In this document: piece after piece, positions 1 through 64,000 of the stretch
Layout: every line of letters begins with the position of its first letter
Position numbering within the stretch: position 1 is the stretch's first letter
Origin: Candidatus Scotarchaeum otlingeri
GTDB lineage: Archaea; Thermoproteota; Nitrososphaeria; Geothermarchaeales; JDFR-13
Length of the DNA stretch: 64,000 bases
Reading direction: 5' to 3'
Assembly: GCA_002011075.2 (NCBI GenBank)
Contig: MTMA02000006.1
Coordinates: 489,374 to 553,373 of the forward strand
Position numbers and translations under genes: made by a program
The notes under the pieces: model-generated
What the model was told of the DNA's origin: nothing
Seen by the model: only the letters and a program-made list of their open reading frames with translations
Database searches by the model: none

Positions 1-3000
1 AAGGAGAGTTGAAAGAGTAGTACTCTGACATTGTTTCTTGCTATTGCTATTGCTCTGAATCTCTAAAGGAGAGTTGAAAGTAAGATTGAACTTATTGATA
101 TTGAATGTTCGTGTAAATAGAATCTCTAAAGGAGAGTTGAAAGGTATTGTCACAAATCAACCCTACCACCCAGAAAAAATTATGAATCTCTAAAGGAGAG
201 TTGAAAGAGTAGTACTCTGACATTGTTTCTTGCTATTGCTATTGCTCGAATCTCTAAAGGAGAGTTGAAAGTTTAGTTTTGGTGGATAAGCGTAATTTAT
301 TCTTAGCTATATTGAATCTCTAAAGGAGAGTTGAAAGACATCAGGATTTAAATCATAGACACCAATAGTTCTATATTGAATCTCTAAAGGAGAGTTGAAA
401 GATATTTTTGTGTTGCGTCCTTCCACTTATTAAGGTCTATGAATCTCTAAAGGAGAGTTGAAAGTTGATCTTAGGATATGCAGGGCATAAAGTAGCTTCT
501 AAGCTGGGGAATCTCTAAAGGAGAGTTGAAAGTATGCTTAACCGCCTTAAGCGGTTTATTCAACGCAGAAGGAATCTCTAAAGGAGAGTTGAAAGAGAAC
601 CTCGACTCCAAGTATCGCCGCGAAGTTCTCATCGGTTGAATCTCTAAAGGAGAGTTGAAAGTTGTATCGGCCTAATGCTGCCGCTATATTGGCTGCTGAC
701 GAATCTCTAAAGGAGAGTTGAAAGGTTGTTTTGTCGAGGAAGGAGTATGAGATGTTGCTGGCTGAGAATCTCTAAAGGAGAGTTGAAAGTGGATATAGGT
801 TACACGACCCACCTGAGTATTTCGATGTGAATCTCTAAAGGAGAGTTGAAAGATATCAATCTCTTTGACTTCATAGTGCTTTATTTTCCACTGAATCTCT
901 AAAGGAGAGTTGAAAGTAATACTTAAGGACTTGGAGCGACGCAGTATTATCTCAAGAATCTCTAAAGGAGAGTTGAAAGTCCTTGTGCGAAAACATATCC
1001 TTGGTGTTTGAGTGCCTTCGAATCTCTAAAGGAGAGTTGAAAGACAAAAATAGGTAGGCTGGGTAGCCTAAAAGTATCAGTAGGAATCTCTAAAGGAGAG
1101 TTGAAAGATAACACCAAACCTCCTGCTAGGCACCACAATACTACTATCATGAATCTCTAAAGGAGAGTTGAAAGAAGAAACAAACAATCGAATAATAAAA
1201 GCAATAACACATTGAATCTCTAAAGGAGAGTTGAAAGTTTGCTGAGGCAACTATAAAAAATGTGGAGGCAGTACTAAGAATCTCTAAAGGAGAGTTGAAA
1301 GTCATTTTTCTTCTTGATTTCGTCTGCTCTTTTTCTTTTTTGAATCTCTAAAGGAGAGTTGAAAGATCGTCCAGAGAAGATCAGCATCATCTCTAACCCT
1401 CAAGAATCTCTAAAGGAGAGTTGAAAGTCTGTAGCCTCTTCAACCACTGTTGAGTTTGTTTTACTAATGAATCTCTAAAGGAGAGTTGAAAGACTACCCC
1501 AAGGGTTGGAGTGTAATCAATGCTACGTCAGTGAATCTCTAAAGGAGAGTTGAAAGTGATTTTGTTATATCTTAATATCGCTTTTAGGACTGGAATCTCT
1601 AAAGGAGAGTTGAAAGTCGAGATATCCTTCTATAATCCTAAACTTCTCGGCAAATGAATCTCTAAAGGAGAGTTGAAAGTGTTGCTATGTCTCTATTGCT
1701 GGGGGTTTTTATGTCGTTAGAATCTCTAAAGGAGAGTTGAAAGTGTGTTCTAAGGAGTGTTTCATCGTGTGGGTCTCGATGTGAATCTCTAAAGGAGAGT
1801 TGAAAGGCAAGTCGTGGTGGACGATGCAAAAACAAGTATTTACCAGAATCTCTAAAGGAGAGTTGAAAGCGTGTTTTGACGCCTTATGGCTGGGCGTGGA
1901 GCTTCGACGAATCTCTAAAGGAGAGTTGAAAGTTTGAAAATATTGTGCGTAGTGTTTTCTGAGAAATTTGTGAATCTCTAAAGGAGAGTTGAAAGTTAAG
2001 CAAGGTCAACATATCTCCACGCTCCATTCACATAGAATCTCTAAAGGAGAGTTGAAAGCCTTTATGGTGTGTATAGCATGAATATGTCTTTGTTTTTGGA
2101 ATCTCTAAAGGAGAGTTGAAAGGAGATCTCCATCAAAGCCATACTATTCAACAAGAATCTCTAAAGGAGAGTTGAAAGATAATTTTTTATGAGGTGGTAA
2201 GTATGCGTAAGGAAATAGGAATCTCTAAAGGAGAGTTGAAAGAGGTTATATGAGGATGATGCGCGGGAATTCATGGAGGGAATCTCTAAAGGAGAGTTGA
2301 AAGCTGAATTTTTCTTTTGCTTTGTCGAGGCTTCTATCTATTATGAATCTCTAAAGGAGAGTTGAAAGTATTTAGGATTCTTAATTTTCTCTATGTCTTC
2401 CTTCCTAGAATCTCTAAAGGAGAGTTGAAAGGCGACTATTCATTATATATAAAGAAAGCACTCCAGGAAGAATCTCTAAAGGAGAGTTGAAAGCTGTTCA
2501 AATTTATAATCAGAACTAGGTATTGTCCTCCTTGTTGAATCTCTAAAGGAGAGTTGAAAGTGGAAATCGATTTTACTACACACTTCCGAAGTACATCAAA
2601 AGTGAATCTCTAAAGGAGAGTTGAAAGGCAAATCTTTGTACTTCTTTAACGTCTCCGTCCAATATTTTCGGAATCTCTAAAGGAGAGTTGAAAGAGCCCT
2701 TAAATCCTTTTGTCTCAAGCAAACTAAGAATGAATCTCTAAAGGAGAGTTGAAAGGACTCAATAGATATTTCTTCATTACTTTGAATAACATATGAATCT
2801 CTAAAGGAGAGTTGAAAGATAGCGTCACGGACTTCCTCGGGCGTTTTATCTCGAGCGAATCTCTAAAGGAGAGTTGAAAGAATTGGTCTATCGGTCTTGA
2901 GGTTATCAGTAATACAGTTGAATCTCTAAAGGAGAGTTGAAAGACCTCCAGCTCTTTGCTATAGACACAAGTACTTTGGCATGAATCTCTAAAGGAGAGT

Positions 3001-4039
3001 TGAAAGGTAACAAATGCAATCGCAGAGAACTAGTACTAACCAGAATCTCTAAAGGAGAGTTGAAAGCGGCATAGGAATGGGCGCAACCGCCATACCGACA
3101 AACATGAATCTCTAAAGGAGAGTTGAAAGAGTATTGCCCTGATGACTTGCCCCCTTATACGGTTCATGAATCTCTAAAGGAGAGTTGAAAGAGCTGTTTA
3201 GCATAGAACAACCGCTTCTGCTTCAAGTCCTTGAATCTCTAAAGGAGAGTTGAAAGGAGTTTATAATATACTGTCTCTATGTGTGATGTCAATTCACGAA
3301 TCTCTAAAGGAGAGTTGAAAGTTTAACTCACTCACTTTATTCACCGTAAAATTATTAGGGGCGAATCTCTAAAGGAGAGTTGAAAGTCAAATCGATATAG
3401 TTTTTTGCATCCAGTACAATAAGCCCTGAATCTCTAAAGGAGAGTTGAAAGTGGAAATCGATTTTACTACACACTTCCGAAGTACATCAAAAGTGAATCT
3501 CTAAAGGAGAGTTGAAAGGCGGGCACCATGACCTCATCACCGTTGGGGAAGACCACTTTAATCGAATCTCTAAAGGAGAGTTGAAAGAATTGTCATTTAA
3601 TGTGTCAAGTAAATCTTGGATACCACGAATCTCTAAAGGAGAGTTGAAAGCGCTCATTTCTCCTTCACCGCAATATTGAAAATAATTAGATTGTCGAATC
3701 TCTAAAGGAGAGTTGAAAGTCATAATACAATTCTACATGAAACACCGAGATAGCGTTGAATCTCTAAAGGAGAGTTGAAAGGGTTCTTGTTTTGGCTCTT
3801 GTTCTTGTTTTTCTATTTCTTCGAATCTCTAAAGGAGAGTTGAAAGAAATCTTCATAATCTTCAACATCAAATTCTTTCTCAATGAATCTCTAAAGGAGA
3901 GTTGAAAGATCTCATAGTGTATGCTTGGAATCTCTTGTTTTTTGGTCTCTCGAATCTCTAAAGGAGAGTTGAAAGATTAGATTCTTTAGGTTCCCAAATT
4001 TTCTCGCTATGGTGAGAATCTCTAAAGGAGAGTTGAAAG
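1..4039 (+). CRISPR. CRISPR array 1 (left end cut by window edge)
   Basis: The repeat is 24 nt, beginning GAATCTCTAAAG and ending GAGAGTTGAAAG. I count 63 complete copies, identical by eye, plus a truncated copy at 1-15. Spacers run from 32 nt (2123-2154) to about 45 nt. The repeat 3' end GTTGAAAG matches the usual 8-nt crRNA 5' handle, so transcription should be left to right and the leader lies off the left edge. The last repeat (4016-4039) is not degenerate. Two spacers occur twice: 16-56 recurs at 208-247 with one base less, and 2561-2603 recurs exactly at 3452-3494. The repeat is identical to that of array 2, so both arrays should share one processing and effector machinery. Peptides read from the opposite strand are artefacts of the repeat. 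Confidence 0.99.
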
Positions 4040-4194
4040 TTTGTTTATGGCTTTAAGATGATGTATTAGTATAGTTAATACTCTTTGCCTTAAGATGGTA
4101 AAATGGTAGCTTAATGGGTTCAAGAGGATAATATTAGCTATATTCCTATTTTAAAGGCTAGAATAGATAATTAATGGGTGACTCTTACTTTGAT
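4040..4194. other. Gap between array 1 and the HEPN gene
   Basis: About 155 bases separate the last repeat of array 1 from the stop of the HEPN gene. I see no open frame, RNA gene or repeat remnant here. Confidence 0.5.
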
Positions 4195-4626
4195 TTAATC
4201 GGGTTTTTGGAATTCACTTATTAATTTTTCGGCTTTCTCATATACGTATAACGCGGATTTTAGAGCTTCTTCTGAATCTGATCTATCAAATAATTGGCTT
4301 GCTGGTTTCCCGGATAATTCTAGTCCATACATTGCTGGAGCCCTCTTGAGAGTCAATTCCATAGATATTTCTGCCAATTTAGCCATTTCTTCCTGGAACC
4401 ATTGAGGATATTTTTCTTTATGTAACATTAGTATGTCGCTAACGTCATGAACCTTGGGATACTCTATACCTAATATTCTGAGTACAGCTTTTAATGATAA
4501 TTCGGTGGCTTCTTGAGAATATCGAATAACCTCGGGATAATCACCTCGTTTCAAAGCTGATTTCGAATCGATAAGTCTCGATTTTGCTCTTCTCAGGTAA
4601 TCCCGCGCCATAGTATCTGTCTTCAT
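4195..4626 (-). CDS. HEPN domain protein (toxin partner of MNT pair)
   Basis: A 143-residue, mostly helical protein that opens with ARDYLRRAKSRL and has a RYSQEATELSLKAVL helix followed by the KVHDVSDIL segment. This is the layout of archaeal HEPN proteins paired with minimal nucleotidyltransferases. Its ATG overlaps the stop of the upstream nucleotidyltransferase gene as ATGA (4623-4626), so the two are translationally coupled. HEPN/MNT pairs are known as toxin-antitoxin modules in which the HEPN protein is an RNase or its inactive relative and the MNT modifies it. A clean RX4-6H RNase motif is not obvious, so RNase activity is uncertain. Position next to a CRISPR array fits a defence-island role, which is inference. 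Confidence 0.8.
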   Translation of the reverse strand: MKTDTMARDYLRRAKSRLIDSKSALKRGDYPEVIRYSQEATELSLKAVLRILGIEYPKVHDVSDILMLHKEKYPQWFQEEMAKLAEISMELTLKRAPAMYGLELSGKPASQLFDRSDSEEALKSALYVYEKAEKLISEFQKPD

Positions 4627-5351
4627 ATATCAATAACCTCCCCCCATCTGAGGTCTGGCTTTAGAACCCAATAGTATCTTCCATCAGGCAATTCAATTCT
4701 CCTTGAACCTAATTCTTTAAGTTTTAATTTTAACTCATTTATCCTATTCTTCATAAAATCTTCTTTATCATAGACTATGATGCCGTCATGAATCAAGTCT
4801 AGGTAAAATGGGTGGTTAATATAGGTTTCCGACTTGTCAAGCATTATAATATCGATTAAAGGATATACCCCATATTTCTGCCATATATCTATCCTAAGCT
4901 TCTCTAATCCACCTATAAAGGATCTTATAAGCTTAATCCTATCGCTATATTTAGATGGAGCACCGTCAATTACGACTAGAATATCTATATCACTGTATTC
5001 CCTAGCCTCTCCCCTCGCTACTGATCCAAAAATAATTATAGAAACAAGATTCTCGTTAAAATATACTATTAGTCTGGACAATAGAAAATCTATTATTGCA
5101 TGGTACTTTATGTCTACCTTATCCCTCCATCTGAATCCGGCCTGTTCAAGAAGTATCGACAATGGATGGATAACTCTATATTTACCCCTTGAAACCCTCT
5201 CCAAGAGCCCTTTATCACACATTCTATTTAATACGATGGCTAATGGCGTTTTAAAGCCCATTTTCCCTATCTTAGAAGCCATAGATATACTAAATTCTCT
5301 ATATCCAAATTCGAGAAATAACCTTGTATATATAGCTAGATATTTTGACAT
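4623..5351 (-). CDS. MNT nucleotidyltransferase with N-terminal winged helix (antitoxin)
   Basis: The polymerase-beta-type nucleotidyltransferase signature IIFGSVARGEAREYSDIDIL is plain (GSxARG then DxD), giving the metal-binding aspartates of the minimal nucleotidyltransferase fold. The first 70 or so residues look like a winged helix (the KTPLAIVLNRMCDKGLLERV stretch), so the protein may also bind DNA and autoregulate. A start at 5351 (Met) is chosen because a TATA-like element near 5381-5390 would place transcription at about 5360; an in-frame ATG at 5369 is the alternative. It is followed with a 4-nt overlap by the HEPN gene. In characterised HEPN/MNT modules the MNT protein neutralises HEPN by AMPylation; that activity here is inferred from family. 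Confidence 0.8.
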   Translation of the reverse strand: MSKYLAIYTRLFLEFGYREFSISMASKIGKMGFKTPLAIVLNRMCDKGLLERVSRGKYRVIHPLSILLEQAGFRWRDKVDIKYHAIIDFLLSRLIVYFNENLVSIIIFGSVARGEAREYSDIDILVVIDGAPSKYSDRIKLIRSFIGGLEKLRIDIWQKYGVYPLIDIIMLDKSETYINHPFYLDLIHDGIIVYDKEDFMKNRINELKLKLKELGSRRIELPDGRYYWVLKPDLRWGEVIDI

Positions 5352-5617
5352 ACCGTTCACTATATACATTATTTGTTAAATTAATAAATTTTGTTAATAA
5401 TGCATCAGTATCCCTATTATATGCCGAAGTAGAAGAACCGGGTTTTTCTATGAAATCACCGATATAATCTTATAATAGCATTGCTCAATGAATAAGTTCT
5501 TTATCTATGTAGCATGATGCCTAGGATATCACATATAGATTATCGATAAAGAATATCATAGAACAAATCCATATAATAATATAATAATATATTATATTGG
5601 TATATTCAGCTATAATG

Positions 5618-5627
5618 TTTAAATAAT
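5618..5627 (+). promoter_or_regulatory. TATA box of the nurA-herA operon
   Basis: TTTAAATAAT lies about 33-42 nt before the GTG at 5660. That predicts a transcript start near 5648 and a short leader. The rest of the 290-bp gap to the divergent MNT gene is AT-rich and shows no other feature. Confidence 0.5.
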
Positions 5628-5659
5628 TTTTTTGGCTACTGCTATTCTTGGGTTTATAA

Positions 5660-6673
5660 GTGGATATCAATAGGTTAAATGAGATATTCGACTCTGCATC
5701 TAGATTATCCGGTGAAGTTGATAAATATACACCACGGGAAATAATTCATCCTACCCTAATTATAGATGAATCGGAATCCGATGAGGAAATAATTGTACTA
5801 AGGAAAGAATATGAGTATAAGGCATTTAAAGAGTATGAGATTCCGGAAAAGTCACCCGGAATTTTAGCATTAGATACATCATCTATTAGGCTGGGGGACA
5901 CACCCAACGGATTCATCGCCGCATATAGAGTCTCAATAGTTATCCAAGGAACCTCTAATAAATGCTATATCTTGGGGCCATATATAATGAACATCGACTG
6001 GGATCATGCTTTGAATATAGTTAATTATCTCCGTCGTAGGCTGGGTTTACCAAAAATATCAAAACGAAGCCTACCCAGTGGTTATAAAATCATGGATAGA
6101 ATAAGGAACTTCATTGAACGTATTATACAACTAAATACAACAAGCTATATCCGAGATGGATACATTCTTTGGGACGGGTCATTAATGGGGGGAACGGTCG
6201 ATACCCCTCGTTCAATCGTATATAGAGCTGTTTCTCGAGCATATCGCTATGGAAATAGGGTGATTGGAGTATCTAAGAGCAGTGTTCTAAAAGATATATA
6301 TGGTAATCAACTATTGGATTTGATATCCCCAGACCAACCTCCAGGTTATATCGATGTACATAGTACACTTACACCTGGCATCAGAAATAAATGCATAGGA
6401 CATGTATTCATAGCTAAGTTCAGAGCCGACGGCCCTCCATTTAGAACAGACGTGGCGTCGAGGGATACCCCGCCAAATATAACGCTTGAAAAATTTTATA
6501 GAGAAGCGAGGTTCTATAGAGGATACCCGGATGCCCTACGGACCGCCCATCTAATGGTCGCCTTCAAAAGAAATGAAATTGTAGCCCTACAGAGTTATCT
6601 TATGAAGCAACATAGATATGAGATAGGTGATGAACTGAATATAAGGAGATACATATTGTCTCCATTTACATAA
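5660..6673 (+). CDS. nurA: NurA-type 5'-3' nuclease
   Basis: A 337-residue protein with NurA landmarks: the first acidic motif ILALDTSSIRLG (Asp72), ILWDGSLMGG (Asp172), and the GVSKSS lysine motif. The late DVASRDTPP region fits the C-terminal half of the fold. NurA is an RNase H-like manganese nuclease that works with the HerA translocase in DNA end resection. Here it is directly followed by herA with a 13-nt gap but is not accompanied by mre11 or rad50, the usual neighbours. The start is GTG, with a TATA box just upstream. The gene sits between a toxin-antitoxin pair and CRISPR effector genes, so either a repair or a defence-related NurA is possible. Confidence 0.85.
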   Translation: MDINRLNEIFDSASRLSGEVDKYTPREIIHPTLIIDESESDEEIIVLRKEYEYKAFKEYEIPEKSPGILALDTSSIRLGDTPNGFIAAYRVSIVIQGTSNKCYILGPYIMNIDWDHALNIVNYLRRRLGLPKISKRSLPSGYKIMDRIRNFIERIIQLNTTSYIRDGYILWDGSLMGGTVDTPRSIVYRAVSRAYRYGNRVIGVSKSSVLKDIYGNQLLDLISPDQPPGYIDVHSTLTPGIRNKCIGHVFIAKFRADGPPFRTDVASRDTPPNITLEKFYREARFYRGYPDALRTAHLMVAFKRNEIVALQSYLMKQHRYEIGDELNIRRYILSPFT

Positions 6674-6686
6674 TAGAGGTGGTTGG

Positions 6687-8147
6687 ATGAAGCTTTTCAG
6701 AAAGATAAGGGATGAGGTCTGGATAATATATCATTATGAGGAGGAGCTTGAGGTAGGGGATAACCTATTAATCATAGAGAAAGATGAGGATAGGGGGCTA
6801 ATAGCATTAGTAGTAGAGCAGGAATTAATAAATCTACCCGGGATATTAGAAGATGTAATTAGAACCGAAATGTTCGAAAGAAGCTATCTAATAGAGGAAT
6901 ATATCGATGAGGATATCAAAAGTACATTAAGCGATGTATCCAATATCAAACTAGCTAAAGCCAAGATCAAGATGGAGTATAGAAATGGCGAGTTATACCC
7001 CTGGACAGGCTGGACTCCCACTAGAAACTCCGAGGTAACCAAGTTCTCTACAGATGAATTGGCCCAGAAACTCGGTATAGGCGAGAAATATAAGATTTTT
7101 ATCGGTCTATCCCTGAGTAAGGAGCCATTAAATATAGATGCTAGAGACATACAAGGGATAAATATCGTTGTAGGTGATAAAGGAACCGGAAAATCTCATC
7201 TATCTAAAACACTAGTTTTAGGAATAATAGATCATGGAGGGAGAGTGATAATATTCGATATAAACAACGAATATTCTATTATGCGTTACATTAAGCAAGG
7301 GGATAAGAGCATATACCACGAAAAAATATATTTGCTCGAGCCCGCTGCATCGGCTGATGACGTCATACCACTTAAATTCACCTTATCCTATATAGGCATG
7401 AAAATACTTATAAGAACAATGCAGAGTGTCCTAAATCTACCGGATACAAGTGCTAGAAGACTAAGGAATATATGGCTCGCTCTTCAGGAAACCGGCATGG
7501 ATATTACCCCGGAGATATTAAAAGCTACAGTTGAAAACAGCATTAGAGAACCCAAGATAGCTGATGCAATACTCAGAAGGATCGAGGATATAGACTCAAC
7601 AGGTATAATCACAAGCAAAGCAGAGGAGGAAACAAGGGTTGAGGAGATACTTAAGGAAAAATTGAGGGGCGGCGGCGCTCTAATAATAAATCTAAGAGGA
7701 AAGGATAGGGTGACCACAACCATAGTAATCCAGGTGATAATATCCAAAGTAATGGAGTTGCTCGAGGGAGGCATTGAACCCCTATTTATATTTGCTGAAG
7801 AGGCTCAGCTATACCTGAGCAACGTGGAATGGATAGACCTAGTAACAAGAATAAGGCATCTAGGCGCCTACCAATTCTATATAACTAACACACCTTCATC
7901 CCTATTGAGTTATGCAGTAAACATGGCGGATAACATATTTATATTTGGGTTAACGAATGACAGCGATATCCAGTATATTCTTCCAGCTGCAAAGATGGAT
8001 AGCGACGCACTAAGTATACTTGCAAAATCCCTTCCACCACGAAGATATATAGCCATAGGGAGCGCCACAAAAAATTACCCTATAATATTAAATACTAGGG
8101 ACCTACCAGTTAAGACAGCAGGGGAAACCAGAAGACTATGGATCTAA
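6687..8147 (+). CDS. herA: HerA-type hexameric DNA translocase
   Basis: A 486-residue P-loop ATPase of the FtsK/HerA class. The Walker A motif GDKGTGKSH is at residues 163-171, the Walker B motif LFIFAEEAQLYL is near 367-378, and an arginine-rich VTRIRHLGAYQFYITNTP segment follows, as in HerA proteins. The first 150 residues resemble the HerA beta-barrel that contacts NurA. It follows nurA in the same operon, and the two are expected to form the HerA6-NurA2 resection machine. A GGTGG Shine-Dalgarno sequence precedes the ATG. HerA-like ATPases also occur in defence systems such as HerA-Sir2, so the island context leaves the role open. Confidence 0.88.
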   Translation: MKLFRKIRDEVWIIYHYEEELEVGDNLLIIEKDEDRGLIALVVEQELINLPGILEDVIRTEMFERSYLIEEYIDEDIKSTLSDVSNIKLAKAKIKMEYRNGELYPWTGWTPTRNSEVTKFSTDELAQKLGIGEKYKIFIGLSLSKEPLNIDARDIQGINIVVGDKGTGKSHLSKTLVLGIIDHGGRVIIFDINNEYSIMRYIKQGDKSIYHEKIYLLEPAASADDVIPLKFTLSYIGMKILIRTMQSVLNLPDTSARRLRNIWLALQETGMDITPEILKATVENSIREPKIADAILRRIEDIDSTGIITSKAEEETRVEEILKEKLRGGGALIINLRGKDRVTTTIVIQVIISKVMELLEGGIEPLFIFAEEAQLYLSNVEWIDLVTRIRHLGAYQFYITNTPSSLLSYAVNMADNIFIFGLTNDSDIQYILPAAKMDSDALSILAKSLPPRRYIAIGSATKNYPIILNTRDLPVKTAGETRRLWI

Positions 8148-8152
8148 ACATC

Positions 8153-8480
8153 ATGACCGGGATAATATTAAATATATATTAAGTATCCTATTGGGATTTG
8201 GAGGAAATAAATAGATTGATATCCAGATATGACCTCAAAATACCATCAATAGCATACTATGAATTTTCTATTGGGATACATGGAAGTGGCAGGTGCATCT
8301 AAAGAAACTTCTAGATGAATATTTCGATATAGCACCATTAACCAGAGAGGCTGCGGATAGTTCCACAGAGATCAAATCGAACATAAATACATATTTATAG
8401 CTGCTACAGCGACAGTCAATACTATACCTTTATGAAAAAACATTAGAGACTTCAATAGGCTAGTCAGCTATGGCATCTAA
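8153..8480 (+). pseudogene. Decayed VapC-type PIN toxin gene
   Basis: Reading frames across this 420-base gap spell pieces of a VapC toxin in order. They are MTGIILNIY, a TAA stop, then VSYWDLEEINRLISRYD and LKIPSIAYYEFSIGI, a stop, KKLLDEYFDIAPLTREAAD after a frameshift, then FIAATATVNTIPL, a TGA stop, and KNIRDFNRLVSYGI. The order and wording match PIN-domain toxins: the IPSIAYYEFSIGI helix, the FIAATA motif and the final IRDFNRL. The catalytic N-terminal DT motif has become NI, and there are at least three stops and one frameshift, so it cannot make an active toxin. No vapB antitoxin gene is visible beside it. This is a relic of an earlier toxin-antitoxin module. Confidence 0.8.
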
Positions 8481-8566
8481 CTATATCAACCTGAAAGCAG
8501 ATGATAATATACCACGGAAATTAATCTCAATATTTTTAAAATTACTATTCACTATAAGATTATTGT

Positions 8567-10018
8567 ATGAATATTTATATTCTTCAGGTATTAGGGAGGT
8601 TTGATTATCGTAAGGTTAAATTTAGGATAGGAGACGAAGAGTATGAGACCACACTTACCTCAATAGCTCTGCAAAAATATTTATCAAATTCCAGTGAAAG
8701 TGGATCTAAAATAATACTATTAGCCCCAACAAGCCTTATAACTATGAAGGAATTCGATAATAATAGGAGTGAATTACTCAAACTATATGTAGATGACTAC
8801 AGTAAGTTCAAAGAGAGGTTCTCTATAGAGGTAGAGAATCTTATTCAAAGCCAACTCGTTGACTCTGATGCCAATGATATTAATATATATGTTTTTGAGT
8901 CGATGGGCAAATATAGAGATAGAGATACCAATATAGTTCTTGAGTATCATATTGACCCAAATACTATAAAGACCGGCTTCATTAACCTACTCATGTCTCT
9001 AGATAATCCAAGCCAATTCTATGTTGATATCTCAACAGGGCTAAATCAATATATAAATTTGATGATGGATGCCTATAGAGGCTATATTGTACAGAGGAAG
9101 CTGTCTCGGTTAGAGAGTTACCACTTGAAAACTTATTATACCCTGACTAAACCCGTTAAAGAAGAGGGTGAAGAATGTAAAATCTACATCCAAGAATATG
9201 ATGTCAAAGCTTTTTTGGAGTGGCCCTTTAAGAATAGTAGATATTCAATATCAAACCTATTAAATGAGGATCCAAATTCCAAGAAAAAATTCTGTAAAGA
9301 GCAGCAGGAATTAAACGGCCTAATCTATAGATTTATTTCATATACAAAGTTGTGTTTCAATTCAGTTAAATATAACATCCCGATTCTCCTATTCGAGAGG
9401 CCATTTATAGACGGCGAAGGATGGATCGAATATGATTGGCTCAGCAATAAGGTAGATATACTCAAAGAAGAACTTATTAATATAACAAATGGATTGCTTA
9501 AGCCGGTGGTGAAGAAGTCTGGAGATACCTATACAGTTAAATCGAGAAGTCTAAACTATAATTACCTACTGAATCTCTATATCACTATATCCCTATACAA
9601 TGGTTTGAGAACGACCCTCGGGTTACCCCTAAGGAATCCTTCCTTCAAAATAAATAGATATGTTGAAGGCCCCTTCAAAAGTGTCATAGAGGGATATAAA
9701 AAATTAAACCTTCCATTAAACAACAGATTCCTAGATAGGGATTTAAGGGAAATATGGATATATTATGATAAATTAGGTAGTGATTGGACGACGCTATCTG
9801 AATTGATGAATAAAGGGAATAACAATGGATATGACGATAGGAAGAAACCTTCTATATATAAGTCTGATGAGGTAAGAAACTTCTTCGCCCACTCAGGCTT
9901 CCTTAGAGATATAACAATGGCTAGAAAAAAGAATGGTTGTATAGAGATAAGATATGACGTCAAAGAAAAGACTTTAGAGAGAATAGGGAATTGGATAAAG
10001 AATCCTGAAAATTATTAG
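8567..10018 (+). CDS. csx1: Csx1: CARF-HEPN ribonuclease, cOA-activated effector
   Basis: A 483-residue protein of the archaeal Csx1 (MJ1666-like) family. The N-terminal CARF domain has the DISTGLNQY motif (residues 154-162) that lines the cyclic oligoadenylate pocket. The C-terminal HEPN domain carries RNFFAH (Arg437 to His442), an intact RX4H RNase motif. Csx1 dimers are switched on by cA4 made by Cas10 and then cut RNA non-specifically, giving immunity through dormancy or death. The matching Cas10 with an intact GGDD motif is encoded 8.5 kb downstream at 18571-22320. The gene is followed after 25 nt by csx3. Function rests on family plus intact motifs. Confidence 0.92.
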   Translation: MNIYILQVLGRFDYRKVKFRIGDEEYETTLTSIALQKYLSNSSESGSKIILLAPTSLITMKEFDNNRSELLKLYVDDYSKFKERFSIEVENLIQSQLVDSDANDINIYVFESMGKYRDRDTNIVLEYHIDPNTIKTGFINLLMSLDNPSQFYVDISTGLNQYINLMMDAYRGYIVQRKLSRLESYHLKTYYTLTKPVKEEGEECKIYIQEYDVKAFLEWPFKNSRYSISNLLNEDPNSKKKFCKEQQELNGLIYRFISYTKLCFNSVKYNIPILLFERPFIDGEGWIEYDWLSNKVDILKEELINITNGLLKPVVKKSGDTYTVKSRSLNYNYLLNLYITISLYNGLRTTLGLPLRNPSFKINRYVEGPFKSVIEGYKKLNLPLNNRFLDRDLREIWIYYDKLGSDWTTLSELMNKGNNNGYDDRKKPSIYKSDEVRNFFAHSGFLRDITMARKKNGCIEIRYDVKEKTLERIGNWIKNPENY

Positions 10019-10043
10019 ATTATCCGGTATGGTGCTGTGGAAG

Positions 10044-10331
10044 ATGAAGTTCAAGATATGGGAGAAAGAGGAATATACACTCATACATTTCGACCTCGAG
10101 GAAGTTATAGAGCCCAAGAAACTAAAGGATTTAGAGCCTCCTAAAGTGAATCTGAAGAAAGGGGTGGTTTTAAGTGGCCGGGGACCAATATGGTTATATT
10201 GCTACTTGACCCACCATTATCACCCCGCTAGATTCATAGCCACCTATGATCCACGGCTGGGTGGGGCTGTTGTTGTCGAAACCCACGATCCAAATATATA
10301 TGTAGGCCAAGTAATAGAGATGAAGATATAG
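10044..10331 (+). CDS. csx3: Csx3/Crn3, manganese-dependent cA4 ring nuclease
   Basis: A small protein with the diagnostic Csx3 stretch GVVLSGRGPIWLY, the LTHHYHPARF motif and YDPRLGGAVVV. Starting at the ATG at 10044 gives the usual MKFKI opening. It also places His57, His60 and Asp69 at the same numbers as metal-binding residues I recall for Archaeoglobus Csx3 (AF1864). This is a good reason to prefer 10044 over the upstream ATG at 10029. Csx3 degrades cA4 and so switches off Csx1; here the two genes are adjacent, pairing effector and antidote. It lacks the C-terminal kinase-like fusion seen in some bacteria. Confidence 0.93.
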   Translation: MKFKIWEKEEYTLIHFDLEEVIEPKKLKDLEPPKVNLKKGVVLSGRGPIWLYCYLTHHYHPARFIATYDPRLGGAVVVETHDPNIYVGQVIEMKI

Positions 10332-10411
10332 TGGGTGTGCGGCGTGTAAAGGGTCTTGGATTATATCCCGGAGCAGTAAAGGCATCTCGATATATTATTT
10401 ATATATGGAGA

Positions 10412-11188
10412 CTATTGATTTTTCTCCCCTCTTAGAATATTAAGTAACTTATCTCCCTTGACAGTCCTAGATATATATACATAATCCTTTTTCCGCTGGA
10501 CTCTTATAAAACCTAGGTCTTCTAAGGTCCAGGTTATCGCGGGTGCCATATCAAGCATGTACCTATTTGCCTCCAAAACTTCCCGTAGCCCCATTATATA
10601 TGCCTTAGTTAATGGGACTACAGGCAGCTCTATAACTTTATAGCTCTCCATAGGCGGATACATCATTGTATCCAAAACTTCCCTTCTCTCGAGATACGCC
10701 TTCACCCTATCACGAAGACTCCCTATTTTTCCAATTGTGTCAATCAACCACCTATTTCTCTCTACCTCCTCACTAAAACTCTTTACCTCCTCAGCCACAA
10801 CATGGAATACCCTCGGAGTACCCAAGATAGACACCGCTATACTGGTTAGATAGACCATAGTCTTTCTTCCACCAGCAATATTAACATATATCTCCCTATT
10901 CACCCATTTCCTATTTAACAATATATCCACAACCATCCTCAAATAACGCTTGACATCACTAGTACCCACTATGTCCATCCGGTCGAAAAATCTTTTATAA
11001 ATTCTCATTTTAGTGTATCGAGTCTTAATAGCTGCCTCTGTAAAATATACACTCCTAATAACTTGTGGCTCAGATGTCCCGATCAAAACAACCGCATCGA
11101 TAAATTCACCTCTGGAACTCAAATAATTAATAAACTCTGTAGCGATAGGCGGACTAGTACCCATCGGACATATAACTACTATACCCAT
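10412..11188 (-). CDS. CARF-wHTH protein, candidate Crn1-like ring nuclease or regulator
   Basis: From the ATG at 11188 the protein is 258 residues, beginning MGIVVICPMGTSPPIATEF. The GTSPP loop after strand 1 and the later NIAGGRKTM motif are the two ligand-binding motifs of CARF domains. Both the Ser of the first and the Lys of the second are present, as in Crn1-type ring nucleases. The last 60 or so residues (TWTLEDLGFIRVQRKKDYVY) look like a winged helix. A TATA-like TTTATAAA at about 11224-11231 and a G-rich Shine-Dalgarno sequence support this start over the ATG at 11281. The gene is divergent from array 2, and its promoter shares the array leader. It may cleave cA4, sense it to control transcription, or both. 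Confidence 0.75.
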   Translation of the reverse strand: MGIVVICPMGTSPPIATEFINYLSSRGEFIDAVVLIGTSEPQVIRSVYFTEAAIKTRYTKMRIYKRFFDRMDIVGTSDVKRYLRMVVDILLNRKWVNREIYVNIAGGRKTMVYLTSIAVSILGTPRVFHVVAEEVKSFSEEVERNRWLIDTIGKIGSLRDRVKAYLERREVLDTMMYPPMESYKVIELPVVPLTKAYIMGLREVLEANRYMLDMAPAITWTLEDLGFIRVQRKKDYVYISRTVKGDKLLNILRGEKNQ

Positions 11189-11281
11189 AGAATAACCCCC
11201 CAACCCAAAGATTAACATAAAAATTTTATAAATAAAAATTGTGAGAAATGATAATGTACATTTTTGTGCATTGATGAACAA

Positions 11282-11403
11282 ATACTATACATTTTTGGGA
11301 CACCCTTTATAAAGGCCAAACAGATCAGCGGTTGTCCCACCCCACCCCAGAAAAACACCCACAAGAAACCTTTAAATATAGAAAAAAACCAATTAGAATA
11401 TCG
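11282..11403 (+). promoter_or_regulatory. Leader and promoter of CRISPR array 2
   Basis: This non-coding stretch lies directly upstream of the first repeat, on the side expected for the leader. It contains a C-rich segment (11336-11352) and a TATA box TTTAAATATA at 11371-11380, about 24-33 nt before the first repeat at 11404, so transcription should begin close to that repeat. It also forms the upstream region of the divergent CARF-wHTH gene. Confidence 0.75.
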
Positions 11404-14400
11404 GAATCTCTAAAGGAGAGTTGAAAGTAAGGTATTACCGTCAATACTTCAACTTCAGGCATTTCGAATCTCTAAAGGAGAGTTGAAAGGGTGTAACACC
11501 AGCGGAAAAAGAAAAGAAGGAATTAGCAAGAATCTCTAAAGGAGAGTTGAAAGGAGAGGATCTGTAGAAGCCTCCCTCTACATTCTTCGTCTAGGAATCT
11601 CTAAAGGAGAGTTGAAAGAATACATACCTGCTTCACTACAATACCGATAGGGGTATTGAATCTCTAAAGGAGAGTTGAAAGACATACCTCCAGAACCTCT
11701 TGACAAACTCCTCCCTCGGCGAATCTCTAAAGGAGAGTTGAAAGAATTTCAATTACACTCATACTTATTCACCAAGTATTTGAATCTCTAAAGGAGAGTT
11801 GAAAGGTTCCCAGCCTATTTTGGTTTGCCCTAAATGTGGATATGTGAATCTCTAAAGGAGAGTTGAAAGTCAGCTCCGACAATCCCATTTTTTTATTCAC
11901 CGTAAAATGAATCTCTAAAGGAGAGTTGAAAGGATATACCATGGTAGTTGTGGTGACCATTTAAGTAGTGGTGAATCTCTAAAGGAGAGTTGAAAGATGA
12001 CCAACACTATGTAGATATGGTGAAAGCACTATGCGACGGAATCTCTAAAGGAGAGTTGAAAGACCTTAGTTTTATAAGGTGGGGGTTTTTTAGGAATATA
12101 GAATCTCTAAAGGAGAGTTGAAAGCTTCTTTGGGTGGGGGGTATTTAGTTGCTAGGTATGTTTGAATCTCTAAAGGAGAGTTGAAAGTAAAACTTCTTGA
12201 TTTCCTCTTCTTTTTAGATCTTCTCCTGAATCTCTAAAGGAGAGTTGAAAGACTGAAACATTTGTTCCTCAGTTGGCTGATGATTCAATATTGAATCTCT
12301 AAAGGAGAGTTGAAAGTTCAAACCCCAATTTATTACCGAAATGATAATTATACGCGAATCTCTAAAGGAGAGTTGAAAGGAGCCTTGCTCCTTCCTTGTG
12401 ATTGAGATTTATGATTAAGAATCTCTAAAGGAGAGTTGAAAGATAGATGCTCTATAAGGAAACCAGTGTTATAAGGTTTTGAATCTCTAAAGGAGAGTTG
12501 AAAGAACGGGTCTAAATGATAATTCCCCCTTTTCACCGATAGGAATCTCTAAAGGAGAGTTGAAAGTCTATTTTTTGTATCCTCTCAATAGACTTAAGAA
12601 TGCCGTTGAATCTCTAAAGGAGAGTTGAAAGTTTTTTTATTAATAGGTAAGTCTTCGCTATACACAACTCGAATCTCTAAAGGAGAGTTGAAAGACAAAT
12701 AACTATCCAGGGAATCCTGAATCCGCCTCGCCGACCCCGAATCTCTAAAGGAGAGTTGAAAGGTATAGCGACCTGCTATCTTTATCCTACTACAGACTTC
12801 TTTGAATCTCTAAAGGAGAGTTGAAAGCAAGCAAACTAAGAATTACCTCGCTGTCCGTTTCCCCTTGAATCTCTAAAGGAGAGTTGAAAGATATTGTTTT
12901 GTTGTTGGATATTGTTTTTGTGTATAGTATGAATCTCTAAAGGAGAGTTGAAAGTAATATTCTAACTCTCTCCTTCTGTTGCACAAACAGCCACGAATCT
13001 CTAAAGGAGAGTTGAAAGTTTTTTATACATGTATATACAATTATCATATATTTTTCATGAATCTCTAAAGGAGAGTTGAAAGGATAAATTACTATGACTG
13101 CGTACAGAAACGTCATGAGGAATCTCTAAAGGAGAGTTGAAAGTTAGCCACAAACCTATAATCTATGTATTGTGCACTTGAGAGAATCTCTAAAGGAGAG
13201 TTGAAAGCGTTTATGCCTCATCTTATGGGTGGGGAGAGGCGGCTCTGAATCTCTAAAGGAGAGTTGAAAGATCTCATCTTTCATTTTGGTCGCCCCCACG
13301 CTTTCACACGAATCTCGAATCTCTAAAGGAGAGTTGAAAGTACAATCGTTAAAAATTGCTTGTAGGATAGGCATCAAGAAATTGAATCTCTAAAGGAGAG
13401 TTGAAAGACGGTCCAATAACCTCCTTGATTACACGGCCCCATATCTTGAATCTCTAAAGGAGAGTTGAAAGACATCTAAACACATAATAAATCACCAAAA
13501 ACTATTTAGGAATCTCTAAAGGAGAGTTGAAAGCGTGTATAAGTACCTTGTCCGCTTAGTTTTGCGATATATGGGGAATCTCTAAAGGAGAGTTGAAAGT
13601 AAGGCATGTTTTATAATCACGCAAGTAATACTTAATATCTTGAATCTCTAAAGGAGAGTTGAAAGACGTCAATTCGCTTCCTTTGTGTTCTCTTCTCTGT
13701 GCCGAATCTCTAAAGGAGAGTTGAAAGTTTTCATTTGACCTGTTTTCGCATTCCACTTTGACCTTGAATCTCTAAAGGAGAGTTGAAAGGAACTGGTATT
13801 GCTATGAGGCTTCCTTGTGTGTAGTATTCTGTGAATCTCTAAAGGAGAGTTGAAAGTTAACATCCTTAACTTGTATGCTGTCCCACCCTCTAGAATCTCT
13901 AAAGGAGAGTTGAAAGACATATATCACATGTCCCAGCCCTATCTATAGCAAATATTCGAATCTCTAAAGGAGAGTTGAAAGTATTTCAAGCATTTTTCTA
14001 TACATTCTCTCAATATCTGGAATCTCTAAAGGAGAGTTGAAAGTTCCTCCTACATCAACCACTTCAACCTTAGCATCTTTATCGAATCTCTAAAGGAGAG
14101 TTGAAAGTACCACTCTTCAGCCCCTCACGGATCCTATCGATTATCCTGAATCTCTAAAGGAGAGTTGAAAGTTTTGTCATACCAGGACATCAAACGGTGA
14201 CCAAAAAATAGAGGAATCTCTAAAGGAGAGTTGAAAGACTTTCAGGTATGTTGAATACACTGCTAGCTCGGCTTTGAATCTCTAAAGGAGAGTTGAAAGT
14301 CTCCTCTCACCCAACTTTACCAACATAAAAATCGCATGAATCTCTAAAGGAGAGTTGAAAGCTCGCTGAAACGCTGGATTTCCTTCGTATTTCCGTTCAG

Positions 14401-15137
14401 GAATCTCTAAAGGAGAGTTGAAAGCTGTAGTAGCCACGAACAATGGAATCCCTCGCTTCTGAATCTCTAAAGGAGAGTTGAAAGTGGTTTGCATCGCCGC
14501 AGTGGGAGATTTAGTAAAATGTGAATCTCTAAAGGAGAGTTGAAAGAGAAAACATAGAACAGAGAATAGTAGAGTTGAAACGTGAGTGAATCTCTAAAGG
14601 AGAGTTGAAAGAAATACATTAAGAGCAAGGAAACACTATTGAAATGGAAGATGAATCTCTAAAGGAGAGTTGAAAGTGAAGAGTGGATGGTCTCTCGTCC
14701 ATAAACCATGAACTATACCGAATCTCTAAAGGAGAGTTGAAAGATCCATGCCTCCACTTCATCGGGATGAATATTCTTCAAATCAACCACCTTGGAATCT
14801 CTAAAGGAGAGTTGAAAGGTAAGATAGGCTCTCGATTAGGAGCATAGTAAAATTGAAGAATCTCTAAAGGAGAGTTGAAAGATTCTCTTATTATTTTTAT
14901 CAAGTGTCCTCATTTTATATGAATCTCTAAAGGAGAGTTGAAAGCCTATCTCCCCAAAAATATCTATTAAATACCTTCTCGTGTGAATCTCTAAAGGAGA
15001 GTTGAAAGGGAGGTTAGATAATTGTGTTTCGAAGGTGGGCCATAGCGCGAATCTCTAAAGGAGAGTTGAAAGATTTTACTCTGGAGTTTGTTTATGTCCT
15101 CCTTGATGTCTTTGAATCTCTAAAGGAGAGTTGAAAG
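11404..15137 (+). CRISPR. CRISPR array 2
   Basis: I count 59 copies of the same 24-nt repeat as in array 1 and 58 spacers, mostly 36-44 nt, with one of 51 nt (14744-14794). All repeats look identical. The spacer before the repeat at 13317 ends in an extra GAATCTC (13310-13316), a 7-nt duplication of the repeat start. The leader is at 11282-11403, so the newest spacers should be at the left. Two spacers overlap in sequence with array 1 spacers: 11870-11908 shares 17 nt with 3322-3362, and 12828-12866 shares 16 nt with 2695-2731. No adaptation genes flank the array. Confidence 0.99.
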
Positions 15138-15282
15138 CAAACGAAGATCAGTTCCTGCGGGACGGTTCTCATAGGACATATCATATTAATACAATAGAGA
15201 ACACCATTTATAATTACAAATTAATAGGTCAATAAAGCAATAATAATTATTCAAAGATCTATATTTAGTTCTTATCTTATTA
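15138..15282. other. Trailer of array 2 and upstream region of CARF gene
   Basis: After the last repeat, about 43 bases of spacer-like higher-G+C sequence (15138-15180) give way to AT-rich promoter-like sequence. The first part could be a last spacer whose closing repeat was lost. No gene is seen. Confidence 0.4.
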
Positions 15283-15318
15283 ATGTATTTATTTATATTA
15301 AGCCTCATTTTTATTTTT

Positions 15319-16221
15319 ATGGGCATATTTCATTTTGTCGGTTTAGGTAGGAGCCCTGGAGCGGTTACCTCAGGTTTAGCTTATTTATATAAACAATACG
15401 GAGAATCGACTGAATTCGGTAAAACTATTGAAGGTGTAGTGGTCTTTACCTCAAAAGAGATATTTTCTGGAGATGAGAAATCTCGACCTGTTATAGATAA
15501 CATTTATGGATCAAGACACGAGGTACGGGGAGTAGAAATATCAAATAACTCTTTCGAGATAGTAGAAAAGTTTATATGTAGAAATTTTCAGGATGTAGAG
15601 CTATGGGTGTGTTTAACTGATGTAATGAACTTTAGTGTGGCTATGGAGACCATCGCTAAAACCCTAATAAAATTTCATCCACCAGGAAAAGTAGGTCGAC
15701 ATATCTGGGCTAATATTACAGGTGGAACTAATATCTTAAATTCAGCATTAATCAATATAGCCTTTTTAAGTGGATATATTCCGGTTCTATATTATACATT
15801 CGTCTCAAAATCAGAAGACAATAGATATTTGAAGCCCTTCTCATCAGACGAAAAAGAATTTGATTTTAGAAAAATATATGTAATAAAAACTAATTTCGAC
15901 AGAGTTTTCCAAAGTATATTGGAGGCTTTGAATGAGAAAGAAAAGATTAAAACCTATGAACTATATAGTCTATTGAAAAACAAATATTATGAGATTTTCA
16001 AAAATATAGATATTACGCAATTGCAAAGAGACTACTTAAATACTATGGTGGGTGTACACTATCATAAAGATACTGATACAGTTAAAATAAATGAGGATGG
16101 TAAGAGGATGCTGGAAATCCTAAGAAAGCCTTGGATGAGAGCATTATTGGATATAAAAAGATTGAATCAAGCGGAAATAGATAAATTAACAATGGGAATA
16201 GACCTAAAAAGAATATTCTAA
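15319..16221 (+). CDS. CARF-domain protein heading the cmr region
   Basis: From the ATG at 15319 the product begins MGIFHFVGLGRSPGAVTSG. This lines up with the start of the other CARF protein (MGIVVICPMGTSPPIATEF). The in-frame ATG at 15283 would add a hydrophobic segment read from promoter DNA; a TATA-like ATTTATATTA just before 15300 fits leaderless transcription at 15319. The second CARF motif reads WANITGGTNIL, with Asn where the candidate ring nuclease has Lys. The last third (residues about 200-300) is helical and charged and may be a winged helix. It lies 113 nt upstream of cmr4 in the same direction. Likely a cOA-binding regulator or effector; the output is unknown. Confidence 0.7.
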   Translation: MGIFHFVGLGRSPGAVTSGLAYLYKQYGESTEFGKTIEGVVVFTSKEIFSGDEKSRPVIDNIYGSRHEVRGVEISNNSFEIVEKFICRNFQDVELWVCLTDVMNFSVAMETIAKTLIKFHPPGKVGRHIWANITGGTNILNSALINIAFLSGYIPVLYYTFVSKSEDNRYLKPFSSDEKEFDFRKIYVIKTNFDRVFQSILEALNEKEKIKTYELYSLLKNKYYEIFKNIDITQLQRDYLNTMVGVHYHKDTDTVKINEDGKRMLEILRKPWMRALLDIKRLNQAEIDKLTMGIDLKRIF

Positions 16222-16334
16222 AGATTATTTACCACCGAGGTTTAAACGATAAAGCAATAATTTTTAATATTTTGCAATAAAGTATCTATCAGATTATGCA
16301 TTTACTTAAATATTTTTTGAGGCAAACTATTATT

Positions 16335-17219
16335 ATGAGTTCTAAATTGGGTTTTGGATATAAGGCATCAAAGATACTTCTAATATATAGCATAACTCCC
16401 TTGCATCCAGGTGTAGGAAGGGTGGAGGGTATAGTAGATAACCCGGTGCAAAGGGACGCACTAGGTTTCCCTGAAATCTATTCAACGTCTTTAAAAGGAG
16501 CTCTAAAGAGTAGGCTATGGCTTAGTAATAGAAGTGATGCACAAAAATACTTTGGAAAGGAAGGTGAAGATACTAGACCAGGGCTATTGTCCGTGGAATC
16601 GGCAAAACTTTTAGTATTACCGGCTAGAAGTTTAGTTGGGGTGTGTGTCGGTGTCACTTCGCCTTTTCTTATCAAAAGATTTAAAGTATATCTAGACATT
16701 TTAAGGGACGCTGAATTAATACCTAACAATTACTCTTTATTAGATGTTATTAATGAATTGAATGAACCACTGGGGGACTTGAAAAAAGATATGTGTATCA
16801 TAACGAGAAAAGATAACTATTTGATAGATGGTAAAATCGTGTTCAATGAGGAATATGTATTGACACCGAAAGATATGGGAGATGCGGTAATAAAGTTCTG
16901 GAATGAAATAAAAGATAAAGGTTTACCTTTCGAGGATATTGCAATAGTACATAATGATGTATTTAATGAGATTATGGACAGATCACTCATAAGGCAGACT
17001 AGGATTAGATTAGAAAGAGAAACCAAGACCGTGGTTAGAGGTGGACTCTGGACCGAGGAGCTTATTCCTGAAGGTAGCATATTCTTCACCATAGCTTTCG
17101 CAAAACCCGACTCAAAAGAAACGGCATCCAAAGATTTAGATAATGCGCTGGGCGGTCTTGTGTTTATTGGCGGAGATGAGAGTACCGGTAAAGGGTTAAT
17201 TAAGATAGTTATTAAGTAG
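16335..17219 (+). CDS. cmr4: Cmr4 (Cas7 backbone, target RNA cleavage subunit)
   Basis: The opening HPGVGRVEGIVDNPVQRD followed by SLKGALKSRL is the Cmr4 signature: the first RAMP strand, the loop carrying the catalytic aspartate (Asp35 from this start) and the KGALR helix. The C-terminus has the glycine-rich FIGGDESTGKGL loop of Cas7 RAMPs. The start at 16335 is preferred over 16296 because an ACTTAAATATTT TATA-like element lies at about 16303-16314. Cmr4 subunits form the crRNA-bound backbone of the type III-B complex and cut target RNA every 6 nt. It is first in the operon cmr4-5-6-cas10-3-1. Confidence 0.93.
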   Translation: MSSKLGFGYKASKILLIYSITPLHPGVGRVEGIVDNPVQRDALGFPEIYSTSLKGALKSRLWLSNRSDAQKYFGKEGEDTRPGLLSVESAKLLVLPARSLVGVCVGVTSPFLIKRFKVYLDILRDAELIPNNYSLLDVINELNEPLGDLKKDMCIITRKDNYLIDGKIVFNEEYVLTPKDMGDAVIKFWNEIKDKGLPFEDIAIVHNDVFNEIMDRSLIRQTRIRLERETKTVVRGGLWTEELIPEGSIFFTIAFAKPDSKETASKDLDNALGGLVFIGGDESTGKGLIKIVIK

Positions 17220-17228
17220 GTGTTAACT

Positions 17229-17684
17229 ATGATAGATAGGAGTTTCACTTTAAAGGTCTTCAGGGAAGTGGATGACTTTATCAATAAATATCGGGCGACT
17301 AAGGGTGAAAATGTGACTGTAGCTTCAAAGTTAAGGTCTAGGTCTAGAAATATGCCTATAATGATGGAAGATGAGGGATTGTTGGCTACGATAATATTTA
17401 TGTTCGCTAAGGCGAGTAGAGAGACATATGATAGACTAATAAAGACCATCGGTAAAAATAAGATCGATATTAAGGGCAAAGACGATGAATTAGCTTCAGC
17501 TTTATATTTATATATAGTTATGAAAGGGTTGAACAAGATATATCAAGATATTAAAATAGATGACCCTATAGAAGTAGTTCACGAATTGGAGAAGAGGCGT
17601 CTTGGCGTTCCATTAGTTAAGATAATTATTAGGTATTTATTAGAAATTAAGAGGTTATGTGAAGCTATGTATGAGGCTGAATAG
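17229..17684 (+). CDS. cmr5: Cmr5 (Cas11 small subunit)
   Basis: A small all-helical protein beginning MIDRSFTLKVFREVDDF, with KYRATKG and SKLRSRSRNMPIMM segments typical of Cmr5. It lies between cmr4 and cmr6. The ATG at 17229 is preceded by GGTG, which fits better than the GTG at 17220. Cmr5 stacks along the complex and contacts the target strand, bridging the Cmr4 filament and Cas10. It has no enzymatic motif, as expected. The gap to cmr6 is 12 nt. Confidence 0.9.
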   Translation: MIDRSFTLKVFREVDDFINKYRATKGENVTVASKLRSRSRNMPIMMEDEGLLATIIFMFAKASRETYDRLIKTIGKNKIDIKGKDDELASALYLYIVMKGLNKIYQDIKIDDPIEVVHELEKRRLGVPLVKIIIRYLLEIKRLCEAMYEAE

Positions 17685-17696
17685 CAGGGGTTTGGT

Positions 17697-18581
17697 ATGG
17701 CGATTAACCTAAAGTCCAAGATGATACGTGATTTTATATCTAAGATGAGAAGCTATGATGGAGATATAGATAATTGGCCTAGAGTTAAGAGAGAAATAGC
17801 TGAGGAGGTCTCTAAAGAATCTAGAAAGATTTTAGTGGATAGATATATAAGATATATCAATTCTCTATATAATAATATTCAAACAGCATTTAGGAACTTG
17901 GATTATGATGTCAAGCATGTAATAATAAGTAATAAAAGTAGATTAACAATAATGCGTTCAGGTGGAACTGGGGAGGTAATATATGAGATAGGTTTATCTC
18001 TCCATCCAATATTAGGTATACCATATGTTCCATCATCATCCATAAAGGGCTCTTACAGAAATGCACTATACGAATTGTTAACAGAAATGGTTGGGGAAAA
18101 CTCGTCTACTGCTATAACTAAACTTATATTTGGAGAAAAACTAAGAAAAGAGGAGAAACGGATATTGATGAGTATCTTTCAAAAAAATGAATCTTTGGAA
18201 CAATACTTTGATGGACACCTTAGTTGGATAGAGTTTTTCGATGCTTATCCTTATACGTATGGAGCTAATAATTACCTGATAATCCCTGACGTTATGACAC
18301 CTCATTATAAAGGTGATGTTAAAACGGAGTTTGATGTGTCTCCAACGCCGCTTATTCATCTAGTCATACCTGAGGGTATAAAATTTAGAGTAGTCTTCGC
18401 TTATAATAAAAAATACTTATCAAAAATATTTGACCAATTATTTAGGGACAATAAGTATGCAAAAAAAATTGATTTAGAAGAAATACTTTTAGATACACTT
18501 AAAGTTGCTGGTTTCCTAGGTATCGGAGGAAGAACATCATTAGGATACTCAAGTTTTGAGGTGGTACAGGATGAGTCTTGA
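17697..18581 (+). CDS. cmr6: Cmr6 (Cas7-like cap subunit)
   Basis: A 294-residue RAMP protein. The central GIPYVPSSSIKGSYRNALYE (RAMP helix motif SSSIKG), the DAYPYTYG stretch, DVMTPHY and the C-terminal GFLGIGGRTSLGYSSF glycine-rich loop identify Cmr6. It caps the head end of the Cmr complex near the crRNA 3' end. The first 75 residues form a helical extension. Its last 11 nt overlap the start of cas10, indicating tight coupling. Confidence 0.92.
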   Translation: MAINLKSKMIRDFISKMRSYDGDIDNWPRVKREIAEEVSKESRKILVDRYIRYINSLYNNIQTAFRNLDYDVKHVIISNKSRLTIMRSGGTGEVIYEIGLSLHPILGIPYVPSSSIKGSYRNALYELLTEMVGENSSTAITKLIFGEKLRKEEKRILMSIFQKNESLEQYFDGHLSWIEFFDAYPYTYGANNYLIIPDVMTPHYKGDVKTEFDVSPTPLIHLVIPEGIKFRVVFAYNKKYLSKIFDQLFRDNKYAKKIDLEEILLDTLKVAGFLGIGGRTSLGYSSFEVVQDES

Positions 18582-21500
18582 TAATCTAATAGGAAAGAAG
18601 ATCGCTTGTCTATTACATGATCCTTTCGAAAAACATATATTTCTAGTTAGGGGTGTCAACATCAGTCATGAAGAAAAAGTTAAACAAAATGTCTATGAAT
18701 ACTTTAGCGGTTTTAAGAGTTACATATTTAATCAGCAAGATAAGATTTATGAATCGATAAAGGAAGCTGATAAATTAGCATCCGCGATAGACCGTCAATT
18801 GCTAAATGTATTCTATATTCATGAGAAGAATTTACCTAATAAAGAAATAATGTACGAAAGACCGGGGTCCAATGAGCTTGTATATAAACATATACTTGAG
18901 CCAAGTATAGGTGTTGCATTTGATAAAGTCGGTAAACCTAAATGGTTAAAAAATAAAATATATGTTGAAGAAAAATATGAAAAAGTATATCGCGGCTTGA
19001 AAAAAGTTATTGAGTTAATAGATGATAAAGATCTAGATAGAACTGTGATAGCCTATCATTTGATATATACCCTATCTGAATTATATTGGATAAAATATGC
19101 AAATGAGCCCAGTTTAGCGGATACACGCACGCCGCACCATACTGTTTTTGATCATAATAGTGCAACTGCTACAGTCTATAATTGGCTCATTAGTGGTATA
19201 GATGGTTACCTAGTGATGGTTGATGTAGGGGGAATAAAAGATTTTATATCTAGTTCAAGAAAGATTAAGGATTTATGGGCTAGTAGTTACCTGGCCTCAT
19301 CAATAATTTGGCATGCATTACAGCCATTAATAATGTATCTTGGTCCCGATATTGCGATATCTCCGACGATGAGATTTAATCCGATATATTTCTCTACCTT
19401 ATTAGGATGGTTGAATACAAAAGGACACGCTAAAGTGATAGACCAGATAAAGAATGATTTAGAGGACATCATATCTAAACTATTTCATCTCGATGTTTTT
19501 TCGGAATATCCGCGGTATCCCATTCAACCAGCAATATTCACCTTATCTCTACCTCCAGCGACTTATATTAAAGAGGCCATAAATAGATATATCGATTACC
19601 TAAATAGATATTTTTCAGAGAAGGCCGGCAATATCGGTTTATCACCTGAATATATTAATGAATACATTAATGAGCTAAGAGAAATAGGTAGTACTCTTGA
19701 GGATAAAAAAGAATCTATTAGGAATTTAATATTCCGGTTAATTTTCTCATCATGGAAACTCTTCTCTTCAATAATTTTCGATGAAGAAAATTATTATGGA
19801 GATACTCCTCTTAATAAGTTCCTACTGGAATCAATAAAATATATCAAAAAATATTGTGATCCGATGGAAGGAAATTCTCTATATGGAGGATATCACACAA
19901 CACCGCCACTTATAATAAGAGTAGGGGTATCTAGGGCTTCTGATGCAAATGAACTCTTATCTAAGTTAGAAAGATCAGTAAATGCTAGAGAGGGGTCACT
20001 TAAACCTCTTTATTTCCAATTAATAATAGATAAAACTTGGAATGATATGGTCAAAATTGGAAGGCTTAGACGTACCCCTTACAGTAAATTAGATTTATCA
20101 CATAATACAGAGAAATATTATCTAAGGTGGAGAAATGGGAAGAATAGAATCGGATTTCCCAAGAAAAGTAAAAGAGGCTTCGATTATTGCACATCATGTA
20201 GTGAATTACCAGCTCTTATCTTATTACCACACAAAGAGGACGAATTTTTGGAATTACTATCGAATTATAAAATCATTAGTGATGAGAGCGAAGCCGAAGA
20301 ACTAGCTATATATTTCTCTCCAGGCGAAAAATTATGCCCATACTGTTTCTCAAAAAGAATCTTCGCTACTCATACTGACATATCTAAATTGATAATGAAA
20401 TGGATATATTGGTCAGATAAGGATTTAAGAATAACAATACCATCTACATCGGATTTTTCTAGTTTAGCTTACAGAAAACAGCTGCTTGAGGCTATACTAC
20501 GATCGCCTTCGACCATGGTATCTAGCATGAGGGATCTAGGGATCGAAAATGTAATAAAGAATTATTACAAGTCGAGTAAAAAACTAACCCCATCTTTAAT
20601 ACATTGGAAAGCTTTAAATGATAAATATTCCAAAATTGATAACATGCGCCAACCTTGGTATGGTGTATTGATTAGAGCTGCACCTGCTGAGGCAAAATAT
20701 ATGTTTTTATCTGAGAAAAAAGATGTCCGGCTTCGATGGCATGAACTATTTAAGGACCGTGTAAGAAATATACTTTCTAGCGATTCTGATAAATTGCAGA
20801 ATGCACCAGGTATTTACTATGGTCTCGTGGTGGCCGACGGAGATAGAATGGGTAAATTAGTACGGGGAGAATTATATAAAGCTTTAGTTAAGCCCAAAAG
20901 ATATTTTAGAATAAATAAAGATACTAGAAAAATATCAGTCGAAGAAGAATTACTTTTTTATGAAAAATATTATATGTCCTCTCTCCATAAAGTTAGCAAA
21001 GAATTCAGGAAATATATTAATGATATTATGAAAGCAATAGTAAACCTTAAATGTCATAAAAAAAGAATAGATTCAGATGAATGGAAGCAACTAGTCACAA
21101 AGATAGGTAATATCATAGAACTTGCAGAATTACCTGAGCAACTGGTTTTTGATCTTATCAATCTAATATTATGCCTATTCTATAGACCTAGGCTTTCCCT
21201 AGATCCCAATATTGAGATTTTAGAGTTTGAATTTGCACCTTCAGTATTACCCTCTATGAGCTATCAAGTAGCCATATCTAGAAGCTTAATGTTGAATGCT
21301 TTAAACAATATCAGGATAGTTGAAGAACACGGTGGAATCGTGGTTTACAATGGCGGAGATGACTTAATGGTTGTATTACCAATAGTAAATTATATTAAAA
21401 TAGACCGTGATACGCAACTATTCGTCAACAATAGTGTTGAATATAAATTGACATATGATTACATTGTATACGAAAACCTCATCAAGCCCCTCTCAAAATT

Positions 21501-22320
21501 AAGAATAAGCTATTCTGAAGGCACATTAAATGGAACATCTCTAACGGAAAAAATTCCTAAGAAATATACTTACACAGGTATGCGCCAATACAGAGACAAC
21601 ATTAAATCAATAGGAGAAGATATATCTGGTTTCTATATGATAGAGATTTCCGGAAGCAAATATTATATTCCAGTATTATATGGTATGGGTTGGAGCATAT
21701 CAGCGGGTATCGTTCATTATAGGTATCCATTATATAGGGCTGTGGAAATCGTCACTAAATATCTAGAAAAATATTCAAAAGATGGTTCTTTATGGGATTA
21801 CAGATGTAGTACTGATGCTATTGAAACTACAGCTGATAGAGACGGTTTAACTTTCATATATATCTCTGGTGGAAAGCCGATACATGTTACCTTGCCTAAT
21901 AAATTGTGGCACTCACAAGATATAGAACCTAGGGAATTATACTCATATTACACATATTATTTATTATCATTATTATATGATAGTCTACTATTCGATATAC
22001 TGTCGATATCGTACCCTAGAGATATTCTAAAGGATCCTTTCATGAATACGATGGATTCATATCAAATTGAAAAATCCATATCCACAAATATCGCTAATGA
22101 ATCTGCATTCAAGAAATTAATAAGAAGATATGCTGAGAAAAATAAGGGTGCGAGAAAACCTAATGACGCATTTATCGATCTAATAGTTAGTCTGGAACAT
22201 AATATTTCATATAGAGTGAAGGCTTATTCTAATAGCTCTAGACCTGAGTCGAGAGATATAATATTGTCATTTATGGATGCTCTTATATATATTTGGGGTG
22301 CTAGGAGGGTAGGAGGTTGA
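18571..22320 (+). CDS. cas10: Cas10/Cmr2: HD nuclease and cyclic oligoadenylate synthase
   Basis: About 1249 residues from the ATG at 18571, larger than a typical Cmr2 of roughly 870-1000. The N-terminus has the HD signature LLHDPFEKHIF (DNase). A zinc ribbon follows with CTSC and CPYC pairs. The first palm motif is VVADGDRMGKLVRG and the second palm holds GGDD at residues 928-931 inside VVYNGGDDLMVVLP. An intact GGDD predicts conversion of ATP to cOA when target RNA is bound, which activates Csx1. Both catalytic centres look usable. It overlaps cmr6 upstream (11 nt) and cmr3 downstream (4 nt). The extra length lies mostly in insertions between the zinc ribbon, palm domains and C-terminus. 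Confidence 0.95.
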   Translation: MSLDNLIGKKIACLLHDPFEKHIFLVRGVNISHEEKVKQNVYEYFSGFKSYIFNQQDKIYESIKEADKLASAIDRQLLNVFYIHEKNLPNKEIMYERPGSNELVYKHILEPSIGVAFDKVGKPKWLKNKIYVEEKYEKVYRGLKKVIELIDDKDLDRTVIAYHLIYTLSELYWIKYANEPSLADTRTPHHTVFDHNSATATVYNWLISGIDGYLVMVDVGGIKDFISSSRKIKDLWASSYLASSIIWHALQPLIMYLGPDIAISPTMRFNPIYFSTLLGWLNTKGHAKVIDQIKNDLEDIISKLFHLDVFSEYPRYPIQPAIFTLSLPPATYIKEAINRYIDYLNRYFSEKAGNIGLSPEYINEYINELREIGSTLEDKKESIRNLIFRLIFSSWKLFSSIIFDEENYYGDTPLNKFLLESIKYIKKYCDPMEGNSLYGGYHTTPPLIIRVGVSRASDANELLSKLERSVNAREGSLKPLYFQLIIDKTWNDMVKIGRLRRTPYSKLDLSHNTEKYYLRWRNGKNRIGFPKKSKRGFDYCTSCSELPALILLPHKEDEFLELLSNYKIISDESEAEELAIYFSPGEKLCPYCFSKRIFATHTDISKLIMKWIYWSDKDLRITIPSTSDFSSLAYRKQLLEAILRSPSTMVSSMRDLGIENVIKNYYKSSKKLTPSLIHWKALNDKYSKIDNMRQPWYGVLIRAAPAEAKYMFLSEKKDVRLRWHELFKDRVRNILSSDSDKLQNAPGIYYGLVVADGDRMGKLVRGELYKALVKPKRYFRINKDTRKISVEEELLFYEKYYMSSLHKVSKEFRKYINDIMKAIVNLKCHKKRIDSDEWKQLVTKIGNIIELAELPEQLVFDLINLILCLFYRPRLSLDPNIEILEFEFAPSVLPSMSYQVAISRSLMLNALNNIRIVEEHGGIVVYNGGDDLMVVLPIVNYIKIDRDTQLFVNNSVEYKLTYDYIVYENLIKPLSKLRISYSEGTLNGTSLTEKIPKKYTYTGMRQYRDNIKSIGEDISGFYMIEISGSKYYIPVLYGMGWSISAGIVHYRYPLYRAVEIVTKYLEKYSKDGSLWDYRCSTDAIETTADRDGLTFIYISGGKPIHVTLPNKLWHSQDIEPRELYSYYTYYLLSLLYDSLLFDILSISYPRDILKDPFMNTMDSYQIEKSISTNIANESAFKKLIRRYAEKNKGARKPNDAFIDLIVSLEHNISYRVKAYSNSSRPESRDIILSFMDALIYIWGARRVGG

Positions 22321-23363
22321 AGGAACTATACATAAAACCAATAATCAGGGCTTTTTATAGAGGTCCAGGTGAGTTCGATCCCTCTAGTAGAGGAGTGGCT
22401 TCTAGTGGTTTAACTAATTTCTATCCCTATCCATCAAGTATAGCTGGCTTATTGGGGTGGTTGATAGGTAGTGGACTAGGTGAATCTCTAGATTGGATTG
22501 ATGAGCTTATAAGTGTCTTAGGTGAGGATATATATATCAGAGGCCCATACATCTACCTAAATAGCAAAAAATACCTTATATATGACTTGAAGACAAAAGC
22601 GATAGTGGAACTGAACGACAAACCTTTGAAAATAGATATCCATAAAAGGGATTTGAATAAATTCAGAAATTCAAATTATATTTTGATAGATGAAGATATC
22701 TTTAGGGAGTGGATAGGCATAGCCCTTGAGGTCCGGAGTGAAAAAAAGAAAACTGTCAGAGAAGGTATGTTATATGCTGAAACTGTTATCGACGTAGAGG
22801 CCTTCCCAAATATGGAGAAGGGGAGAAGTTCAGATTTCGGATACATATATGAGATTTATGGTTTAGAGAAAGATATCAAAGGCCTATATAGATTTGGCGG
22901 CGAGGAGTCCAAGGCATATATAATATCAAAAGACGCAAATAGTACATTAGTAGATAAATATTTTACTGTTGATTCGGAGTATTTAGGGTTATATATAGTT
23001 TCACCACTATTATTCCCAACCGGCCTCGATAATGAAGAGTTAGCTAGATATATAATTAGAGAAATAAAAGATATAACTGGTGTAGATATCGAACATGATG
23101 ACATTATAGGAGGTAAAGTATTATTGATCGGTGAAACAAAGATATTGGGTGCAGGGATTTCCTCAGCCACAGGGGTAAGAAGATTATCTAGAAGACCCCT
23201 CTATGAAGCTTTGATGCCCGGGTCCATAATAATAGTCAAACCGAAAAACTTCGATATTATTCATGTTAAAAATCTATATATTAAGGGAATGGGAGCCGCT
23301 TCACAAATAGGATATGGAACAATCTTCCCATTCAAACCAGTTATAGAGGAGGTGATAGGATAA
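22317..23363 (+). CDS. cmr3: Cmr3 (Cas5-like, crRNA 5' handle binding)
   Basis: The product begins MKELYIKPIIRAFYRGPGEF, with YPYPSSIAGLLGWLIG as in Cmr3 proteins. The C-terminus ends in the glycine-rich GMGAASQIGYGTIFPF. Cmr3 pairs with Cas10 at the foot of the complex and holds the crRNA 5' tag, here expected to be GTTGAAAG. The start is a TTG overlapping the cas10 stop, directly preceded by GGAGG. It overlaps cmr1 through TAATG (23361-23365). Confidence 0.92.
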   Translation: MKELYIKPIIRAFYRGPGEFDPSSRGVASSGLTNFYPYPSSIAGLLGWLIGSGLGESLDWIDELISVLGEDIYIRGPYIYLNSKKYLIYDLKTKAIVELNDKPLKIDIHKRDLNKFRNSNYILIDEDIFREWIGIALEVRSEKKKTVREGMLYAETVIDVEAFPNMEKGRSSDFGYIYEIYGLEKDIKGLYRFGGEESKAYIISKDANSTLVDKYFTVDSEYLGLYIVSPLLFPTGLDNEELARYIIREIKDITGVDIEHDDIIGGKVLLIGETKILGAGISSATGVRRLSRRPLYEALMPGSIIIVKPKNFDIIHVKNLYIKGMGAASQIGYGTIFPFKPVIEEVIG

Positions 23364-24730
23364 TGGGCAAATTTTATATTGAATATAGGAAAAGAAGATT
23401 TTTATTTCGTATTAATGTAGAGGTGGTCACTCCAGTATGGATAGGAGGATATGACTCATATATGAATACTAAATTAAATATTTTATGGGATATAAACGAA
23501 GGGTCTCTAAAAGGTCTCTGGAGATGGTGGGGACGCGTTCTATTAGGAGGATTTATTAGTCCGGAAAACGGGATTTCAGAATTAGATAATATTATATCTG
23601 ATCTATTCGGTTCTACCGAACAAGCTAGTAAGATGACAATTAGAATTACTAAAATTAGGTCAGGTCATTATATCAAACTATATCCAGAGCTAAAAGGTAT
23701 TTCAAGGGTTGATTTAATGATGATGGGTTCAGCAAGACACAGAATAGCAAATAAGGAAAAGTGTCTAGTGGGCGGGAGATATGAAATAGAATGTTATGCG
23801 ATATCCGAGATAGAATCTTATGAGGCTGAATTTATATTTGTTTCTTTGATAGCTGCGTTAGTCTTTGACGGTATAGGTAAACATACATCAAGAGGCTTCG
23901 GAAAATTAAAAATTGAGAAGGATGGGATATTTTTATGCAATAAGCTTAAGAGTTTAGGCGAAGAAATTTCCGATTTGTTAAGTGATATATATAGTTCAGA
24001 TTCAAATAATCGGATAGAAGAGGCAATAAATAGATTATTGAATCTGTTTAAGGAGAAAGCTAGAAAATATGTTGAGCATAAGAGGAATGGATTAAGACTA
24101 GAACCTATTTCTTCCGTAGTTGAAAATATTGAGGATCTTAAGATAGGCTTTATAAAAATATATCCTCCAAATACTGATGTCAAATATATTCTCAAGAAAA
24201 TTGGAAAATCGACACTAAAAATACATTGGAAGTCTAACCCAAGTATCCCGGGATTTGGTTATCATACATGGATACTTGGATTACCAAGGAGTACTGAGCC
24301 GTATTATGATCCTCGTAATATAAATATCAAACTAAAGAAAGCCGGCATTGAATATAAACCCAAAAAAAGAAAAGGTAAAAAAATGGTGTCAGCACCTACA
24401 GGTTACTGGTTAATTAAAAAGACGGGAGAAATTGAAGTCGGAAGAAGAAAATCCCCTATACGATTTTCTATAATAAAAATGGATAATAATCAATACGCCG
24501 TTATAGTCTACTATTTTCGTTCCTATGATTGGATTGATTATCTTGATCCTTCAAGAAAAATAGGAAAATCAGGAAAAGGTATCGTTCACATTAGCATATC
24601 TGCTCATCGTAAGCGAAGAATTGTAAATTCGATAAAAGCCAAAAATGTAGCTTGGCGTCAGAAAAAAATTGATAATTTAATTGACCAAATCTTAGATGAC
24701 GCTATAGATTCAATTAAAAAGTTATTATAA
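23363..24730 (+). CDS. cmr1: Cmr1 (Cas7-like cap subunit)
   Basis: The first 120 residues contain VVTPVWIGGYDS and SLKGLWRWWGRVLLGG, the classic Cmr1 start with its aromatic RWW helix, followed by GSARHRIANK. The C-terminal half includes IPGFGYHTWILGLPR and a lysine-rich segment, so the protein has two RAMP-like halves as usual for Cmr1. Cmr1 sits at the tip of the complex and helps target capture. GGAGGTGA immediately precedes the overlapping start. It closes the cmr operon. Confidence 0.92.
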   Translation: MGKFYIEYRKRRFLFRINVEVVTPVWIGGYDSYMNTKLNILWDINEGSLKGLWRWWGRVLLGGFISPENGISELDNIISDLFGSTEQASKMTIRITKIRSGHYIKLYPELKGISRVDLMMMGSARHRIANKEKCLVGGRYEIECYAISEIESYEAEFIFVSLIAALVFDGIGKHTSRGFGKLKIEKDGIFLCNKLKSLGEEISDLLSDIYSSDSNNRIEEAINRLLNLFKEKARKYVEHKRNGLRLEPISSVVENIEDLKIGFIKIYPPNTDVKYILKKIGKSTLKIHWKSNPSIPGFGYHTWILGLPRSTEPYYDPRNINIKLKKAGIEYKPKKRKGKKMVSAPTGYWLIKKTGEIEVGRRKSPIRFSIIKMDNNQYAVIVYYFRSYDWIDYLDPSRKIGKSGKGIVHISISAHRKRRIVNSIKAKNVAWRQKKIDNLIDQILDDAIDSIKKLL

Positions 24731-24810
24731 TACAAATAAGTTTATCTACAATTTATTTATCAGTAATATATATGGTTATATGCTCTATAGAAATATAATG
24801 GAGGTTAAGC

Positions 24811-24942
24811 ATGGAAAAACTAAAACCTTCTAGTAAAAGTGGTAACTATTACTCAGAGATATTTATATCGAGTTTTCGAAGCCAAAAAAGTCTTTCTTGG
24901 ATGTTTGATAAGACCACCCTAGAAGAGCTATTGTGGATATAA
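24811..24942 (+). CDS. Small ORF, 43 residues, unknown
   Basis: An ATG follows a strong GGAGGTT Shine-Dalgarno sequence (24800-24806) with a 4-nt gap. The frame runs 43 codons, starting MEKLKPSSKSGNYYSEIF and ending DKTTLEELLWI. It lies 80 nt past cmr1 on the same strand. The composition looks coding, but I recognise no family; it could be a real small protein of the CRISPR locus or the head of a truncated gene. The rest of the 24731-24977 gap is AT-rich with nothing else evident. Confidence 0.45.
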   Translation: MEKLKPSSKSGNYYSEIFISSFRSQKSLSWMFDKTTLEELLWI

Positions 24943-24977
24943 AAAGGTGGTGTGTCGGGTTCTTCTTTGTTTGCTGG

Positions 24978-25575
24978 TTATCCTGTGACTACTAGTCCGT
25001 TTTCGGCTATCATGTAGGAGTGTCCGTAGCTACATACTACTAAGCAGATTATCGAGAATGATCCTGCCTTATTTGCTGTGAATGTCACTGCGTGTGCTTC
25101 TAACGCTGATTTGTCTTCGTTATTCAGGAATTCTTCTAGGCTGTTTGCTGTTCCTGAGAAGCTAGTGTATTTGGTTGCTAGCTGTACATTGTATCCCTCT
25201 ATGATGATTCCATGGTCCACTAACCCTATGCTTTTCGATTTGGCTATCTCCTCGAGTATCCGCTCGTCTCCCGGGGGATACTCCCCGATGCCTTTCTGTA
25301 GGGTTCTCTGCTCTAGGGTGCTTGCGAATTCTTCGCTGAAGGCTGTGGATGGGAATATATAGAGTTTTACGATGTCTCCCTTCTTTACCTGTATACTCTG
25401 GACCTCGTTGAGGTTTTCGTCGTAGAAGGCGAATCCCCAGTGGTAGGCTATTACATAGAATACTTTTTCTTGGGTTGGTCCTGTTTGGAAGAATAGGAGG
25501 TATCCTCCTACTGCGGCTAACGCTATTGCTACTGCTATTCCTATATATAGATATTTTCTTGGGATAATTCCTCAC
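24978..25575 (-). CDS. Membrane-anchored CuA cupredoxin of the nos operon; start frameshifted
   Basis: The frame ending at 24978 is open back to 25571 and encodes a TM anchor (YLYIGIAVAIALAAVGGYLL). A cupredoxin domain follows, closing in CLVVCSYGHSYM, a CxxxCxxxHxxM dinuclear CuA site like that of oxidase subunit II and NosZ. An upstream histidine lies in LVDHGIIIEGYN. This frame has no ATG, GTG or TTG before the domain; its first codons are ATT ATC after GAGGTGA. A GTG at 25575 opens a different frame reading MRNYPKK, which would join the CuA frame perfectly if one A of the run at 25554-25557 were removed. So this is a real one-base frameshift, a sequencing error or an ATT start. It probably delivers electrons to NosZ and is the last gene of the operon. 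Confidence 0.78.
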
Positions 25576-25636
25576 CTCATAATTACTATGTTATATATCT
25601 TGTTATATGGCATAAACTTATATTTATATTTAGTTT

Positions 25637-26461
25637 TCATGTCATATCTATCCTCCTGATTACGAAATAACTAATTATTAGGGGTATGAGGGTCTCAAGA
25701 AAGGGGGGGAGTGCGAGTGTGAGAGGTAGATTTCCACCTAATTCTCTAGCGATATAGACCCCTTCCCTTCCCAATATCGTTAACTCGGGGTCTATGATAT
25801 ACATCATGAGTATTCTCTGGCTCTCCATCGGATTTAATATTGCTAGATAGAATGTATCGGTCTCCCCTAGCCCTATCTGCATCGCAAGGAATATGAGGGC
25901 CAGGTCATAGATGAAGATTATTAGCAGCCATATTCCGAAGGCTAGGCCTAGGCTTGAAACCCTGTTTTTAGATGTTATTGATAGTAGCATCCCTATCGAT
26001 AGGAGTGGAGCGATGAATACGAGTAGGGAGGGGAGAAGTATGTAATATTTAATGAGGCTTTCTAGTGGGAAGTAGAATGCCAGTATAAACCCGGCTAATG
26101 AGTAGCCTAGGGCGGTGATTAAGAAGAGGCTGATTAAATAGCCTAGATATTTGCCGATAAGATATTCTCCTCTGGAAATAGGCTGGGTGAAGACCCACTC
26201 CGATATCCCTCCCTCTCTATCTCCAACTATAGATTGGGCGCTGAATACTAATGCGGTTATAGAGATAATGTATAGGGATACATTTATGATGGCTGCAGAG
26301 AGTCTACCCACTGCTTCGAGCCCCAGCCCAGCCACACCTATTACTCCATATTGTGTTAGGGATATGCCTATCAAGAGGTATGATGCTATATATGGAATTA
26401 TCCAGCGGCCCCTCAACAAGGAGTTGGCTTCGCCATAAATATATAATAGTATTTTACTCAT
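25637..26461 (-). CDS. nosY: NosY: ABC transporter permease for NosZ maturation
   Basis: A 274-residue integral membrane protein with about six TM segments. It has the ABC-2 type signature SIVGDREGGISEWVFTQPIS after TM2 and the later LNPMESQRI motif typical of NosY. With NosF (ATPase) and NosD (periplasmic solenoid) it forms the complex that supplies sulfur to, or assembles, the CuZ cluster of nitrous oxide reductase. It overlaps nosF by 8 nt. The product faces the outer side of the membrane, where NosZ is exported. Confidence 0.88.
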   Translation of the reverse strand: MSKILLYIYGEANSLLRGRWIIPYIASYLLIGISLTQYGVIGVAGLGLEAVGRLSAAIINVSLYIISITALVFSAQSIVGDREGGISEWVFTQPISRGEYLIGKYLGYLISLFLITALGYSLAGFILAFYFPLESLIKYYILLPSLLVFIAPLLSIGMLLSITSKNRVSSLGLAFGIWLLIIFIYDLALIFLAMQIGLGETDTFYLAILNPMESQRILMMYIIDPELTILGREGVYIARELGGNLPLTLALPPFLETLIPLIISYFVIRRIDMT

Positions 26462-27332
26462 TCTTCTTCAACACCTCCATTAACATCTCGATAGAAGGCT
26501 CCTCGACTATAATGGAGGAGATACTATGCTTTACTTCAGAGAGTTCCCTCATCAATCCCAATATATCGTTTGACTCGATGATGACTATATCTCCATATCT
26601 AGCGATCACGTTACCCATAGCTACATCCAGCTCACTGGAGGTATTTATTATCACCCGAGAGTATCCCGATAGCTCTAGGAACTCTCTTTGAGTAACCTCA
26701 CCTATCAATTCTCCATCATATAATACTATTAGTCTTGTTATGAAGGGGAGGAGCTCGTTAATCCTATGGGAAGATAAAAGTATAGTCTTACGATGTCTCC
26801 TCCATTCCTCCATAAAGCCTATGAATATCTTCCTCGCTTCTGCATCCAAATTGGAGAGGGGTTCATCGAGAATTATTATCTCCGGATCTATGGATGCAAC
26901 AAGAGCTATAGCTAATTTCTGCTTCATTCCACCTGATAACTCACTAATCCTAAGATCAATATACTCGTGGACACCGAGTTTTTCGAGTACCTCATCATTC
27001 CATTCTGCATCGTGCATAGATAGATAATAATTTATTAGGTCATCAACCCACCAGTTAAGTGGGAAACCAATATTCTGCGGGATATACCCTATCAATCTCC
27101 TTATTCTCTTCTCTTCTTTAGATACATTCAAACCGTCGATGAGTATTTCGCCTTCGAATCGGAGAATACCCAATATGCACCTAAACAAAGTTGTTTTACC
27201 GGCTCCATTAGGACCTAAGAGGAGTATAGACTCTCCTCTCCCAATCGAGAGAGAAATATCTTCTAGGGCAACTATATCTCCATAATATTTATTTACATTT
27301 TTGATGTTGATTAACTCTTCCATGGCCTCCAC
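26454..27332 (-). CDS. nosF: NosF: ABC transporter ATPase for NosZ maturation
   Basis: A complete ABC ATPase: Walker A GPNGAGKTT, signature ELSGGMKQKLAIA, Walker B IIILDEPLSNLDAEA and switch SSHRI. The length of 292 residues and its place between nosD and nosY identify it as NosF. The C-terminal 90 residues form the accessory domain. It overlaps the end of nosD by 22 nt and the start of nosY by 8 nt, so the three are translated together. Confidence 0.88.
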   Translation of the reverse strand: MEAMEELINIKNVNKYYGDIVALEDISLSIGRGESILLLGPNGAGKTTLFRCILGILRFEGEILIDGLNVSKEEKRIRRLIGYIPQNIGFPLNWWVDDLINYYLSMHDAEWNDEVLEKLGVHEYIDLRISELSGGMKQKLAIALVASIDPEIIILDEPLSNLDAEARKIFIGFMEEWRRHRKTILLSSHRINELLPFITRLIVLYDGELIGEVTQREFLELSGYSRVIINTSSELDVAMGNVIARYGDIVIIESNDILGLMRELSEVKHSISSIIVEEPSIEMLMEVLKKNE

Positions 27333-28756
27333 CTCACAAATGAATATAAAATTAATAATAATGGGAGCGATGTTAGGGGTGGTATAATTAATGATTGGAC
27401 CTGGTTACCTTTTTCGATCCTAAAGAACTTATTTATATCTATTGGGGGCTTTTCGAGTGGATAGGGATCTACCGCTTTAACTCTTGCTTCAACTGGCGTC
27501 GCCTTCTTAATAACCTCCAGTATTGTGAATGCAGGGCTATACTGAAGGATTCTGATAGCTTTATACTGATCAATTAAGTCCTCTAGTAGGCTCGAGATAA
27601 CCAAGGGCTTACTATATCTATAGTTGGACCAGTAATTACCTGCCTCAAGAACCACATTATACCACTTGGCATCTGGATCTCCATATCCATACAGCCTGAT
27701 ATCCTCCGCGTTCTCGATAAAACTATTTAAATATATTTGTGGGATCGAAATTGTATCGATATAAAGCGCAATATAGTTGAAGGCAATAAGGTTTCCGGCA
27801 ATTATTATCTCTCTACCAGGGGTATATGGCGACCTCCCCATATATATCCCAACCATGTTACCCGCCAAAAGATTCCCCTTTATATACACATCATCTGACT
27901 CCTGAATAAAGATGCCTATCCCTATCCTCCCCCTATTATGAACAATAGAATTATTGACGATAGTCACATTCTCCGAGTACATGGGAACGGCTCCCGCGAC
28001 AAGCCTATATAACAAGTTCCCACTCACATATACATTATCACAATACATCAGGTGAACGCCATATCTACCATTTGTCACTGTATTATTGATGACGATCATA
28101 TTGGTTGTGTGGTCTCCATATACGCCGTCAGCAACCATTACAAAAGTATTATTATATACATATAATCCATCGGAGTTCCAGATATAAATGCCATGCGCCC
28201 TATATCCATATTCTCCTCCTCCAGGGTGATGGCCATTCTGCATCATCATCATATGCTCCCCACGCTTCCTCTCTGTACTCGATATCAAACTATTAATTAC
28301 AGTTGTATTATCTGATTGCTTTATGAGTATAGAGTAAAATGTATCATTAATCACAACGTTATCGACAACGATATTACTGGAATTTACGATCTTTAAGCCT
28401 GAGTCTTCTGTTGAGAAAGATAATCCGCTTCTGATTATTCTAACGCCCTTTATATATACATTGCTGGTCTCCTTAACAGTTAAAACTGTGCCGTTCTCTA
28501 ATCCATCGATAACGGGTGTTCCCACCCCTATTAGCGATAGAGACTTAGATATAACGAAGTTTCCCCGGTAAACCCCTTCATAGATCAGGATTGAATCTCC
28601 ATCCACCGCATCTCTCAGGGCATCACTGAGGTTATCATAATAGTAATTATTTCCTTGTATATCAACCCTGACTATCCCTGTTCCCTCCCCCGCCTGTAAG
28701 TTATTGACAAGGGAGAGTGACAGGAGAATGATAATGGTGATTAATAGGGTTTTCAT
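27311..28756 (-). CDS. nosD: NosD: exported beta-helix copper-site assembly protein
   Basis: A Sec signal peptide (LLITIIILLSLSLVNNLQAG) is followed by the DALRDAVDGDSILIYEGVYRGNF opening and many right-handed beta-helix turns (NIVVDNVVINDTF, NNTFVMVADGV and others) of the NosD/carbohydrate-binding type. A C-terminal TM segment (PPLTSLPLLLILYSF) anchors it to the outer face of the membrane. A Met/His-rich stretch (GEHMMMMQNGHHPGGG) in the middle could bind copper. NosD works with NosFY in CuZ maturation of NosZ. Only 2 nt separate it from the upstream membrane protein gene. Confidence 0.9.
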   Translation of the reverse strand: MKTLLITIIILLSLSLVNNLQAGEGTGIVRVDIQGNNYYYDNLSDALRDAVDGDSILIYEGVYRGNFVISKSLSLIGVGTPVIDGLENGTVLTVKETSNVYIKGVRIIRSGLSFSTEDSGLKIVNSSNIVVDNVVINDTFYSILIKQSDNTTVINSLISSTERKRGEHMMMMQNGHHPGGGEYGYRAHGIYIWNSDGLYVYNNTFVMVADGVYGDHTTNMIVINNTVTNGRYGVHLMYCDNVYVSGNLLYRLVAGAVPMYSENVTIVNNSIVHNRGRIGIGIFIQESDDVYIKGNLLAGNMVGIYMGRSPYTPGREIIIAGNLIAFNYIALYIDTISIPQIYLNSFIENAEDIRLYGYGDPDAKWYNVVLEAGNYWSNYRYSKPLVISSLLEDLIDQYKAIRILQYSPAFTILEVIKKATPVEARVKAVDPYPLEKPPIDINKFFRIEKGNQVQSLIIPPLTSLPLLLILYSFVRWRPWKS

Positions 28757-28758
28757 TT

Positions 28759-29304
28759 CTACTCAGCCTTATAGAACCTCCAATATGCAACGAAGGATAA
28801 TATGAAAGAGGCTACTAGTAGCCAGAAACCTACATGTAAAACCGCTAATATCTTGAAATTAGCTATCTGATAATAACCAAATACATACGGCGTAAAAGGC
28901 TCTATTTCTATAGCAGCGCCCGCCTGAAGGTCATGCCCAAAATTGTATAGCCAAACTTGAATGTAAACCGGTATTGATAATACTAATCCTAGGTGGGCAG
29001 CTATCCATATCCAACTCTCCTTGACTAGCGAAATTAACGGGACAGCAGCGATGGCAAGAAATAAATAGGGTAAATATTTTAACTCCCATAATTGCTCGAG
29101 AGTTATGTCCTTAAGTCCTACATAGTGGTTAGCTATATTTATCTGGTGAAGAGGACCATCGATATGCCCATTCCCATATACATATATATCCAGCCATTGC
29201 TGGCCAAACATAGGAGCATTAAACGAGATATACCATAAGGGGAGAAAAATCGATATTATAGGTAATACTCCCGATATAATCTTCAAGATAGTATATCTAT
29301 CCAT
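28759..29304 (-). CDS. NosB-like membrane protein
   Basis: A 181-residue protein with about four TM helices. After TM1 comes an outer loop FNAPMFGQQWLDIYVYGNG and then INIANHYVGL. This resembles the APxY...NHYIGM pattern of the membrane protein encoded just after nosZ in clade II clusters (often called NosB). The histidines in INIANHYVGL, AAHLGLVL, NFGHDLQ and LAVLHVG could bind heme or copper. It lies 49 nt downstream of nosZ in the same operon. Its exact function is unknown, but it is thought to serve electron delivery or assembly. Confidence 0.7.
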   Translation of the reverse strand: MDRYTILKIISGVLPIISIFLPLWYISFNAPMFGQQWLDIYVYGNGHIDGPLHQINIANHYVGLKDITLEQLWELKYLPYLFLAIAAVPLISLVKESWIWIAAHLGLVLSIPVYIQVWLYNFGHDLQAGAAIEIEPFTPYVFGYYQIANFKILAVLHVGFWLLVASFILSFVAYWRFYKAE

Positions 29305-29353
29305 ATATTTAATTCACCGAATAAAAAGTATAGAGAGGAGGTTAATAAAAAAC

Positions 29354-31432
29354 CTATTCTTTAGGTCTAACCTCCAGATACCCAGCCATCTCCAGATGCA
29401 GCGGCGAACAGAACTCTACACAGTAAAATGAATATACACCAGGCTTATCAGCAACAAACTCGATAGTCGTGGTTTCACCTGGATCGATGCTGACCATTAT
29501 ATTGAACTCTGAGATAGCGAATGCATGGGTAGCATCCCTCGTAGTCTCCACATTACTGAGGTATATCCTTACAAGATCGCCCTCCACACACCTCACTATA
29601 TCAGGAGTGAAGTGGCTCCTTATAGCGGTCATCCATACCTCAGTAACCCACGTATCTCCTTCCTTCCTTCTCTCAATCCTCTCTTCACCTACATTTATCG
29701 CCTGGGGATGTGTAGCATAGCCTCCATTCACTATCACATAGGGATCTGCTCCTAATGGATATACTGTTATAGGCCTTATCTTGTCAGCACTAATTATCTT
29801 TGCGTAGTGAGGTTCTCCTAGGGGTATTGGCATATCGTATAGTAGAGACATCTTGTCCCCAGATATATCGATTAGCTGGAAGTTCTGGGGGTGTAGTGTA
29901 CCTACAGGCTCGAATCTATCGATGCTCCATTTGTTTAAGGCTACTAGATATTTGCCTTTTGGCTCGGGCGAGTCGCTTTCTGGAGTAGCTAGGTGACCTA
30001 TGTTATAATGAATCGTTATTCTGTCTTGCACAGTAAATGGATCGTCACCTGTGTAGTCTGGTGGACCTAAGCTGTATTTAACCACCTCGTTTGAGATGAA
30101 GCAGCTGACATATCCATTTCCTTTATCGTCGAATTCGTTGTGGAGCGGGCCAAGCCCTACTTCGATCTTCGCCGCTGTAACATCTTCGAACCTTAAGACG
30201 GGAACTCCATAATAGTCTTCTCCCTCAAATCTCCTATCAGCTATAGCCTGCTTAATCTTCTCGATATCATAGATGGTTACTGTGGGATCCAGCTTACCTC
30301 CAATAACAATATATCTTCCGCTTGCCGAGATGTCACATCCATGGGGACTCTTCGGCTCAGGTGCAAAGAAGAGTATCTCTTCTTCTATCGCTGTATCTAG
30401 TGTAATGACCTTGACTCCATTCATCTCGACATATTTACCTTCTCTCACTATCTGCTCGGCCTTCTTCCAGTTAATGATATGGAGGTAATCGAAGTCTCGC
30501 TGTGATGCAGATATCTCTAGGGGATCTTTACCCTCAAGAGTACCGCCTATCGCCATCTCAGTATTAAAGCTGTTTAGAAATGCCCATCCATCGCTTGGCC
30601 CCCACCCTATAATCTCGAGGTCTTGGACATAAGGAGGCAGCTCAATCTCGAAGCTTCTTGATAAATCGAACTTTCCTGTGTTTCTGTCGAAAGCTATAAA
30701 TATTGTGGCGCCCCGCCAATAATCTTTATAATTTGCCTCTGTAAGAGGGTAATATGTTACTCCCGGCTTATAACCCTTACCTGGTTCCCAGGGGGCTGGG
30801 AATTGGCTTCCACAAGCTATATACTCTGTGTTTGGCGATGCACATGCTCCACCGTGTTGATTCTGGATGTTAGGTAGCCGCACTATATCTTTTACTCTAA
30901 AGTCCTTAAGGCTTATAGCCGCTTTTCTAGCATTCAATTTATCGCCGATGAAGCACCATTCACCGTCATATACCGCGTTTGTTCTACTGATTTCTGGGTG
31001 ATGAGTGTCTCCGAGTGTGAGATATCTTATTCCGTTACTAGCCTTTTCTAGAAGATTCATCGTGGCTTTATTGCCATATCCATATCCTTGCCATGGCTCA
31101 GGTGTGAAGACAGCTATATATTTGAGTATGCGCATAGAGGGTATCCCTATAATGATTACCTGACCCGAGTGACCGCCCGATGAAATCATATAGAATTCAT
31201 CCTGCATACCGCCGGGTACATAGGTTTTTAGGGCGGCCGTGACATGTTCAGGAGACAATCCCCTCTGATTAATTATATTCTGGATATCTGTGGGTAATAC
31301 TGGAGTGGGTGGTGCAACGCTTTTCGATATTATATAGCCAGCTGCCGCTCCTGCTGCTAAACCTCCCGCTGCAACTAAGAAGTCTCTACGTCTAACACCG
31401 TTCTTACGAGAATTATTCCTTTTTTTACTCAT
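29354..31432 (-). CDS. nosZ: NosZ: nitrous oxide reductase
   Basis: A 692-residue protein that reduces N2O to N2. The N-terminus has a twin-arginine signal (GVRRRDFLVAAGGLAAG), so it is exported folded. The seven-bladed propeller shows CuZ histidine motifs: GGHSGQV, LGDTHHPEISRT, SPHGCDIS, LGPLHNEF and GEPHYAKI. The C-terminal cupredoxin has the full CuA motif CVEFCSPLHLEM (Cys671, Cys675, His679, Met682). The THHP region reads more like clade II enzymes, whereas Tat export is typical of clade I. It is first in a six-gene minus-strand operon with nosD, nosF, nosY and a CuA protein; no nosL or nosR is visible. Confidence 0.95.
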   Translation of the reverse strand: MSKKRNNSRKNGVRRRDFLVAAGGLAAGAAAGYIISKSVAPPTPVLPTDIQNIINQRGLSPEHVTAALKTYVPGGMQDEFYMISSGGHSGQVIIIGIPSMRILKYIAVFTPEPWQGYGYGNKATMNLLEKASNGIRYLTLGDTHHPEISRTNAVYDGEWCFIGDKLNARKAAISLKDFRVKDIVRLPNIQNQHGGACASPNTEYIACGSQFPAPWEPGKGYKPGVTYYPLTEANYKDYWRGATIFIAFDRNTGKFDLSRSFEIELPPYVQDLEIIGWGPSDGWAFLNSFNTEMAIGGTLEGKDPLEISASQRDFDYLHIINWKKAEQIVREGKYVEMNGVKVITLDTAIEEEILFFAPEPKSPHGCDISASGRYIVIGGKLDPTVTIYDIEKIKQAIADRRFEGEDYYGVPVLRFEDVTAAKIEVGLGPLHNEFDDKGNGYVSCFISNEVVKYSLGPPDYTGDDPFTVQDRITIHYNIGHLATPESDSPEPKGKYLVALNKWSIDRFEPVGTLHPQNFQLIDISGDKMSLLYDMPIPLGEPHYAKIISADKIRPITVYPLGADPYVIVNGGYATHPQAINVGEERIERRKEGDTWVTEVWMTAIRSHFTPDIVRCVEGDLVRIYLSNVETTRDATHAFAISEFNIMVSIDPGETTTIEFVADKPGVYSFYCVEFCSPLHLEMAGYLEVRPKE

Positions 31433-31474
31433 GATAATACATATTACCGATGGAGATAAAAGAATTACCCTTAA

Positions 31475-31500
31475 ATATACGGTTAGATATACCCGTATAT
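31475..31500. promoter_or_regulatory. Inverted repeat over the nosZ promoter
   Basis: Arms ATATACGG (31475-31482) and CCGTATAT (31493-31500) are exact reverse complements separated by 10 nt. The left arm touches the predicted nosZ TATA element (about 31469-31478 on the minus strand), 40-70 nt before the nosZ ATG. A dimeric repressor or activator bound here would control the nos operon. No regulator gene lies directly beside it. The remaining part of the 31433-31712 gap also holds the promoter of the rightward gene. Confidence 0.5.
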
Positions 31501-31712
31501 ATAAGGCATATAAATAATTCTACAATGAATATTAGGGGTATCTGGTGATAATCTAGCCTATAACTCTATATCTAAAGTCAATATTTAGGTATCATGGGAT
31601 AATAACCTTATAAGGATAATCAGCCTATGAGAACAGGGGTTACATTTTAAATGCTAAAGCAAATTAGCTATATAGTTACCTAAATGACTCTAATTTTAGA
31701 GGGCTAATAATA

Positions 31713-33287
31713 ATGAAGAAAAAGTATTCCATTCATCTAATTATCCTTGACGGCTGTAGCATAGCTGCATTAGAGACGGCCTATACCCCTGCAATAGATA
31801 GTATTATGGATATGGGATGTTATACTTATAAATGTAGCTCCATATATCCAAGTGTTACATATTCATGCCATGCATCCATAATAACTGGCGTATATCCATC
31901 GAAACATGGAATAGTGGGCAACAGCTTCTATGACAAATTGACTAGGAAACGGATAGATTTCGATATAGAGGATCCGAATAATTACTTAGAAACAGATACC
32001 CTTTTCTCGATGCTCAACGAACCATCCATAGCCGTTGCCGAGCCGATATCCCATGGAGCCACTACATCTATCCCGAAATCAGACATCGAATCTAATCCTA
32101 TACCTAATTGGGATGCAATCGTCTTCGATAAGGCAATAGAGCTTATATATAAATATCTCCCTAGGGTATCGGTAGTCAATCTACCTGGAATTGATAAATA
32201 TGGAGAGATATATGGGCCTACTGGAGATGAAACGATTAGGCATATTGAAGAGATAGATACCTATATAAATAGATATATCGAAGTTCTAACTGGATTGTAT
32301 GAGGATTTTCTGCTTATCATTACGGCGGACCACGGAATGACTGATGTAGAAACAAATCTTGATTTGAAGGAACTGCTTAAAGAACTGGGGTGTGAAGTAC
32401 ATGTATCACACAGAATGGCCCATATCTATATCTTTAATCAAAAAGATATGGAGATCATCCTCCATAGATTGAAGGACACAGGAGGAATAGATAAGGTATT
32501 CACTAAACACAGATTAAAACTTTATGGCCTCGATAATGAAAGAGCAGGGGACATAATTGTATTTGCCCAAGAGGGCTTCGAGTTTTCACATGAAGTACTT
32601 AAGGGTAGCCATGGCGGAGTGTCGAAGGATGAGATGAAGGTACCGCTGATAATTAGTAAGCCGGAGTATGTTGATCTTTTAAGGGGAGATATTGATATAA
32701 CAATTATACCCAGCATAATCAGAAGATATCTACGGGAGAGAGATGTCATAGATTTTGTTAAAGAGAGGCTGGTGGAAAATGATCCCGGTCATGATTGGGG
32801 TCATACTAAAAGAGTGTTGGACATAGCCACAGATTTATCTATAAGGTATAAAAGTAATATAGAGGCAGTCAGGTTATCTGCATTATTTCATGATATCGAT
32901 AGGGGTATAGAGCCCTATGGCCATGAAGTGAGGGCTGCGCAGACAGCCGAGAAATATTTGTCATCGAAAGGGGCATCTAGAGAGCTCGTTGAAACTGTAA
33001 AGCGAATCATATTGATGCATCATAAGGAGCCAACTGTTCATTCAACGTATGAGGAGATGATTCTATGGGATGCAGATAAATTGGATGCGTTAGGCGTCAT
33101 TGGATTGTTTAGGTGTCTATTGATAGCGGGATTCTATAGACATGAATATAAGGATGCATTGAATCACTTTATAGATGACACGATTTCTTTTGGAGTATCG
33201 ATGCATTTCGACGAGACTAGGCGCATCGCATCACAGAGAATAAAATGGACTATAGAGTTTCTGGAAAAATTAGCCTCCATATATTAA
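31713..33287 (+). CDS. Fusion of nucleotide pyrophosphatase/phosphodiesterase and HD hydrolase
   Basis: A 524-residue protein with two enzymes in one chain. Residues 1 to about 345 are an alkaline-phosphatase-superfamily phosphodiesterase: ILDGCS metal Asp, IYPSVTYSCHASIITG with the nucleophile Thr, ADHGMTDV and KGSHGGVS. Residues from about 350 are an HD-domain phosphohydrolase: HDWGHTKRVLDIA (His360), ALFHDIDRG (His393-Asp394), ILMHHKEP and LWDADKLDALG. Both metal sites look intact. Cytoplasmic, no signal peptide. A joint action on a nucleotide or phosphodiester substrate is plausible, but the substrate cannot be read from sequence. It is divergent from nosZ. Confidence 0.82.
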   Translation: MKKKYSIHLIILDGCSIAALETAYTPAIDSIMDMGCYTYKCSSIYPSVTYSCHASIITGVYPSKHGIVGNSFYDKLTRKRIDFDIEDPNNYLETDTLFSMLNEPSIAVAEPISHGATTSIPKSDIESNPIPNWDAIVFDKAIELIYKYLPRVSVVNLPGIDKYGEIYGPTGDETIRHIEEIDTYINRYIEVLTGLYEDFLLIITADHGMTDVETNLDLKELLKELGCEVHVSHRMAHIYIFNQKDMEIILHRLKDTGGIDKVFTKHRLKLYGLDNERAGDIIVFAQEGFEFSHEVLKGSHGGVSKDEMKVPLIISKPEYVDLLRGDIDITIIPSIIRRYLRERDVIDFVKERLVENDPGHDWGHTKRVLDIATDLSIRYKSNIEAVRLSALFHDIDRGIEPYGHEVRAAQTAEKYLSSKGASRELVETVKRIILMHHKEPTVHSTYEEMILWDADKLDALGVIGLFRCLLIAGFYRHEYKDALNHFIDDTISFGVSMHFDETRRIASQRIKWTIEFLEKLASIY

Positions 33288-33378
33288 AATACTATTTAGC
33301 GTTGGAAAACCATATATTTACTTAATATTTATTAATTTTTTTACTTATGGTGGTCTCTATATTAATGGAGTGTATATT

Positions 33379-33963
33379 ATGGATATCTCCCCATTAATAC
33401 CTATCCTCGAAAAAAGGATATACCGCGATGAATGGAGAGTGGGGTGGTTCCAGAGCGATAGAGACGTGGATATAGAGGGCTATGATTGTAAACTACTGAT
33501 GTATGGACATTCTAGACACTTTAGTAGAACTAAGCCATTCCTATTATCCAGGTTATTCACGATAAATCTATTACCTTATAGTGCCGCTGCAATGGTATTT
33601 CAAGTCGATTACATCGATATTTCATATATTGAGGGTTTAATCAAGGCGATAAAGAGATTTATGGCTAGTAAGAAAATTGAGACCCCCGAGAAGATCGAGT
33701 GGGGCATCGATATAGCATATGTCGCGGTATTCACAGAGGAGATGGGTAGAGGCGTCGAAGACTATATTAATGATTTCTTCATTTCTGAAATTGACGATCA
33801 ATATATGCTGAGTGAGGGATTCAGCGGTAAACTAAAGAAGAAAATAGGGCTTGTATTAGTAAATCTATCCGATAAAAAATTTTTAAGGGGAAGAGACATG
33901 TTTTCCAAGGAAGCTGTAAGACTCTTCGACGTCAAACGTATATTAAAGAAATGGCCACTTTAG
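33379..33963 (+). CDS. Conserved-looking protein of unknown function
   Basis: About 194 residues starting MDISPLIPILEKRIYRDEWR, at an ATG preceded by GGAG; an in-frame GTG lies at 33370. Soluble, no signal or TM helix. It has the stretches GYDCKLLMYGHSRHFSRTKPF and KKIGLVLVNLSDKKFLRGRDMFSK but no motif I recognise. It lies between the phosphodiesterase-HD gene and an FAD oxidoreductase on the same strand, with 19 nt to the latter, so it may share their transcript. Confidence 0.65.
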   Translation: MDISPLIPILEKRIYRDEWRVGWFQSDRDVDIEGYDCKLLMYGHSRHFSRTKPFLLSRLFTINLLPYSAAAMVFQVDYIDISYIEGLIKAIKRFMASKKIETPEKIEWGIDIAYVAVFTEEMGRGVEDYINDFFISEIDDQYMLSEGFSGKLKKKIGLVLVNLSDKKFLRGRDMFSKEAVRLFDVKRILKKWPL

Positions 33964-33982
33964 CTCTCTAAGGGACAGCGAC

Positions 33983-35044
33983 ATGAAGTATGATATCGTA
34001 ATTATCGGTGGGGGTATAGCTGGGAGTTTCGCTGCCTACGGCGCGGCAAAATATGGATTAAAATGTATTGTTATAGAGGCCTCTAAGAAGCCGAATGGAG
34101 CGACAGCGGTTTCAGGGGGAATCATCACTAGGCTTCTCGATAATTGGGTAGACGCGGAATTAGCCGATAAAAGCATTAGGCTTATTCAAGAGCTTCTAGG
34201 TAAAGGATATAAGGATTATGTCAATAGAGGATTTGTTTGTATTGAGGATATAGATGACGCGATAAACGACTTCAATAGATTTAGGGGTCTTATATCGGAC
34301 CTAAAGTTGCTTGATCAATGGACAGCGGCAGACAACTGGCCATACCTCCGGTTCTATGATGATGAAGCCGCACTATTTTCGCCGTCAGATATCACTTTAG
34401 AGCCGCCTAAGATTCTCGGAGTTATTTGGGAGAGGCTTATGGACCTAGGCGTCGAGTTTTCACTGGGCTGTAGAGCAAAAAAGATAGATATAAAGGATAG
34501 GGGCGTAAAGGGTGTGGATACATGTAACTCTCATATAGAGACGGAAAATGTTATTGTTGCTTTAGGGCCTTGGAATAGAGAGTTCTTGGCTAAACATGGG
34601 ATTACCCTGGAATCATGGTTATTAGGGGTTCCTCTCTATAGATTTGAGGTAAATGTAGATGTCGATATAGGTTTGTGGGATGAATCTGAATATACCTATT
34701 GGCGACCGAGTCTAAATAGTACATTAGTAGGAGGATGTTATGACGCCTTTCCTATCATGAATGCGAATGATGGATTTAGAGATCCCCCGAGATCATCTAT
34801 AGAGAACGTCCTAATCGAGTTCAGATACCGATTCAAATTCGATAAATGGCGGCTGGCAGAGTATTGGTCAGGTCCTATAAGCCTTTATAGAAGGTATAGA
34901 CCGTTTGTGGGGGGAGTCGGCAATATAGATGGGTTATATGTTATAGAAGGGTTGGCTGGATACGGGTTGGCGAGGGGACCGGCTAAAGCGGTAGAACTCT
35001 CCAAATATATTTCTAATAGAATATTTCTTAATACGGGGGATTGA
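33983..35044 (+). CDS. FAD-dependent oxidoreductase of the D-amino-acid oxidase family
   Basis: A 353-residue protein. The N-terminal dinucleotide fold YDIVIIGGGIAGSFAAYGAA ends in the acidic strand CIVIEA. The GATAVSGGIITRLLD segment follows. The C-terminus has the second FAD motif YRRYRPFVGGVGNIDGLYV and GLAGYGLARGPAKAVEL, as in glycine oxidase and sarcosine or D-amino-acid dehydrogenases. It probably oxidises an amine or hydroxyacid; the substrate is unclear. Soluble. Confidence 0.8.
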   Translation: MKYDIVIIGGGIAGSFAAYGAAKYGLKCIVIEASKKPNGATAVSGGIITRLLDNWVDAELADKSIRLIQELLGKGYKDYVNRGFVCIEDIDDAINDFNRFRGLISDLKLLDQWTAADNWPYLRFYDDEAALFSPSDITLEPPKILGVIWERLMDLGVEFSLGCRAKKIDIKDRGVKGVDTCNSHIETENVIVALGPWNREFLAKHGITLESWLLGVPLYRFEVNVDVDIGLWDESEYTYWRPSLNSTLVGGCYDAFPIMNANDGFRDPPRSSIENVLIEFRYRFKFDKWRLAEYWSGPISLYRRYRPFVGGVGNIDGLYVIEGLAGYGLARGPAKAVELSKYISNRIFLNTGD

Positions 35045-35049
35045 TTGCT

Positions 35050-35205
35050 GTGAAGAGGATTAATGTTAGGGGGATAATCCTATCCAAAGGGCTATCTGGG
35101 GTTATCAGGCTCATCATCTTGTTTATTCTATCCAATCCATATACATACTCGCTCTTAGCGAGAAACTTGGTGTTGAGAACATTATGGAATAAACTCATGG
35201 AATAA
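35050..35205 (+). CDS. Small ORF, 51 residues, possible wHTH remnant
   Basis: GTG-started frame just past the FAD oxidoreductase stop, ending at TAA 35203-35205. The sequence IRLIILFILSNPYTYSLLAR resembles the first helices of a winged-helix regulator, but the frame ends well before a full domain. Either a truncated regulator or a fortuitous frame. The rest of the 35045-35314 gap is otherwise empty. Confidence 0.3.
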   Translation: MKRINVRGIILSKGLSGVIRLIILFILSNPYTYSLLARNLVLRTLWNKLME

Positions 35206-35314
35206 TCAGATCTAAATTTTACTAGTGGCCAAATAATGAATATATGTTATACGAGGTGCAAAGGGGATTTCTAAATTAAAAATCCATATTTATGGCGATG
35301 GATATCCCAAGAAG

Positions 35315-35878
35315 ATGATTATAGGAGGACTTCACGGTAGAGAATGGAGGATCATCAGGCCAATCCTACAGAGGGTTAAACCTAGAGACATCAAAGGAAC
35401 AATAATTCTGGCTCCAAGAATATCGTTTCAGAAAAAATATATCAGTACCCTTAATCCAAAATACTACGAACTACCTATGGGAAAAAGACTATTATCTCTG
35501 CTACGTGCCTATAAACCCGATATCTACCTCGAGATCCATGGATATTCACAAAAATCCCTACCTAAACTTACCGATCCATCTCGAATAGAGAAGTATGGAG
35601 CTCCACCCTTCTATAAACTCAATAATAATATCTTAATAGGCTGTGTTTCACCTCTCCTTTTGAGAAGAATCTTTATCAGTGCATCCTTCGCTGTCGAGGT
35701 GCCGCTAAAACTGGATGATGAGGCTCTAAATTACGCGGGATATTTACTCAGGCTGCTTATGGAGTCTCAGGATAAAGAGGATATCTGGCGGAGGATAGCT
35801 GGATTAGATGATTCCATAGAATATAGGGATTATATGCGTAGAATTAGGACATGGATTTATAAAATAGGTAAATTATAA
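35315..35878 (+). CDS. DUF2119-like zinc carboxypeptidase-fold protein
   Basis: 187 residues beginning MIIGGLHGREWRIIRPIL. The GGLHGREW motif (His and Glu of a zinc site), IYLEIHGYS and VEVPLKL fit the archaeal DUF2119 group, related to succinylglutamate desuccinylase/carboxypeptidase folds. The same frame is open further left and spells KIHIYGDGYPKK just before this ATG. That looks like the first strand of the family, but no ATG, GTG or TTG precedes it before a stop, so the annotated start may be short. Function unknown, probably hydrolase-like. Confidence 0.6.
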   Translation: MIIGGLHGREWRIIRPILQRVKPRDIKGTIILAPRISFQKKYISTLNPKYYELPMGKRLLSLLRAYKPDIYLEIHGYSQKSLPKLTDPSRIEKYGAPPFYKLNNNILIGCVSPLLLRRIFISASFAVEVPLKLDDEALNYAGYLLRLLMESQDKEDIWRRIAGLDDSIEYRDYMRRIRTWIYKIGKL

Positions 35879-35940
35879 TGAGTCTCGGGACGAATGTATT
35901 ATTAGATACCCAGCTTAAGATTCTAATGGTGTAAGGAATA

Positions 35941-37128
35941 TTGAAGGTCCTTATAGTAGGGGGAGCCGGGCATATAGGTTCCCATATAACAAGGGAGATA
36001 AGAGAGTATAAAAAGGACTGGGAGATCATAATTGGAGACATAAATTATGACGCGGCATCTGAACTGGCGGAAGAGATCGGAGGCAATACATCGGCTCTAA
36101 AGGTGGATGCTCAAGACATAGATGATATGGCCTCAAAATTCAGGGGGCTAGATATAGTTATAGGTGCAGTAGGCCCCTTCTACAGGTACGGCGTCCCGAT
36201 GTTGAAAGCGGCCATAAAGGGTAAAGTATCATATTTTGATATTGATGACGATTACGACGCCACAAAAGATTCGCTTGACCTATGTGATGAAGCTGCATCC
36301 AATGATGTATTAGCCATCGTAGGCTTGGGCTTTACGCCAGGAGTGACGAATATGATAGTCAAACTAGTATCTGAGGAATTAGAGAAAGTCGATACCGTAC
36401 GGACAGCATGGGTATGGACAGGTATAGATCCAACTGAGGGCCCTGGTATAGTAGCCCATTATTTCCATGCTAGCACCGGGGAGGTCCCAACATACAGGGA
36501 TGGTCGACTTGTATATGTCCCCGCCCTATCAGAACCAGAGGAGATACTATTTCATAAACTAGGGTCTTTCACCGTTTCCCACGTCGGTCATCCGGAGCCT
36601 ATAACGATTCCTAGATATATCGAGGGTGTCAGAGACGTATCTAATAAAGGCACTATATGGCCGAAATACTTGGCTGATGCGGCCAGATTATTCTCAGAAC
36701 TAGGCTTGACGAGTATGAATGAGGTTCAGATAAGGGGGATGAAGGTACCTGCTAGGGAGATAGCTGTCAGACTAGTAATGTCCCTTCCAAATATTGCGCC
36801 TCCAGAAACTCTTGAGAGAATATTTGAAGAGGCCCATGAAAAATATGGCGAATATTCATTGTTCGGCGCTGGATTAAATATAAATGTTAAGGGAATATTG
36901 AATGGAGAGCTAACTGTCTATGAATATGGAGTTGTTACAGAATCCGCTGCTAGGGCAACAGCTTACCCCGTTGTAGCGGGGATTAAGCAATATGAAGAGG
37001 GTAAAATCGATGGTAAAGGGGTCTTTGCTCCCGAAGGAGCTCTCGACGCCAAAAGCTTTATCAAAGATGTCTCCAAGGCTATGGAGATCGTATATAAAAA
37101 GTCAAGGCTAGGTATTATTAGGGAGTAG
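35941..37128 (+). CDS. Saccharopine dehydrogenase-like oxidoreductase
   Basis: A 395-residue protein with an N-terminal Rossmann motif VLIVGGAGHIGSHITREI, an acidic end of strand 2 (IIGDINYD) and GAVGPFYRYGVPMLKAAI, as in the saccharopine dehydrogenase / carboxynorspermidine synthase family. The GLGFTPGVTNMIVK segment is also characteristic. It starts at TTG 35941. The family catalyses NAD(P)-dependent formation or cleavage of secondary amines. A lysine or polyamine role is possible, but no pathway partner is adjacent. Confidence 0.8.
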   Translation: MKVLIVGGAGHIGSHITREIREYKKDWEIIIGDINYDAASELAEEIGGNTSALKVDAQDIDDMASKFRGLDIVIGAVGPFYRYGVPMLKAAIKGKVSYFDIDDDYDATKDSLDLCDEAASNDVLAIVGLGFTPGVTNMIVKLVSEELEKVDTVRTAWVWTGIDPTEGPGIVAHYFHASTGEVPTYRDGRLVYVPALSEPEEILFHKLGSFTVSHVGHPEPITIPRYIEGVRDVSNKGTIWPKYLADAARLFSELGLTSMNEVQIRGMKVPAREIAVRLVMSLPNIAPPETLERIFEEAHEKYGEYSLFGAGLNINVKGILNGELTVYEYGVVTESAARATAYPVVAGIKQYEEGKIDGKGVFAPEGALDAKSFIKDVSKAMEIVYKKSRLGIIRE

Positions 37129-37130
37129 AG

Positions 37131-37943
37131 CTAAACCCTACTTAACTTTTTGAAGTCCTCCACATTGAGTCTCCAGCCTAACGCTCCATAGAACTCCCTT
37201 ATTCTTTCTCTTCTCTCCGTCTTCGGTATGGCGGTCACAAATTCATGGCTAATCAAATAGTTTAAGGCTACCTGGATAGGTGTTCTACCATATCTTAAAG
37301 CTATCTCCTTGAGCCTTCGATCCGTTGAGAGCCTTCCTCTTTCAATAGGTGTATACGCCTGTATCGTAATTTTTTCTTGAATTGCGAATGGAAGCAAGTC
37401 ATATTCTATAGCTTTATCATAGACACTATATTTAACCTGGTCAACTACTATGTCAAATTTCTTGGTTGCTTCGATCGCCTTCTTTAACTCCAATAAATAG
37501 AAGTTGCTGACCCCTATGTATCTAGTATAACCTTTCTCAGCTATATTTTCCAGGCTACGGATATAACTTTCAATTGAAATATTTGGCTCGATCCAGTGAA
37601 CTAGCAATAAGTCAAAATATGATACACCCATTCTCGTGAGCCTAGCCTTAGCCACCTTCTCCCCTCGGGATGGTTCTGAAAGATTGAGTGGCGACAATTT
37701 ATTCGTTATGAATACATTATCCCTACCTACTTCTTTAGCTACTCTACCAACTATCTCCTCAGCTTTGCCGCCATGATATATTTCAGCTGTATCTATCTGG
37801 TTAATGCCTAATTCAACAGCAAATAATAAAGCTTTATACATTGATTCGAAGTTAGAGATCCCCCATGTACCTATACCTATTGCTGATACCTTCTCACCTG
37901 TATCGCCCAAAGGCTTTTTATCCTTTTTATCTATTATGAACAT
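37131..37943 (-). CDS. Aldo/keto reductase
   Basis: A 270-residue TIM-barrel reductase. Motifs: IGIGTWGISNF, INQIDTAEIYHGGKAEE with the Asp and Tyr of the active site, VFITNKLSPLN with the catalytic Lys, LLLVHWIEP with the His, and YIGVSNF. NADPH-dependent carbonyl reduction is expected; the substrate is unknown. Convergent with the saccharopine-dehydrogenase-like gene (2-nt gap) and divergent from the OsmC gene. Confidence 0.88.
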   Translation of the reverse strand: MFIIDKKDKKPLGDTGEKVSAIGIGTWGISNFESMYKALLFAVELGINQIDTAEIYHGGKAEEIVGRVAKEVGRDNVFITNKLSPLNLSEPSRGEKVAKARLTRMGVSYFDLLLVHWIEPNISIESYIRSLENIAEKGYTRYIGVSNFYLLELKKAIEATKKFDIVVDQVKYSVYDKAIEYDLLPFAIQEKITIQAYTPIERGRLSTDRRLKEIALRYGRTPIQVALNYLISHEFVTAIPKTERRERIREFYGALGWRLNVEDFKKLSRV

Positions 37944-38020
37944 AACACAGCCTCCAAATAATGGTTCTAATTAAATATTTAGGGGTTAAATTGAATAAAT
38001 GTATATCAAGGTGAAGCTGT

Positions 38021-38437
38021 ATGTTTAGAGCTTCAATAAAAGAGTTGGAGGAGGGCTTATTCATAGCTAAATCTAGTGATGGAAGAGTAATGATCATCGA
38101 TTCCAGAGAAAAAGAGTTTAAAAGCGGGTTTTCGCCTATGGAGCTTTTATTAATAGCTGTTGCTGGATGCACCGCCATAGACATGTCAACTATACTCGGG
38201 AAGATGAGGCAAAGATATGAGGATCTAGAGGTTGTTATAGAGGGCGAGAGGAGAAAGGATTATCCCAAGATATATGAAGAAATAAATATAAAGTATAAAC
38301 TTAGGGGAAGAGATCTCGATTACTCTAAGGTGAAAAGAGCCGCTGAGCTTAGTCAAGAGAAATACTGTAGTGTAGGCCTCACGGTGAAGAGAGGAGGCTC
38401 GAAAATAGACTATGAAATCGAGATATCAGATGAATAA
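38021..38437 (+). CDS. OsmC/Ohr family peroxiredoxin-like protein
   Basis: 138 residues with the two OsmC cysteines: one in VAGCTAIDMSTIL and one in EKYCSVGLTV, and the FSPMELLLIAV helix between strand and first Cys. OsmC-family proteins reduce organic peroxides through this cysteine pair, or serve as thiol-handling proteins. Monocistronic between divergent and convergent neighbours. Confidence 0.88.
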   Translation: MFRASIKELEEGLFIAKSSDGRVMIIDSREKEFKSGFSPMELLLIAVAGCTAIDMSTILGKMRQRYEDLEVVIEGERRKDYPKIYEEINIKYKLRGRDLDYSKVKRAAELSQEKYCSVGLTVKRGGSKIDYEIEISDE

Positions 38438-38448
38438 TAGTCCTATCT

Positions 38449-38994
38449 TTATCCATATTTTTCCTTATATAGATATATTGACCTAAGAATTATCTTTTCG
38501 GCTTCCTCAACTCTTTTCCAGCCAACGATCTCTACAGATTTGCCCTCCAATTCTTTATACACTTTGAAGAAGTGAGATATTTCCCTTAGGATATGCTCGT
38601 CTACATCGTTTATATCCTTATACTCACTGAATCTAGGGTCGAATAATGGTACACATAGAATCTTATCATCAACCGTATCTTGATCTAGCATCCTAAGCAT
38701 CCCTATAGGCCTCGCCTCTATTAATACCCCTGGATAAGTAGGGTGTGTCACGAGTACAAGTGCATCCAATGGATCCCCATCTTCAGCCAGTGTCCTCGGT
38801 ATTATCCCATAATCACCTGGATAATGTAGAGGTGAAAATAGGACTCTATCTAACTTTATTATATGCATATCCTTATCATACTCATATTTATTTTGAGACC
38901 CTTTGGGTATCTCGACTATTACATATATATATTTAGGAGGGTCCCGTCCAGGCGGAACCTCATGCCAATATCCCGAACCCATCATATTCATCAC
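38449..38994 (-). CDS. ppa: Inorganic pyrophosphatase (family I)
   Basis: 181 residues with the family I motifs: EIPKGSQNKYEYD, HYPGDYGIIPRTLAEDGDPLDALVL broken only by expected variants (DGDPLD metal site), and DPRFSEYKDINDV. It hydrolyses pyrophosphate to drive biosynthetic reactions. It ends 11 nt from the convergent OsmC gene. The short Met-rich start (MMNMMGSGYW) offers two alternative ATGs. Confidence 0.95.
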   Translation of the reverse strand: MMNMMGSGYWHEVPPGRDPPKYIYVIVEIPKGSQNKYEYDKDMHIIKLDRVLFSPLHYPGDYGIIPRTLAEDGDPLDALVLVTHPTYPGVLIEARPIGMLRMLDQDTVDDKILCVPLFDPRFSEYKDINDVDEHILREISHFFKVYKELEGKSVEIVGWKRVEEAEKIILRSIYLYKEKYG

Positions 38995-39116
38995 TACATA
39001 AATGGATACATTCGATACAAAAATTGTTATTAATGATAGAATTATTAAGGAATATAGATATTCCTGGATATAGAGTGGATAATTACCTAATAACTAGAAT
39101 CATTATTATGGTATAG

Positions 39117-39641
39117 CTACATTAATATCTTCTTCATTATCACACTGAGTATTTGATCCACAGCTCTCTCATATTCTTCATTGCTCGTATCTACCTTTAT
39201 ATCGGGCTCCTCCGGCTCCTCATATTTTACTTGTATACCTGGTAACCCAGATATCACTCCATCCATAGCCATCTTATATAATCCCTTCTTGTCTCTTTCT
39301 ATACATATGTCTATGGGACAATAGACATAGACCTCTATGAATTTCTCGATTATGCTACGGGCATAATCCCTATACGCCCTCCTATGTCCAGTAGCATCGA
39401 TTATAACATTTAGCCCGTTATCATATAGATATTTAGCTATAACGGATACAGCTCTGTAGAAAAAATCTCTCTCGTCACGTTGATAAGTAGGGTGGGGAGT
39501 CAACATCTTTCTTAGAGCCTCCCCCTCCAGTACCACACAGTTAAACCCTATTGATACTAATTTCTCCCTTAGTCCCTCTGCTATTATACTCTTCCCGGAT
39601 GCGGGTAGACCTGTAAGCCAAACAACAAAAGAGACCGTCAT
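39117..39641 (-). CDS. cysC: Adenylylsulfate (APS) kinase
   Basis: From the ATG at 39641, preceded by GGTGG, the product is 174 residues and begins MTVSFVVWLTGLPASGKS with the Walker A motif. RDERDFFYRAVSVIAKYLYDNG and NVIIDATGHRRAYRDYAR are APS kinase motifs (PAPS formation from APS and ATP). The characteristic PHPTYQRDERD replaces the usual GLNSDLGFSxxDR, so specificity for APS is likely but not certain. No other sulfate assimilation gene is adjacent. Confidence 0.8.
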   Translation of the reverse strand: MTVSFVVWLTGLPASGKSIIAEGLREKLVSIGFNCVVLEGEALRKMLTPHPTYQRDERDFFYRAVSVIAKYLYDNGLNVIIDATGHRRAYRDYARSIIEKFIEVYVYCPIDICIERDKKGLYKMAMDGVISGLPGIQVKYEEPEEPDIKVDTSNEEYERAVDQILSVIMKKILM

Positions 39642-39803
39642 ACTAACCACCTTATTTTCAGTATTAAGGAATAACATTATTATATGACTATATTATAGCT
39701 GGAAATACATATAGATATGATACCAGGGGAAGTATATATTAATAATTTCTATGGATAGTAGGATAAGACCAAATTAATTGATAAATAAGAATAGGGATGG
39801 TAG

Positions 39804-40142
39804 CTAGAGAATATGCATAAGGAAATACCCTGCTATCAATAGAAAAGCTATAACGGTGGCGAATATCGATGTATATACCAGTTTATCCTCTAAATCAGGT
39901 GTCAACTCCTTTATATTAACGGTAGAATATGTAATGAATAGTACCAAGAAGAATACTATCAAGGTTACTATGGCATGTCCAATCCAATGATGGCTAAATG
40001 TGGTATACAACCAGTTTTTAATACCCTCTGCCTCTTCCTTAGCTATCACTAAAAATGCGGTGAATATACTGGAAACGGCGTATGCAGAGACCGTTGAGAC
40101 TGTCAATCTAACTTTTTTCTCAATTTCCACAGCCATTATCAT
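39804..40142 (-). CDS. Small membrane protein, three TM helices
   Basis: 112 residues with TM segments around VSTVSAYAVSSIFTAFLVI, AIVTLIVFFLVLFITY and SIFATVIAFLLIAGYFL, and histidines at TTFSHHWIGH. No known family recognised. It overlaps the end of the upstream four-TM protein gene by 4 nt, so the two probably form a complex. Confidence 0.6.
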   Translation of the reverse strand: MIMAVEIEKKVRLTVSTVSAYAVSSIFTAFLVIAKEEAEGIKNWLYTTFSHHWIGHAIVTLIVFFLVLFITYSTVNIKELTPDLEDKLVYTSIFATVIAFLLIAGYFLMHIL

Positions 40143-40627
40143 CCCCCCGTAGCAGCCTTATAAGCCCATGCCTCTTTTGCACCGATGGATATGGCTCCCC
40201 CTAGTATCTCCAGAAATATTCCGCCAATTACGATGAGAACTACAAGAGTTAGTAGTAGCTTTTTGCCTTTACCATTAGTTAGCGGCTCCGTTGAATATAC
40301 GAGTATAGGCAATGCTGTAGCCATCAATAATCCGACAAAGAATAGGTGTTCCTTTGTCTCCATTCCAAAGCTATGTGTCCACTTATAAGGGCTCTCTTTA
40401 ATTACTGCTTTATCTACACCATAATTAGTTACGTACCATGCTCCGCCAGATATAAAGGATAGCCATACTAAGAATGCTATGGCGAATGCTAAGTACCTAA
40501 TGGTCTTTGGATCTGGATCTTTTCTTTTGAGTTCCCCGATTAGCCATGCAGCCAATACGATAGCGACTAAAGCGAAGAAAACGTGGGTTCCAATTCCTAA
40601 AAAAGCGTGGTAACCCAAATCCCCCAC
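40139..40627 (-). CDS. Membrane protein, four TM helices, possible heme protein
   Basis: 162 residues: TM segments near residues 10-30, 44-65, 92-110 and 122-142. Histidines lie in LGYHAFLGIGTHVFF and KWTHSFGMETKEHLFF near membrane ends, which could ligate heme b; this is inference. No signature I recognise. It is coupled by a 4-nt overlap to the following three-TM protein gene. The pair has no visible soluble partner. Confidence 0.6.
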   Translation of the reverse strand: MGDLGYHAFLGIGTHVFFALVAIVLAAWLIGELKRKDPDPKTIRYLAFAIAFLVWLSFISGGAWYVTNYGVDKAVIKESPYKWTHSFGMETKEHLFFVGLLMATALPILVYSTEPLTNGKGKKLLLTLVVLIVIGGIFLEILGGAISIGAKEAWAYKAATGG

Positions 40628-40747
40628 CAGAATTTCTATAACGATGTAATAGTATAAAGACTCTGTATATCGATATAAATATGATATAAAAAAGTATATA
40701 CCTTTTCTTATAGCAAAATAACTAGGAGAATGTCGCCATTATATGGA

Positions 40748-41086
40748 TCAGGTAGTCTCTTCCTTATGTAGCTTCTTTCTAATTACTTTACATATTTCAC
40801 AGTATCGATCAATTATTACATCTTCCTCCATACCTTCATTTATAGCTTTAGCCAATAGATAAATAGCATTTTTAACATCTGGTTCAGATAAAAGTTTAGT
40901 AATCATTTTACTTCCTCTTCTTAGATGTATATAGTGGCTAACAGCAGGCTGAGTAAGACCCATCATCTTAGCAATCTCTACTTCACTTCTATTGAACTCT
41001 CTATACAATTTATTAGCTACAAGAGACCTTATGGCAGGCGCATATTTCTTGGCCATTACTTCACAAAAAGGCATCATTAACGTCAT
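40748..41086 (-). CDS. Archaeal HTH transcriptional regulator
   Basis: 112 residues with an XRE-type helix-turn-helix: FNRSEVEIAKMMGLTQPAVSHYI. The N-terminal MPFCEVMAKKYAPAIRSLVA and a C-terminal CEICKVIRKK pair of cysteines are typical of a small family of archaeal regulators (COG2522-like). The cysteines might bind metal or sense redox. Divergent from the YkgJ-like cysteine-cluster gene. Confidence 0.8.
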   Translation of the reverse strand: MTLMMPFCEVMAKKYAPAIRSLVANKLYREFNRSEVEIAKMMGLTQPAVSHYIHLRRGSKMITKLLSEPDVKNAIYLLAKAINEGMEEDVIIDRYCEICKVIRKKLHKEETT

Positions 41087-41239
41087 ATCATGCCCATATT
41101 AATATTAATCCGGTGTAATAATATAGATTAGCAACTATATAGTAAATATCAAAATATACGATGTTATAATTTTATTATTTAAATAGATAAAAGTAGGATT
41201 TAAGTCCGTTAAAACCTTTTAAAAACAAGGGATTTTACT

Positions 41240-41602
41240 ATGAAATGCAGTCCAGAATGTTATGAATGCTGTATAGAAACAGAGATGATACTGACGACAC
41301 AGGATATATATAGATTATTAAATTTAGGTATACCATGGAATTCATTTGTCGAGTATAGAGACGGTCATTACCGATTAAAAAATGTAGATAAGCACTGTGT
41401 TTTCTTAGATCCCACTTCGGGAAAATGTCTAATATATAACTTTAGACCCTTAGGGTGTAGGATATACCCTATTATATATGATCGCGATAAAGGGTTCCTA
41501 ATTGATGAAAGGTGTCCAGCAAAGGACACAATTAGTGTAAGAGAATATAATTCAAAGATTCAGGTATTAGCTAAACTTTTGAGAGATATAGGAGAACTAT
41601 AG
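41240..41602 (+). CDS. YkgJ-family cysteine cluster protein
   Basis: 120 residues beginning MKCSPECYECCIETEMILTT, with CVFLDPTSGKCLIYNFRPLGCRIYP and later DERCPA. This CxxxCxxCC ... C ... C ... GCRxYP pattern is the YkgJ zinc/iron-chelating domain. Function is not established, but a metal-binding or metal-cluster role is likely. Monocistronic. Confidence 0.85.
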   Translation: MKCSPECYECCIETEMILTTQDIYRLLNLGIPWNSFVEYRDGHYRLKNVDKHCVFLDPTSGKCLIYNFRPLGCRIYPIIYDRDKGFLIDERCPAKDTISVREYNSKIQVLAKLLRDIGEL

Positions 41603-41710
41603 CTTACTCATAATATCCAATCATAATTATTTCAATAGTATTTGATGGTTATCCTCTCGCTCTAACTCCCTATTTATCCATCTCTATATATCTCTAAATG
41701 AAACCGTTAT

Positions 41711-42160
41711 CTAACCTTTAGCGACGACAACTTTCTTAATATGCATAGACTTAGATAGCACTTTCATCTTGGATAGAGATTTGGGTATCACCAGCTCATT
41801 AACATTTATGATTCTCTTGACCTTTTTCTGAAATAATTCATTATCTATATCGTCCGTGAAAATCAATTTGCCTATATTTCTGAAGATGATGCTTCCCTTA
41901 ATATCTTGAAGGTCTTCTTTGGATACAGATATTTCATCGATATTTCCTATATATGTAGATATCGTCTTCTCCAACTCTTCAACAAATTTACCTCCAGCCT
42001 CGCTTAGACCTTCTTTTAAAGATATGAATATGGCCATCGCCTCATTGATAACTTCCCCGACTGTCTTTCCAACCTCTTTAGCGAAGGCGGAGAGTTGTTG
42101 ATATAATTCTTTATCCACTCCTCTTATGCTTACCACTTCCTTCTTCTCTTTACTCGACAT
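41711..42160 (-). CDS. Ribbon-helix-helix-like small protein
   Basis: 149 residues. The first 50 (VVSIRGVDKELYQQLSAFA then KEVGKTVGEVINEAM) look like a ribbon-helix-helix DNA-binding unit. The rest (KGSIIFRNIGKLIFTDD, KRIINVNELVIPKSL) is beta-rich with repeated hydrophobic strands, perhaps an oligomerising domain. No signal or TM. No family name recognised; regulator is a guess. Confidence 0.6.
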   Translation of the reverse strand: MSSKEKKEVVSIRGVDKELYQQLSAFAKEVGKTVGEVINEAMAIFISLKEGLSEAGGKFVEELEKTISTYIGNIDEISVSKEDLQDIKGSIIFRNIGKLIFTDDIDNELFQKKVKRIINVNELVIPKSLSKMKVLSKSMHIKKVVVAKG

Positions 42161-42283
42161 ATTTATTCACCATACGAGAGTATTCATCATATATGTAATA
42201 CATGTAATCAATTAATAAATGTTTACAAACACTCCAATGGTCCCATATTATAAGTCAGCTATACCTCTATATTTTTGATATAT

Positions 42284-42736
42284 ATGAATAGAGAAGGACA
42301 CGTAGGATTCGCTATGTTAATAACATTTGGTTTGCTCAATATATTCAAGATTACACATGAAAACTATCTTTTCACAGCGGTTCTCATAGTACTACTATCC
42401 ACAATACCGGATATAGATTTAAGACTCGAAGTGGCCCACAGAAAATATACCCATAATATACTGGCATCCATAATATTTGGCGGTATCTTCGGACTCATTT
42501 TTTACTATGTATCGCTAGGGTTTCTAGCTGGATTTATAGGCGGATTCAGCGGGGCATTCCTACATATATTGGGGGATTTAATGACGTATATGCCGTTTAA
42601 AGCATTCTACCCATTATCCAACCAATACTATTCGATGAAGTTTTTTAGATCAAATAATAAAGCCATTAATTATATGCTTCTACTTAGCGGCTTCTCTATG
42701 ATGGTATACTATTTAAGTAATGTATATTCCCCCTAG
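42284..42736 (+). CDS. YdjM-like membrane-bound metal-dependent hydrolase
   Basis: About 150 residues from the ATG at 42284 (MNREGHVGFAMLIT), with four TM helices. Motifs STIPDIDLRLEVAHRKYTHN and FLHILGDLMT carry the His/Asp pattern of the YdjM/DUF457 family of membrane-bound metal hydrolases. An in-frame TTG lies at 42275. The substrate is unknown in this family. Confidence 0.78.
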   Translation: MNREGHVGFAMLITFGLLNIFKITHENYLFTAVLIVLLSTIPDIDLRLEVAHRKYTHNILASIIFGGIFGLIFYYVSLGFLAGFIGGFSGAFLHILGDLMTYMPFKAFYPLSNQYYSMKFFRSNNKAINYMLLLSGFSMMVYYLSNVYSP

Positions 42737-42740
42737 TTTT

Positions 42741-43292
42741 TTATCCTCCGGGTGTGCCATGAAAGGGAGAATCCCTCCAGAGCATATCCCATATCTTTTC
42801 CTCCGTTAAAGCCTCAGCCTCACCTATAATTTGCTCAATTTTAACTAGAAGCTTATGATGAACAATTTCATCAGATAGAATTGCTTCCATCAAAAGTTTC
42901 TTACGGGGATCCTCCTCAGTATCTAACTGACTATCGATAACATCTATCATCCTCTTCTCAGTAGATATGTGCTCTTTTACTTTCTCTCTAATTAAATCTA
43001 AATCTTCCTTTGATATGAACGGTAAAGGCGATTTAGAAATAGTTATTAAAGCTTCATACAGCTTCGAGTGCTTCAGGGAATCATGGGCTATCGCATTGAA
43101 TATAGCTTGGAAAAGAGGATTCTTTATGTTCTCGGCCAACTCTTTAATCTCACTTGAGTATATTTTTTCCATCATCACCATTTTCTTATAGAAATCAATT
43201 ATATCTATGCTTTCTGGCAATATAATGTCACCAATAATATAGTTCTTTATAATGATATTAAGGATATGGGCATTCAGCATCATTGACTTCAT
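42741..43292 (-). CDS. Ferritin-like (rubrerythrin-type) protein
   Basis: 183 residues, all-helical. The two carboxylate/histidine helices are visible: MEKIYSSEIKELAENI with AHDSLKHSKLYEAL, and STEKRMIDVIDSQL with LSDEIVHHKLL. This gives the ExxH-like ligands of a di-iron four-helix bundle. No rubredoxin domain is attached. It could handle peroxide or store iron. Convergent with the YdjM-like gene (4-nt gap). Confidence 0.7.
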   Translation of the reverse strand: MKSMMLNAHILNIIIKNYIIGDIILPESIDIIDFYKKMVMMEKIYSSEIKELAENIKNPLFQAIFNAIAHDSLKHSKLYEALITISKSPLPFISKEDLDLIREKVKEHISTEKRMIDVIDSQLDTEEDPRKKLLMEAILSDEIVHHKLLVKIEQIIGEAEALTEEKIWDMLWRDSPFHGTPGG

Positions 43293-43365
43293 GTAGTAGT
43301 CTAATAGAAATGGCTTTAGGGTAGGAAGATAGCTCTATATATCCAACCTGAAAAATATTTTTATT

Positions 43366-44352
43366 ATGAATATAATTATCGGTGTCGAAGGGGGAGGATC
43401 CTATACACGTACTGCTATCCTAGGATTGGATGAGATGGATGTAATAGGCTATGCTGTCGGTGGACCTAGTAATTATCATAACATAGGATTATCTAATACA
43501 GTTGAAAATATTAAGCTTACAATAATGAAGGCCTTAGGCCAAGTAAAGAACTATGAAATAAAGGCTATATCTCTGGGATTACCTGCTCTAAATACTAGAT
43601 TTGATTGGGATAGAGTCTCACATTCACTTAATGAAATATTTCCCAACTATAGAATTATTCTTGCTCACGATGTCCATATAGCTCTGTATGCATGTACCCT
43701 GGGTAAGCCAGGAATACTAGTTGTATCAGGTACAGGCTCCAATATATATGGATATAAGGATGGGGAATACTATTACTCAGGTGACTTAGGATGGTTAATA
43801 GGCGATGAAGGCTCAGCTTTTTGGGTCGGCCGTAAGCTCCTCAACTTAATAGCTAAAGTCTATGATGGCAGATGGCATATACCGGGAATACTAAAGAAAT
43901 TTCTAACAATGATGGATATGAATGACTTTGAAGAGCTTCTTGACTGGATATATGGTGAGAAAGAAGGATATGTGGAGAAGACGGCGTCGATAGCTAAAAT
44001 AGCATGTGAATTAGCTGATGATTATCCTGAGGTCCTCGATATAATTAAGAGCGGTATAAATGAGATAATAAATGGTATAGAAGCCGTATATAAGAGGATG
44101 AATATAGCTGATGTGGATACATACTATGTAGGAGGTATGTTCAATTGTTCTATATACAGAAATACCTTCAAAGAACATCTACATAGACGGTTAGGTATCG
44201 ACATTAAGCCTGTAAATAGATTACCCCTAACAGGGGCATTATGCATGGGATTAGATAATATAGGGATCCAGATTGATGAAAAACTTTTAGACGATATAGA
44301 TAGGGCGCTGGAGCGTTATTCGAGTCTTAGCGGTATATCGAGCTCTACATAA
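43366..44352 (+). CDS. BadF/BadG-type sugar kinase (N-acetylglucosamine kinase-like)
   Basis: A 328-residue ASKHA ATPase. Phosphate-1 motif IIGVEGGGSYTRTAIL, catalytic Asp region ILAHDVHIALYA, phosphate-2 VVSGTGSNIYGY and GDLGWLIGDEGSAFWVGR identify the BadF/BadG/BcrA/D family, which includes N-acetylglucosamine and glucosamine kinases. No benzoyl-CoA reductase genes are near, so sugar kinase is the better call. The last 37 nt overlap the convergent HtrA gene. Confidence 0.8.
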   Translation: MNIIIGVEGGGSYTRTAILGLDEMDVIGYAVGGPSNYHNIGLSNTVENIKLTIMKALGQVKNYEIKAISLGLPALNTRFDWDRVSHSLNEIFPNYRIILAHDVHIALYACTLGKPGILVVSGTGSNIYGYKDGEYYYSGDLGWLIGDEGSAFWVGRKLLNLIAKVYDGRWHIPGILKKFLTMMDMNDFEELLDWIYGEKEGYVEKTASIAKIACELADDYPEVLDIIKSGINEIINGIEAVYKRMNIADVDTYYVGGMFNCSIYRNTFKEHLHRRLGIDIKPVNRLPLTGALCMGLDNIGIQIDEKLLDDIDRALERYSSLSGISSST

Positions 44353-45248
44353 CCATATCTTTTAAGAACTTTAAGAGACACGCTGCCTTTATCAACGGAA
44401 TCCTCCATTTCTCTCCTCAATCCCCTTGCATTCTCTATATCTCGATTATTAGCAGAGACTATGATGTCTCCCGCCCTAATTCCTCCATTAAAGGCTGGGG
44501 ACCCATAGATTACCTTTACAACTAACACTCCTTTAGAAACAGGCAGATTATAGTAGCTCTGTAATGAGGGTGTAATGTCCGTTACATAGACTCCTATCCA
44601 TGGATGCACAGGCCGACCATACTTAATAATCATACTTATAAATCTCTTGACGGCGTTAATAGGGATAGCGAAGCTTATCCCTTGGGCATAAGGAATCATA
44701 GCTGTAGTGACTCCGATAACCTCTCCATCCATATTAATTAATGGTCCTCCACTATTCCCAGGGTTCACAGCGGCATCTGTCTGTATCAAATCCTCTAATA
44801 TTACCTCTTTACTTTCAATATTCCGTCCTGTAGCGCTAATAACGCCGATGCTTACATTAGGGCCTGGTAGACCTAGTGGGCTCCCTATAGCTAAGACCAA
44901 TTCCCCTATCCTGGTTTTATCGGAATCCCCAAGTTTGAGAGGCAATAATCTCTCTGCTTCTATCTTTAATAATGCTAGGTCCCTGCTGGGGTCCCTACTG
45001 ACGATAGCAGCATCAAATTTTCTGCCGTCCGATAGAATTACTAGGACTCTATCGGCATGCTTAACAACATGATTATTTGTTATTAAATATCCGTTTTCAT
45101 CAATAACGAATCCTGAACCTACGCCTCTTAGTGGCATGGGCCTTAGAAACGCATCTGCCTGGATCTTTGTGGTTACTATACTAACTACCCCTTCTTTAAC
45201 ATTAGCTACAAGATCAACGATCTGATTGGAGAATTCTGGTAAAGACAT
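44316..45248 (-). CDS. HtrA/DegP-like serine protease with PDZ domain
   Basis: 310 residues. The trypsin-like triad is complete: His in LITNNHVVKHADR, Asp in SRDPSRDLALLKI and Ser in VNPGNSGGPLINMDGEVIG. One PDZ domain follows (KGVLVVKVIYGSPAFNGGIR, AGDIIVSANNRDI). There is no signal peptide or TM anchor, so this copy should be cytoplasmic, unlike most DegP proteins. Role in protein quality control is expected. It starts 15 nt downstream of the Fe-S protein gene, perhaps in one operon. Confidence 0.9.
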   Translation of the reverse strand: MSLPEFSNQIVDLVANVKEGVVSIVTTKIQADAFLRPMPLRGVGSGFVIDENGYLITNNHVVKHADRVLVILSDGRKFDAAIVSRDPSRDLALLKIEAERLLPLKLGDSDKTRIGELVLAIGSPLGLPGPNVSIGVISATGRNIESKEVILEDLIQTDAAVNPGNSGGPLINMDGEVIGVTTAMIPYAQGISFAIPINAVKRFISMIIKYGRPVHPWIGVYVTDITPSLQSYYNLPVSKGVLVVKVIYGSPAFNGGIRAGDIIVSANNRDIENARGLRREMEDSVDKGSVSLKVLKRYGYVELDIPLRLE

Positions 45249-45263
45249 ATTCCTACCTCAATT

Positions 45264-46226
45264 CTATATTACTAAGTCCATTATCTCAAATAAATGACTG
45301 ACATTTATATATCTATCAAGATGATCTCGGCATTTCCAGTTATCAAATAGTATGGATCCCCCTATATTTGATAACTCGTTATATAGATGTTTAGCCATTT
45401 TCTCTGAGATATTGTTATTTGTATATCTATATATCCCCCCTGCGCCACAGCAATTCATATGTGTATATTCCCTCCCATCTATATACTCCACATTGAGCAT
45501 ATCAAGTATCTTTAATGTATAGCCTTTGGCTTTATCATTGGCTAGGGGATTACATGAAGAAAAATAGATTATGGGTTCTCGTATATTTTCCTTCAAAGCT
45601 ATATTTTTATCTTTAATATGATGATATAATAACTCGATATCTAGGTAAATATCATGATCCGCTACCTTCAGTATCATACTTGTTAGTTCTATGCTATCCG
45701 TGAATATCCAATCTGCATTTACCTCATCCAGTAGCTGTACTAGCCTATCCTTATATATCTCATATGAACCTTCATTTCCAAGATAATATGTTCTATATAT
45801 CCCGCTTGCATCTATTATTGTCAAGCTCTCTGATAACCTAGGTATAAGCCTCCTCAAATTATCCAGATATATCGATTCACATTCCCCCGACATTATCCAT
45901 ACATATCTATTTCCATCTATACTTATGACCTCTGGCTGCTTAACCTCCAGTTCTTCATATCCATATCTCCCCCTTGCCTCCAATATGATGTCTATAACTG
46001 GATTATCTATTGGACATGCCTTAATACAATATCCACATGCTACACAATGAAAAATGTTATATAGCTCTGAGGCTTCAACATGACCCTTCCTAAAGAGGGC
46101 TATGCTCCTTATTATTCCTTGAGGCGAGACAGGTTGTCTAGGTAAAACCTTATAAACTGGACATGCTGGTTTACAAATACCTGGGCATACAGCACATATT
46201 TCCTCATATTTCATCGTCATCACCAA
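45264..46226 (-). CDS. CCG-domain iron-sulfur subunit (GlpC/GlcF-like)
   Basis: 320 residues. Two ferredoxin-type clusters: CPGICKPACP near the start and HCVACGYCIKACPIDNP. The second half has CCG cysteines (SSCNPLAND and MNCCGAGGIYRY) as in glycolate oxidase GlcF, GlpC and heterodisulfide reductase HdrB. It overlaps the FAD oxidase gene by 23 nt and should take electrons from that flavoprotein to the membrane pool. A start at MKYEEICAVC is likely. Confidence 0.85.
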   Translation of the reverse strand: MVMTMKYEEICAVCPGICKPACPVYKVLPRQPVSPQGIIRSIALFRKGHVEASELYNIFHCVACGYCIKACPIDNPVIDIILEARGRYGYEELEVKQPEVISIDGNRYVWIMSGECESIYLDNLRRLIPRLSESLTIIDASGIYRTYYLGNEGSYEIYKDRLVQLLDEVNADWIFTDSIELTSMILKVADHDIYLDIELLYHHIKDKNIALKENIREPIIYFSSCNPLANDKAKGYTLKILDMLNVEYIDGREYTHMNCCGAGGIYRYTNNNISEKMAKHLYNELSNIGGSILFDNWKCRDHLDRYINVSHLFEIMDLVI

Positions 46227-47637
46227 TTAGCTTATATGGATTGAGTATCTTCCTAGGGTCAAGCGATTCTTTTAGGGCTCGTAATAAATATACCCCGTCT
46301 CCATGTTCCCTACTTATCCATCTTCTCCGCATTAAACCAATTCCATGATGATGACTAATAGAGCCCCCGTATTCTAAAACGGTCTCCATAATGGTCTTCC
46401 AGACGGAATGGTAGAATTCACTCAAGGTTATATTTTCTGGAGGTATGCCTCCCACTGTAAAATATAGGCATCCGCCATGCCTATAGATGTGGGATAGATG
46501 TGTCATTACTGTGATAACCCCTTTAATAGATGATGCCTTATCCTTTACCGAGTTATATATAGAGGGTAGATCGCTCCATAGACCTGAGACCTCGATGGTG
46601 TCATAAACAGCTCCAATGGAAAGTATCCTTGAGATCTCGGATATAACATCAAATCTTTTGTCTAGCCACTTATCCACAGGGTCGGATGTATATTCTTTTC
46701 CATATTTATTAAGTATCTTTTCTGCATAATCTGCCTCTAGAACAACTCTATCGTCATATCCCTCAAAAATTAATAATAATAGGCTTTTGCCTGTGATATC
46801 CGGATATTCTGCAAACCGTAGATGTACCTCCTCCCTATCATATAAACGGACTACAGGTGGGAAAATATCGTATCTCGCCATTTCTCTAATAGCCTTTATG
46901 CCAGCTAAGAAATTGTCGAAGACATAGGCTTTCCTAATATCTATATTGGGGATAGGTCTAATCTTCAATACCGCTCTAGTTATTACGCCATATATTCCTT
47001 CAGAACCTATAAATATCTCTTCGATTCTGGGACCTACACTTCTTCTGGGAACCTTCTTAGTCCGAATAACTATGCCGTTGGGCAATACAACCTCCAAACT
47101 CATGAGAAGATCCTCGATTCCACCGTATTTACTTGAAAATTCCCCGGTGCTTCTAGTCGCTATTAACCCACCGACCTCTGCCTCGGGAAAAGATTGAGGT
47201 ATATGTCTTAGGGTATATCCCTTACTATTAAGATATCTCTCTAGATCAAATATTAGAACTCCAGGTCCAACTTCAATAATTAGATTTTCATCATCAACTT
47301 CCCCGATATAGTTTAGACCCGATAGATCCATGACTACAGAATTCTTGGAGGGATATGCCGCACCAACTACGCCAGACCCGCCTCCATAGGGTATAATAGG
47401 TATTCTATATCTATTGGCGAGCTTTATTATGTAGGCCACATCCTCAGTGGATTCGGGATATAAAACTAGCCTGGGAACCTCGATTTCCCCATCCATAGCC
47501 TCCCCGAAAACCTTTAGAGGCCAATAATCCCTTGAATAAATTATTCTATCCACAATAGAGTCCGAATACCTATCGGTTGGAAGTATTCTCCCTAATTCTC
47601 CATAGAACTCTTCATACCTATCTTCAAACGAATCCAT
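46204..47637 (-). CDS. FAD-binding oxidase (GlcD/alkylglycerone-phosphate-synthase-like)
   Basis: 477 residues. The PCMH-type FAD domain has IPYGGGSGVVGAAYPSKNSV and LIATRSTGEFSSKYGG. The C-terminus has GGSISHHHGIGLMRRRW and LDPRKILNPYKL. The His-rich SHHHGIG motif is closer to alkylglycerone-phosphate synthase and some glycerol-3-phosphate or lactate dehydrogenases than to plain GlcD. With the overlapping CCG Fe-S subunit and glycerol kinase 3 nt upstream, oxidation of a glycerol phosphate to dihydroxyacetone phosphate is the most economical proposal, but it is inferred from context. Confidence 0.8.
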   Translation of the reverse strand: MDSFEDRYEEFYGELGRILPTDRYSDSIVDRIIYSRDYWPLKVFGEAMDGEIEVPRLVLYPESTEDVAYIIKLANRYRIPIIPYGGGSGVVGAAYPSKNSVVMDLSGLNYIGEVDDENLIIEVGPGVLIFDLERYLNSKGYTLRHIPQSFPEAEVGGLIATRSTGEFSSKYGGIEDLLMSLEVVLPNGIVIRTKKVPRRSVGPRIEEIFIGSEGIYGVITRAVLKIRPIPNIDIRKAYVFDNFLAGIKAIREMARYDIFPPVVRLYDREEVHLRFAEYPDITGKSLLLLIFEGYDDRVVLEADYAEKILNKYGKEYTSDPVDKWLDKRFDVISEISRILSIGAVYDTIEVSGLWSDLPSIYNSVKDKASSIKGVITVMTHLSHIYRHGGCLYFTVGGIPPENITLSEFYHSVWKTIMETVLEYGGSISHHHGIGLMRRRWISREHGDGVYLLRALKESLDPRKILNPYKLIGDDDEI

Positions 47638-47640
47638 TTA

Positions 47641-49095
47641 CTACCCACTCCATCCTAACGCTTTATTCACCGCTTCCCTCCATTTCTCATACTTCTTTGA
47701 CGCCCAATCTCTTTTTCTAGAAGGCTTGAACACCTTATCGACTTTTCTAACTTCTATAATCTCTTTTATATCGCTATAGAGTCCGGCGCCCAATCCAGCC
47801 ATGTATGCAGCGCCTAAACCGGATGTTTCCAGCTCAGCAGGCCTCTCTACATCTATACCTGTGATGTCCGCCATGAACTGTTGGAGATAGTCGGATCTCG
47901 CTAGTCCTCCATCGACCCTCATGAGGCTGATCTCGATAGATAGCTCTTCTCTTATGAGATTTATGATGTCTAGGACTCTGAAGGCTATACCTTCTAACCC
48001 AGCTCTAATAATATCTTCTCTATTTACATCTTTAGATAGGCCTATAAGTAAGCCCCGGGCTTGTGAGTCCCAATAGGGCGCTCCTAAGCCGGTTAGCGCA
48101 GGCACCAAATAGAGATCTTTATCATCAATCATCTCTATATTGTTAAGCTCTTCGTAATCCTTGAGAAAGTTATTTTGGATCATCCAATCCACAAGTCCAC
48201 CTGTATTGTAAATGTATCCCTCCATCATATAGCTCTTGATACCCCTATATTTCCATGCGGTAAGTGGCAATAATCCCTTAGTCGGCATAGTGAACTCGCC
48301 TCCGATATTTACATCTATGAAGCTGCCTGTCCCATGTGTCACCTTTAGATCTCCCATATTGAAACATGCTTCTCCGAAAAGTGCTGCTTGTTGATCTCCA
48401 ATTGAGGAATATATAGCGATATTTCCCGGGATGTCTTTTGCTTCCCCATATTCATCGATGTTATCTTTTATTGTGGGCATGATGTTTATGGGTATATCGA
48501 GAATTTCGAATAAGTCTTCAAACCAATTATCGGTAAAGGGTTCAAATAGCCCTGTGGCGATAGCGTTCGATGGATCTGTCGCGAATATCTCTCCCTTAGT
48601 TAATCTCCATATAACATATGTGTTTAGAGTTCCAAATAGCAAATTACCTTTCTCCGCCTCTTCTCTACTGTAGGCTACATTATCAAGAACCCACCTAATA
48701 TACATAGATGAAGCGTTCGGATTCAAGAAGATCTCTATATCATTGAAAAGGTCGCCTAATTCCTTTCTTAGCTTCTCTCTCACAATGTTTCCCCGGGTGT
48801 CCATCCATGTAATAGCATTATATATTGGTTCGCCGTCCTTACGCCATAAGACTGAGGTGGCCCTTTGATTAGTTATCCCGATTCCAATAATATCTTTTCC
48901 ATATTTCTCTATGGCCTTAAGGCATAGGTCCTTTATGATACTATAAATTTCAACTGGGCTCTGCTCTACCCATCCTTCCCTCGGATATATAGTGGAGAAC
49001 TGTTGGAGATCCCTATAAATTACTTCCCCTTCCTGATTTACAAGAAAGGTTTTGATGTTTGTTGTTCCTATATCTATGGATAATATTAAGGACAT
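47641..49095 (-). CDS. glpK: Glycerol kinase
   Basis: 484-residue FGGY kinase. SIDIGTTNIKTFLVNQEGEV, GIGITNQRATSVLW, NAITWMDTRG, GDQQAALFGEACF with GTGSFIDVN, and GLGAPYWDSQARG are glycerol kinase motifs in order. It makes glycerol 3-phosphate from glycerol and ATP. It is first in an apparent operon with the FAD oxidase and Fe-S subunit, consistent with glycerol catabolism. Confidence 0.92.
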   Translation of the reverse strand: MSLILSIDIGTTNIKTFLVNQEGEVIYRDLQQFSTIYPREGWVEQSPVEIYSIIKDLCLKAIEKYGKDIIGIGITNQRATSVLWRKDGEPIYNAITWMDTRGNIVREKLRKELGDLFNDIEIFLNPNASSMYIRWVLDNVAYSREEAEKGNLLFGTLNTYVIWRLTKGEIFATDPSNAIATGLFEPFTDNWFEDLFEILDIPINIMPTIKDNIDEYGEAKDIPGNIAIYSSIGDQQAALFGEACFNMGDLKVTHGTGSFIDVNIGGEFTMPTKGLLPLTAWKYRGIKSYMMEGYIYNTGGLVDWMIQNNFLKDYEELNNIEMIDDKDLYLVPALTGLGAPYWDSQARGLLIGLSKDVNREDIIRAGLEGIAFRVLDIINLIREELSIEISLMRVDGGLARSDYLQQFMADITGIDVERPAELETSGLGAAYMAGLGAGLYSDIKEIIEVRKVDKVFKPSRKRDWASKKYEKWREAVNKALGWSG

Positions 49096-49251
49096 TATAG
49101 ACCAAAATTTTATTCTAAACCAACCATATTTTTAGTTTATTATGTATGGGTCATCAAAGCTTGGGGCTCCTCATCCTCAATAAATAAGAGTCGGCCCAGG
49201 GAGTTTTAATCATCCCAAAAACTAAGTATATACCCCATATTAATGATATTT

Positions 49252-50076
49252 TTACTTTTTCAAGTAACAAATAGGTGTATGAATATGATCCTTATCGCAA
49301 TAACTTAATTCTATTATAGGAGGATCTTCTCTAGATAATCCAAATTCATTATTACTCATCGCAATATACACCCATATATCAAGGAAACTAGGAATATACA
49401 CACCGTATGCACGTACATGCCGGAATACTTTTCTAACTCTCCGCCAAAAAAGACCTATGAGCTTGGTATCCATATTTAGACCTCCAACATGATATACTGC
49501 TTTACCGGAGGGATTGAGTCTAGATCCCAGGAGGGAGAGAAATTCCTCTGTATATAGTTTATTTACTTCACTTCCCTCAAAATATTCTGGCCTTAGATCT
49601 GTTAGATCACCCAATATATAATCATATTTGGAATCATCTCTTAATACAAAGCTATACGCATCATCATTTATCAAACGGACATTATCCCTAGAAAATACAT
49701 TCTCCAGAACTTCAGGAATATATTTCTCAACTATCTGGGTAACCATAGGATCGATATCTACTACTTTTATATTTAGATCGGGAGCAAGCTTTATAAGGGC
49801 TTTCGCCGCTCCCCCATCTCCACCGCCTAAGATTAAAATATCATTATAGTTTTTCTCAAAGCAAGGCTTGATAAGTCCATCGTGATATATGTGTTCATCA
49901 TAGGTTGAAAACTGGATTATCCCGTCTAAGACTAAAGCTTTACCGAAGGGTAATTCAAGAACTACTATATCTTGAAATCTACTTTTACCTCTATACAGTA
50001 CTTTTTTGATGGGATATGCGGTATAAACAATAGTTTTACCTACTTCAAAGGCTTTCTCCATATGATATTCAGCCAT
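49252..50076 (-). CDS. speE: Polyamine aminopropyltransferase (spermidine synthase)
   Basis: 274 residues. SRFQDIVVLE, LDGIIQFSTYDEHIYHDGL, ILILGGGDGGAAK, VVDIDPMVT and DLTDLRP are the SpeE motifs that bind polyamine and decarboxylated AdoMet. Crenarchaeal enzymes often accept agmatine, putrescine or longer amines, so the exact product is open. It lies 14 nt after speH, giving a two-gene polyamine operon. Confidence 0.93.
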   Translation of the reverse strand: MAEYHMEKAFEVGKTIVYTAYPIKKVLYRGKSRFQDIVVLELPFGKALVLDGIIQFSTYDEHIYHDGLIKPCFEKNYNDILILGGGDGGAAKALIKLAPDLNIKVVDIDPMVTQIVEKYIPEVLENVFSRDNVRLINDDAYSFVLRDDSKYDYILGDLTDLRPEYFEGSEVNKLYTEEFLSLLGSRLNPSGKAVYHVGGLNMDTKLIGLFWRRVRKVFRHVRAYGVYIPSFLDIWVYIAMSNNEFGLSREDPPIIELSYCDKDHIHTPICYLKK

Positions 50077-50090
50077 AGCGTCTCACTAAG

Positions 50091-50489
50091 CTAACCTATT
50101 CTTTCCTCATTGGGTACTGGGACTTCCTCTTTAAATACATATCCCCTTAGACGCATTATCTTCCTTACTCTCCTCGGTTTCAAAGCATCTATGATTGTCT
50201 CAGCCGCTTTTAATGCCTTTTCCCTGTCATCACATGCAAAAATATCTACCGCCATATATCCATATTCAGGCCAGGTATGAATAGAGATATGACTAGCCGC
50301 TAATAGGGTAACCGATGTATAGCCCATAGGAGAGAACTTATGATATAATGTTCCGAATGATTTTAACCCACTTTCTCTCAGGACCTTTGCGATAAGATTA
50401 TTTAAGAATATAGAATCATCTAGCTTTTCTGCATCACATCCATGCAAATCCAATAAAATATGAATACCTTTCTCCCTCTTCATCTCCAC
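50091..50489 (-). CDS. speH: S-adenosylmethionine decarboxylase proenzyme (or arginine decarboxylase paralogue)
   Basis: 132 residues of the prokaryotic AdoMetDC family. The self-cleavage region reads LLAASHISIHTWPEYGYM, giving the Ser that becomes the pyruvoyl group, and the catalytic Cys is in VDIFACDD. The residue before the Ser is Ala, where bacterial SpeH enzymes usually have Glu. In Crenarchaeota a paralogous arginine decarboxylase evolved from this family, so the substrate is AdoMet or arginine; co-transcription with speE favours AdoMet. Confidence 0.88.
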   Translation of the reverse strand: MEMKREKGIHILLDLHGCDAEKLDDSIFLNNLIAKVLRESGLKSFGTLYHKFSPMGYTSVTLLAASHISIHTWPEYGYMAVDIFACDDREKALKAAETIIDALKPRRVRKIMRLRGYVFKEEVPVPNEERIG

Positions 50490-50634
50490 TCATATTCTCA
50501 ACAGGTGTTTAGGCCCCTGCAGCCATGTATGGCTATCATTATATACCCCCCCATTAAATATAAATTTTCATCATATTGATGGAGATTGTACGCCTTAGAG
50601 TAATATGAATCAATATTACTATGGACATGGAAAT

Positions 50635-51279
50635 CTATGACATAATTCTTATGCTGATCTCAACGAGTTTGACTATGAGGTATATGTATGCTAATACCGA
50701 GATAAGGACGAGGGCTGTGAAGGGAATCCCAAATAGACTGAATAGAAAAATAATGAACAGTCTAATATCCCTGGTCGCTATGCCTTTTAATCTTCCTATT
50801 AAAGCCGGATGCATACCCAATGTTGATTCTCCAATTCCATGGATGTAACTTACAAGGAGGGATGAAGATACCGCTAATAACGAAATTATTAATAATAACT
50901 CGATTGTGATATCCTGGTAATATAATGCATATAGGGAGCAGCCAAATATGATGAAGACATCCGATAATCTATCTAAAAATGAATCCAAGAATTTACCGAA
51001 CTTCGTCATATGGCCTGTTAACCTGGCTAATTCACCGTCTACACCATCTAGTATCGATGCTGCCTGAACCAGGATTCCAGCAAGAAGTGGATATCCATAT
51101 AGATATATCGGTAAAGTAGCTATAGATAATAGGAATGTAGCGATTGAGACTTGATTAGGCTTAACACCAAATTCATGTCTTATTATGAATGTAGTTATCT
51201 TGATAGATATTCTTCTATTGAGATATCTAGAGATAAAGCCGTCCGTGGGTTTGCTTAGCAACTTGTTTTCGGGATTCAT
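50635..51279 (-). CDS. CDP-alcohol phosphatidyltransferase (DIPP-synthase-like)
   Basis: 214 residues with about six TM helices and the class motif LDGVDGELARLTGHMTKFGK followed by FLDSFLDR (DGxxDGxxARx8Gx3Dx3D). The opening LSKPTDGFISRYLNRRISIK closely resembles the synthase domain of bifunctional di-myo-inositol phosphate synthases of hyperthermophiles. It may make that thermoprotectant or a membrane phospholipid head group. No cytidylyltransferase domain is fused. Confidence 0.8.
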   Translation of the reverse strand: MNPENKLLSKPTDGFISRYLNRRISIKITTFIIRHEFGVKPNQVSIATFLLSIATLPIYLYGYPLLAGILVQAASILDGVDGELARLTGHMTKFGKFLDSFLDRLSDVFIIFGCSLYALYYQDITIELLLIISLLAVSSSLLVSYIHGIGESTLGMHPALIGRLKGIATRDIRLFIIFLFSLFGIPFTALVLISVLAYIYLIVKLVEISIRIMS

Positions 51280-51391
51280 CTTTATTTATCCTCTCCCCTC
51301 TGATGTTCTCTACCCCCTAAGCCATACTAATACTAGAGTATTCATTTCTAAGCTTATATCTGAATAACATCAAAAATAGGTGGGGGTAAGG

Positions 51392-53029
51392 TTACCTAAT
51401 ATACTTTTCCCTCAGCTCCCTCTTGCTCACCTTACCAATAGGTGTTTTAGGCAATTCATTTGTGAATATTATTTTATCTGGGAGCCACCACTTCGGCATC
51501 ACTCCTTTCTCAACATATTGCTCCAGGTGACTAAGTATATCTTTTTCGCTTAACTTATCTTCATATTCTTTTTTGGGCACTATGATTGCCAAGGGTCTCT
51601 CCCCCCATTTTTCATCCGGCATACCTATCACCGCAACTTCAGCTACGCCCCTATGCGTTGATATATAATCTTCTAATTTGATGCTGCTTATCCACTCTCC
51701 ACCACTTTTGATAACATCCTTATATCTATCAACTATCTTCAAATATCCATTTGGAAACCATACAGCTACGTCACCCGTCCTAAACCATCCCTGAACATAT
51801 GTTTCCCTCGATTTATCCGGATCTTTATAATATTCTACTGCAACCCAGGGTGCTTTAGCCACAACCTCACCAATACTCTGACCATCTTTAGGGACGTCAT
51901 TAAATTGGGAGTCAACTACCCGTATTTCCACCAGAGGAAATGGAAAACCTGCACTCAAGAATATTTCGTCTTTCTCTTCCTCTGACAAAGACTCCATCCC
52001 TGGCTTTAGGTTGGCCGATGTAAGGCCTGGACATGTTTCAGTCATACCGTATCCCTGGATAATCTTCATTCCCCTCTTCTTAGCCTCATAATATAATCCT
52101 TTTGGGAGGGCAGCTCCACCTACTATCATCTTGATTCCGCTTAGATCATAGTTCTTCGATTCCGGATGGTTTAGCAACATGTATAGGATGGTTGGGACTC
52201 CAGCCATCTGGGTAACCTTTTCCTTTTCAATAAGTTTAAGAATAAGCCCAAAATCAAGTCTCCCCGGTAATACCTGTTTTTGCCCCATAAGTGTTGATGC
52301 GAATGGCCCGCCCCATGCATGGACATGAAACATCGGAACAATATGTAGTATTACATCATGTGGAGCCAATGTGAAACCTTCATATGTAAACTGGATTATT
52401 AATGATAACGTGTGCAGGAGTATTTGTCTATGGCTAAAGTAGACGCCCTTCGGTAAGCCGGTGGTACCCGAGGTATACATCAATGTCGCCGTCGTATCCT
52501 CATCTAGCTCTGGAAATTCATATGTATCTGAGCCATAGTCTCGAATAAGAGCTTCATATTCATATACCTCCTTACCAGGTATATCAGGAAGCTCCAAGTC
52601 CTCTTTGTCTGTAGAGACTATAATGTATTTGACAGTTTCAAGTTGCGGTGCAAGTGCTTCTGCATATGGAAGTATCTCTTCGCCCAGTAAAACAGCGTTG
52701 TCCTCTGCATGTCCAAGTACATAGATAATGTCTGTTGGAGCCATGGCTAAGTTAACTGTATGAAGTATACTCCCCATCATAGGCACCGCAAAATATGTCT
52801 CCATATGCCGATGGGTATTCCATTCCAATGTCGCTATTTTATCCCCTTTCCCTATGCCTATAGCATCTAAGGCCGACGCGAGCCTTACTACTCTCCTATA
52901 AAAATCTCTATATGTATATCTAAGAACATCCTTATATACAATCTCTTTATCGGGGAATTGCTGTACAGCCCTTAATAGAATCTTATCAATCGTCAATTGA
53001 TACTTAGGTATATAAGCATGGTTAGGCAC
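51392..53029 (-). CDS. Acyl-CoA synthetase (AMP-forming)
   Basis: 545 residues of the ANL superfamily. P-loop-like TLMYTSGTTGLPKGVYFSH, GYGMTETCP, YLKIVDRYKDVIKSGGEWIS and the final catalytic Lys in PKTPIGKVSKRELREKY are all present. It activates a fatty or other carboxylic acid to its CoA thioester. The closest familiar type is medium/long-chain acyl-CoA ligase. Monocistronic. Confidence 0.88.
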   Translation of the reverse strand: MPNHAYIPKYQLTIDKILLRAVQQFPDKEIVYKDVLRYTYRDFYRRVVRLASALDAIGIGKGDKIATLEWNTHRHMETYFAVPMMGSILHTVNLAMAPTDIIYVLGHAEDNAVLLGEEILPYAEALAPQLETVKYIIVSTDKEDLELPDIPGKEVYEYEALIRDYGSDTYEFPELDEDTTATLMYTSGTTGLPKGVYFSHRQILLHTLSLIIQFTYEGFTLAPHDVILHIVPMFHVHAWGGPFASTLMGQKQVLPGRLDFGLILKLIEKEKVTQMAGVPTILYMLLNHPESKNYDLSGIKMIVGGAALPKGLYYEAKKRGMKIIQGYGMTETCPGLTSANLKPGMESLSEEEKDEIFLSAGFPFPLVEIRVVDSQFNDVPKDGQSIGEVVAKAPWVAVEYYKDPDKSRETYVQGWFRTGDVAVWFPNGYLKIVDRYKDVIKSGGEWISSIKLEDYISTHRGVAEVAVIGMPDEKWGERPLAIIVPKKEYEDKLSEKDILSHLEQYVEKGVMPKWWLPDKIIFTNELPKTPIGKVSKRELREKYIR

Positions 53030-53099
53030 AAAATACCACCAATTAAATAAGGGGCATCAATAAATTAATATTAAATTATCTTTAGAATTAGCTCCTGGA

Positions 53100-53900
53100 T
53101 TAGACGGGTTTTGTGAAGACAGCATTAAATCCCGAGAGGGAAGGCTTAAATTGAGATAGGTTGATAATGTCTCCGTATAATTCGCTCAGCCTCCATCCCC
53201 CCTCCTCAATCATATTAATTATCTCGCTAACAGTGTATACATTCAACATAAACTTTATGCTATCAATATACTCTAGATTTTTATTTTTTATTCTATAGAA
53301 TCTCCATTCACTCTCTATACGCGATTTAATAGGATCGAATTTGGGTATATCGATCACTACATAATCTCCTATTTCATCATAAGTAGCACCTCTACATACG
53401 GTGTTTCTATATGCAACATGATCTCGATGCATCGTATTTGCTACAACAAAAATGCCTTTAGCTTTCACAATACTATATATTTCTCTATATAGTTGCATTT
53501 CAATATCTTTCTCGTAATACCCAATTATTGTTGTCCATATCATGTATGCCGCATCAAAATAATCCTCTTTGAATAAATCATAGAGTCCTTCTCTAATGTC
53601 TCTTAAGATAAAATGTGTGTTAGCCTGCTCTTCTTCAGCCCTTTTCTTTGCATGATATATATATAAATCGGAGAAGTCAACGCCATATACTTCATAACCT
53701 AACTTAGAGAGGGGAATAGCGACTCTGCCGCTTCCACAACCAACCTCAAGAATTCTTCCACCTTTTTTAATGTCATGCATCTCAAATATCTTTTTAAGGG
53801 CCGTCGCCTCCGTTACACCTTGTTTACGTTTACCCTCGGAATCCATAACTTTTAGAAACAACTCTCCTTTCTCCCTAAAGATATCCTCGATTCCACCCAT
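53100..53900 (-). CDS. Class I SAM-dependent methyltransferase
   Basis: 266 residues. Motif I GGRILEVGCGSGRVAIPL, YEVYGVDFSDLYI with the ribose-binding acidic residue, and DYFDAAYMIWTTI fit a Rossmann methyltransferase. The substrate is unknown. It is divergent from sufC with about 130 nt between the starts, which holds both promoters. Confidence 0.82.
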   Translation of the reverse strand: MGGIEDIFREKGELFLKVMDSEGKRKQGVTEATALKKIFEMHDIKKGGRILEVGCGSGRVAIPLSKLGYEVYGVDFSDLYIYHAKKRAEEEQANTHFILRDIREGLYDLFKEDYFDAAYMIWTTIIGYYEKDIEMQLYREIYSIVKAKGIFVVANTMHRDHVAYRNTVCRGATYDEIGDYVVIDIPKFDPIKSRIESEWRFYRIKNKNLEYIDSIKFMLNVYTVSEIINMIEEGGWRLSELYGDIINLSQFKPSLSGFNAVFTKPV

Positions 53901-54027
53901 TATTCATCATTAAAATTAATTATATAGTATTGTATTAGTATATTTTTCATTGACGATATAGTCGATAAAGATTTAAATAAGGAATTTTATAACATTGTTA
54001 TACGGAAAAACTACGGTGCTAAAGATA

Positions 54028-54789
54028 ATGTCCGGAAAATTAGAAATAATAGATATTCATGCAGGTATAGAAGATAAGAAGATACTAAATGGTGTAAATC
54101 TTGTTATTAGGAAAGGAGAATTACATGTTCTTATGGGTCCCAATGCAAGTGGAAAGAGCACTTTAGCTCATGTAATAATGGGGAACCCCCGGTATAAGAT
54201 CTATAAAGGGGATATCTGTATAGATGGCGAAAGCATATTAGACCTGGCTCCAAATGAGAGAGCCGCAAAGGGATTATTCCTAGCCTTTCAATATCCATTG
54301 GATATCGATGGAGTGAATTACTTCAAGTTTCTATGGAATGTATATAGTAAGCTATATAGACTTCGGAATCCGGGTAAAGAACCCGATATAATGGAGTTTA
54401 AGAAGAAATTTGACGATATACTGGAGAAACTGAAATTTGATAGTGCGGTTAGTTCTAGATATCTAAATGTAGGTTTTAGCGGAGGCGAGAGGAAGAGAGC
54501 CGAAGTCCTCCAATTACTTGTCCTCGATCCTCAATATATCATTTTGGATGAGCCGGATACTGGATTAGACATCGATTCACTTAAAATTGTGGCTGATGCT
54601 ATCAATACAATAAGGTCTCCCGACCGGGCGATACTGTTAATAACTCATTATCAGAGGGTACTAAACTATATCGTCCCGGACAGAGTTCATATTATGATAG
54701 ATGGAAAGATAGAAGTTAGTGGAGACTATACATTGGCCCAGGAAATAGAGAAGAAAGGATATGAATGGATCTTGGAGAAGGTAAGGTGA
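54028..54789 (+). CDS. sufC: SufC: ATPase of the SUF iron-sulfur assembly system
   Basis: 254 residues from the ATG at 54028. GPNASGKSTLAHVIMGNPRY (Walker A), FLAFQYPLDIDGVNYF (Q-loop region specific to SufC), VGFSGGERKRAEVLQLL and ILDEPDTGLDIDSL identify SufC. A TTTAAATAA TATA box near 53972-53980 and GGTG before the ATG support this start over TTG 53995. SufC powers the SufBCD scaffold that builds Fe-S clusters. Followed by sufB after 6 nt. Confidence 0.93.
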   Translation: MSGKLEIIDIHAGIEDKKILNGVNLVIRKGELHVLMGPNASGKSTLAHVIMGNPRYKIYKGDICIDGESILDLAPNERAAKGLFLAFQYPLDIDGVNYFKFLWNVYSKLYRLRNPGKEPDIMEFKKKFDDILEKLKFDSAVSSRYLNVGFSGGERKRAEVLQLLVLDPQYIILDEPDTGLDIDSLKIVADAINTIRSPDRAILLITHYQRVLNYIVPDRVHIMIDGKIEVSGDYTLAQEIEKKGYEWILEKVR

Positions 54790-54795
54790 TACCTG

Positions 54796-56658
54796 GTGAA
54801 TGATGAGGCAAAACATCAGCTTGAGTTTGACTATTCTCGCTATGGTTTCTGGGATCCAATAGAATACCTTATACAGTTTCCTAAAGGCCTCTCTAAAGAG
54901 ACTGTCATTGCTATAAGCAAACTTAAGAATGAACCTAAATGGATGCTGGAACTTAGATTAAAGGCATATCAATATTTCACGAGGCTACCTATGCCTAAAT
55001 GGGGGCCAGATCTGAAGAGTATTAATTTTGATAGTATCACCTATTATGTCTCTCCTACCGATAAGAAGGCAAGAAGCTGGGAAGAAGTCCCTTCTTACAT
55101 TAAGAAGACCTTTGACCGTCTAGGAATTCCTGAGGCTGAGAGAAGATTTTTGGCGGGTGTAGGAGCTCAGTACGATTCAGAAGTTGTCTATCATAGTATC
55201 AAAGAGGAGCTGGAGAAGGAGGGAGTTATTTTTCTAGATACAGATACGGGATTAAAAGAGTATCCACAGATTTTCAAGAAATATTTTGGAACTGTCGTTC
55301 CGCCTAACGACAATAAATTCGCAGCTCTTAACAGTGCGGTATGGAGCGGAGGCTCATTTATCTATGTCCCTCGGAATGTAAAAGTCAAGATGCCGCTACA
55401 GGCATACTTTAGGATTAATGCACAGGCAATGGGTCAATTCGAAAGGACGTTAATAGTGGTAGAGCCATATGCTGAGGTAACATATATTGAGGGCTGCACC
55501 GCGCCCGTTTACGCTTCAGATAGTCTCCACGCGGCTGTAGTCGAGATAATAGCGAAGGAGAATTCAAAAGTTACATATATAACTGTACAAAATTGGAGTA
55601 GAAATGTTTATAACCTTGTAACCAAAAGAGCGCATGCATATAAGAATGCTTATGTTAAATGGATAGACGGCAATATAGGTTGTCTAGTTGCAGGAACAAA
55701 AATCCATATTAATTCAGGAACCAAAAATATAGAGGATATAAATGTCGGTGACATAGTTTATTCACTTACTCCAGACTTTAGAATAGTGAAAAAAAGAGTA
55801 GTAGCGAAGAAGGAGAATCCGCCTTCAAAGGTATTTAAGCTGGTTACATCTAATGATCGTAAAATTGAGGCGACCGCTAATCACCCATTCTTGGTATTAA
55901 ATAGAAAAGAAGGATATGGTGTCGCATGGAAAAGGTTATCTGAGATCGATACGGGTGAGCATATAGCGGTATTAAGATCAATACCTTATCATGACAGCGA
56001 TGATTTAAACACACATCACGAGTCTCTCATCGTATTTGACAAGGTTAAAGAAATAATTCCAGCTGGAGTAAAGAAAACATATGATATTGAGGTCGAAGAG
56101 CTGGCCAACTTCATAGCTAATGGGATATTTGTGCATAACAGTAAGATTACTATGAAATATCCCGGTATATTCTTAAAAGGAGAAGGGTCCAGGGGAGAGG
56201 TACTGAGTATAGCTTATGCATCCAGTGGACAGCATATAGATAGTGGTGCGAAAATCATACATTTGGCGCCTAATACTACCAGTAGGATTATAAATAAGAG
56301 CGTCTGTAAAGATGGGGGTAGAACAACCTATCGGGGACTAATACATGTTCCTAAAGGGATAAGGGGCGTGAAGTCTAATGTTGTCTGTGATGCATTAATA
56401 TTGGATGATAAGAGCCAGACAGACACTTATCCATATATAGAGATTAGAGATGAAGTCGATATAACTCATGAAGCGAAGGTAGGTAAAGTCGGCGAAGATC
56501 AGGTCTTCTATCTAATGAGTAGAGGCCTGGAGGAAAGTGAAGCTCTGAATATGATAGTAATGGGGTTCATAGAGGAATTCATTAAGGAACTTCCCTTTGA
56601 GTATGCGATTGAATTTAATAGGCTTATACAGCTAGATATGGAAGGAGCGATAGGTTAG
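54796..56658 (+). CDS. sufB: SufB with an in-frame mini-intein
   Basis: 620 codons, of which about 467 are SufB extein. The host protein has RRFLAGVGAQYDSEVVYHS, SAVWSGGSFIYVPRNVKVKM, YIEGCTAPVYASDSLHAAVV and, after the intein, SKITMKYPGIFLKGEGSRGE. The intein covers residues 296-448 between Gly295 and Ser449. After splicing, SufB would be a normal-sized scaffold that receives sulfur from a cysteine desulfurase and builds Fe-S clusters with SufC and SufD. Starts at GTG 54796. The function of SufB therefore depends on successful protein splicing. Confidence 0.93.
   Translation: MNDEAKHQLEFDYSRYGFWDPIEYLIQFPKGLSKETVIAISKLKNEPKWMLELRLKAYQYFTRLPMPKWGPDLKSINFDSITYYVSPTDKKARSWEEVPSYIKKTFDRLGIPEAERRFLAGVGAQYDSEVVYHSIKEELEKEGVIFLDTDTGLKEYPQIFKKYFGTVVPPNDNKFAALNSAVWSGGSFIYVPRNVKVKMPLQAYFRINAQAMGQFERTLIVVEPYAEVTYIEGCTAPVYASDSLHAAVVEIIAKENSKVTYITVQNWSRNVYNLVTKRAHAYKNAYVKWIDGNIGCLVAGTKIHINSGTKNIEDINVGDIVYSLTPDFRIVKKRVVAKKENPPSKVFKLVTSNDRKIEATANHPFLVLNRKEGYGVAWKRLSEIDTGEHIAVLRSIPYHDSDDLNTHHESLIVFDKVKEIIPAGVKKTYDIEVEELANFIANGIFVHNSKITMKYPGIFLKGEGSRGEVLSIAYASSGQHIDSGAKIIHLAPNTTSRIINKSVCKDGGRTTYRGLIHVPKGIRGVKSNVVCDALILDDKSQTDTYPYIEIRDEVDITHEAKVGKVGEDQVFYLMSRGLEESEALNMIVMGFIEEFIKELPFEYAIEFNRLIQLDMEGAIG
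55681..56139 (+). mobile_element. Mini-intein in SufB (153 codons, no endonuclease)
   Basis: Begins with CLVAGTKIHINSGTKNIEDI (block A, Cys1), has the block B KIEATANHPFLVL with TxxH, and ends with block F/G TYDIEVEELANFIANGIFVHN followed by extein Ser. All residues for splicing (Cys1, block B Thr and His, penultimate His, terminal Asn, +1 Ser) are visible. At 153 residues it has only the Hint domain; no LAGLIDADG homing endonuclease is present. It sits inside the conserved DGNIG/SKITMKYP motif of SufB. Confidence 0.93.
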
Positions 56659-56660
56659 TC

Positions 56661-57917
56661 ATGAAAGAAGTTGTACGGATTAAGGAAATAGATGAAAAAT
56701 ATATTCGCCAAATAATGAATAAACTGGCGTTGCATGAAGATTCTATAAACTCTAGAGTAGATAGGTATAAGGAGTTCTTGGACACACCTATAGAATACTA
56801 TGATGTATTCCTAAAATATAGGGATTTAGGTGGATACCGATATGAGGAAGCAAAACTGAAGTTCATTACCCCAAGGCGTATTTATGACACCCCACTAAAG
56901 GTAGACTTGACTAATTATAGCATAGTATATATAAGGCTACCAAATAACAGATACTATATCCATGTTGACCCCAAGATAAAGGCAGAGGTAGATACAGATG
57001 TCGATAACACTATTGATCTATCGAAAGAACATAATAGTTTGCTGGTTAAAGATAAGTTCGGGTACCTTGTGGACTCTCTTTATACCTGGGGAACAAAGAT
57101 TAGTGTTAAAGAGAAACAACTTCTCACAAAACCTATTCTAATATATGAATCCTTTGATAATGTGGAGCCAGCGAATAAGTTATCAATAGATATAGGTGAT
57201 GAGAACAACATCACCATTTATCATGTAATCGAGGGAACCCCCGAGAACTTATTTTATAACATAGACCTATCACTGGGAAACTCCGTCCAACTCAACTATA
57301 GATATATCAACAATTTAGATTCCAGCAGTATATTATTTTTGAGGCAAGATTTGGTTATTAGGCGCCGCTCAAAGGTAGATTGGTTAACAGCGGATTTTGG
57401 CGGTGCTTTAGTCAGAAGCAAGAGATTTGGGTATCTTATAGGTGAAGGCGCAGAATTGACATATAAAGGAGCTATCTTCGGCTCCAAAAAACAATACTTC
57501 GATATAACCAATTACATTAAGCATATAGATAGAAATTCTAGGTCTGATGTAGAGGTCCGCGGTGCATTAAAGGATGAAGCCAGGTTAATCCTCAAAGGAA
57601 TGGTCGAGGTAGAAAAAGATATATCCAATGTACGTAGCTCCCTTAAAGAGCATACCATCATATTGAATCCCGGTGCGAGGGCCGACTCATTACCAGGCTT
57701 AGAAATAAAATCCAGTAATGTAAGGGTTACCCACTCCGCCTCAACTATCCCTCTAGACCCAGATATGATATATTATCTAATGACTAGAGGGCTCAATAGA
57801 ACAGAGGCGGGCGGGCTAATCATAAGAGGTTTCTACAGAGGGATCCTTGAAAAACCTCTAGAAAAATTTGATCTATTCGATATTGATAAAGTAATAAATA
57901 GAAAGCTAGGGGAGTAA
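56661..57917 (+). CDS. sufD: SufD: Fe-S assembly scaffold partner
   Basis: 418 residues of the SufB/SufD superfamily. The beta-helix core is followed by the typical C-terminal GARADSLPGLEIKSSNVRVTHSASTIPLDPDMIYYLMTRGLNRTEA pattern, read here in parts (PGLEIKSSNV, HSASTIPLDPDMIYYL, RGLNRTEAGG). It lacks the SufB-specific YIEGCTAP segment. It starts 2 nt after the sufB stop and completes the SufBCD complex. Confidence 0.88.
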   Translation: MKEVVRIKEIDEKYIRQIMNKLALHEDSINSRVDRYKEFLDTPIEYYDVFLKYRDLGGYRYEEAKLKFITPRRIYDTPLKVDLTNYSIVYIRLPNNRYYIHVDPKIKAEVDTDVDNTIDLSKEHNSLLVKDKFGYLVDSLYTWGTKISVKEKQLLTKPILIYESFDNVEPANKLSIDIGDENNITIYHVIEGTPENLFYNIDLSLGNSVQLNYRYINNLDSSSILFLRQDLVIRRRSKVDWLTADFGGALVRSKRFGYLIGEGAELTYKGAIFGSKKQYFDITNYIKHIDRNSRSDVEVRGALKDEARLILKGMVEVEKDISNVRSSLKEHTIILNPGARADSLPGLEIKSSNVRVTHSASTIPLDPDMIYYLMTRGLNRTEAGGLIIRGFYRGILEKPLEKFDLFDIDKVINRKLGE

Positions 57918-57993
57918 TAAAGATTACACTCGTTCCTCCATCCCTATCTAATTATTATATTAATTCTCGACTATCTGGATTAAAGATATAAAG

Positions 57994-59724
57994 TCATCTT
58001 TCGGGTGGTGTACAGCCCTCGAGCCATATTGCCCCTAACAATGATAATTCCGGCGGCTCTACACTCAGCTCCATAGGTGTAACTATATCTAATAATACGG
58101 GGCTATCCATATTATAAGCATTATTGATGGCGCTTGATAATTCCTCGGGCTCTTCGACCCTTATGCCAACCCAACCCATAGCCTCAGCAACCTTGTCATA
58201 CCTTACATCATGAAAATCTACACCGATATATCTCTTCTTAAACATCAGTTTTTGCACGCCTTTTATCATTCCATATGCCCTATCATTTAAGACAAATACA
58301 TTTATCTTTAATCCAAGCCTGGCGGCGGTCTCCAATTCATGGATATTGAACATAAGCGAACCGTCTCCAGTTATCAAAAAGACATCTCTATCTGGTGCAG
58401 CTATCTTCGCACCGATAGCATAGGGCAAGCCTGTGCCGAGGTGCCCTGAGTCAGCGGCCCAAAGATAGCTCCTAGGCATATATATCCTATTAATATAATA
58501 GGCCCATACAGGGACGTTGCCGCCATCAACCACGCATATAGCATTTCTAGGGAAAACCCTCCTTATTTCATATATAGCCCTCATAGGATGGATCCCATCA
58601 TAATCCTTTAATGCCTCCTTGATTTTGTCCTCTTCCCATTCTTGGGTCAATCCTCTATACATAGAGAGGTCTCTATCGATTTTATCAGAGAGCCTTCTAA
58701 CTTCTTCGATTAATAGCTTAAGGGTCCCCTTTGCGTCTCCAACTATCGCGAGTTCAACAGGCCTATTAAGGGCTATCATTTCAGGGTCGATATCGATCTG
58801 AATAAATTTCTGGTCTTCTAGGGATCCCCATCCAGGAGGCATACCCCAGAAATCTATATCACCCAACCTACCTCCTACTAGCAGAACAATATCGGCGTTA
58901 TTTTGGGCGGCCAAAGCCCCTGGACTAGCTGGATATAATAATAGTGGATGGTCTTCCGGCAATACGCCCCTCGCCGCTAAACTTGTTGTTACTGGAGCAG
59001 ATAGATACTCCGCTAATAATCTTATTTCTTCATAGGCTTCTGACCATAGAACTCCGCATCCAGCATGTATAAGAGGAAGTTCTGCTTCAACCAGCATTCT
59101 CGCGGCTTTTTTAATCAACTCGATATCTCCAATCGGCCTATATACTGCTCTATACTGCTTAGGTGAAGGAATAAATTGCTCTAGATTATCGACGTTATAT
59201 TCTTGGAATAATATGTCGACCGGTAAGTCAAGGTGAATAGGCCCCATCCTACCTGAATAAGAGACTCTAATACCACGCTGTGTGACTTCAGGAATCCGTG
59301 AAATATGGTTAACAACTGCATTCCATTTAGTTACAGCTTTAAACAACGTATATTGGTCCAGCGCCTGCATACTACCATGGTCGGGATATGATTTCCATAA
59401 TTGATGCTGAGCAGTGATAACGACCATCGGGATACCGTCAGCATAAGCAGGATATACTCCTGATACTAAATTTGCGGCTCCAGGGCCCACAGTAGCCATG
59501 CATGCAGCAGTTCTCCCTGAAACTCTAAAATAGGCATCGGCTATATTTGCAGCGGCTTGTTCATGTCTTGTATGTATAAAGCTGATCGAATCGATTCTAT
59601 GTAATGCATCTAGGATTGGTGTTAATTCTGCTCCTGGGACCCCAAATACATAGTCAATACCCTCCCTCTTCAAGGTATATACTAATATTTCTCCACCTGA
59701 TAATCTATGCAACTCAATCCCCAT
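57994..59724 (-). CDS. ThDP-dependent acetolactate synthase-like enzyme
   Basis: 576 residues. The ThDP-activating Glu is in FIHTRHEQAAANIADAYFR, the diphosphate/magnesium motif is ITGDGSLMFNIHELETAARLGLK ending near NDRAYGM, and VGPGAANLVSGVYPAYADG is the substrate-side loop. Overall order matches the large subunit of acetolactate synthase and relatives (glyoxylate carboligase, benzaldehyde lyase type enzymes). No small regulatory subunit gene is adjacent, so a stand-alone carboligase or decarboxylase is equally possible. Confidence 0.8.
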   Translation of the reverse strand: MGIELHRLSGGEILVYTLKREGIDYVFGVPGAELTPILDALHRIDSISFIHTRHEQAAANIADAYFRVSGRTAACMATVGPGAANLVSGVYPAYADGIPMVVITAQHQLWKSYPDHGSMQALDQYTLFKAVTKWNAVVNHISRIPEVTQRGIRVSYSGRMGPIHLDLPVDILFQEYNVDNLEQFIPSPKQYRAVYRPIGDIELIKKAARMLVEAELPLIHAGCGVLWSEAYEEIRLLAEYLSAPVTTSLAARGVLPEDHPLLLYPASPGALAAQNNADIVLLVGGRLGDIDFWGMPPGWGSLEDQKFIQIDIDPEMIALNRPVELAIVGDAKGTLKLLIEEVRRLSDKIDRDLSMYRGLTQEWEEDKIKEALKDYDGIHPMRAIYEIRRVFPRNAICVVDGGNVPVWAYYINRIYMPRSYLWAADSGHLGTGLPYAIGAKIAAPDRDVFLITGDGSLMFNIHELETAARLGLKINVFVLNDRAYGMIKGVQKLMFKKRYIGVDFHDVRYDKVAEAMGWVGIRVEEPEELSSAINNAYNMDSPVLLDIVTPMELSVEPPELSLLGAIWLEGCTPPER

Positions 59725-59931
59725 AATATAAATATTTTTACTATAACAATAATCTTATAGATTCATAATGGAATATGTATAATATGGCTCTTGAATATAT
59801 TAATGGATTAGGTGTATAGTTCAAGGTGCCAGAGTAATTTTTAAAAAATTGGTCTATGAGATATAATTAATAAATCTTAATATTTATATCCTTAAGAGAC
59901 CAATAATTTTTTAATTTATTTTGGTGTGACT

Positions 59932-61965
59932 ATGAGCAATAAGATTGTATTTGGACTGGGGTTAACTATTATTCTTCTGCTAATGGCATCCATATATCCT
60001 CCTGTTGTTAATGCTGCGCCTGCAGTATTGAATGTACCTGCGGATTTTCCTACAGTCGCTGATGCTCTAGCTGTAGCTGCCGATGGAGATATCATAAATT
60101 TCACAGACGATGTGTTTGACGAAGCTCCTGTGGTAATTGACGTAAATGTCACGATCAATGGAAATGGTTTTAGCTGGATTATTGAACCCCCCGGGGCTGT
60201 GGCTGAAATAGCTGTTCAGGTAGTAAATACGACCTTTCATCCTACTGCTGTATCAATAAATAATGTTACAATAATACCGGGCGGCGAAATAATTGATGTT
60301 ATATTTACAAATGCGAATGTCCTAAACTTATCAGGTATCGTTGTGGATACTACGAACATGATTTTCAATTTTTGGACTTTCCTTCTACATGGTGTATATA
60401 ATAACATGAATGGGAGTCTTTTTATTGATCAATTATCTGTCTTTGAACGGAATGTTTCAGATATTATCCATTTAGACCTATTTGATGGTAATTTGGATGC
60501 AACGGTGACAGACGTTTTTGTTGAATATGGCGTGGATTTCTTCGAATTAGATTCCTGGAATTCTACTTTATGGATGTTTATGAGTGATATATATGTCGAG
60601 GAGATAGGTTGGGACTTTTTCATATTTGATATCGAATTCTTTTCAACGACTTCTATCTATTTAGGAGACAGCTACCTCGAGGTTATTGGCGATGAAGTTA
60701 TAGATTTAGAGTCGGATCCAGTAACCGACTTCTCTGAGGTATATATTACCGTAGACGATCTTTTTGTTGAATATTCAGAAGAGGACCTTCTAGATCTGGC
60801 CGTTTATGATAGGAGTTATGTCTCTGCAGAGTTTAATGATGTAACGGTACTAATAGAGGATTGGGATGAGTTCTTTGAAATAGATGTATACAATATCAGC
60901 ATATTAGAGTTAGAGATCAATGATATGTGGGTTGGCTATATAGATGAGGAGTTTATCCTATTGGACGCCTATAACAATAGTGAGGTATACATATGGATAG
61001 ATCCCTCATTTTTCGGAGTGGTAGGCGACGAATTCATAGATATTGATATGAGGGACTCTTATTTAGAATTATATGTGGAAAATGTATCTGTATTGTATTC
61101 TGATGATGATGCTTTAGACTTTGGTCTCTATGATGGCGCCGTAGGATATTATGAGTTTAGGGATCTGAACGTTAGTTTTAGTAATGATTATGGAATGATA
61201 TTAACTCTTGGGGCGGCAGCGGATTACCAATTGACCTGGATTGGTGGTTACCTGAATTCGTCCGATTATGCCATTGCTTATTTTAGTGGCTTACCCGGTC
61301 TAGGTCTAATAAACCTCACAGATGTAGCTTTCAATGAGACGGATATATTTTTCGGGGATCCAGCCTTATCAGTGTATACTGAATGGAATATGGAGGTTCT
61401 AGTAGTGGATGTGGCTGGTACAGGGATAGAAAATATATTTGTAGAGATTTACGATGTCAACGGCTTACTTATCGATAGTGGAAATACAGATGTAAATGGG
61501 AGATTCGTCACCAGAATAGGTCATCACATTACGGCGGCTAATTTCTTTGCGCCATACACAGTAGTTATCTATGTAGCAGGACAAGCAGTTAGCGAGACGG
61601 ATATCATGTGGACTATGCATAATAGCGAGCTTTGGGGGATAGGGCCGATAGTATTCATGCCAATGATACTGAATGCACAAGGGAGAGCCGTATTATTTGA
61701 CCCCGTAACAGGACTAGTAAGAGGACCAGCATTTTTGACCATAGGGGCTGGTGGAGGAGAATTAACAGTAATATCAGCAGTGGGGATATACAATCTAAAC
61801 TTTATTATAGACTACTCGTATCAAGAGCCTAATGGAAATATCCATATCTACGGACATTTCTTTGTTGATGGAATAAGATATGAAGTCAGCGTATCCTATT
61901 TCGTTGATACCAATAGAGTCATATTAGCATCTAAGATAGTGCTTTTCAGCGGATTCCCTGTGTAA
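59932..61965 (+). CDS. Large secreted, extremely acidic beta-solenoid protein
   Basis: 677 residues from the ATG at 59932, after GGTGTGA. Signal peptide: FGLGLTIILLLMASIYPPVVNA. The mature chain opens like NosD/pectate-lyase solenoids (VPADFPTVADALAVAADGDII). Roughly residues 165-430 are imperfect units of about 36 residues rich in Asp, Glu, Phe, Tyr and Trp, such as GDEFIDIDMRDSYLELYVEN and EEFILLDAYNNSEVYIWIDP. Lys and Arg are extremely rare, so the pI must be very low. Many N-x-S/T sequons (NVT, NNS, NIS, NVS, NSS, NET) suggest heavy N-glycosylation. A C-terminal Ig-like segment (VVDVAGTGIENIFVEIYDVNG) follows. No C-terminal anchor. Probably a cell-surface or secreted structural or metal-binding protein; I recognise no named family. 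Confidence 0.75.
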   Translation: MSNKIVFGLGLTIILLLMASIYPPVVNAAPAVLNVPADFPTVADALAVAADGDIINFTDDVFDEAPVVIDVNVTINGNGFSWIIEPPGAVAEIAVQVVNTTFHPTAVSINNVTIIPGGEIIDVIFTNANVLNLSGIVVDTTNMIFNFWTFLLHGVYNNMNGSLFIDQLSVFERNVSDIIHLDLFDGNLDATVTDVFVEYGVDFFELDSWNSTLWMFMSDIYVEEIGWDFFIFDIEFFSTTSIYLGDSYLEVIGDEVIDLESDPVTDFSEVYITVDDLFVEYSEEDLLDLAVYDRSYVSAEFNDVTVLIEDWDEFFEIDVYNISILELEINDMWVGYIDEEFILLDAYNNSEVYIWIDPSFFGVVGDEFIDIDMRDSYLELYVENVSVLYSDDDALDFGLYDGAVGYYEFRDLNVSFSNDYGMILTLGAAADYQLTWIGGYLNSSDYAIAYFSGLPGLGLINLTDVAFNETDIFFGDPALSVYTEWNMEVLVVDVAGTGIENIFVEIYDVNGLLIDSGNTDVNGRFVTRIGHHITAANFFAPYTVVIYVAGQAVSETDIMWTMHNSELWGIGPIVFMPMILNAQGRAVLFDPVTGLVRGPAFLTIGAGGGELTVISAVGIYNLNFIIDYSYQEPNGNIHIYGHFFVDGIRYEVSVSYFVDTNRVILASKIVLFSGFPV

Positions 61966-61995
61966 CCCCCATTATTTTTATATCCTCATCTTTAC

Positions 61996-62403
61996 CTATT
62001 CAAATGCCTCTATAAATTCAGAATAATATCTAGATATGTCTCTTGCAGATATAATTCCTACTAATCTACCTTCATCATCTAGAATGGGTATATGTCTAAA
62101 GCCCTTCTCACTAATTATATAAGCCGCCTTACTTAAAGGATCATTAGGCTTTAATGTCTCTACATTTTTTGTCATAACAACTTCTAGGTTGGTGTTTGAC
62201 GGAACGCCATCAGCCACAGTTCTAACTATATCTCTCTCAGTAAATATTCCAAGTAATTTATCTCCTTTAACAATTAATATAGAACCTATTTTTCTTGCCT
62301 CCATAAGTCTTGCCGCTTCTAATATTGTAGAGTCAGGAGATAATGTGACTAAATCCTCTTTCTGAACCATTAAATCCCGTATCTTCTTAGTTATATAACT
62401 CAT
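61996..62403 (-). CDS. CBS-domain protein
   Basis: 136 residues from the ATG at 62403, made of two CBS motifs: KIGSILIVKGDKLLGIFTERDI and GFRHIPILDDEGRLVGIISARDI. Such stand-alone CBS pairs bind adenine nucleotides and act as energy or nucleotide sensors for a partner protein. Which partner is not visible here. The in-frame ATG at 62454 is less likely, since it would add an N-terminus unlike the family. Confidence 0.88.
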   Translation of the reverse strand: MSYITKKIRDLMVQKEDLVTLSPDSTILEAARLMEARKIGSILIVKGDKLLGIFTERDIVRTVADGVPSNTNLEVVMTKNVETLKPNDPLSKAAYIISEKGFRHIPILDDEGRLVGIISARDISRYYSEFIEAFE

Positions 62404-62523
62404 AAAATAGTAGTATACAGGAATAAAATTAAATCTTTGTCCAATATAGGCCATATAATTATAGAAGGGATAATTTTTTGATCTACTTTATATAAATATC
62501 TATGTTGAATACCTATATTCTTG

Positions 62524-63705
62524 ATGAGAATCCTCTATTTTACAGGAAAAGGCGGCACAGGTAAATCCGTTGTATCAGCTCTTACAGCACTAAGACTAGC
62601 TGAATATGGCCATAGAACAATACTAGTTTCATCTGATCCAGCCCACTCTATAAGAGACGTGTTGAATGGGGAGGTGGGAAGAGACCCTACGAAGATAACT
62701 AGTAATTTTTACGCTATTAATATCGATCCTGTATTGGAGGCTGCTAGACACTATTCTGTAATACTTGACTATATTGCATCTGTCTTCAAGGCTAGAGGGA
62801 TAGACGAGATCCTGGCCTATGAAATAGCTAGTTTACCCGGAATGACTGGAATAGCGACAATGTTAAAGCTCGATATGTTAGCAGCCACCGAGGAGTACGA
62901 TGTTATCGTTATTGATACTGTGCCTAGCGGTGAAGCATTACGGTATCTATATGTTCCTGCAATTATGGGTAAGATTAGCCGCAGATTTATGAAGATAATA
63001 TATCCCCTCGCCGATATAGGAAAGATATTTGAGCCTGTAGTAGGGATACCCGCCCCGTCTAAAGATATTATCAAAAGAGAAATAGAGCTTCTTGAGATGA
63101 TAGAGAGGGTACGTGGCTACCTTGTGAATCCTGATATTACGAGTATAAGGCTAGTCGCTAACCCAGATTCCTTTAGTATAGCTAATACTAGAAGAACATA
63201 TATTCAAGCATCGATATACGGTCTAAATACTGACCTAATAATTATGAATAAGATATTACCAGAAGAAGTAACGGATCCATTCTTCCATGAATGGCTTGAT
63301 GGACAGTCTAGATATATAAACGAGGCTGTAAACAGCTTTAAACCTGTGCCAATTAAGTTCCTAAGACTATTCAAAAAAGAATTAAAAGGGTTAAGTCAAT
63401 TGAGGTTGGCTGCGGATGAATTATACGGCGATGAAGATCCGATAAAGATATATCACAAGGGAGACTTGATAAATATCGAGCGGGAAGATGATTATCTGAT
63501 AATCAAGTATCCCACTCCCTTCTTAAGTAAAAAGGATCTTGAGATTGAACGAATAGGGGACGAGTTGATCATACATTTATATACCGATGCCGGACCTATC
63601 GACCTTGTTGTACCATTACCCACAATTACGTTTAAAATGAACATAGTGAAAGCTAAACTTATGAATAGATATCTATATATCTATTTTAAAGGTGATCAGG
63701 GGTGA
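62524..63705 (+). CDS. ArsA/Get3-family ATPase
   Basis: 393 residues from ATG 62524 (TTG 62521 is the alternative). The deviant Walker A TGKGGTGKSVVSALTA, VSSDPAHSIRDVL (switch I) and VIVIDTVPSGEALRYL (switch II) define the ArsA/Get3 family. The C-terminal 90 residues (IKIYHKGDLINIEREDDYLI and following) form a small beta-rich domain, as in ArsA-HSP20-like archaeal forms. The role may be tail-anchored protein targeting or another membrane-protein service; no arsenite genes are near. Confidence 0.85.
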   Translation: MRILYFTGKGGTGKSVVSALTALRLAEYGHRTILVSSDPAHSIRDVLNGEVGRDPTKITSNFYAINIDPVLEAARHYSVILDYIASVFKARGIDEILAYEIASLPGMTGIATMLKLDMLAATEEYDVIVIDTVPSGEALRYLYVPAIMGKISRRFMKIIYPLADIGKIFEPVVGIPAPSKDIIKREIELLEMIERVRGYLVNPDITSIRLVANPDSFSIANTRRTYIQASIYGLNTDLIIMNKILPEEVTDPFFHEWLDGQSRYINEAVNSFKPVPIKFLRLFKKELKGLSQLRLAADELYGDEDPIKIYHKGDLINIEREDDYLIIKYPTPFLSKKDLEIERIGDELIIHLYTDAGPIDLVVPLPTITFKMNIVKAKLMNRYLYIYFKGDQG

Positions 63706-63956
63706 AAGAGGATAAGAAGTTATATAAGTCTTTAGGCTTACCCATTCTATATCCTCTCATATTCCTAGAGAAAATTGATGAATTATTGGTGGAAGCCTTA
63801 CCAGACAAATATAAGGCAGCCTTAGAACATTACTTAACAGCAAAATCAGAATTGCTTAAAGCTCTTACCGAATTGATAAATATCAAAATAAGAGAATTAG
63901 AGGAACTCAAAGGGAACTTACAGGAGGTCAAGAGAGAAAAAGTTGAGATAGAATAA
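63702..63956 (+). CDS. Small coiled-coil protein coupled to the ArsA-like ATPase
   Basis: 84 residues, started by GTG 63702 that overlaps the ATPase stop by 4 nt. The N-terminal half carries SLGLPILYPLIFLEKIDELL; the C-terminal half is a charged helix (ELINIKIRELEELKGNLQEV) likely to form a coiled coil. It has no recognised family. The overlap suggests a partner subunit or adaptor of the ATPase. Confidence 0.65.
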   Translation: MKEDKKLYKSLGLPILYPLIFLEKIDELLVEALPDKYKAALEHYLTAKSELLKALTELINIKIRELEELKGNLQEVKREKVEIE

Positions 63957-64000
63957 GATAGTTACTTTTTCTTGAATAGAAGCCAACCCCTCGAGGTATT

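Follow-up and report, generated by a model that had tools for sequence, protein, structure and literature searches.

The window analysed here is a stretch of 64,000 nucleotides from Candidatus Scotarchaeum otlingeri (contig MTMA02000006.1). On its forward strand, between a nos group on the opposite strand and four downstream genes (encoding an unknown protein of 197 aa, an FAD oxidoreductase, a DUF2119 protein and a saccharopine-dehydrogenase-like protein), lies a gene whose product joins a phosphodiesterase domain to an HD hydrolase domain. Its features are listed below by window position, with supporting evidence or remarks in brackets.

31713..33287, + strand: whole gene, 524 aa (open reading frame unbroken from ATG to TAA, stop TAA included)
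31713..32696, + strand: N-terminal alkaline-phosphatase-superfamily phosphodiesterase domain (Pfam PF01663 at residues 9-297; model; VIA-align)
31749..31757, + strand: Asp13, a metal ligand position, and Cys15 (Cys15 in 18/18 clade members; alignments)
31857..31859, + strand: Thr49, aligned with the ENPP-family catalytic Thr (alignments to ENPP, domain alignment)
32193..32207, + strand: Asp161 to Glu165, with Glu where the D-x-x-G-H metal motif has His (domain alignment)
32328..32333, + strand: Asp206-His207, second metal position (alignments)
32406..32423, + strand: S-H-R-x-x-H motif (residues 232-237), clade-specific, a possible substrate or extra metal site (domain alignment)
32610..32612, + strand: His300, metal ligand position (domain alignment)
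32697..32771, + strand: helix 329-353 joining both domains (AlphaFold2 model)
32736..33272, + strand: C-terminal YpgQ/YedJ-type HD hydrolase domain (Pfam PF01966 at residues 363-459; profile search; Foldseek)
32802..32804, + strand: His364, first HD-motif ligand (alignments)
32889..32894, + strand: His393-Asp394, the HD pair (alignments)
32922..32924, + strand: His404, possible second-metal ligand (8/8 complete fusions)
33018..33023, + strand: His436-His437 (15 aligned standalone HD rows have Ser at the second position)
33075..33077, + strand: Asp455, last HD-motif ligand (alignments)

No Rfam element was found between positions 31000 and 34500. Elsewhere, the window carries a type III-B CRISPR set (8567-24730) consisting of Cas10, Cmr1, Cmr3, Cmr4, Cmr5, Cmr6, Csx1, Csx3 and two CARF proteins. 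Within that region no open reading frame of at least 90 aa was kept between 11281 and 15283, which is perhaps the array, and beside the CRISPR genes a protein encoded at 6687-8147 (+ strand) gave weak mad8 and HerA matches in PADLOC. The NosZ gene (29354-31432, - strand) scored 736 bits with a 'Sec-dependent' model (cut-off 625); the N-terminus of its product bears a twin-arginine RRRDF stretch, and an archaeal nos group stands alongside.

Domains and predicted fold

Both halves of the protein scored above the Pfam cut-offs in hmmscan, residues 9-297 matching Phosphodiest (PF01663) with 134.8 bits (cut-off 23; 7.1e-39) and residues 363-459 matching HD (PF01966) with 41.5 bits (cut-off 22; 1.9e-10). 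Structure prediction had been proposed as a check in the initial annotation, which was made from the letters of this DNA, and an AlphaFold2 model built from a 41-row alignment placed both halves in a single compact protein with high confidence (mean pLDDT 96.0, pTM 0.94). The first strand of the model comprises residues 3-12, at the extreme N-terminus, which suggests that there is no secretion signal and that the protein is probably cytosolic.

The VIA-align comparison covered mostly residues 1-422; for the HD half, a separate fold prediction and search were run. The first 25 fold matches of the N-terminal half, with Z scores from 35.4 to 34.0, comprised ENPP6 (35.4), ENPP5, phosphonoacetate hydrolase (35.2) and other ENPPs, so the fold does not pick the substrate. 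By profile alignment, its closest solved relatives in sequence are ENPP4, a 'Bis(5'-adenosyl)-triphosphatase', and ENPP1. The C-terminal half is closest in sequence to HD proteins of the YedJ/YpgQ type (profile search, E 9.1e-51 for 2pq7 and 5.8e-47 for YpgQ); in Foldseek, YpgQ with ADP came first and ranks 1-16 were all of the YpgQ type.

Distribution and ancestry of the fusion

A sequencing join of two separate genes was one of the objections that the initial annotation raised against its own reading. The domain-architecture search returned full-length homologues, 40-48% identical across the two halves, in unrelated assemblies, and the fusion is present in nine independent assemblies including the window, eight of them complete and one ending at a contig end. 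This recurrence, together with the similar GC content of the two halves (38.7% in the first, 39.9% in the second), ruled out an assembly artefact; the fusion is genuine. Against the window protein, the other complete fusions (eight are complete with the window included) show 37-48% identity in the first half and 39-49% in the second half.

The fusion is rare wherever it was counted. It was found in one of 12 genomes of the source organism's own order, in two of 398 genomes drawn from the phylum, in 1/20 genomes of the order of another carrier (G046), in 1/147 genomes of the phylum of locus L048 and in 4/227 of the phylum of locus L049, one of these four being cut by a contig end; nine further genomes of the latter phylum have an unfused phosphodiesterase of the same kind. 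In the class, at least two of 300 genomes gave a whole-length match, and the other matches among those listed concerned one domain only. An alignment-based pattern scan of an 84,980-species contig collection confirmed 55 loci, of which five (L045-L049) are full length; L045 and L046 were taken as the same contigs as G046 and G602 and counted once among the nine fusions. A single-query pattern scan of genome contigs gave 19 pattern stretches, none a relative, and none of 47 pattern stretches in viral contigs was confirmed as a relative that would point to a viral or mobile origin. The carriers belong to Thermoproteota and Promethearchaeati, the latter being the Asgard group, with one record titled 'bacterium' (L048); L047 is from Bathyarchaeota and L049 from Baldrarchaeum yapensis, placed under Promethearchaeati in the NCBI taxonomy.

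All nine fusions formed one group (99/100) in a tree of 28 phosphodiesterase domains, adjoining nine unfused proteins; the whole 18-row clade of nine fused and nine unfused proteins was supported more weakly (82/88). In a previous tree, disturbed by the long-branched row L004, support for the fusion group was just 79/53; for the second tree this row and nine other out-group rows were omitted, and nine unfused and three fused rows were added. The HD tree, of 26 domains, took in six of the nine fusions, whose HD halves all grouped together (100/98), separate from the standalone HD proteins. The grouping of the nine fusions in one tree and of the six HD halves in the other indicates that the joint protein has been kept over a long divergence. 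A single fusion event would be the simplest reading of these trees, and the spread across phyla suggests some transfer. In conclusion, this rare and widely scattered architecture has been kept; both of its component families are known, and one of them shows a distinctive change at its metal site. A literature search, with subscription papers outside its reach, found none naming this phosphodiesterase-HD fusion.

None of the four genes that follow the fusion gene in the window had a relative near L045-L049 (best E 0.40), and the surroundings of these five loci, judged by eye, differ; a conserved operon was therefore rejected as a guide to function. In five of the nine unfused relatives (L117, L118, L120, L121 and L122), a divergent HD gene directly adjoins the phosphodiesterase gene, head to head. 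Scans of two of these five HD proteins gave PF01966 and PF19276; the nearest solved structures, sought for one of the five, were 2hek, 2q14, 9mr6, EF1143 (4lrl) and SAMHD1, the identity of 4lrl as EF1143 being taken from PMC8177086. In L121 (2530-3775) and L122 (189-1432), the SAMHD1/EF1143-like HD gene is present as two shorter open reading frames, perhaps through a frameshift or an assembly error. As the five head-to-head loci form one close group (100/100 in the 28-domain tree), they count as about one event and may reflect one ancestral arrangement. Among the other unfused relatives, L125 has GMP synthase next to it on one side and ribose-5-phosphate isomerase at a distance of one gene on the other; L124 and L126 lie downstream of a small AAA-type P-loop (kinase-like) gene, with one gene between in L124; and ribosomal protein S12 is encoded nearby in L124, L126 and L127. 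The neighbours of the unfused relatives point towards nucleotides, short of proof.

The two metal sites

Alignment to ENPP4, ENPP1 and unfused domains showed that D13, T49, D161, D206, H207 and H300 are all present in the phosphodiesterase half. In the profile alignments to ENPP4 and ENPP1, Asp13, Thr49, Asp161, Asp206 and His207 fell on conserved positions and Glu165 on the His of PDxxGH; in the domain alignment, His300 is the conserved last His of the domain. In ENPPs, the aligned Asp, Asp, Asp-His and His positions bind the metals. Five ligands of the canonical ENPP set (D, D, H, D, H, H) are thus present, and the remaining one is Glu165.

According to residue counts taken from local alignments, Glu165 occupies this position in all 18 clade rows (9/9 fusions and 9/9 unfused proteins), and the ten out-group rows have His (eight), Thr (one) or Tyr (one). 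Since Glu165 is fixed in fused and unfused members alike, it is a conserved variant and not a sign of decay. All 18 rows keep the Thr nucleophile position and the five remaining ligands unchanged; SHR..H occurs in 17 members and THR..H in one, and Lys122 is found in 15/18. Outside the clade, L037, a distant unfused relative, has Thr at the ligand position, and the phosphodiesterase relative encoded at L038 (332-1651, + strand) lacks equivalents of Asp13, Thr49, Asp161 and His300 in the domain alignment and is likely inactive.

In the HD half, H364, H393, H404, H436, H437 and D455 are present in the eight complete fusions, and D394 in seven of them, the window protein included; the exception, L047, has Glu at this position of the HD pair. 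H364, H393, D394 and D455 have YpgQ-like spacing and fold. According to PMC8177086, the YpgQ ligands are H29, H58, D59 and D124, YpgQ hydrolyses (d)NTPs with a mononuclear Mn site, and the pattern H..HD..H..H..D is given as the mark of dinuclear HD sites; the HD half has six such ligand-type residues.

These alignments bear on two statements of the initial annotation. Its claim of two complete phosphohydrolases in one protein stands as regards two hydrolase domains in one open reading frame, both above the Pfam cut-offs; judged from the alignments, it is more accurate to speak of two conserved sites, of which the phosphodiesterase site has a non-standard ligand. Degeneracy of one site, which it had named as grounds for doubt, was not found, Thr and five of six ligands being kept, but with Glu165 for His the site is not canonical either.

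The altered ligand raises the question of whether catalysis falls to a single domain while the other senses or regulates; the HD domain might hydrolyse, for instance, and the phosphodiesterase domain bind a ligand. The replacement of a metal His by Glu in 18/18 clade members would fit such a division of labour, as would the further ligand losses in the distant unfused relatives L037 and L038 and the altered HD pair of L047. We consider it unlikely: a Thr nucleophile and five other ligands that are invariant in 18 rows are hard to square with a dead site, and Glu can itself bind metal.

Candidate substrates and comparison with known families

With a probability of roughly 0.5, the fusion is a cytosolic bifunctional metal-dependent (d)nucleotide hydrolase. 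It is one chain with two folds, conserved catalytic residues and a single fusion lineage. In the proposed mechanism, Thr49 would act as nucleophile on a two-metal site made of Asp13/Asp206/His207 and Asp161/Glu165/His300, and the N-terminal domain would split a phosphodiester or phosphoanhydride bond beside a nucleoside 5'-phosphate. The YpgQ-type HD domain, with one or two metals, would hydrolyse the pyrophosphate bond of a nucleoside polyphosphate. Both domains together would convert a (deoxy)nucleotide polyphosphate or a dinucleotide to the monophosphate, and the protein might in this way clean up the nucleotide pool or clear away a nucleotide by-product. The two sites may act in sequence on one substrate, as the initial annotation had suggested.

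Its view of a two-hydrolase protein with nucleotide-type kin agrees with our comparisons, in which the nearest characterised relatives are mostly nucleotide-acting: the Ap3A-ase ENPP4 by sequence for the first half, and the dNTP pyrophosphohydrolase YpgQ by sequence and fold for the second. A nucleotide substrate is also favoured by ligands that, on alignment, are fixed across the nine fusions in the first half and nearly fixed in the second, and by the pairing of unfused sisters, in 5/9, with another dNTP-hydrolase-like HD type. Against it, the alkaline phosphatase and HD superfamilies are both promiscuous, and the top fold matches of the N-terminal half include enzymes of non-nucleotide substrates (ENPP6, glycerophosphocholine; phosphonoacetate hydrolase). 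Glu165 could lower or change the activity of the N-terminal domain, L047 has Glu for Asp394, and one catalytic domain alone would suffice in the cell.

The phosphonoacetate hydrolase matches raise the alternative of organophosphorus chemistry on something other than a nucleotide, for example a phosphonate or the head group of a phospholipid; the first domain would then be PhnA-like, and the second, the HD domain, might carry a di-iron site. Phosphonoacetate hydrolase (TIGR02335) is the best NCBIfam match of the N-terminal half and was matched weakly by all six members scanned, PhnA structures rank among the ENPPs, and the six H..HD..H..H..D residues correspond to the dinuclear HD mark described in PMC8177086. 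In the PhnZ/TmpB HD oxygenases, a set of this pattern binds two irons and is accompanied by a YxxE loop. We nevertheless hold this chemistry to be very unlikely, as the match reached 57.4 bits against a cut-off of 407.55, and the HD half is of the YpgQ type; neither the 21 sequence matches nor the 50 fold matches listed for it name an HD oxygenase.

The initial annotation had also speculated about oligoadenylates. The phosphodiesterase would then open and trim the cyclic oligoadenylate (cOA) of the neighbouring type III-B system, or degrade linear oligoadenylates, and the HD domain would finish the products. The presence of the type III-B set with Csx1, Csx3 and CARF proteins in the same window is consistent with such a role, and type III-type genes were found in five of the nine fusion genomes. 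Csx3 is a ring nuclease, so the window already has one. The fusion gene matches no PADLOC family at E 0.001, lies outside the Cmr operon, about 7 kb off with the opposite-strand nos operon between, and no Cas gene was noticed by eye beside five other named fusion loci. Cas10 and/or Csm3-type matches were obtained in G000, G624, G698, G699 and G700 and were absent from G046, G602 (99% complete), G625 and G626, most of the nine genomes being incomplete or of unstated completeness; one scan covered six of the nine and two covered all nine, and G624 had a type III match in two scans and none in a third. This count shows that the fusion gene does not need type III; with nine genomes, it is not large enough to settle whether the two are associated. 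On the enzymatic side, BREX PglZ, of the same superfamily as the phosphodiesterase half, cleaves cA6, cA4, cA3, cA2 and linear oligonucleotides and leaves dinucleotide polyphosphates uncut, according to PMC11974810. Given the distance from the Cmr genes, the lack of a PADLOC match and the four fusion genomes in which no type III genes were found, the link to cOA is weakly supported and a role in its degradation is improbable.

Returning to nucleotide hydrolysis, a bolder and on the whole doubtful proposal is that the E165 proteins form an undescribed alkaline phosphatase subfamily with an altered Asp-Glu-His site, perhaps with Cys15 and SHR..H as further marks. In Thermoproteota and Asgard archaea they would act as obligate partners of an HD hydrolase of nucleotides, fused to one of the YpgQ type in one case and paired head to head with a SAMHD1/EF1143-type gene in the other, and would destroy one particular nucleotide, perhaps a toxic by-product or a signal not yet recognised.

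Here, distant archaeal groups keep in one protein two enzyme families that otherwise work singly, and in the phosphodiesterase half one metal ligand, a His in most of the relatives compared, is invariably altered. Should the two sites share a single compound, the fusion would represent a definite two-step route of nucleotide breakdown in archaea, including Asgard lineages, and would provide a concrete protein and mutants for finding the substrate. If they do not, it would still show clearly how the alkaline phosphatase superfamily is affected when a metal site changes.

Compared with the ENPP/NPP family (ENPP4, ENPP1, ENPP5, Xanthomonas NPP), the window protein has the same fold, with Z of about 34-35 over about 330 residues, the same Thr nucleophile position and five of the six metal ligand positions; it differs by Glu165 for His, the extra Cys15, the SHR..H motif, the fused HD domain and the lack of a visible secretion signal. 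It resembles the phosphonoacetate hydrolase PhnA in fold (Z 35.2) and in the first 100 residues around the nucleophile, but differs by Glu165, by the fused HD domain and by a score far below the family cut-off. The C-terminal half has the HD motif and fold of the YpgQ/YedJ-type phosphohydrolases, but is joined to another enzyme and has His437 where 15 standalone rows have Ser; His404 is shared with the nearest archaeal relatives of this type and absent from some. The BREX PglZ model gave faint matches (best 4.9e-4 among the six members scanned). The PglZ domain of PorX and BREX PglZ share with the window protein the superfamily, a multi-domain organization and, according to PMC11974810 and PMC12839542, nucleotide targets, but the partner of the phosphodiesterase is a receiver domain or a part of BREX in those proteins and an HD enzyme in the window protein.
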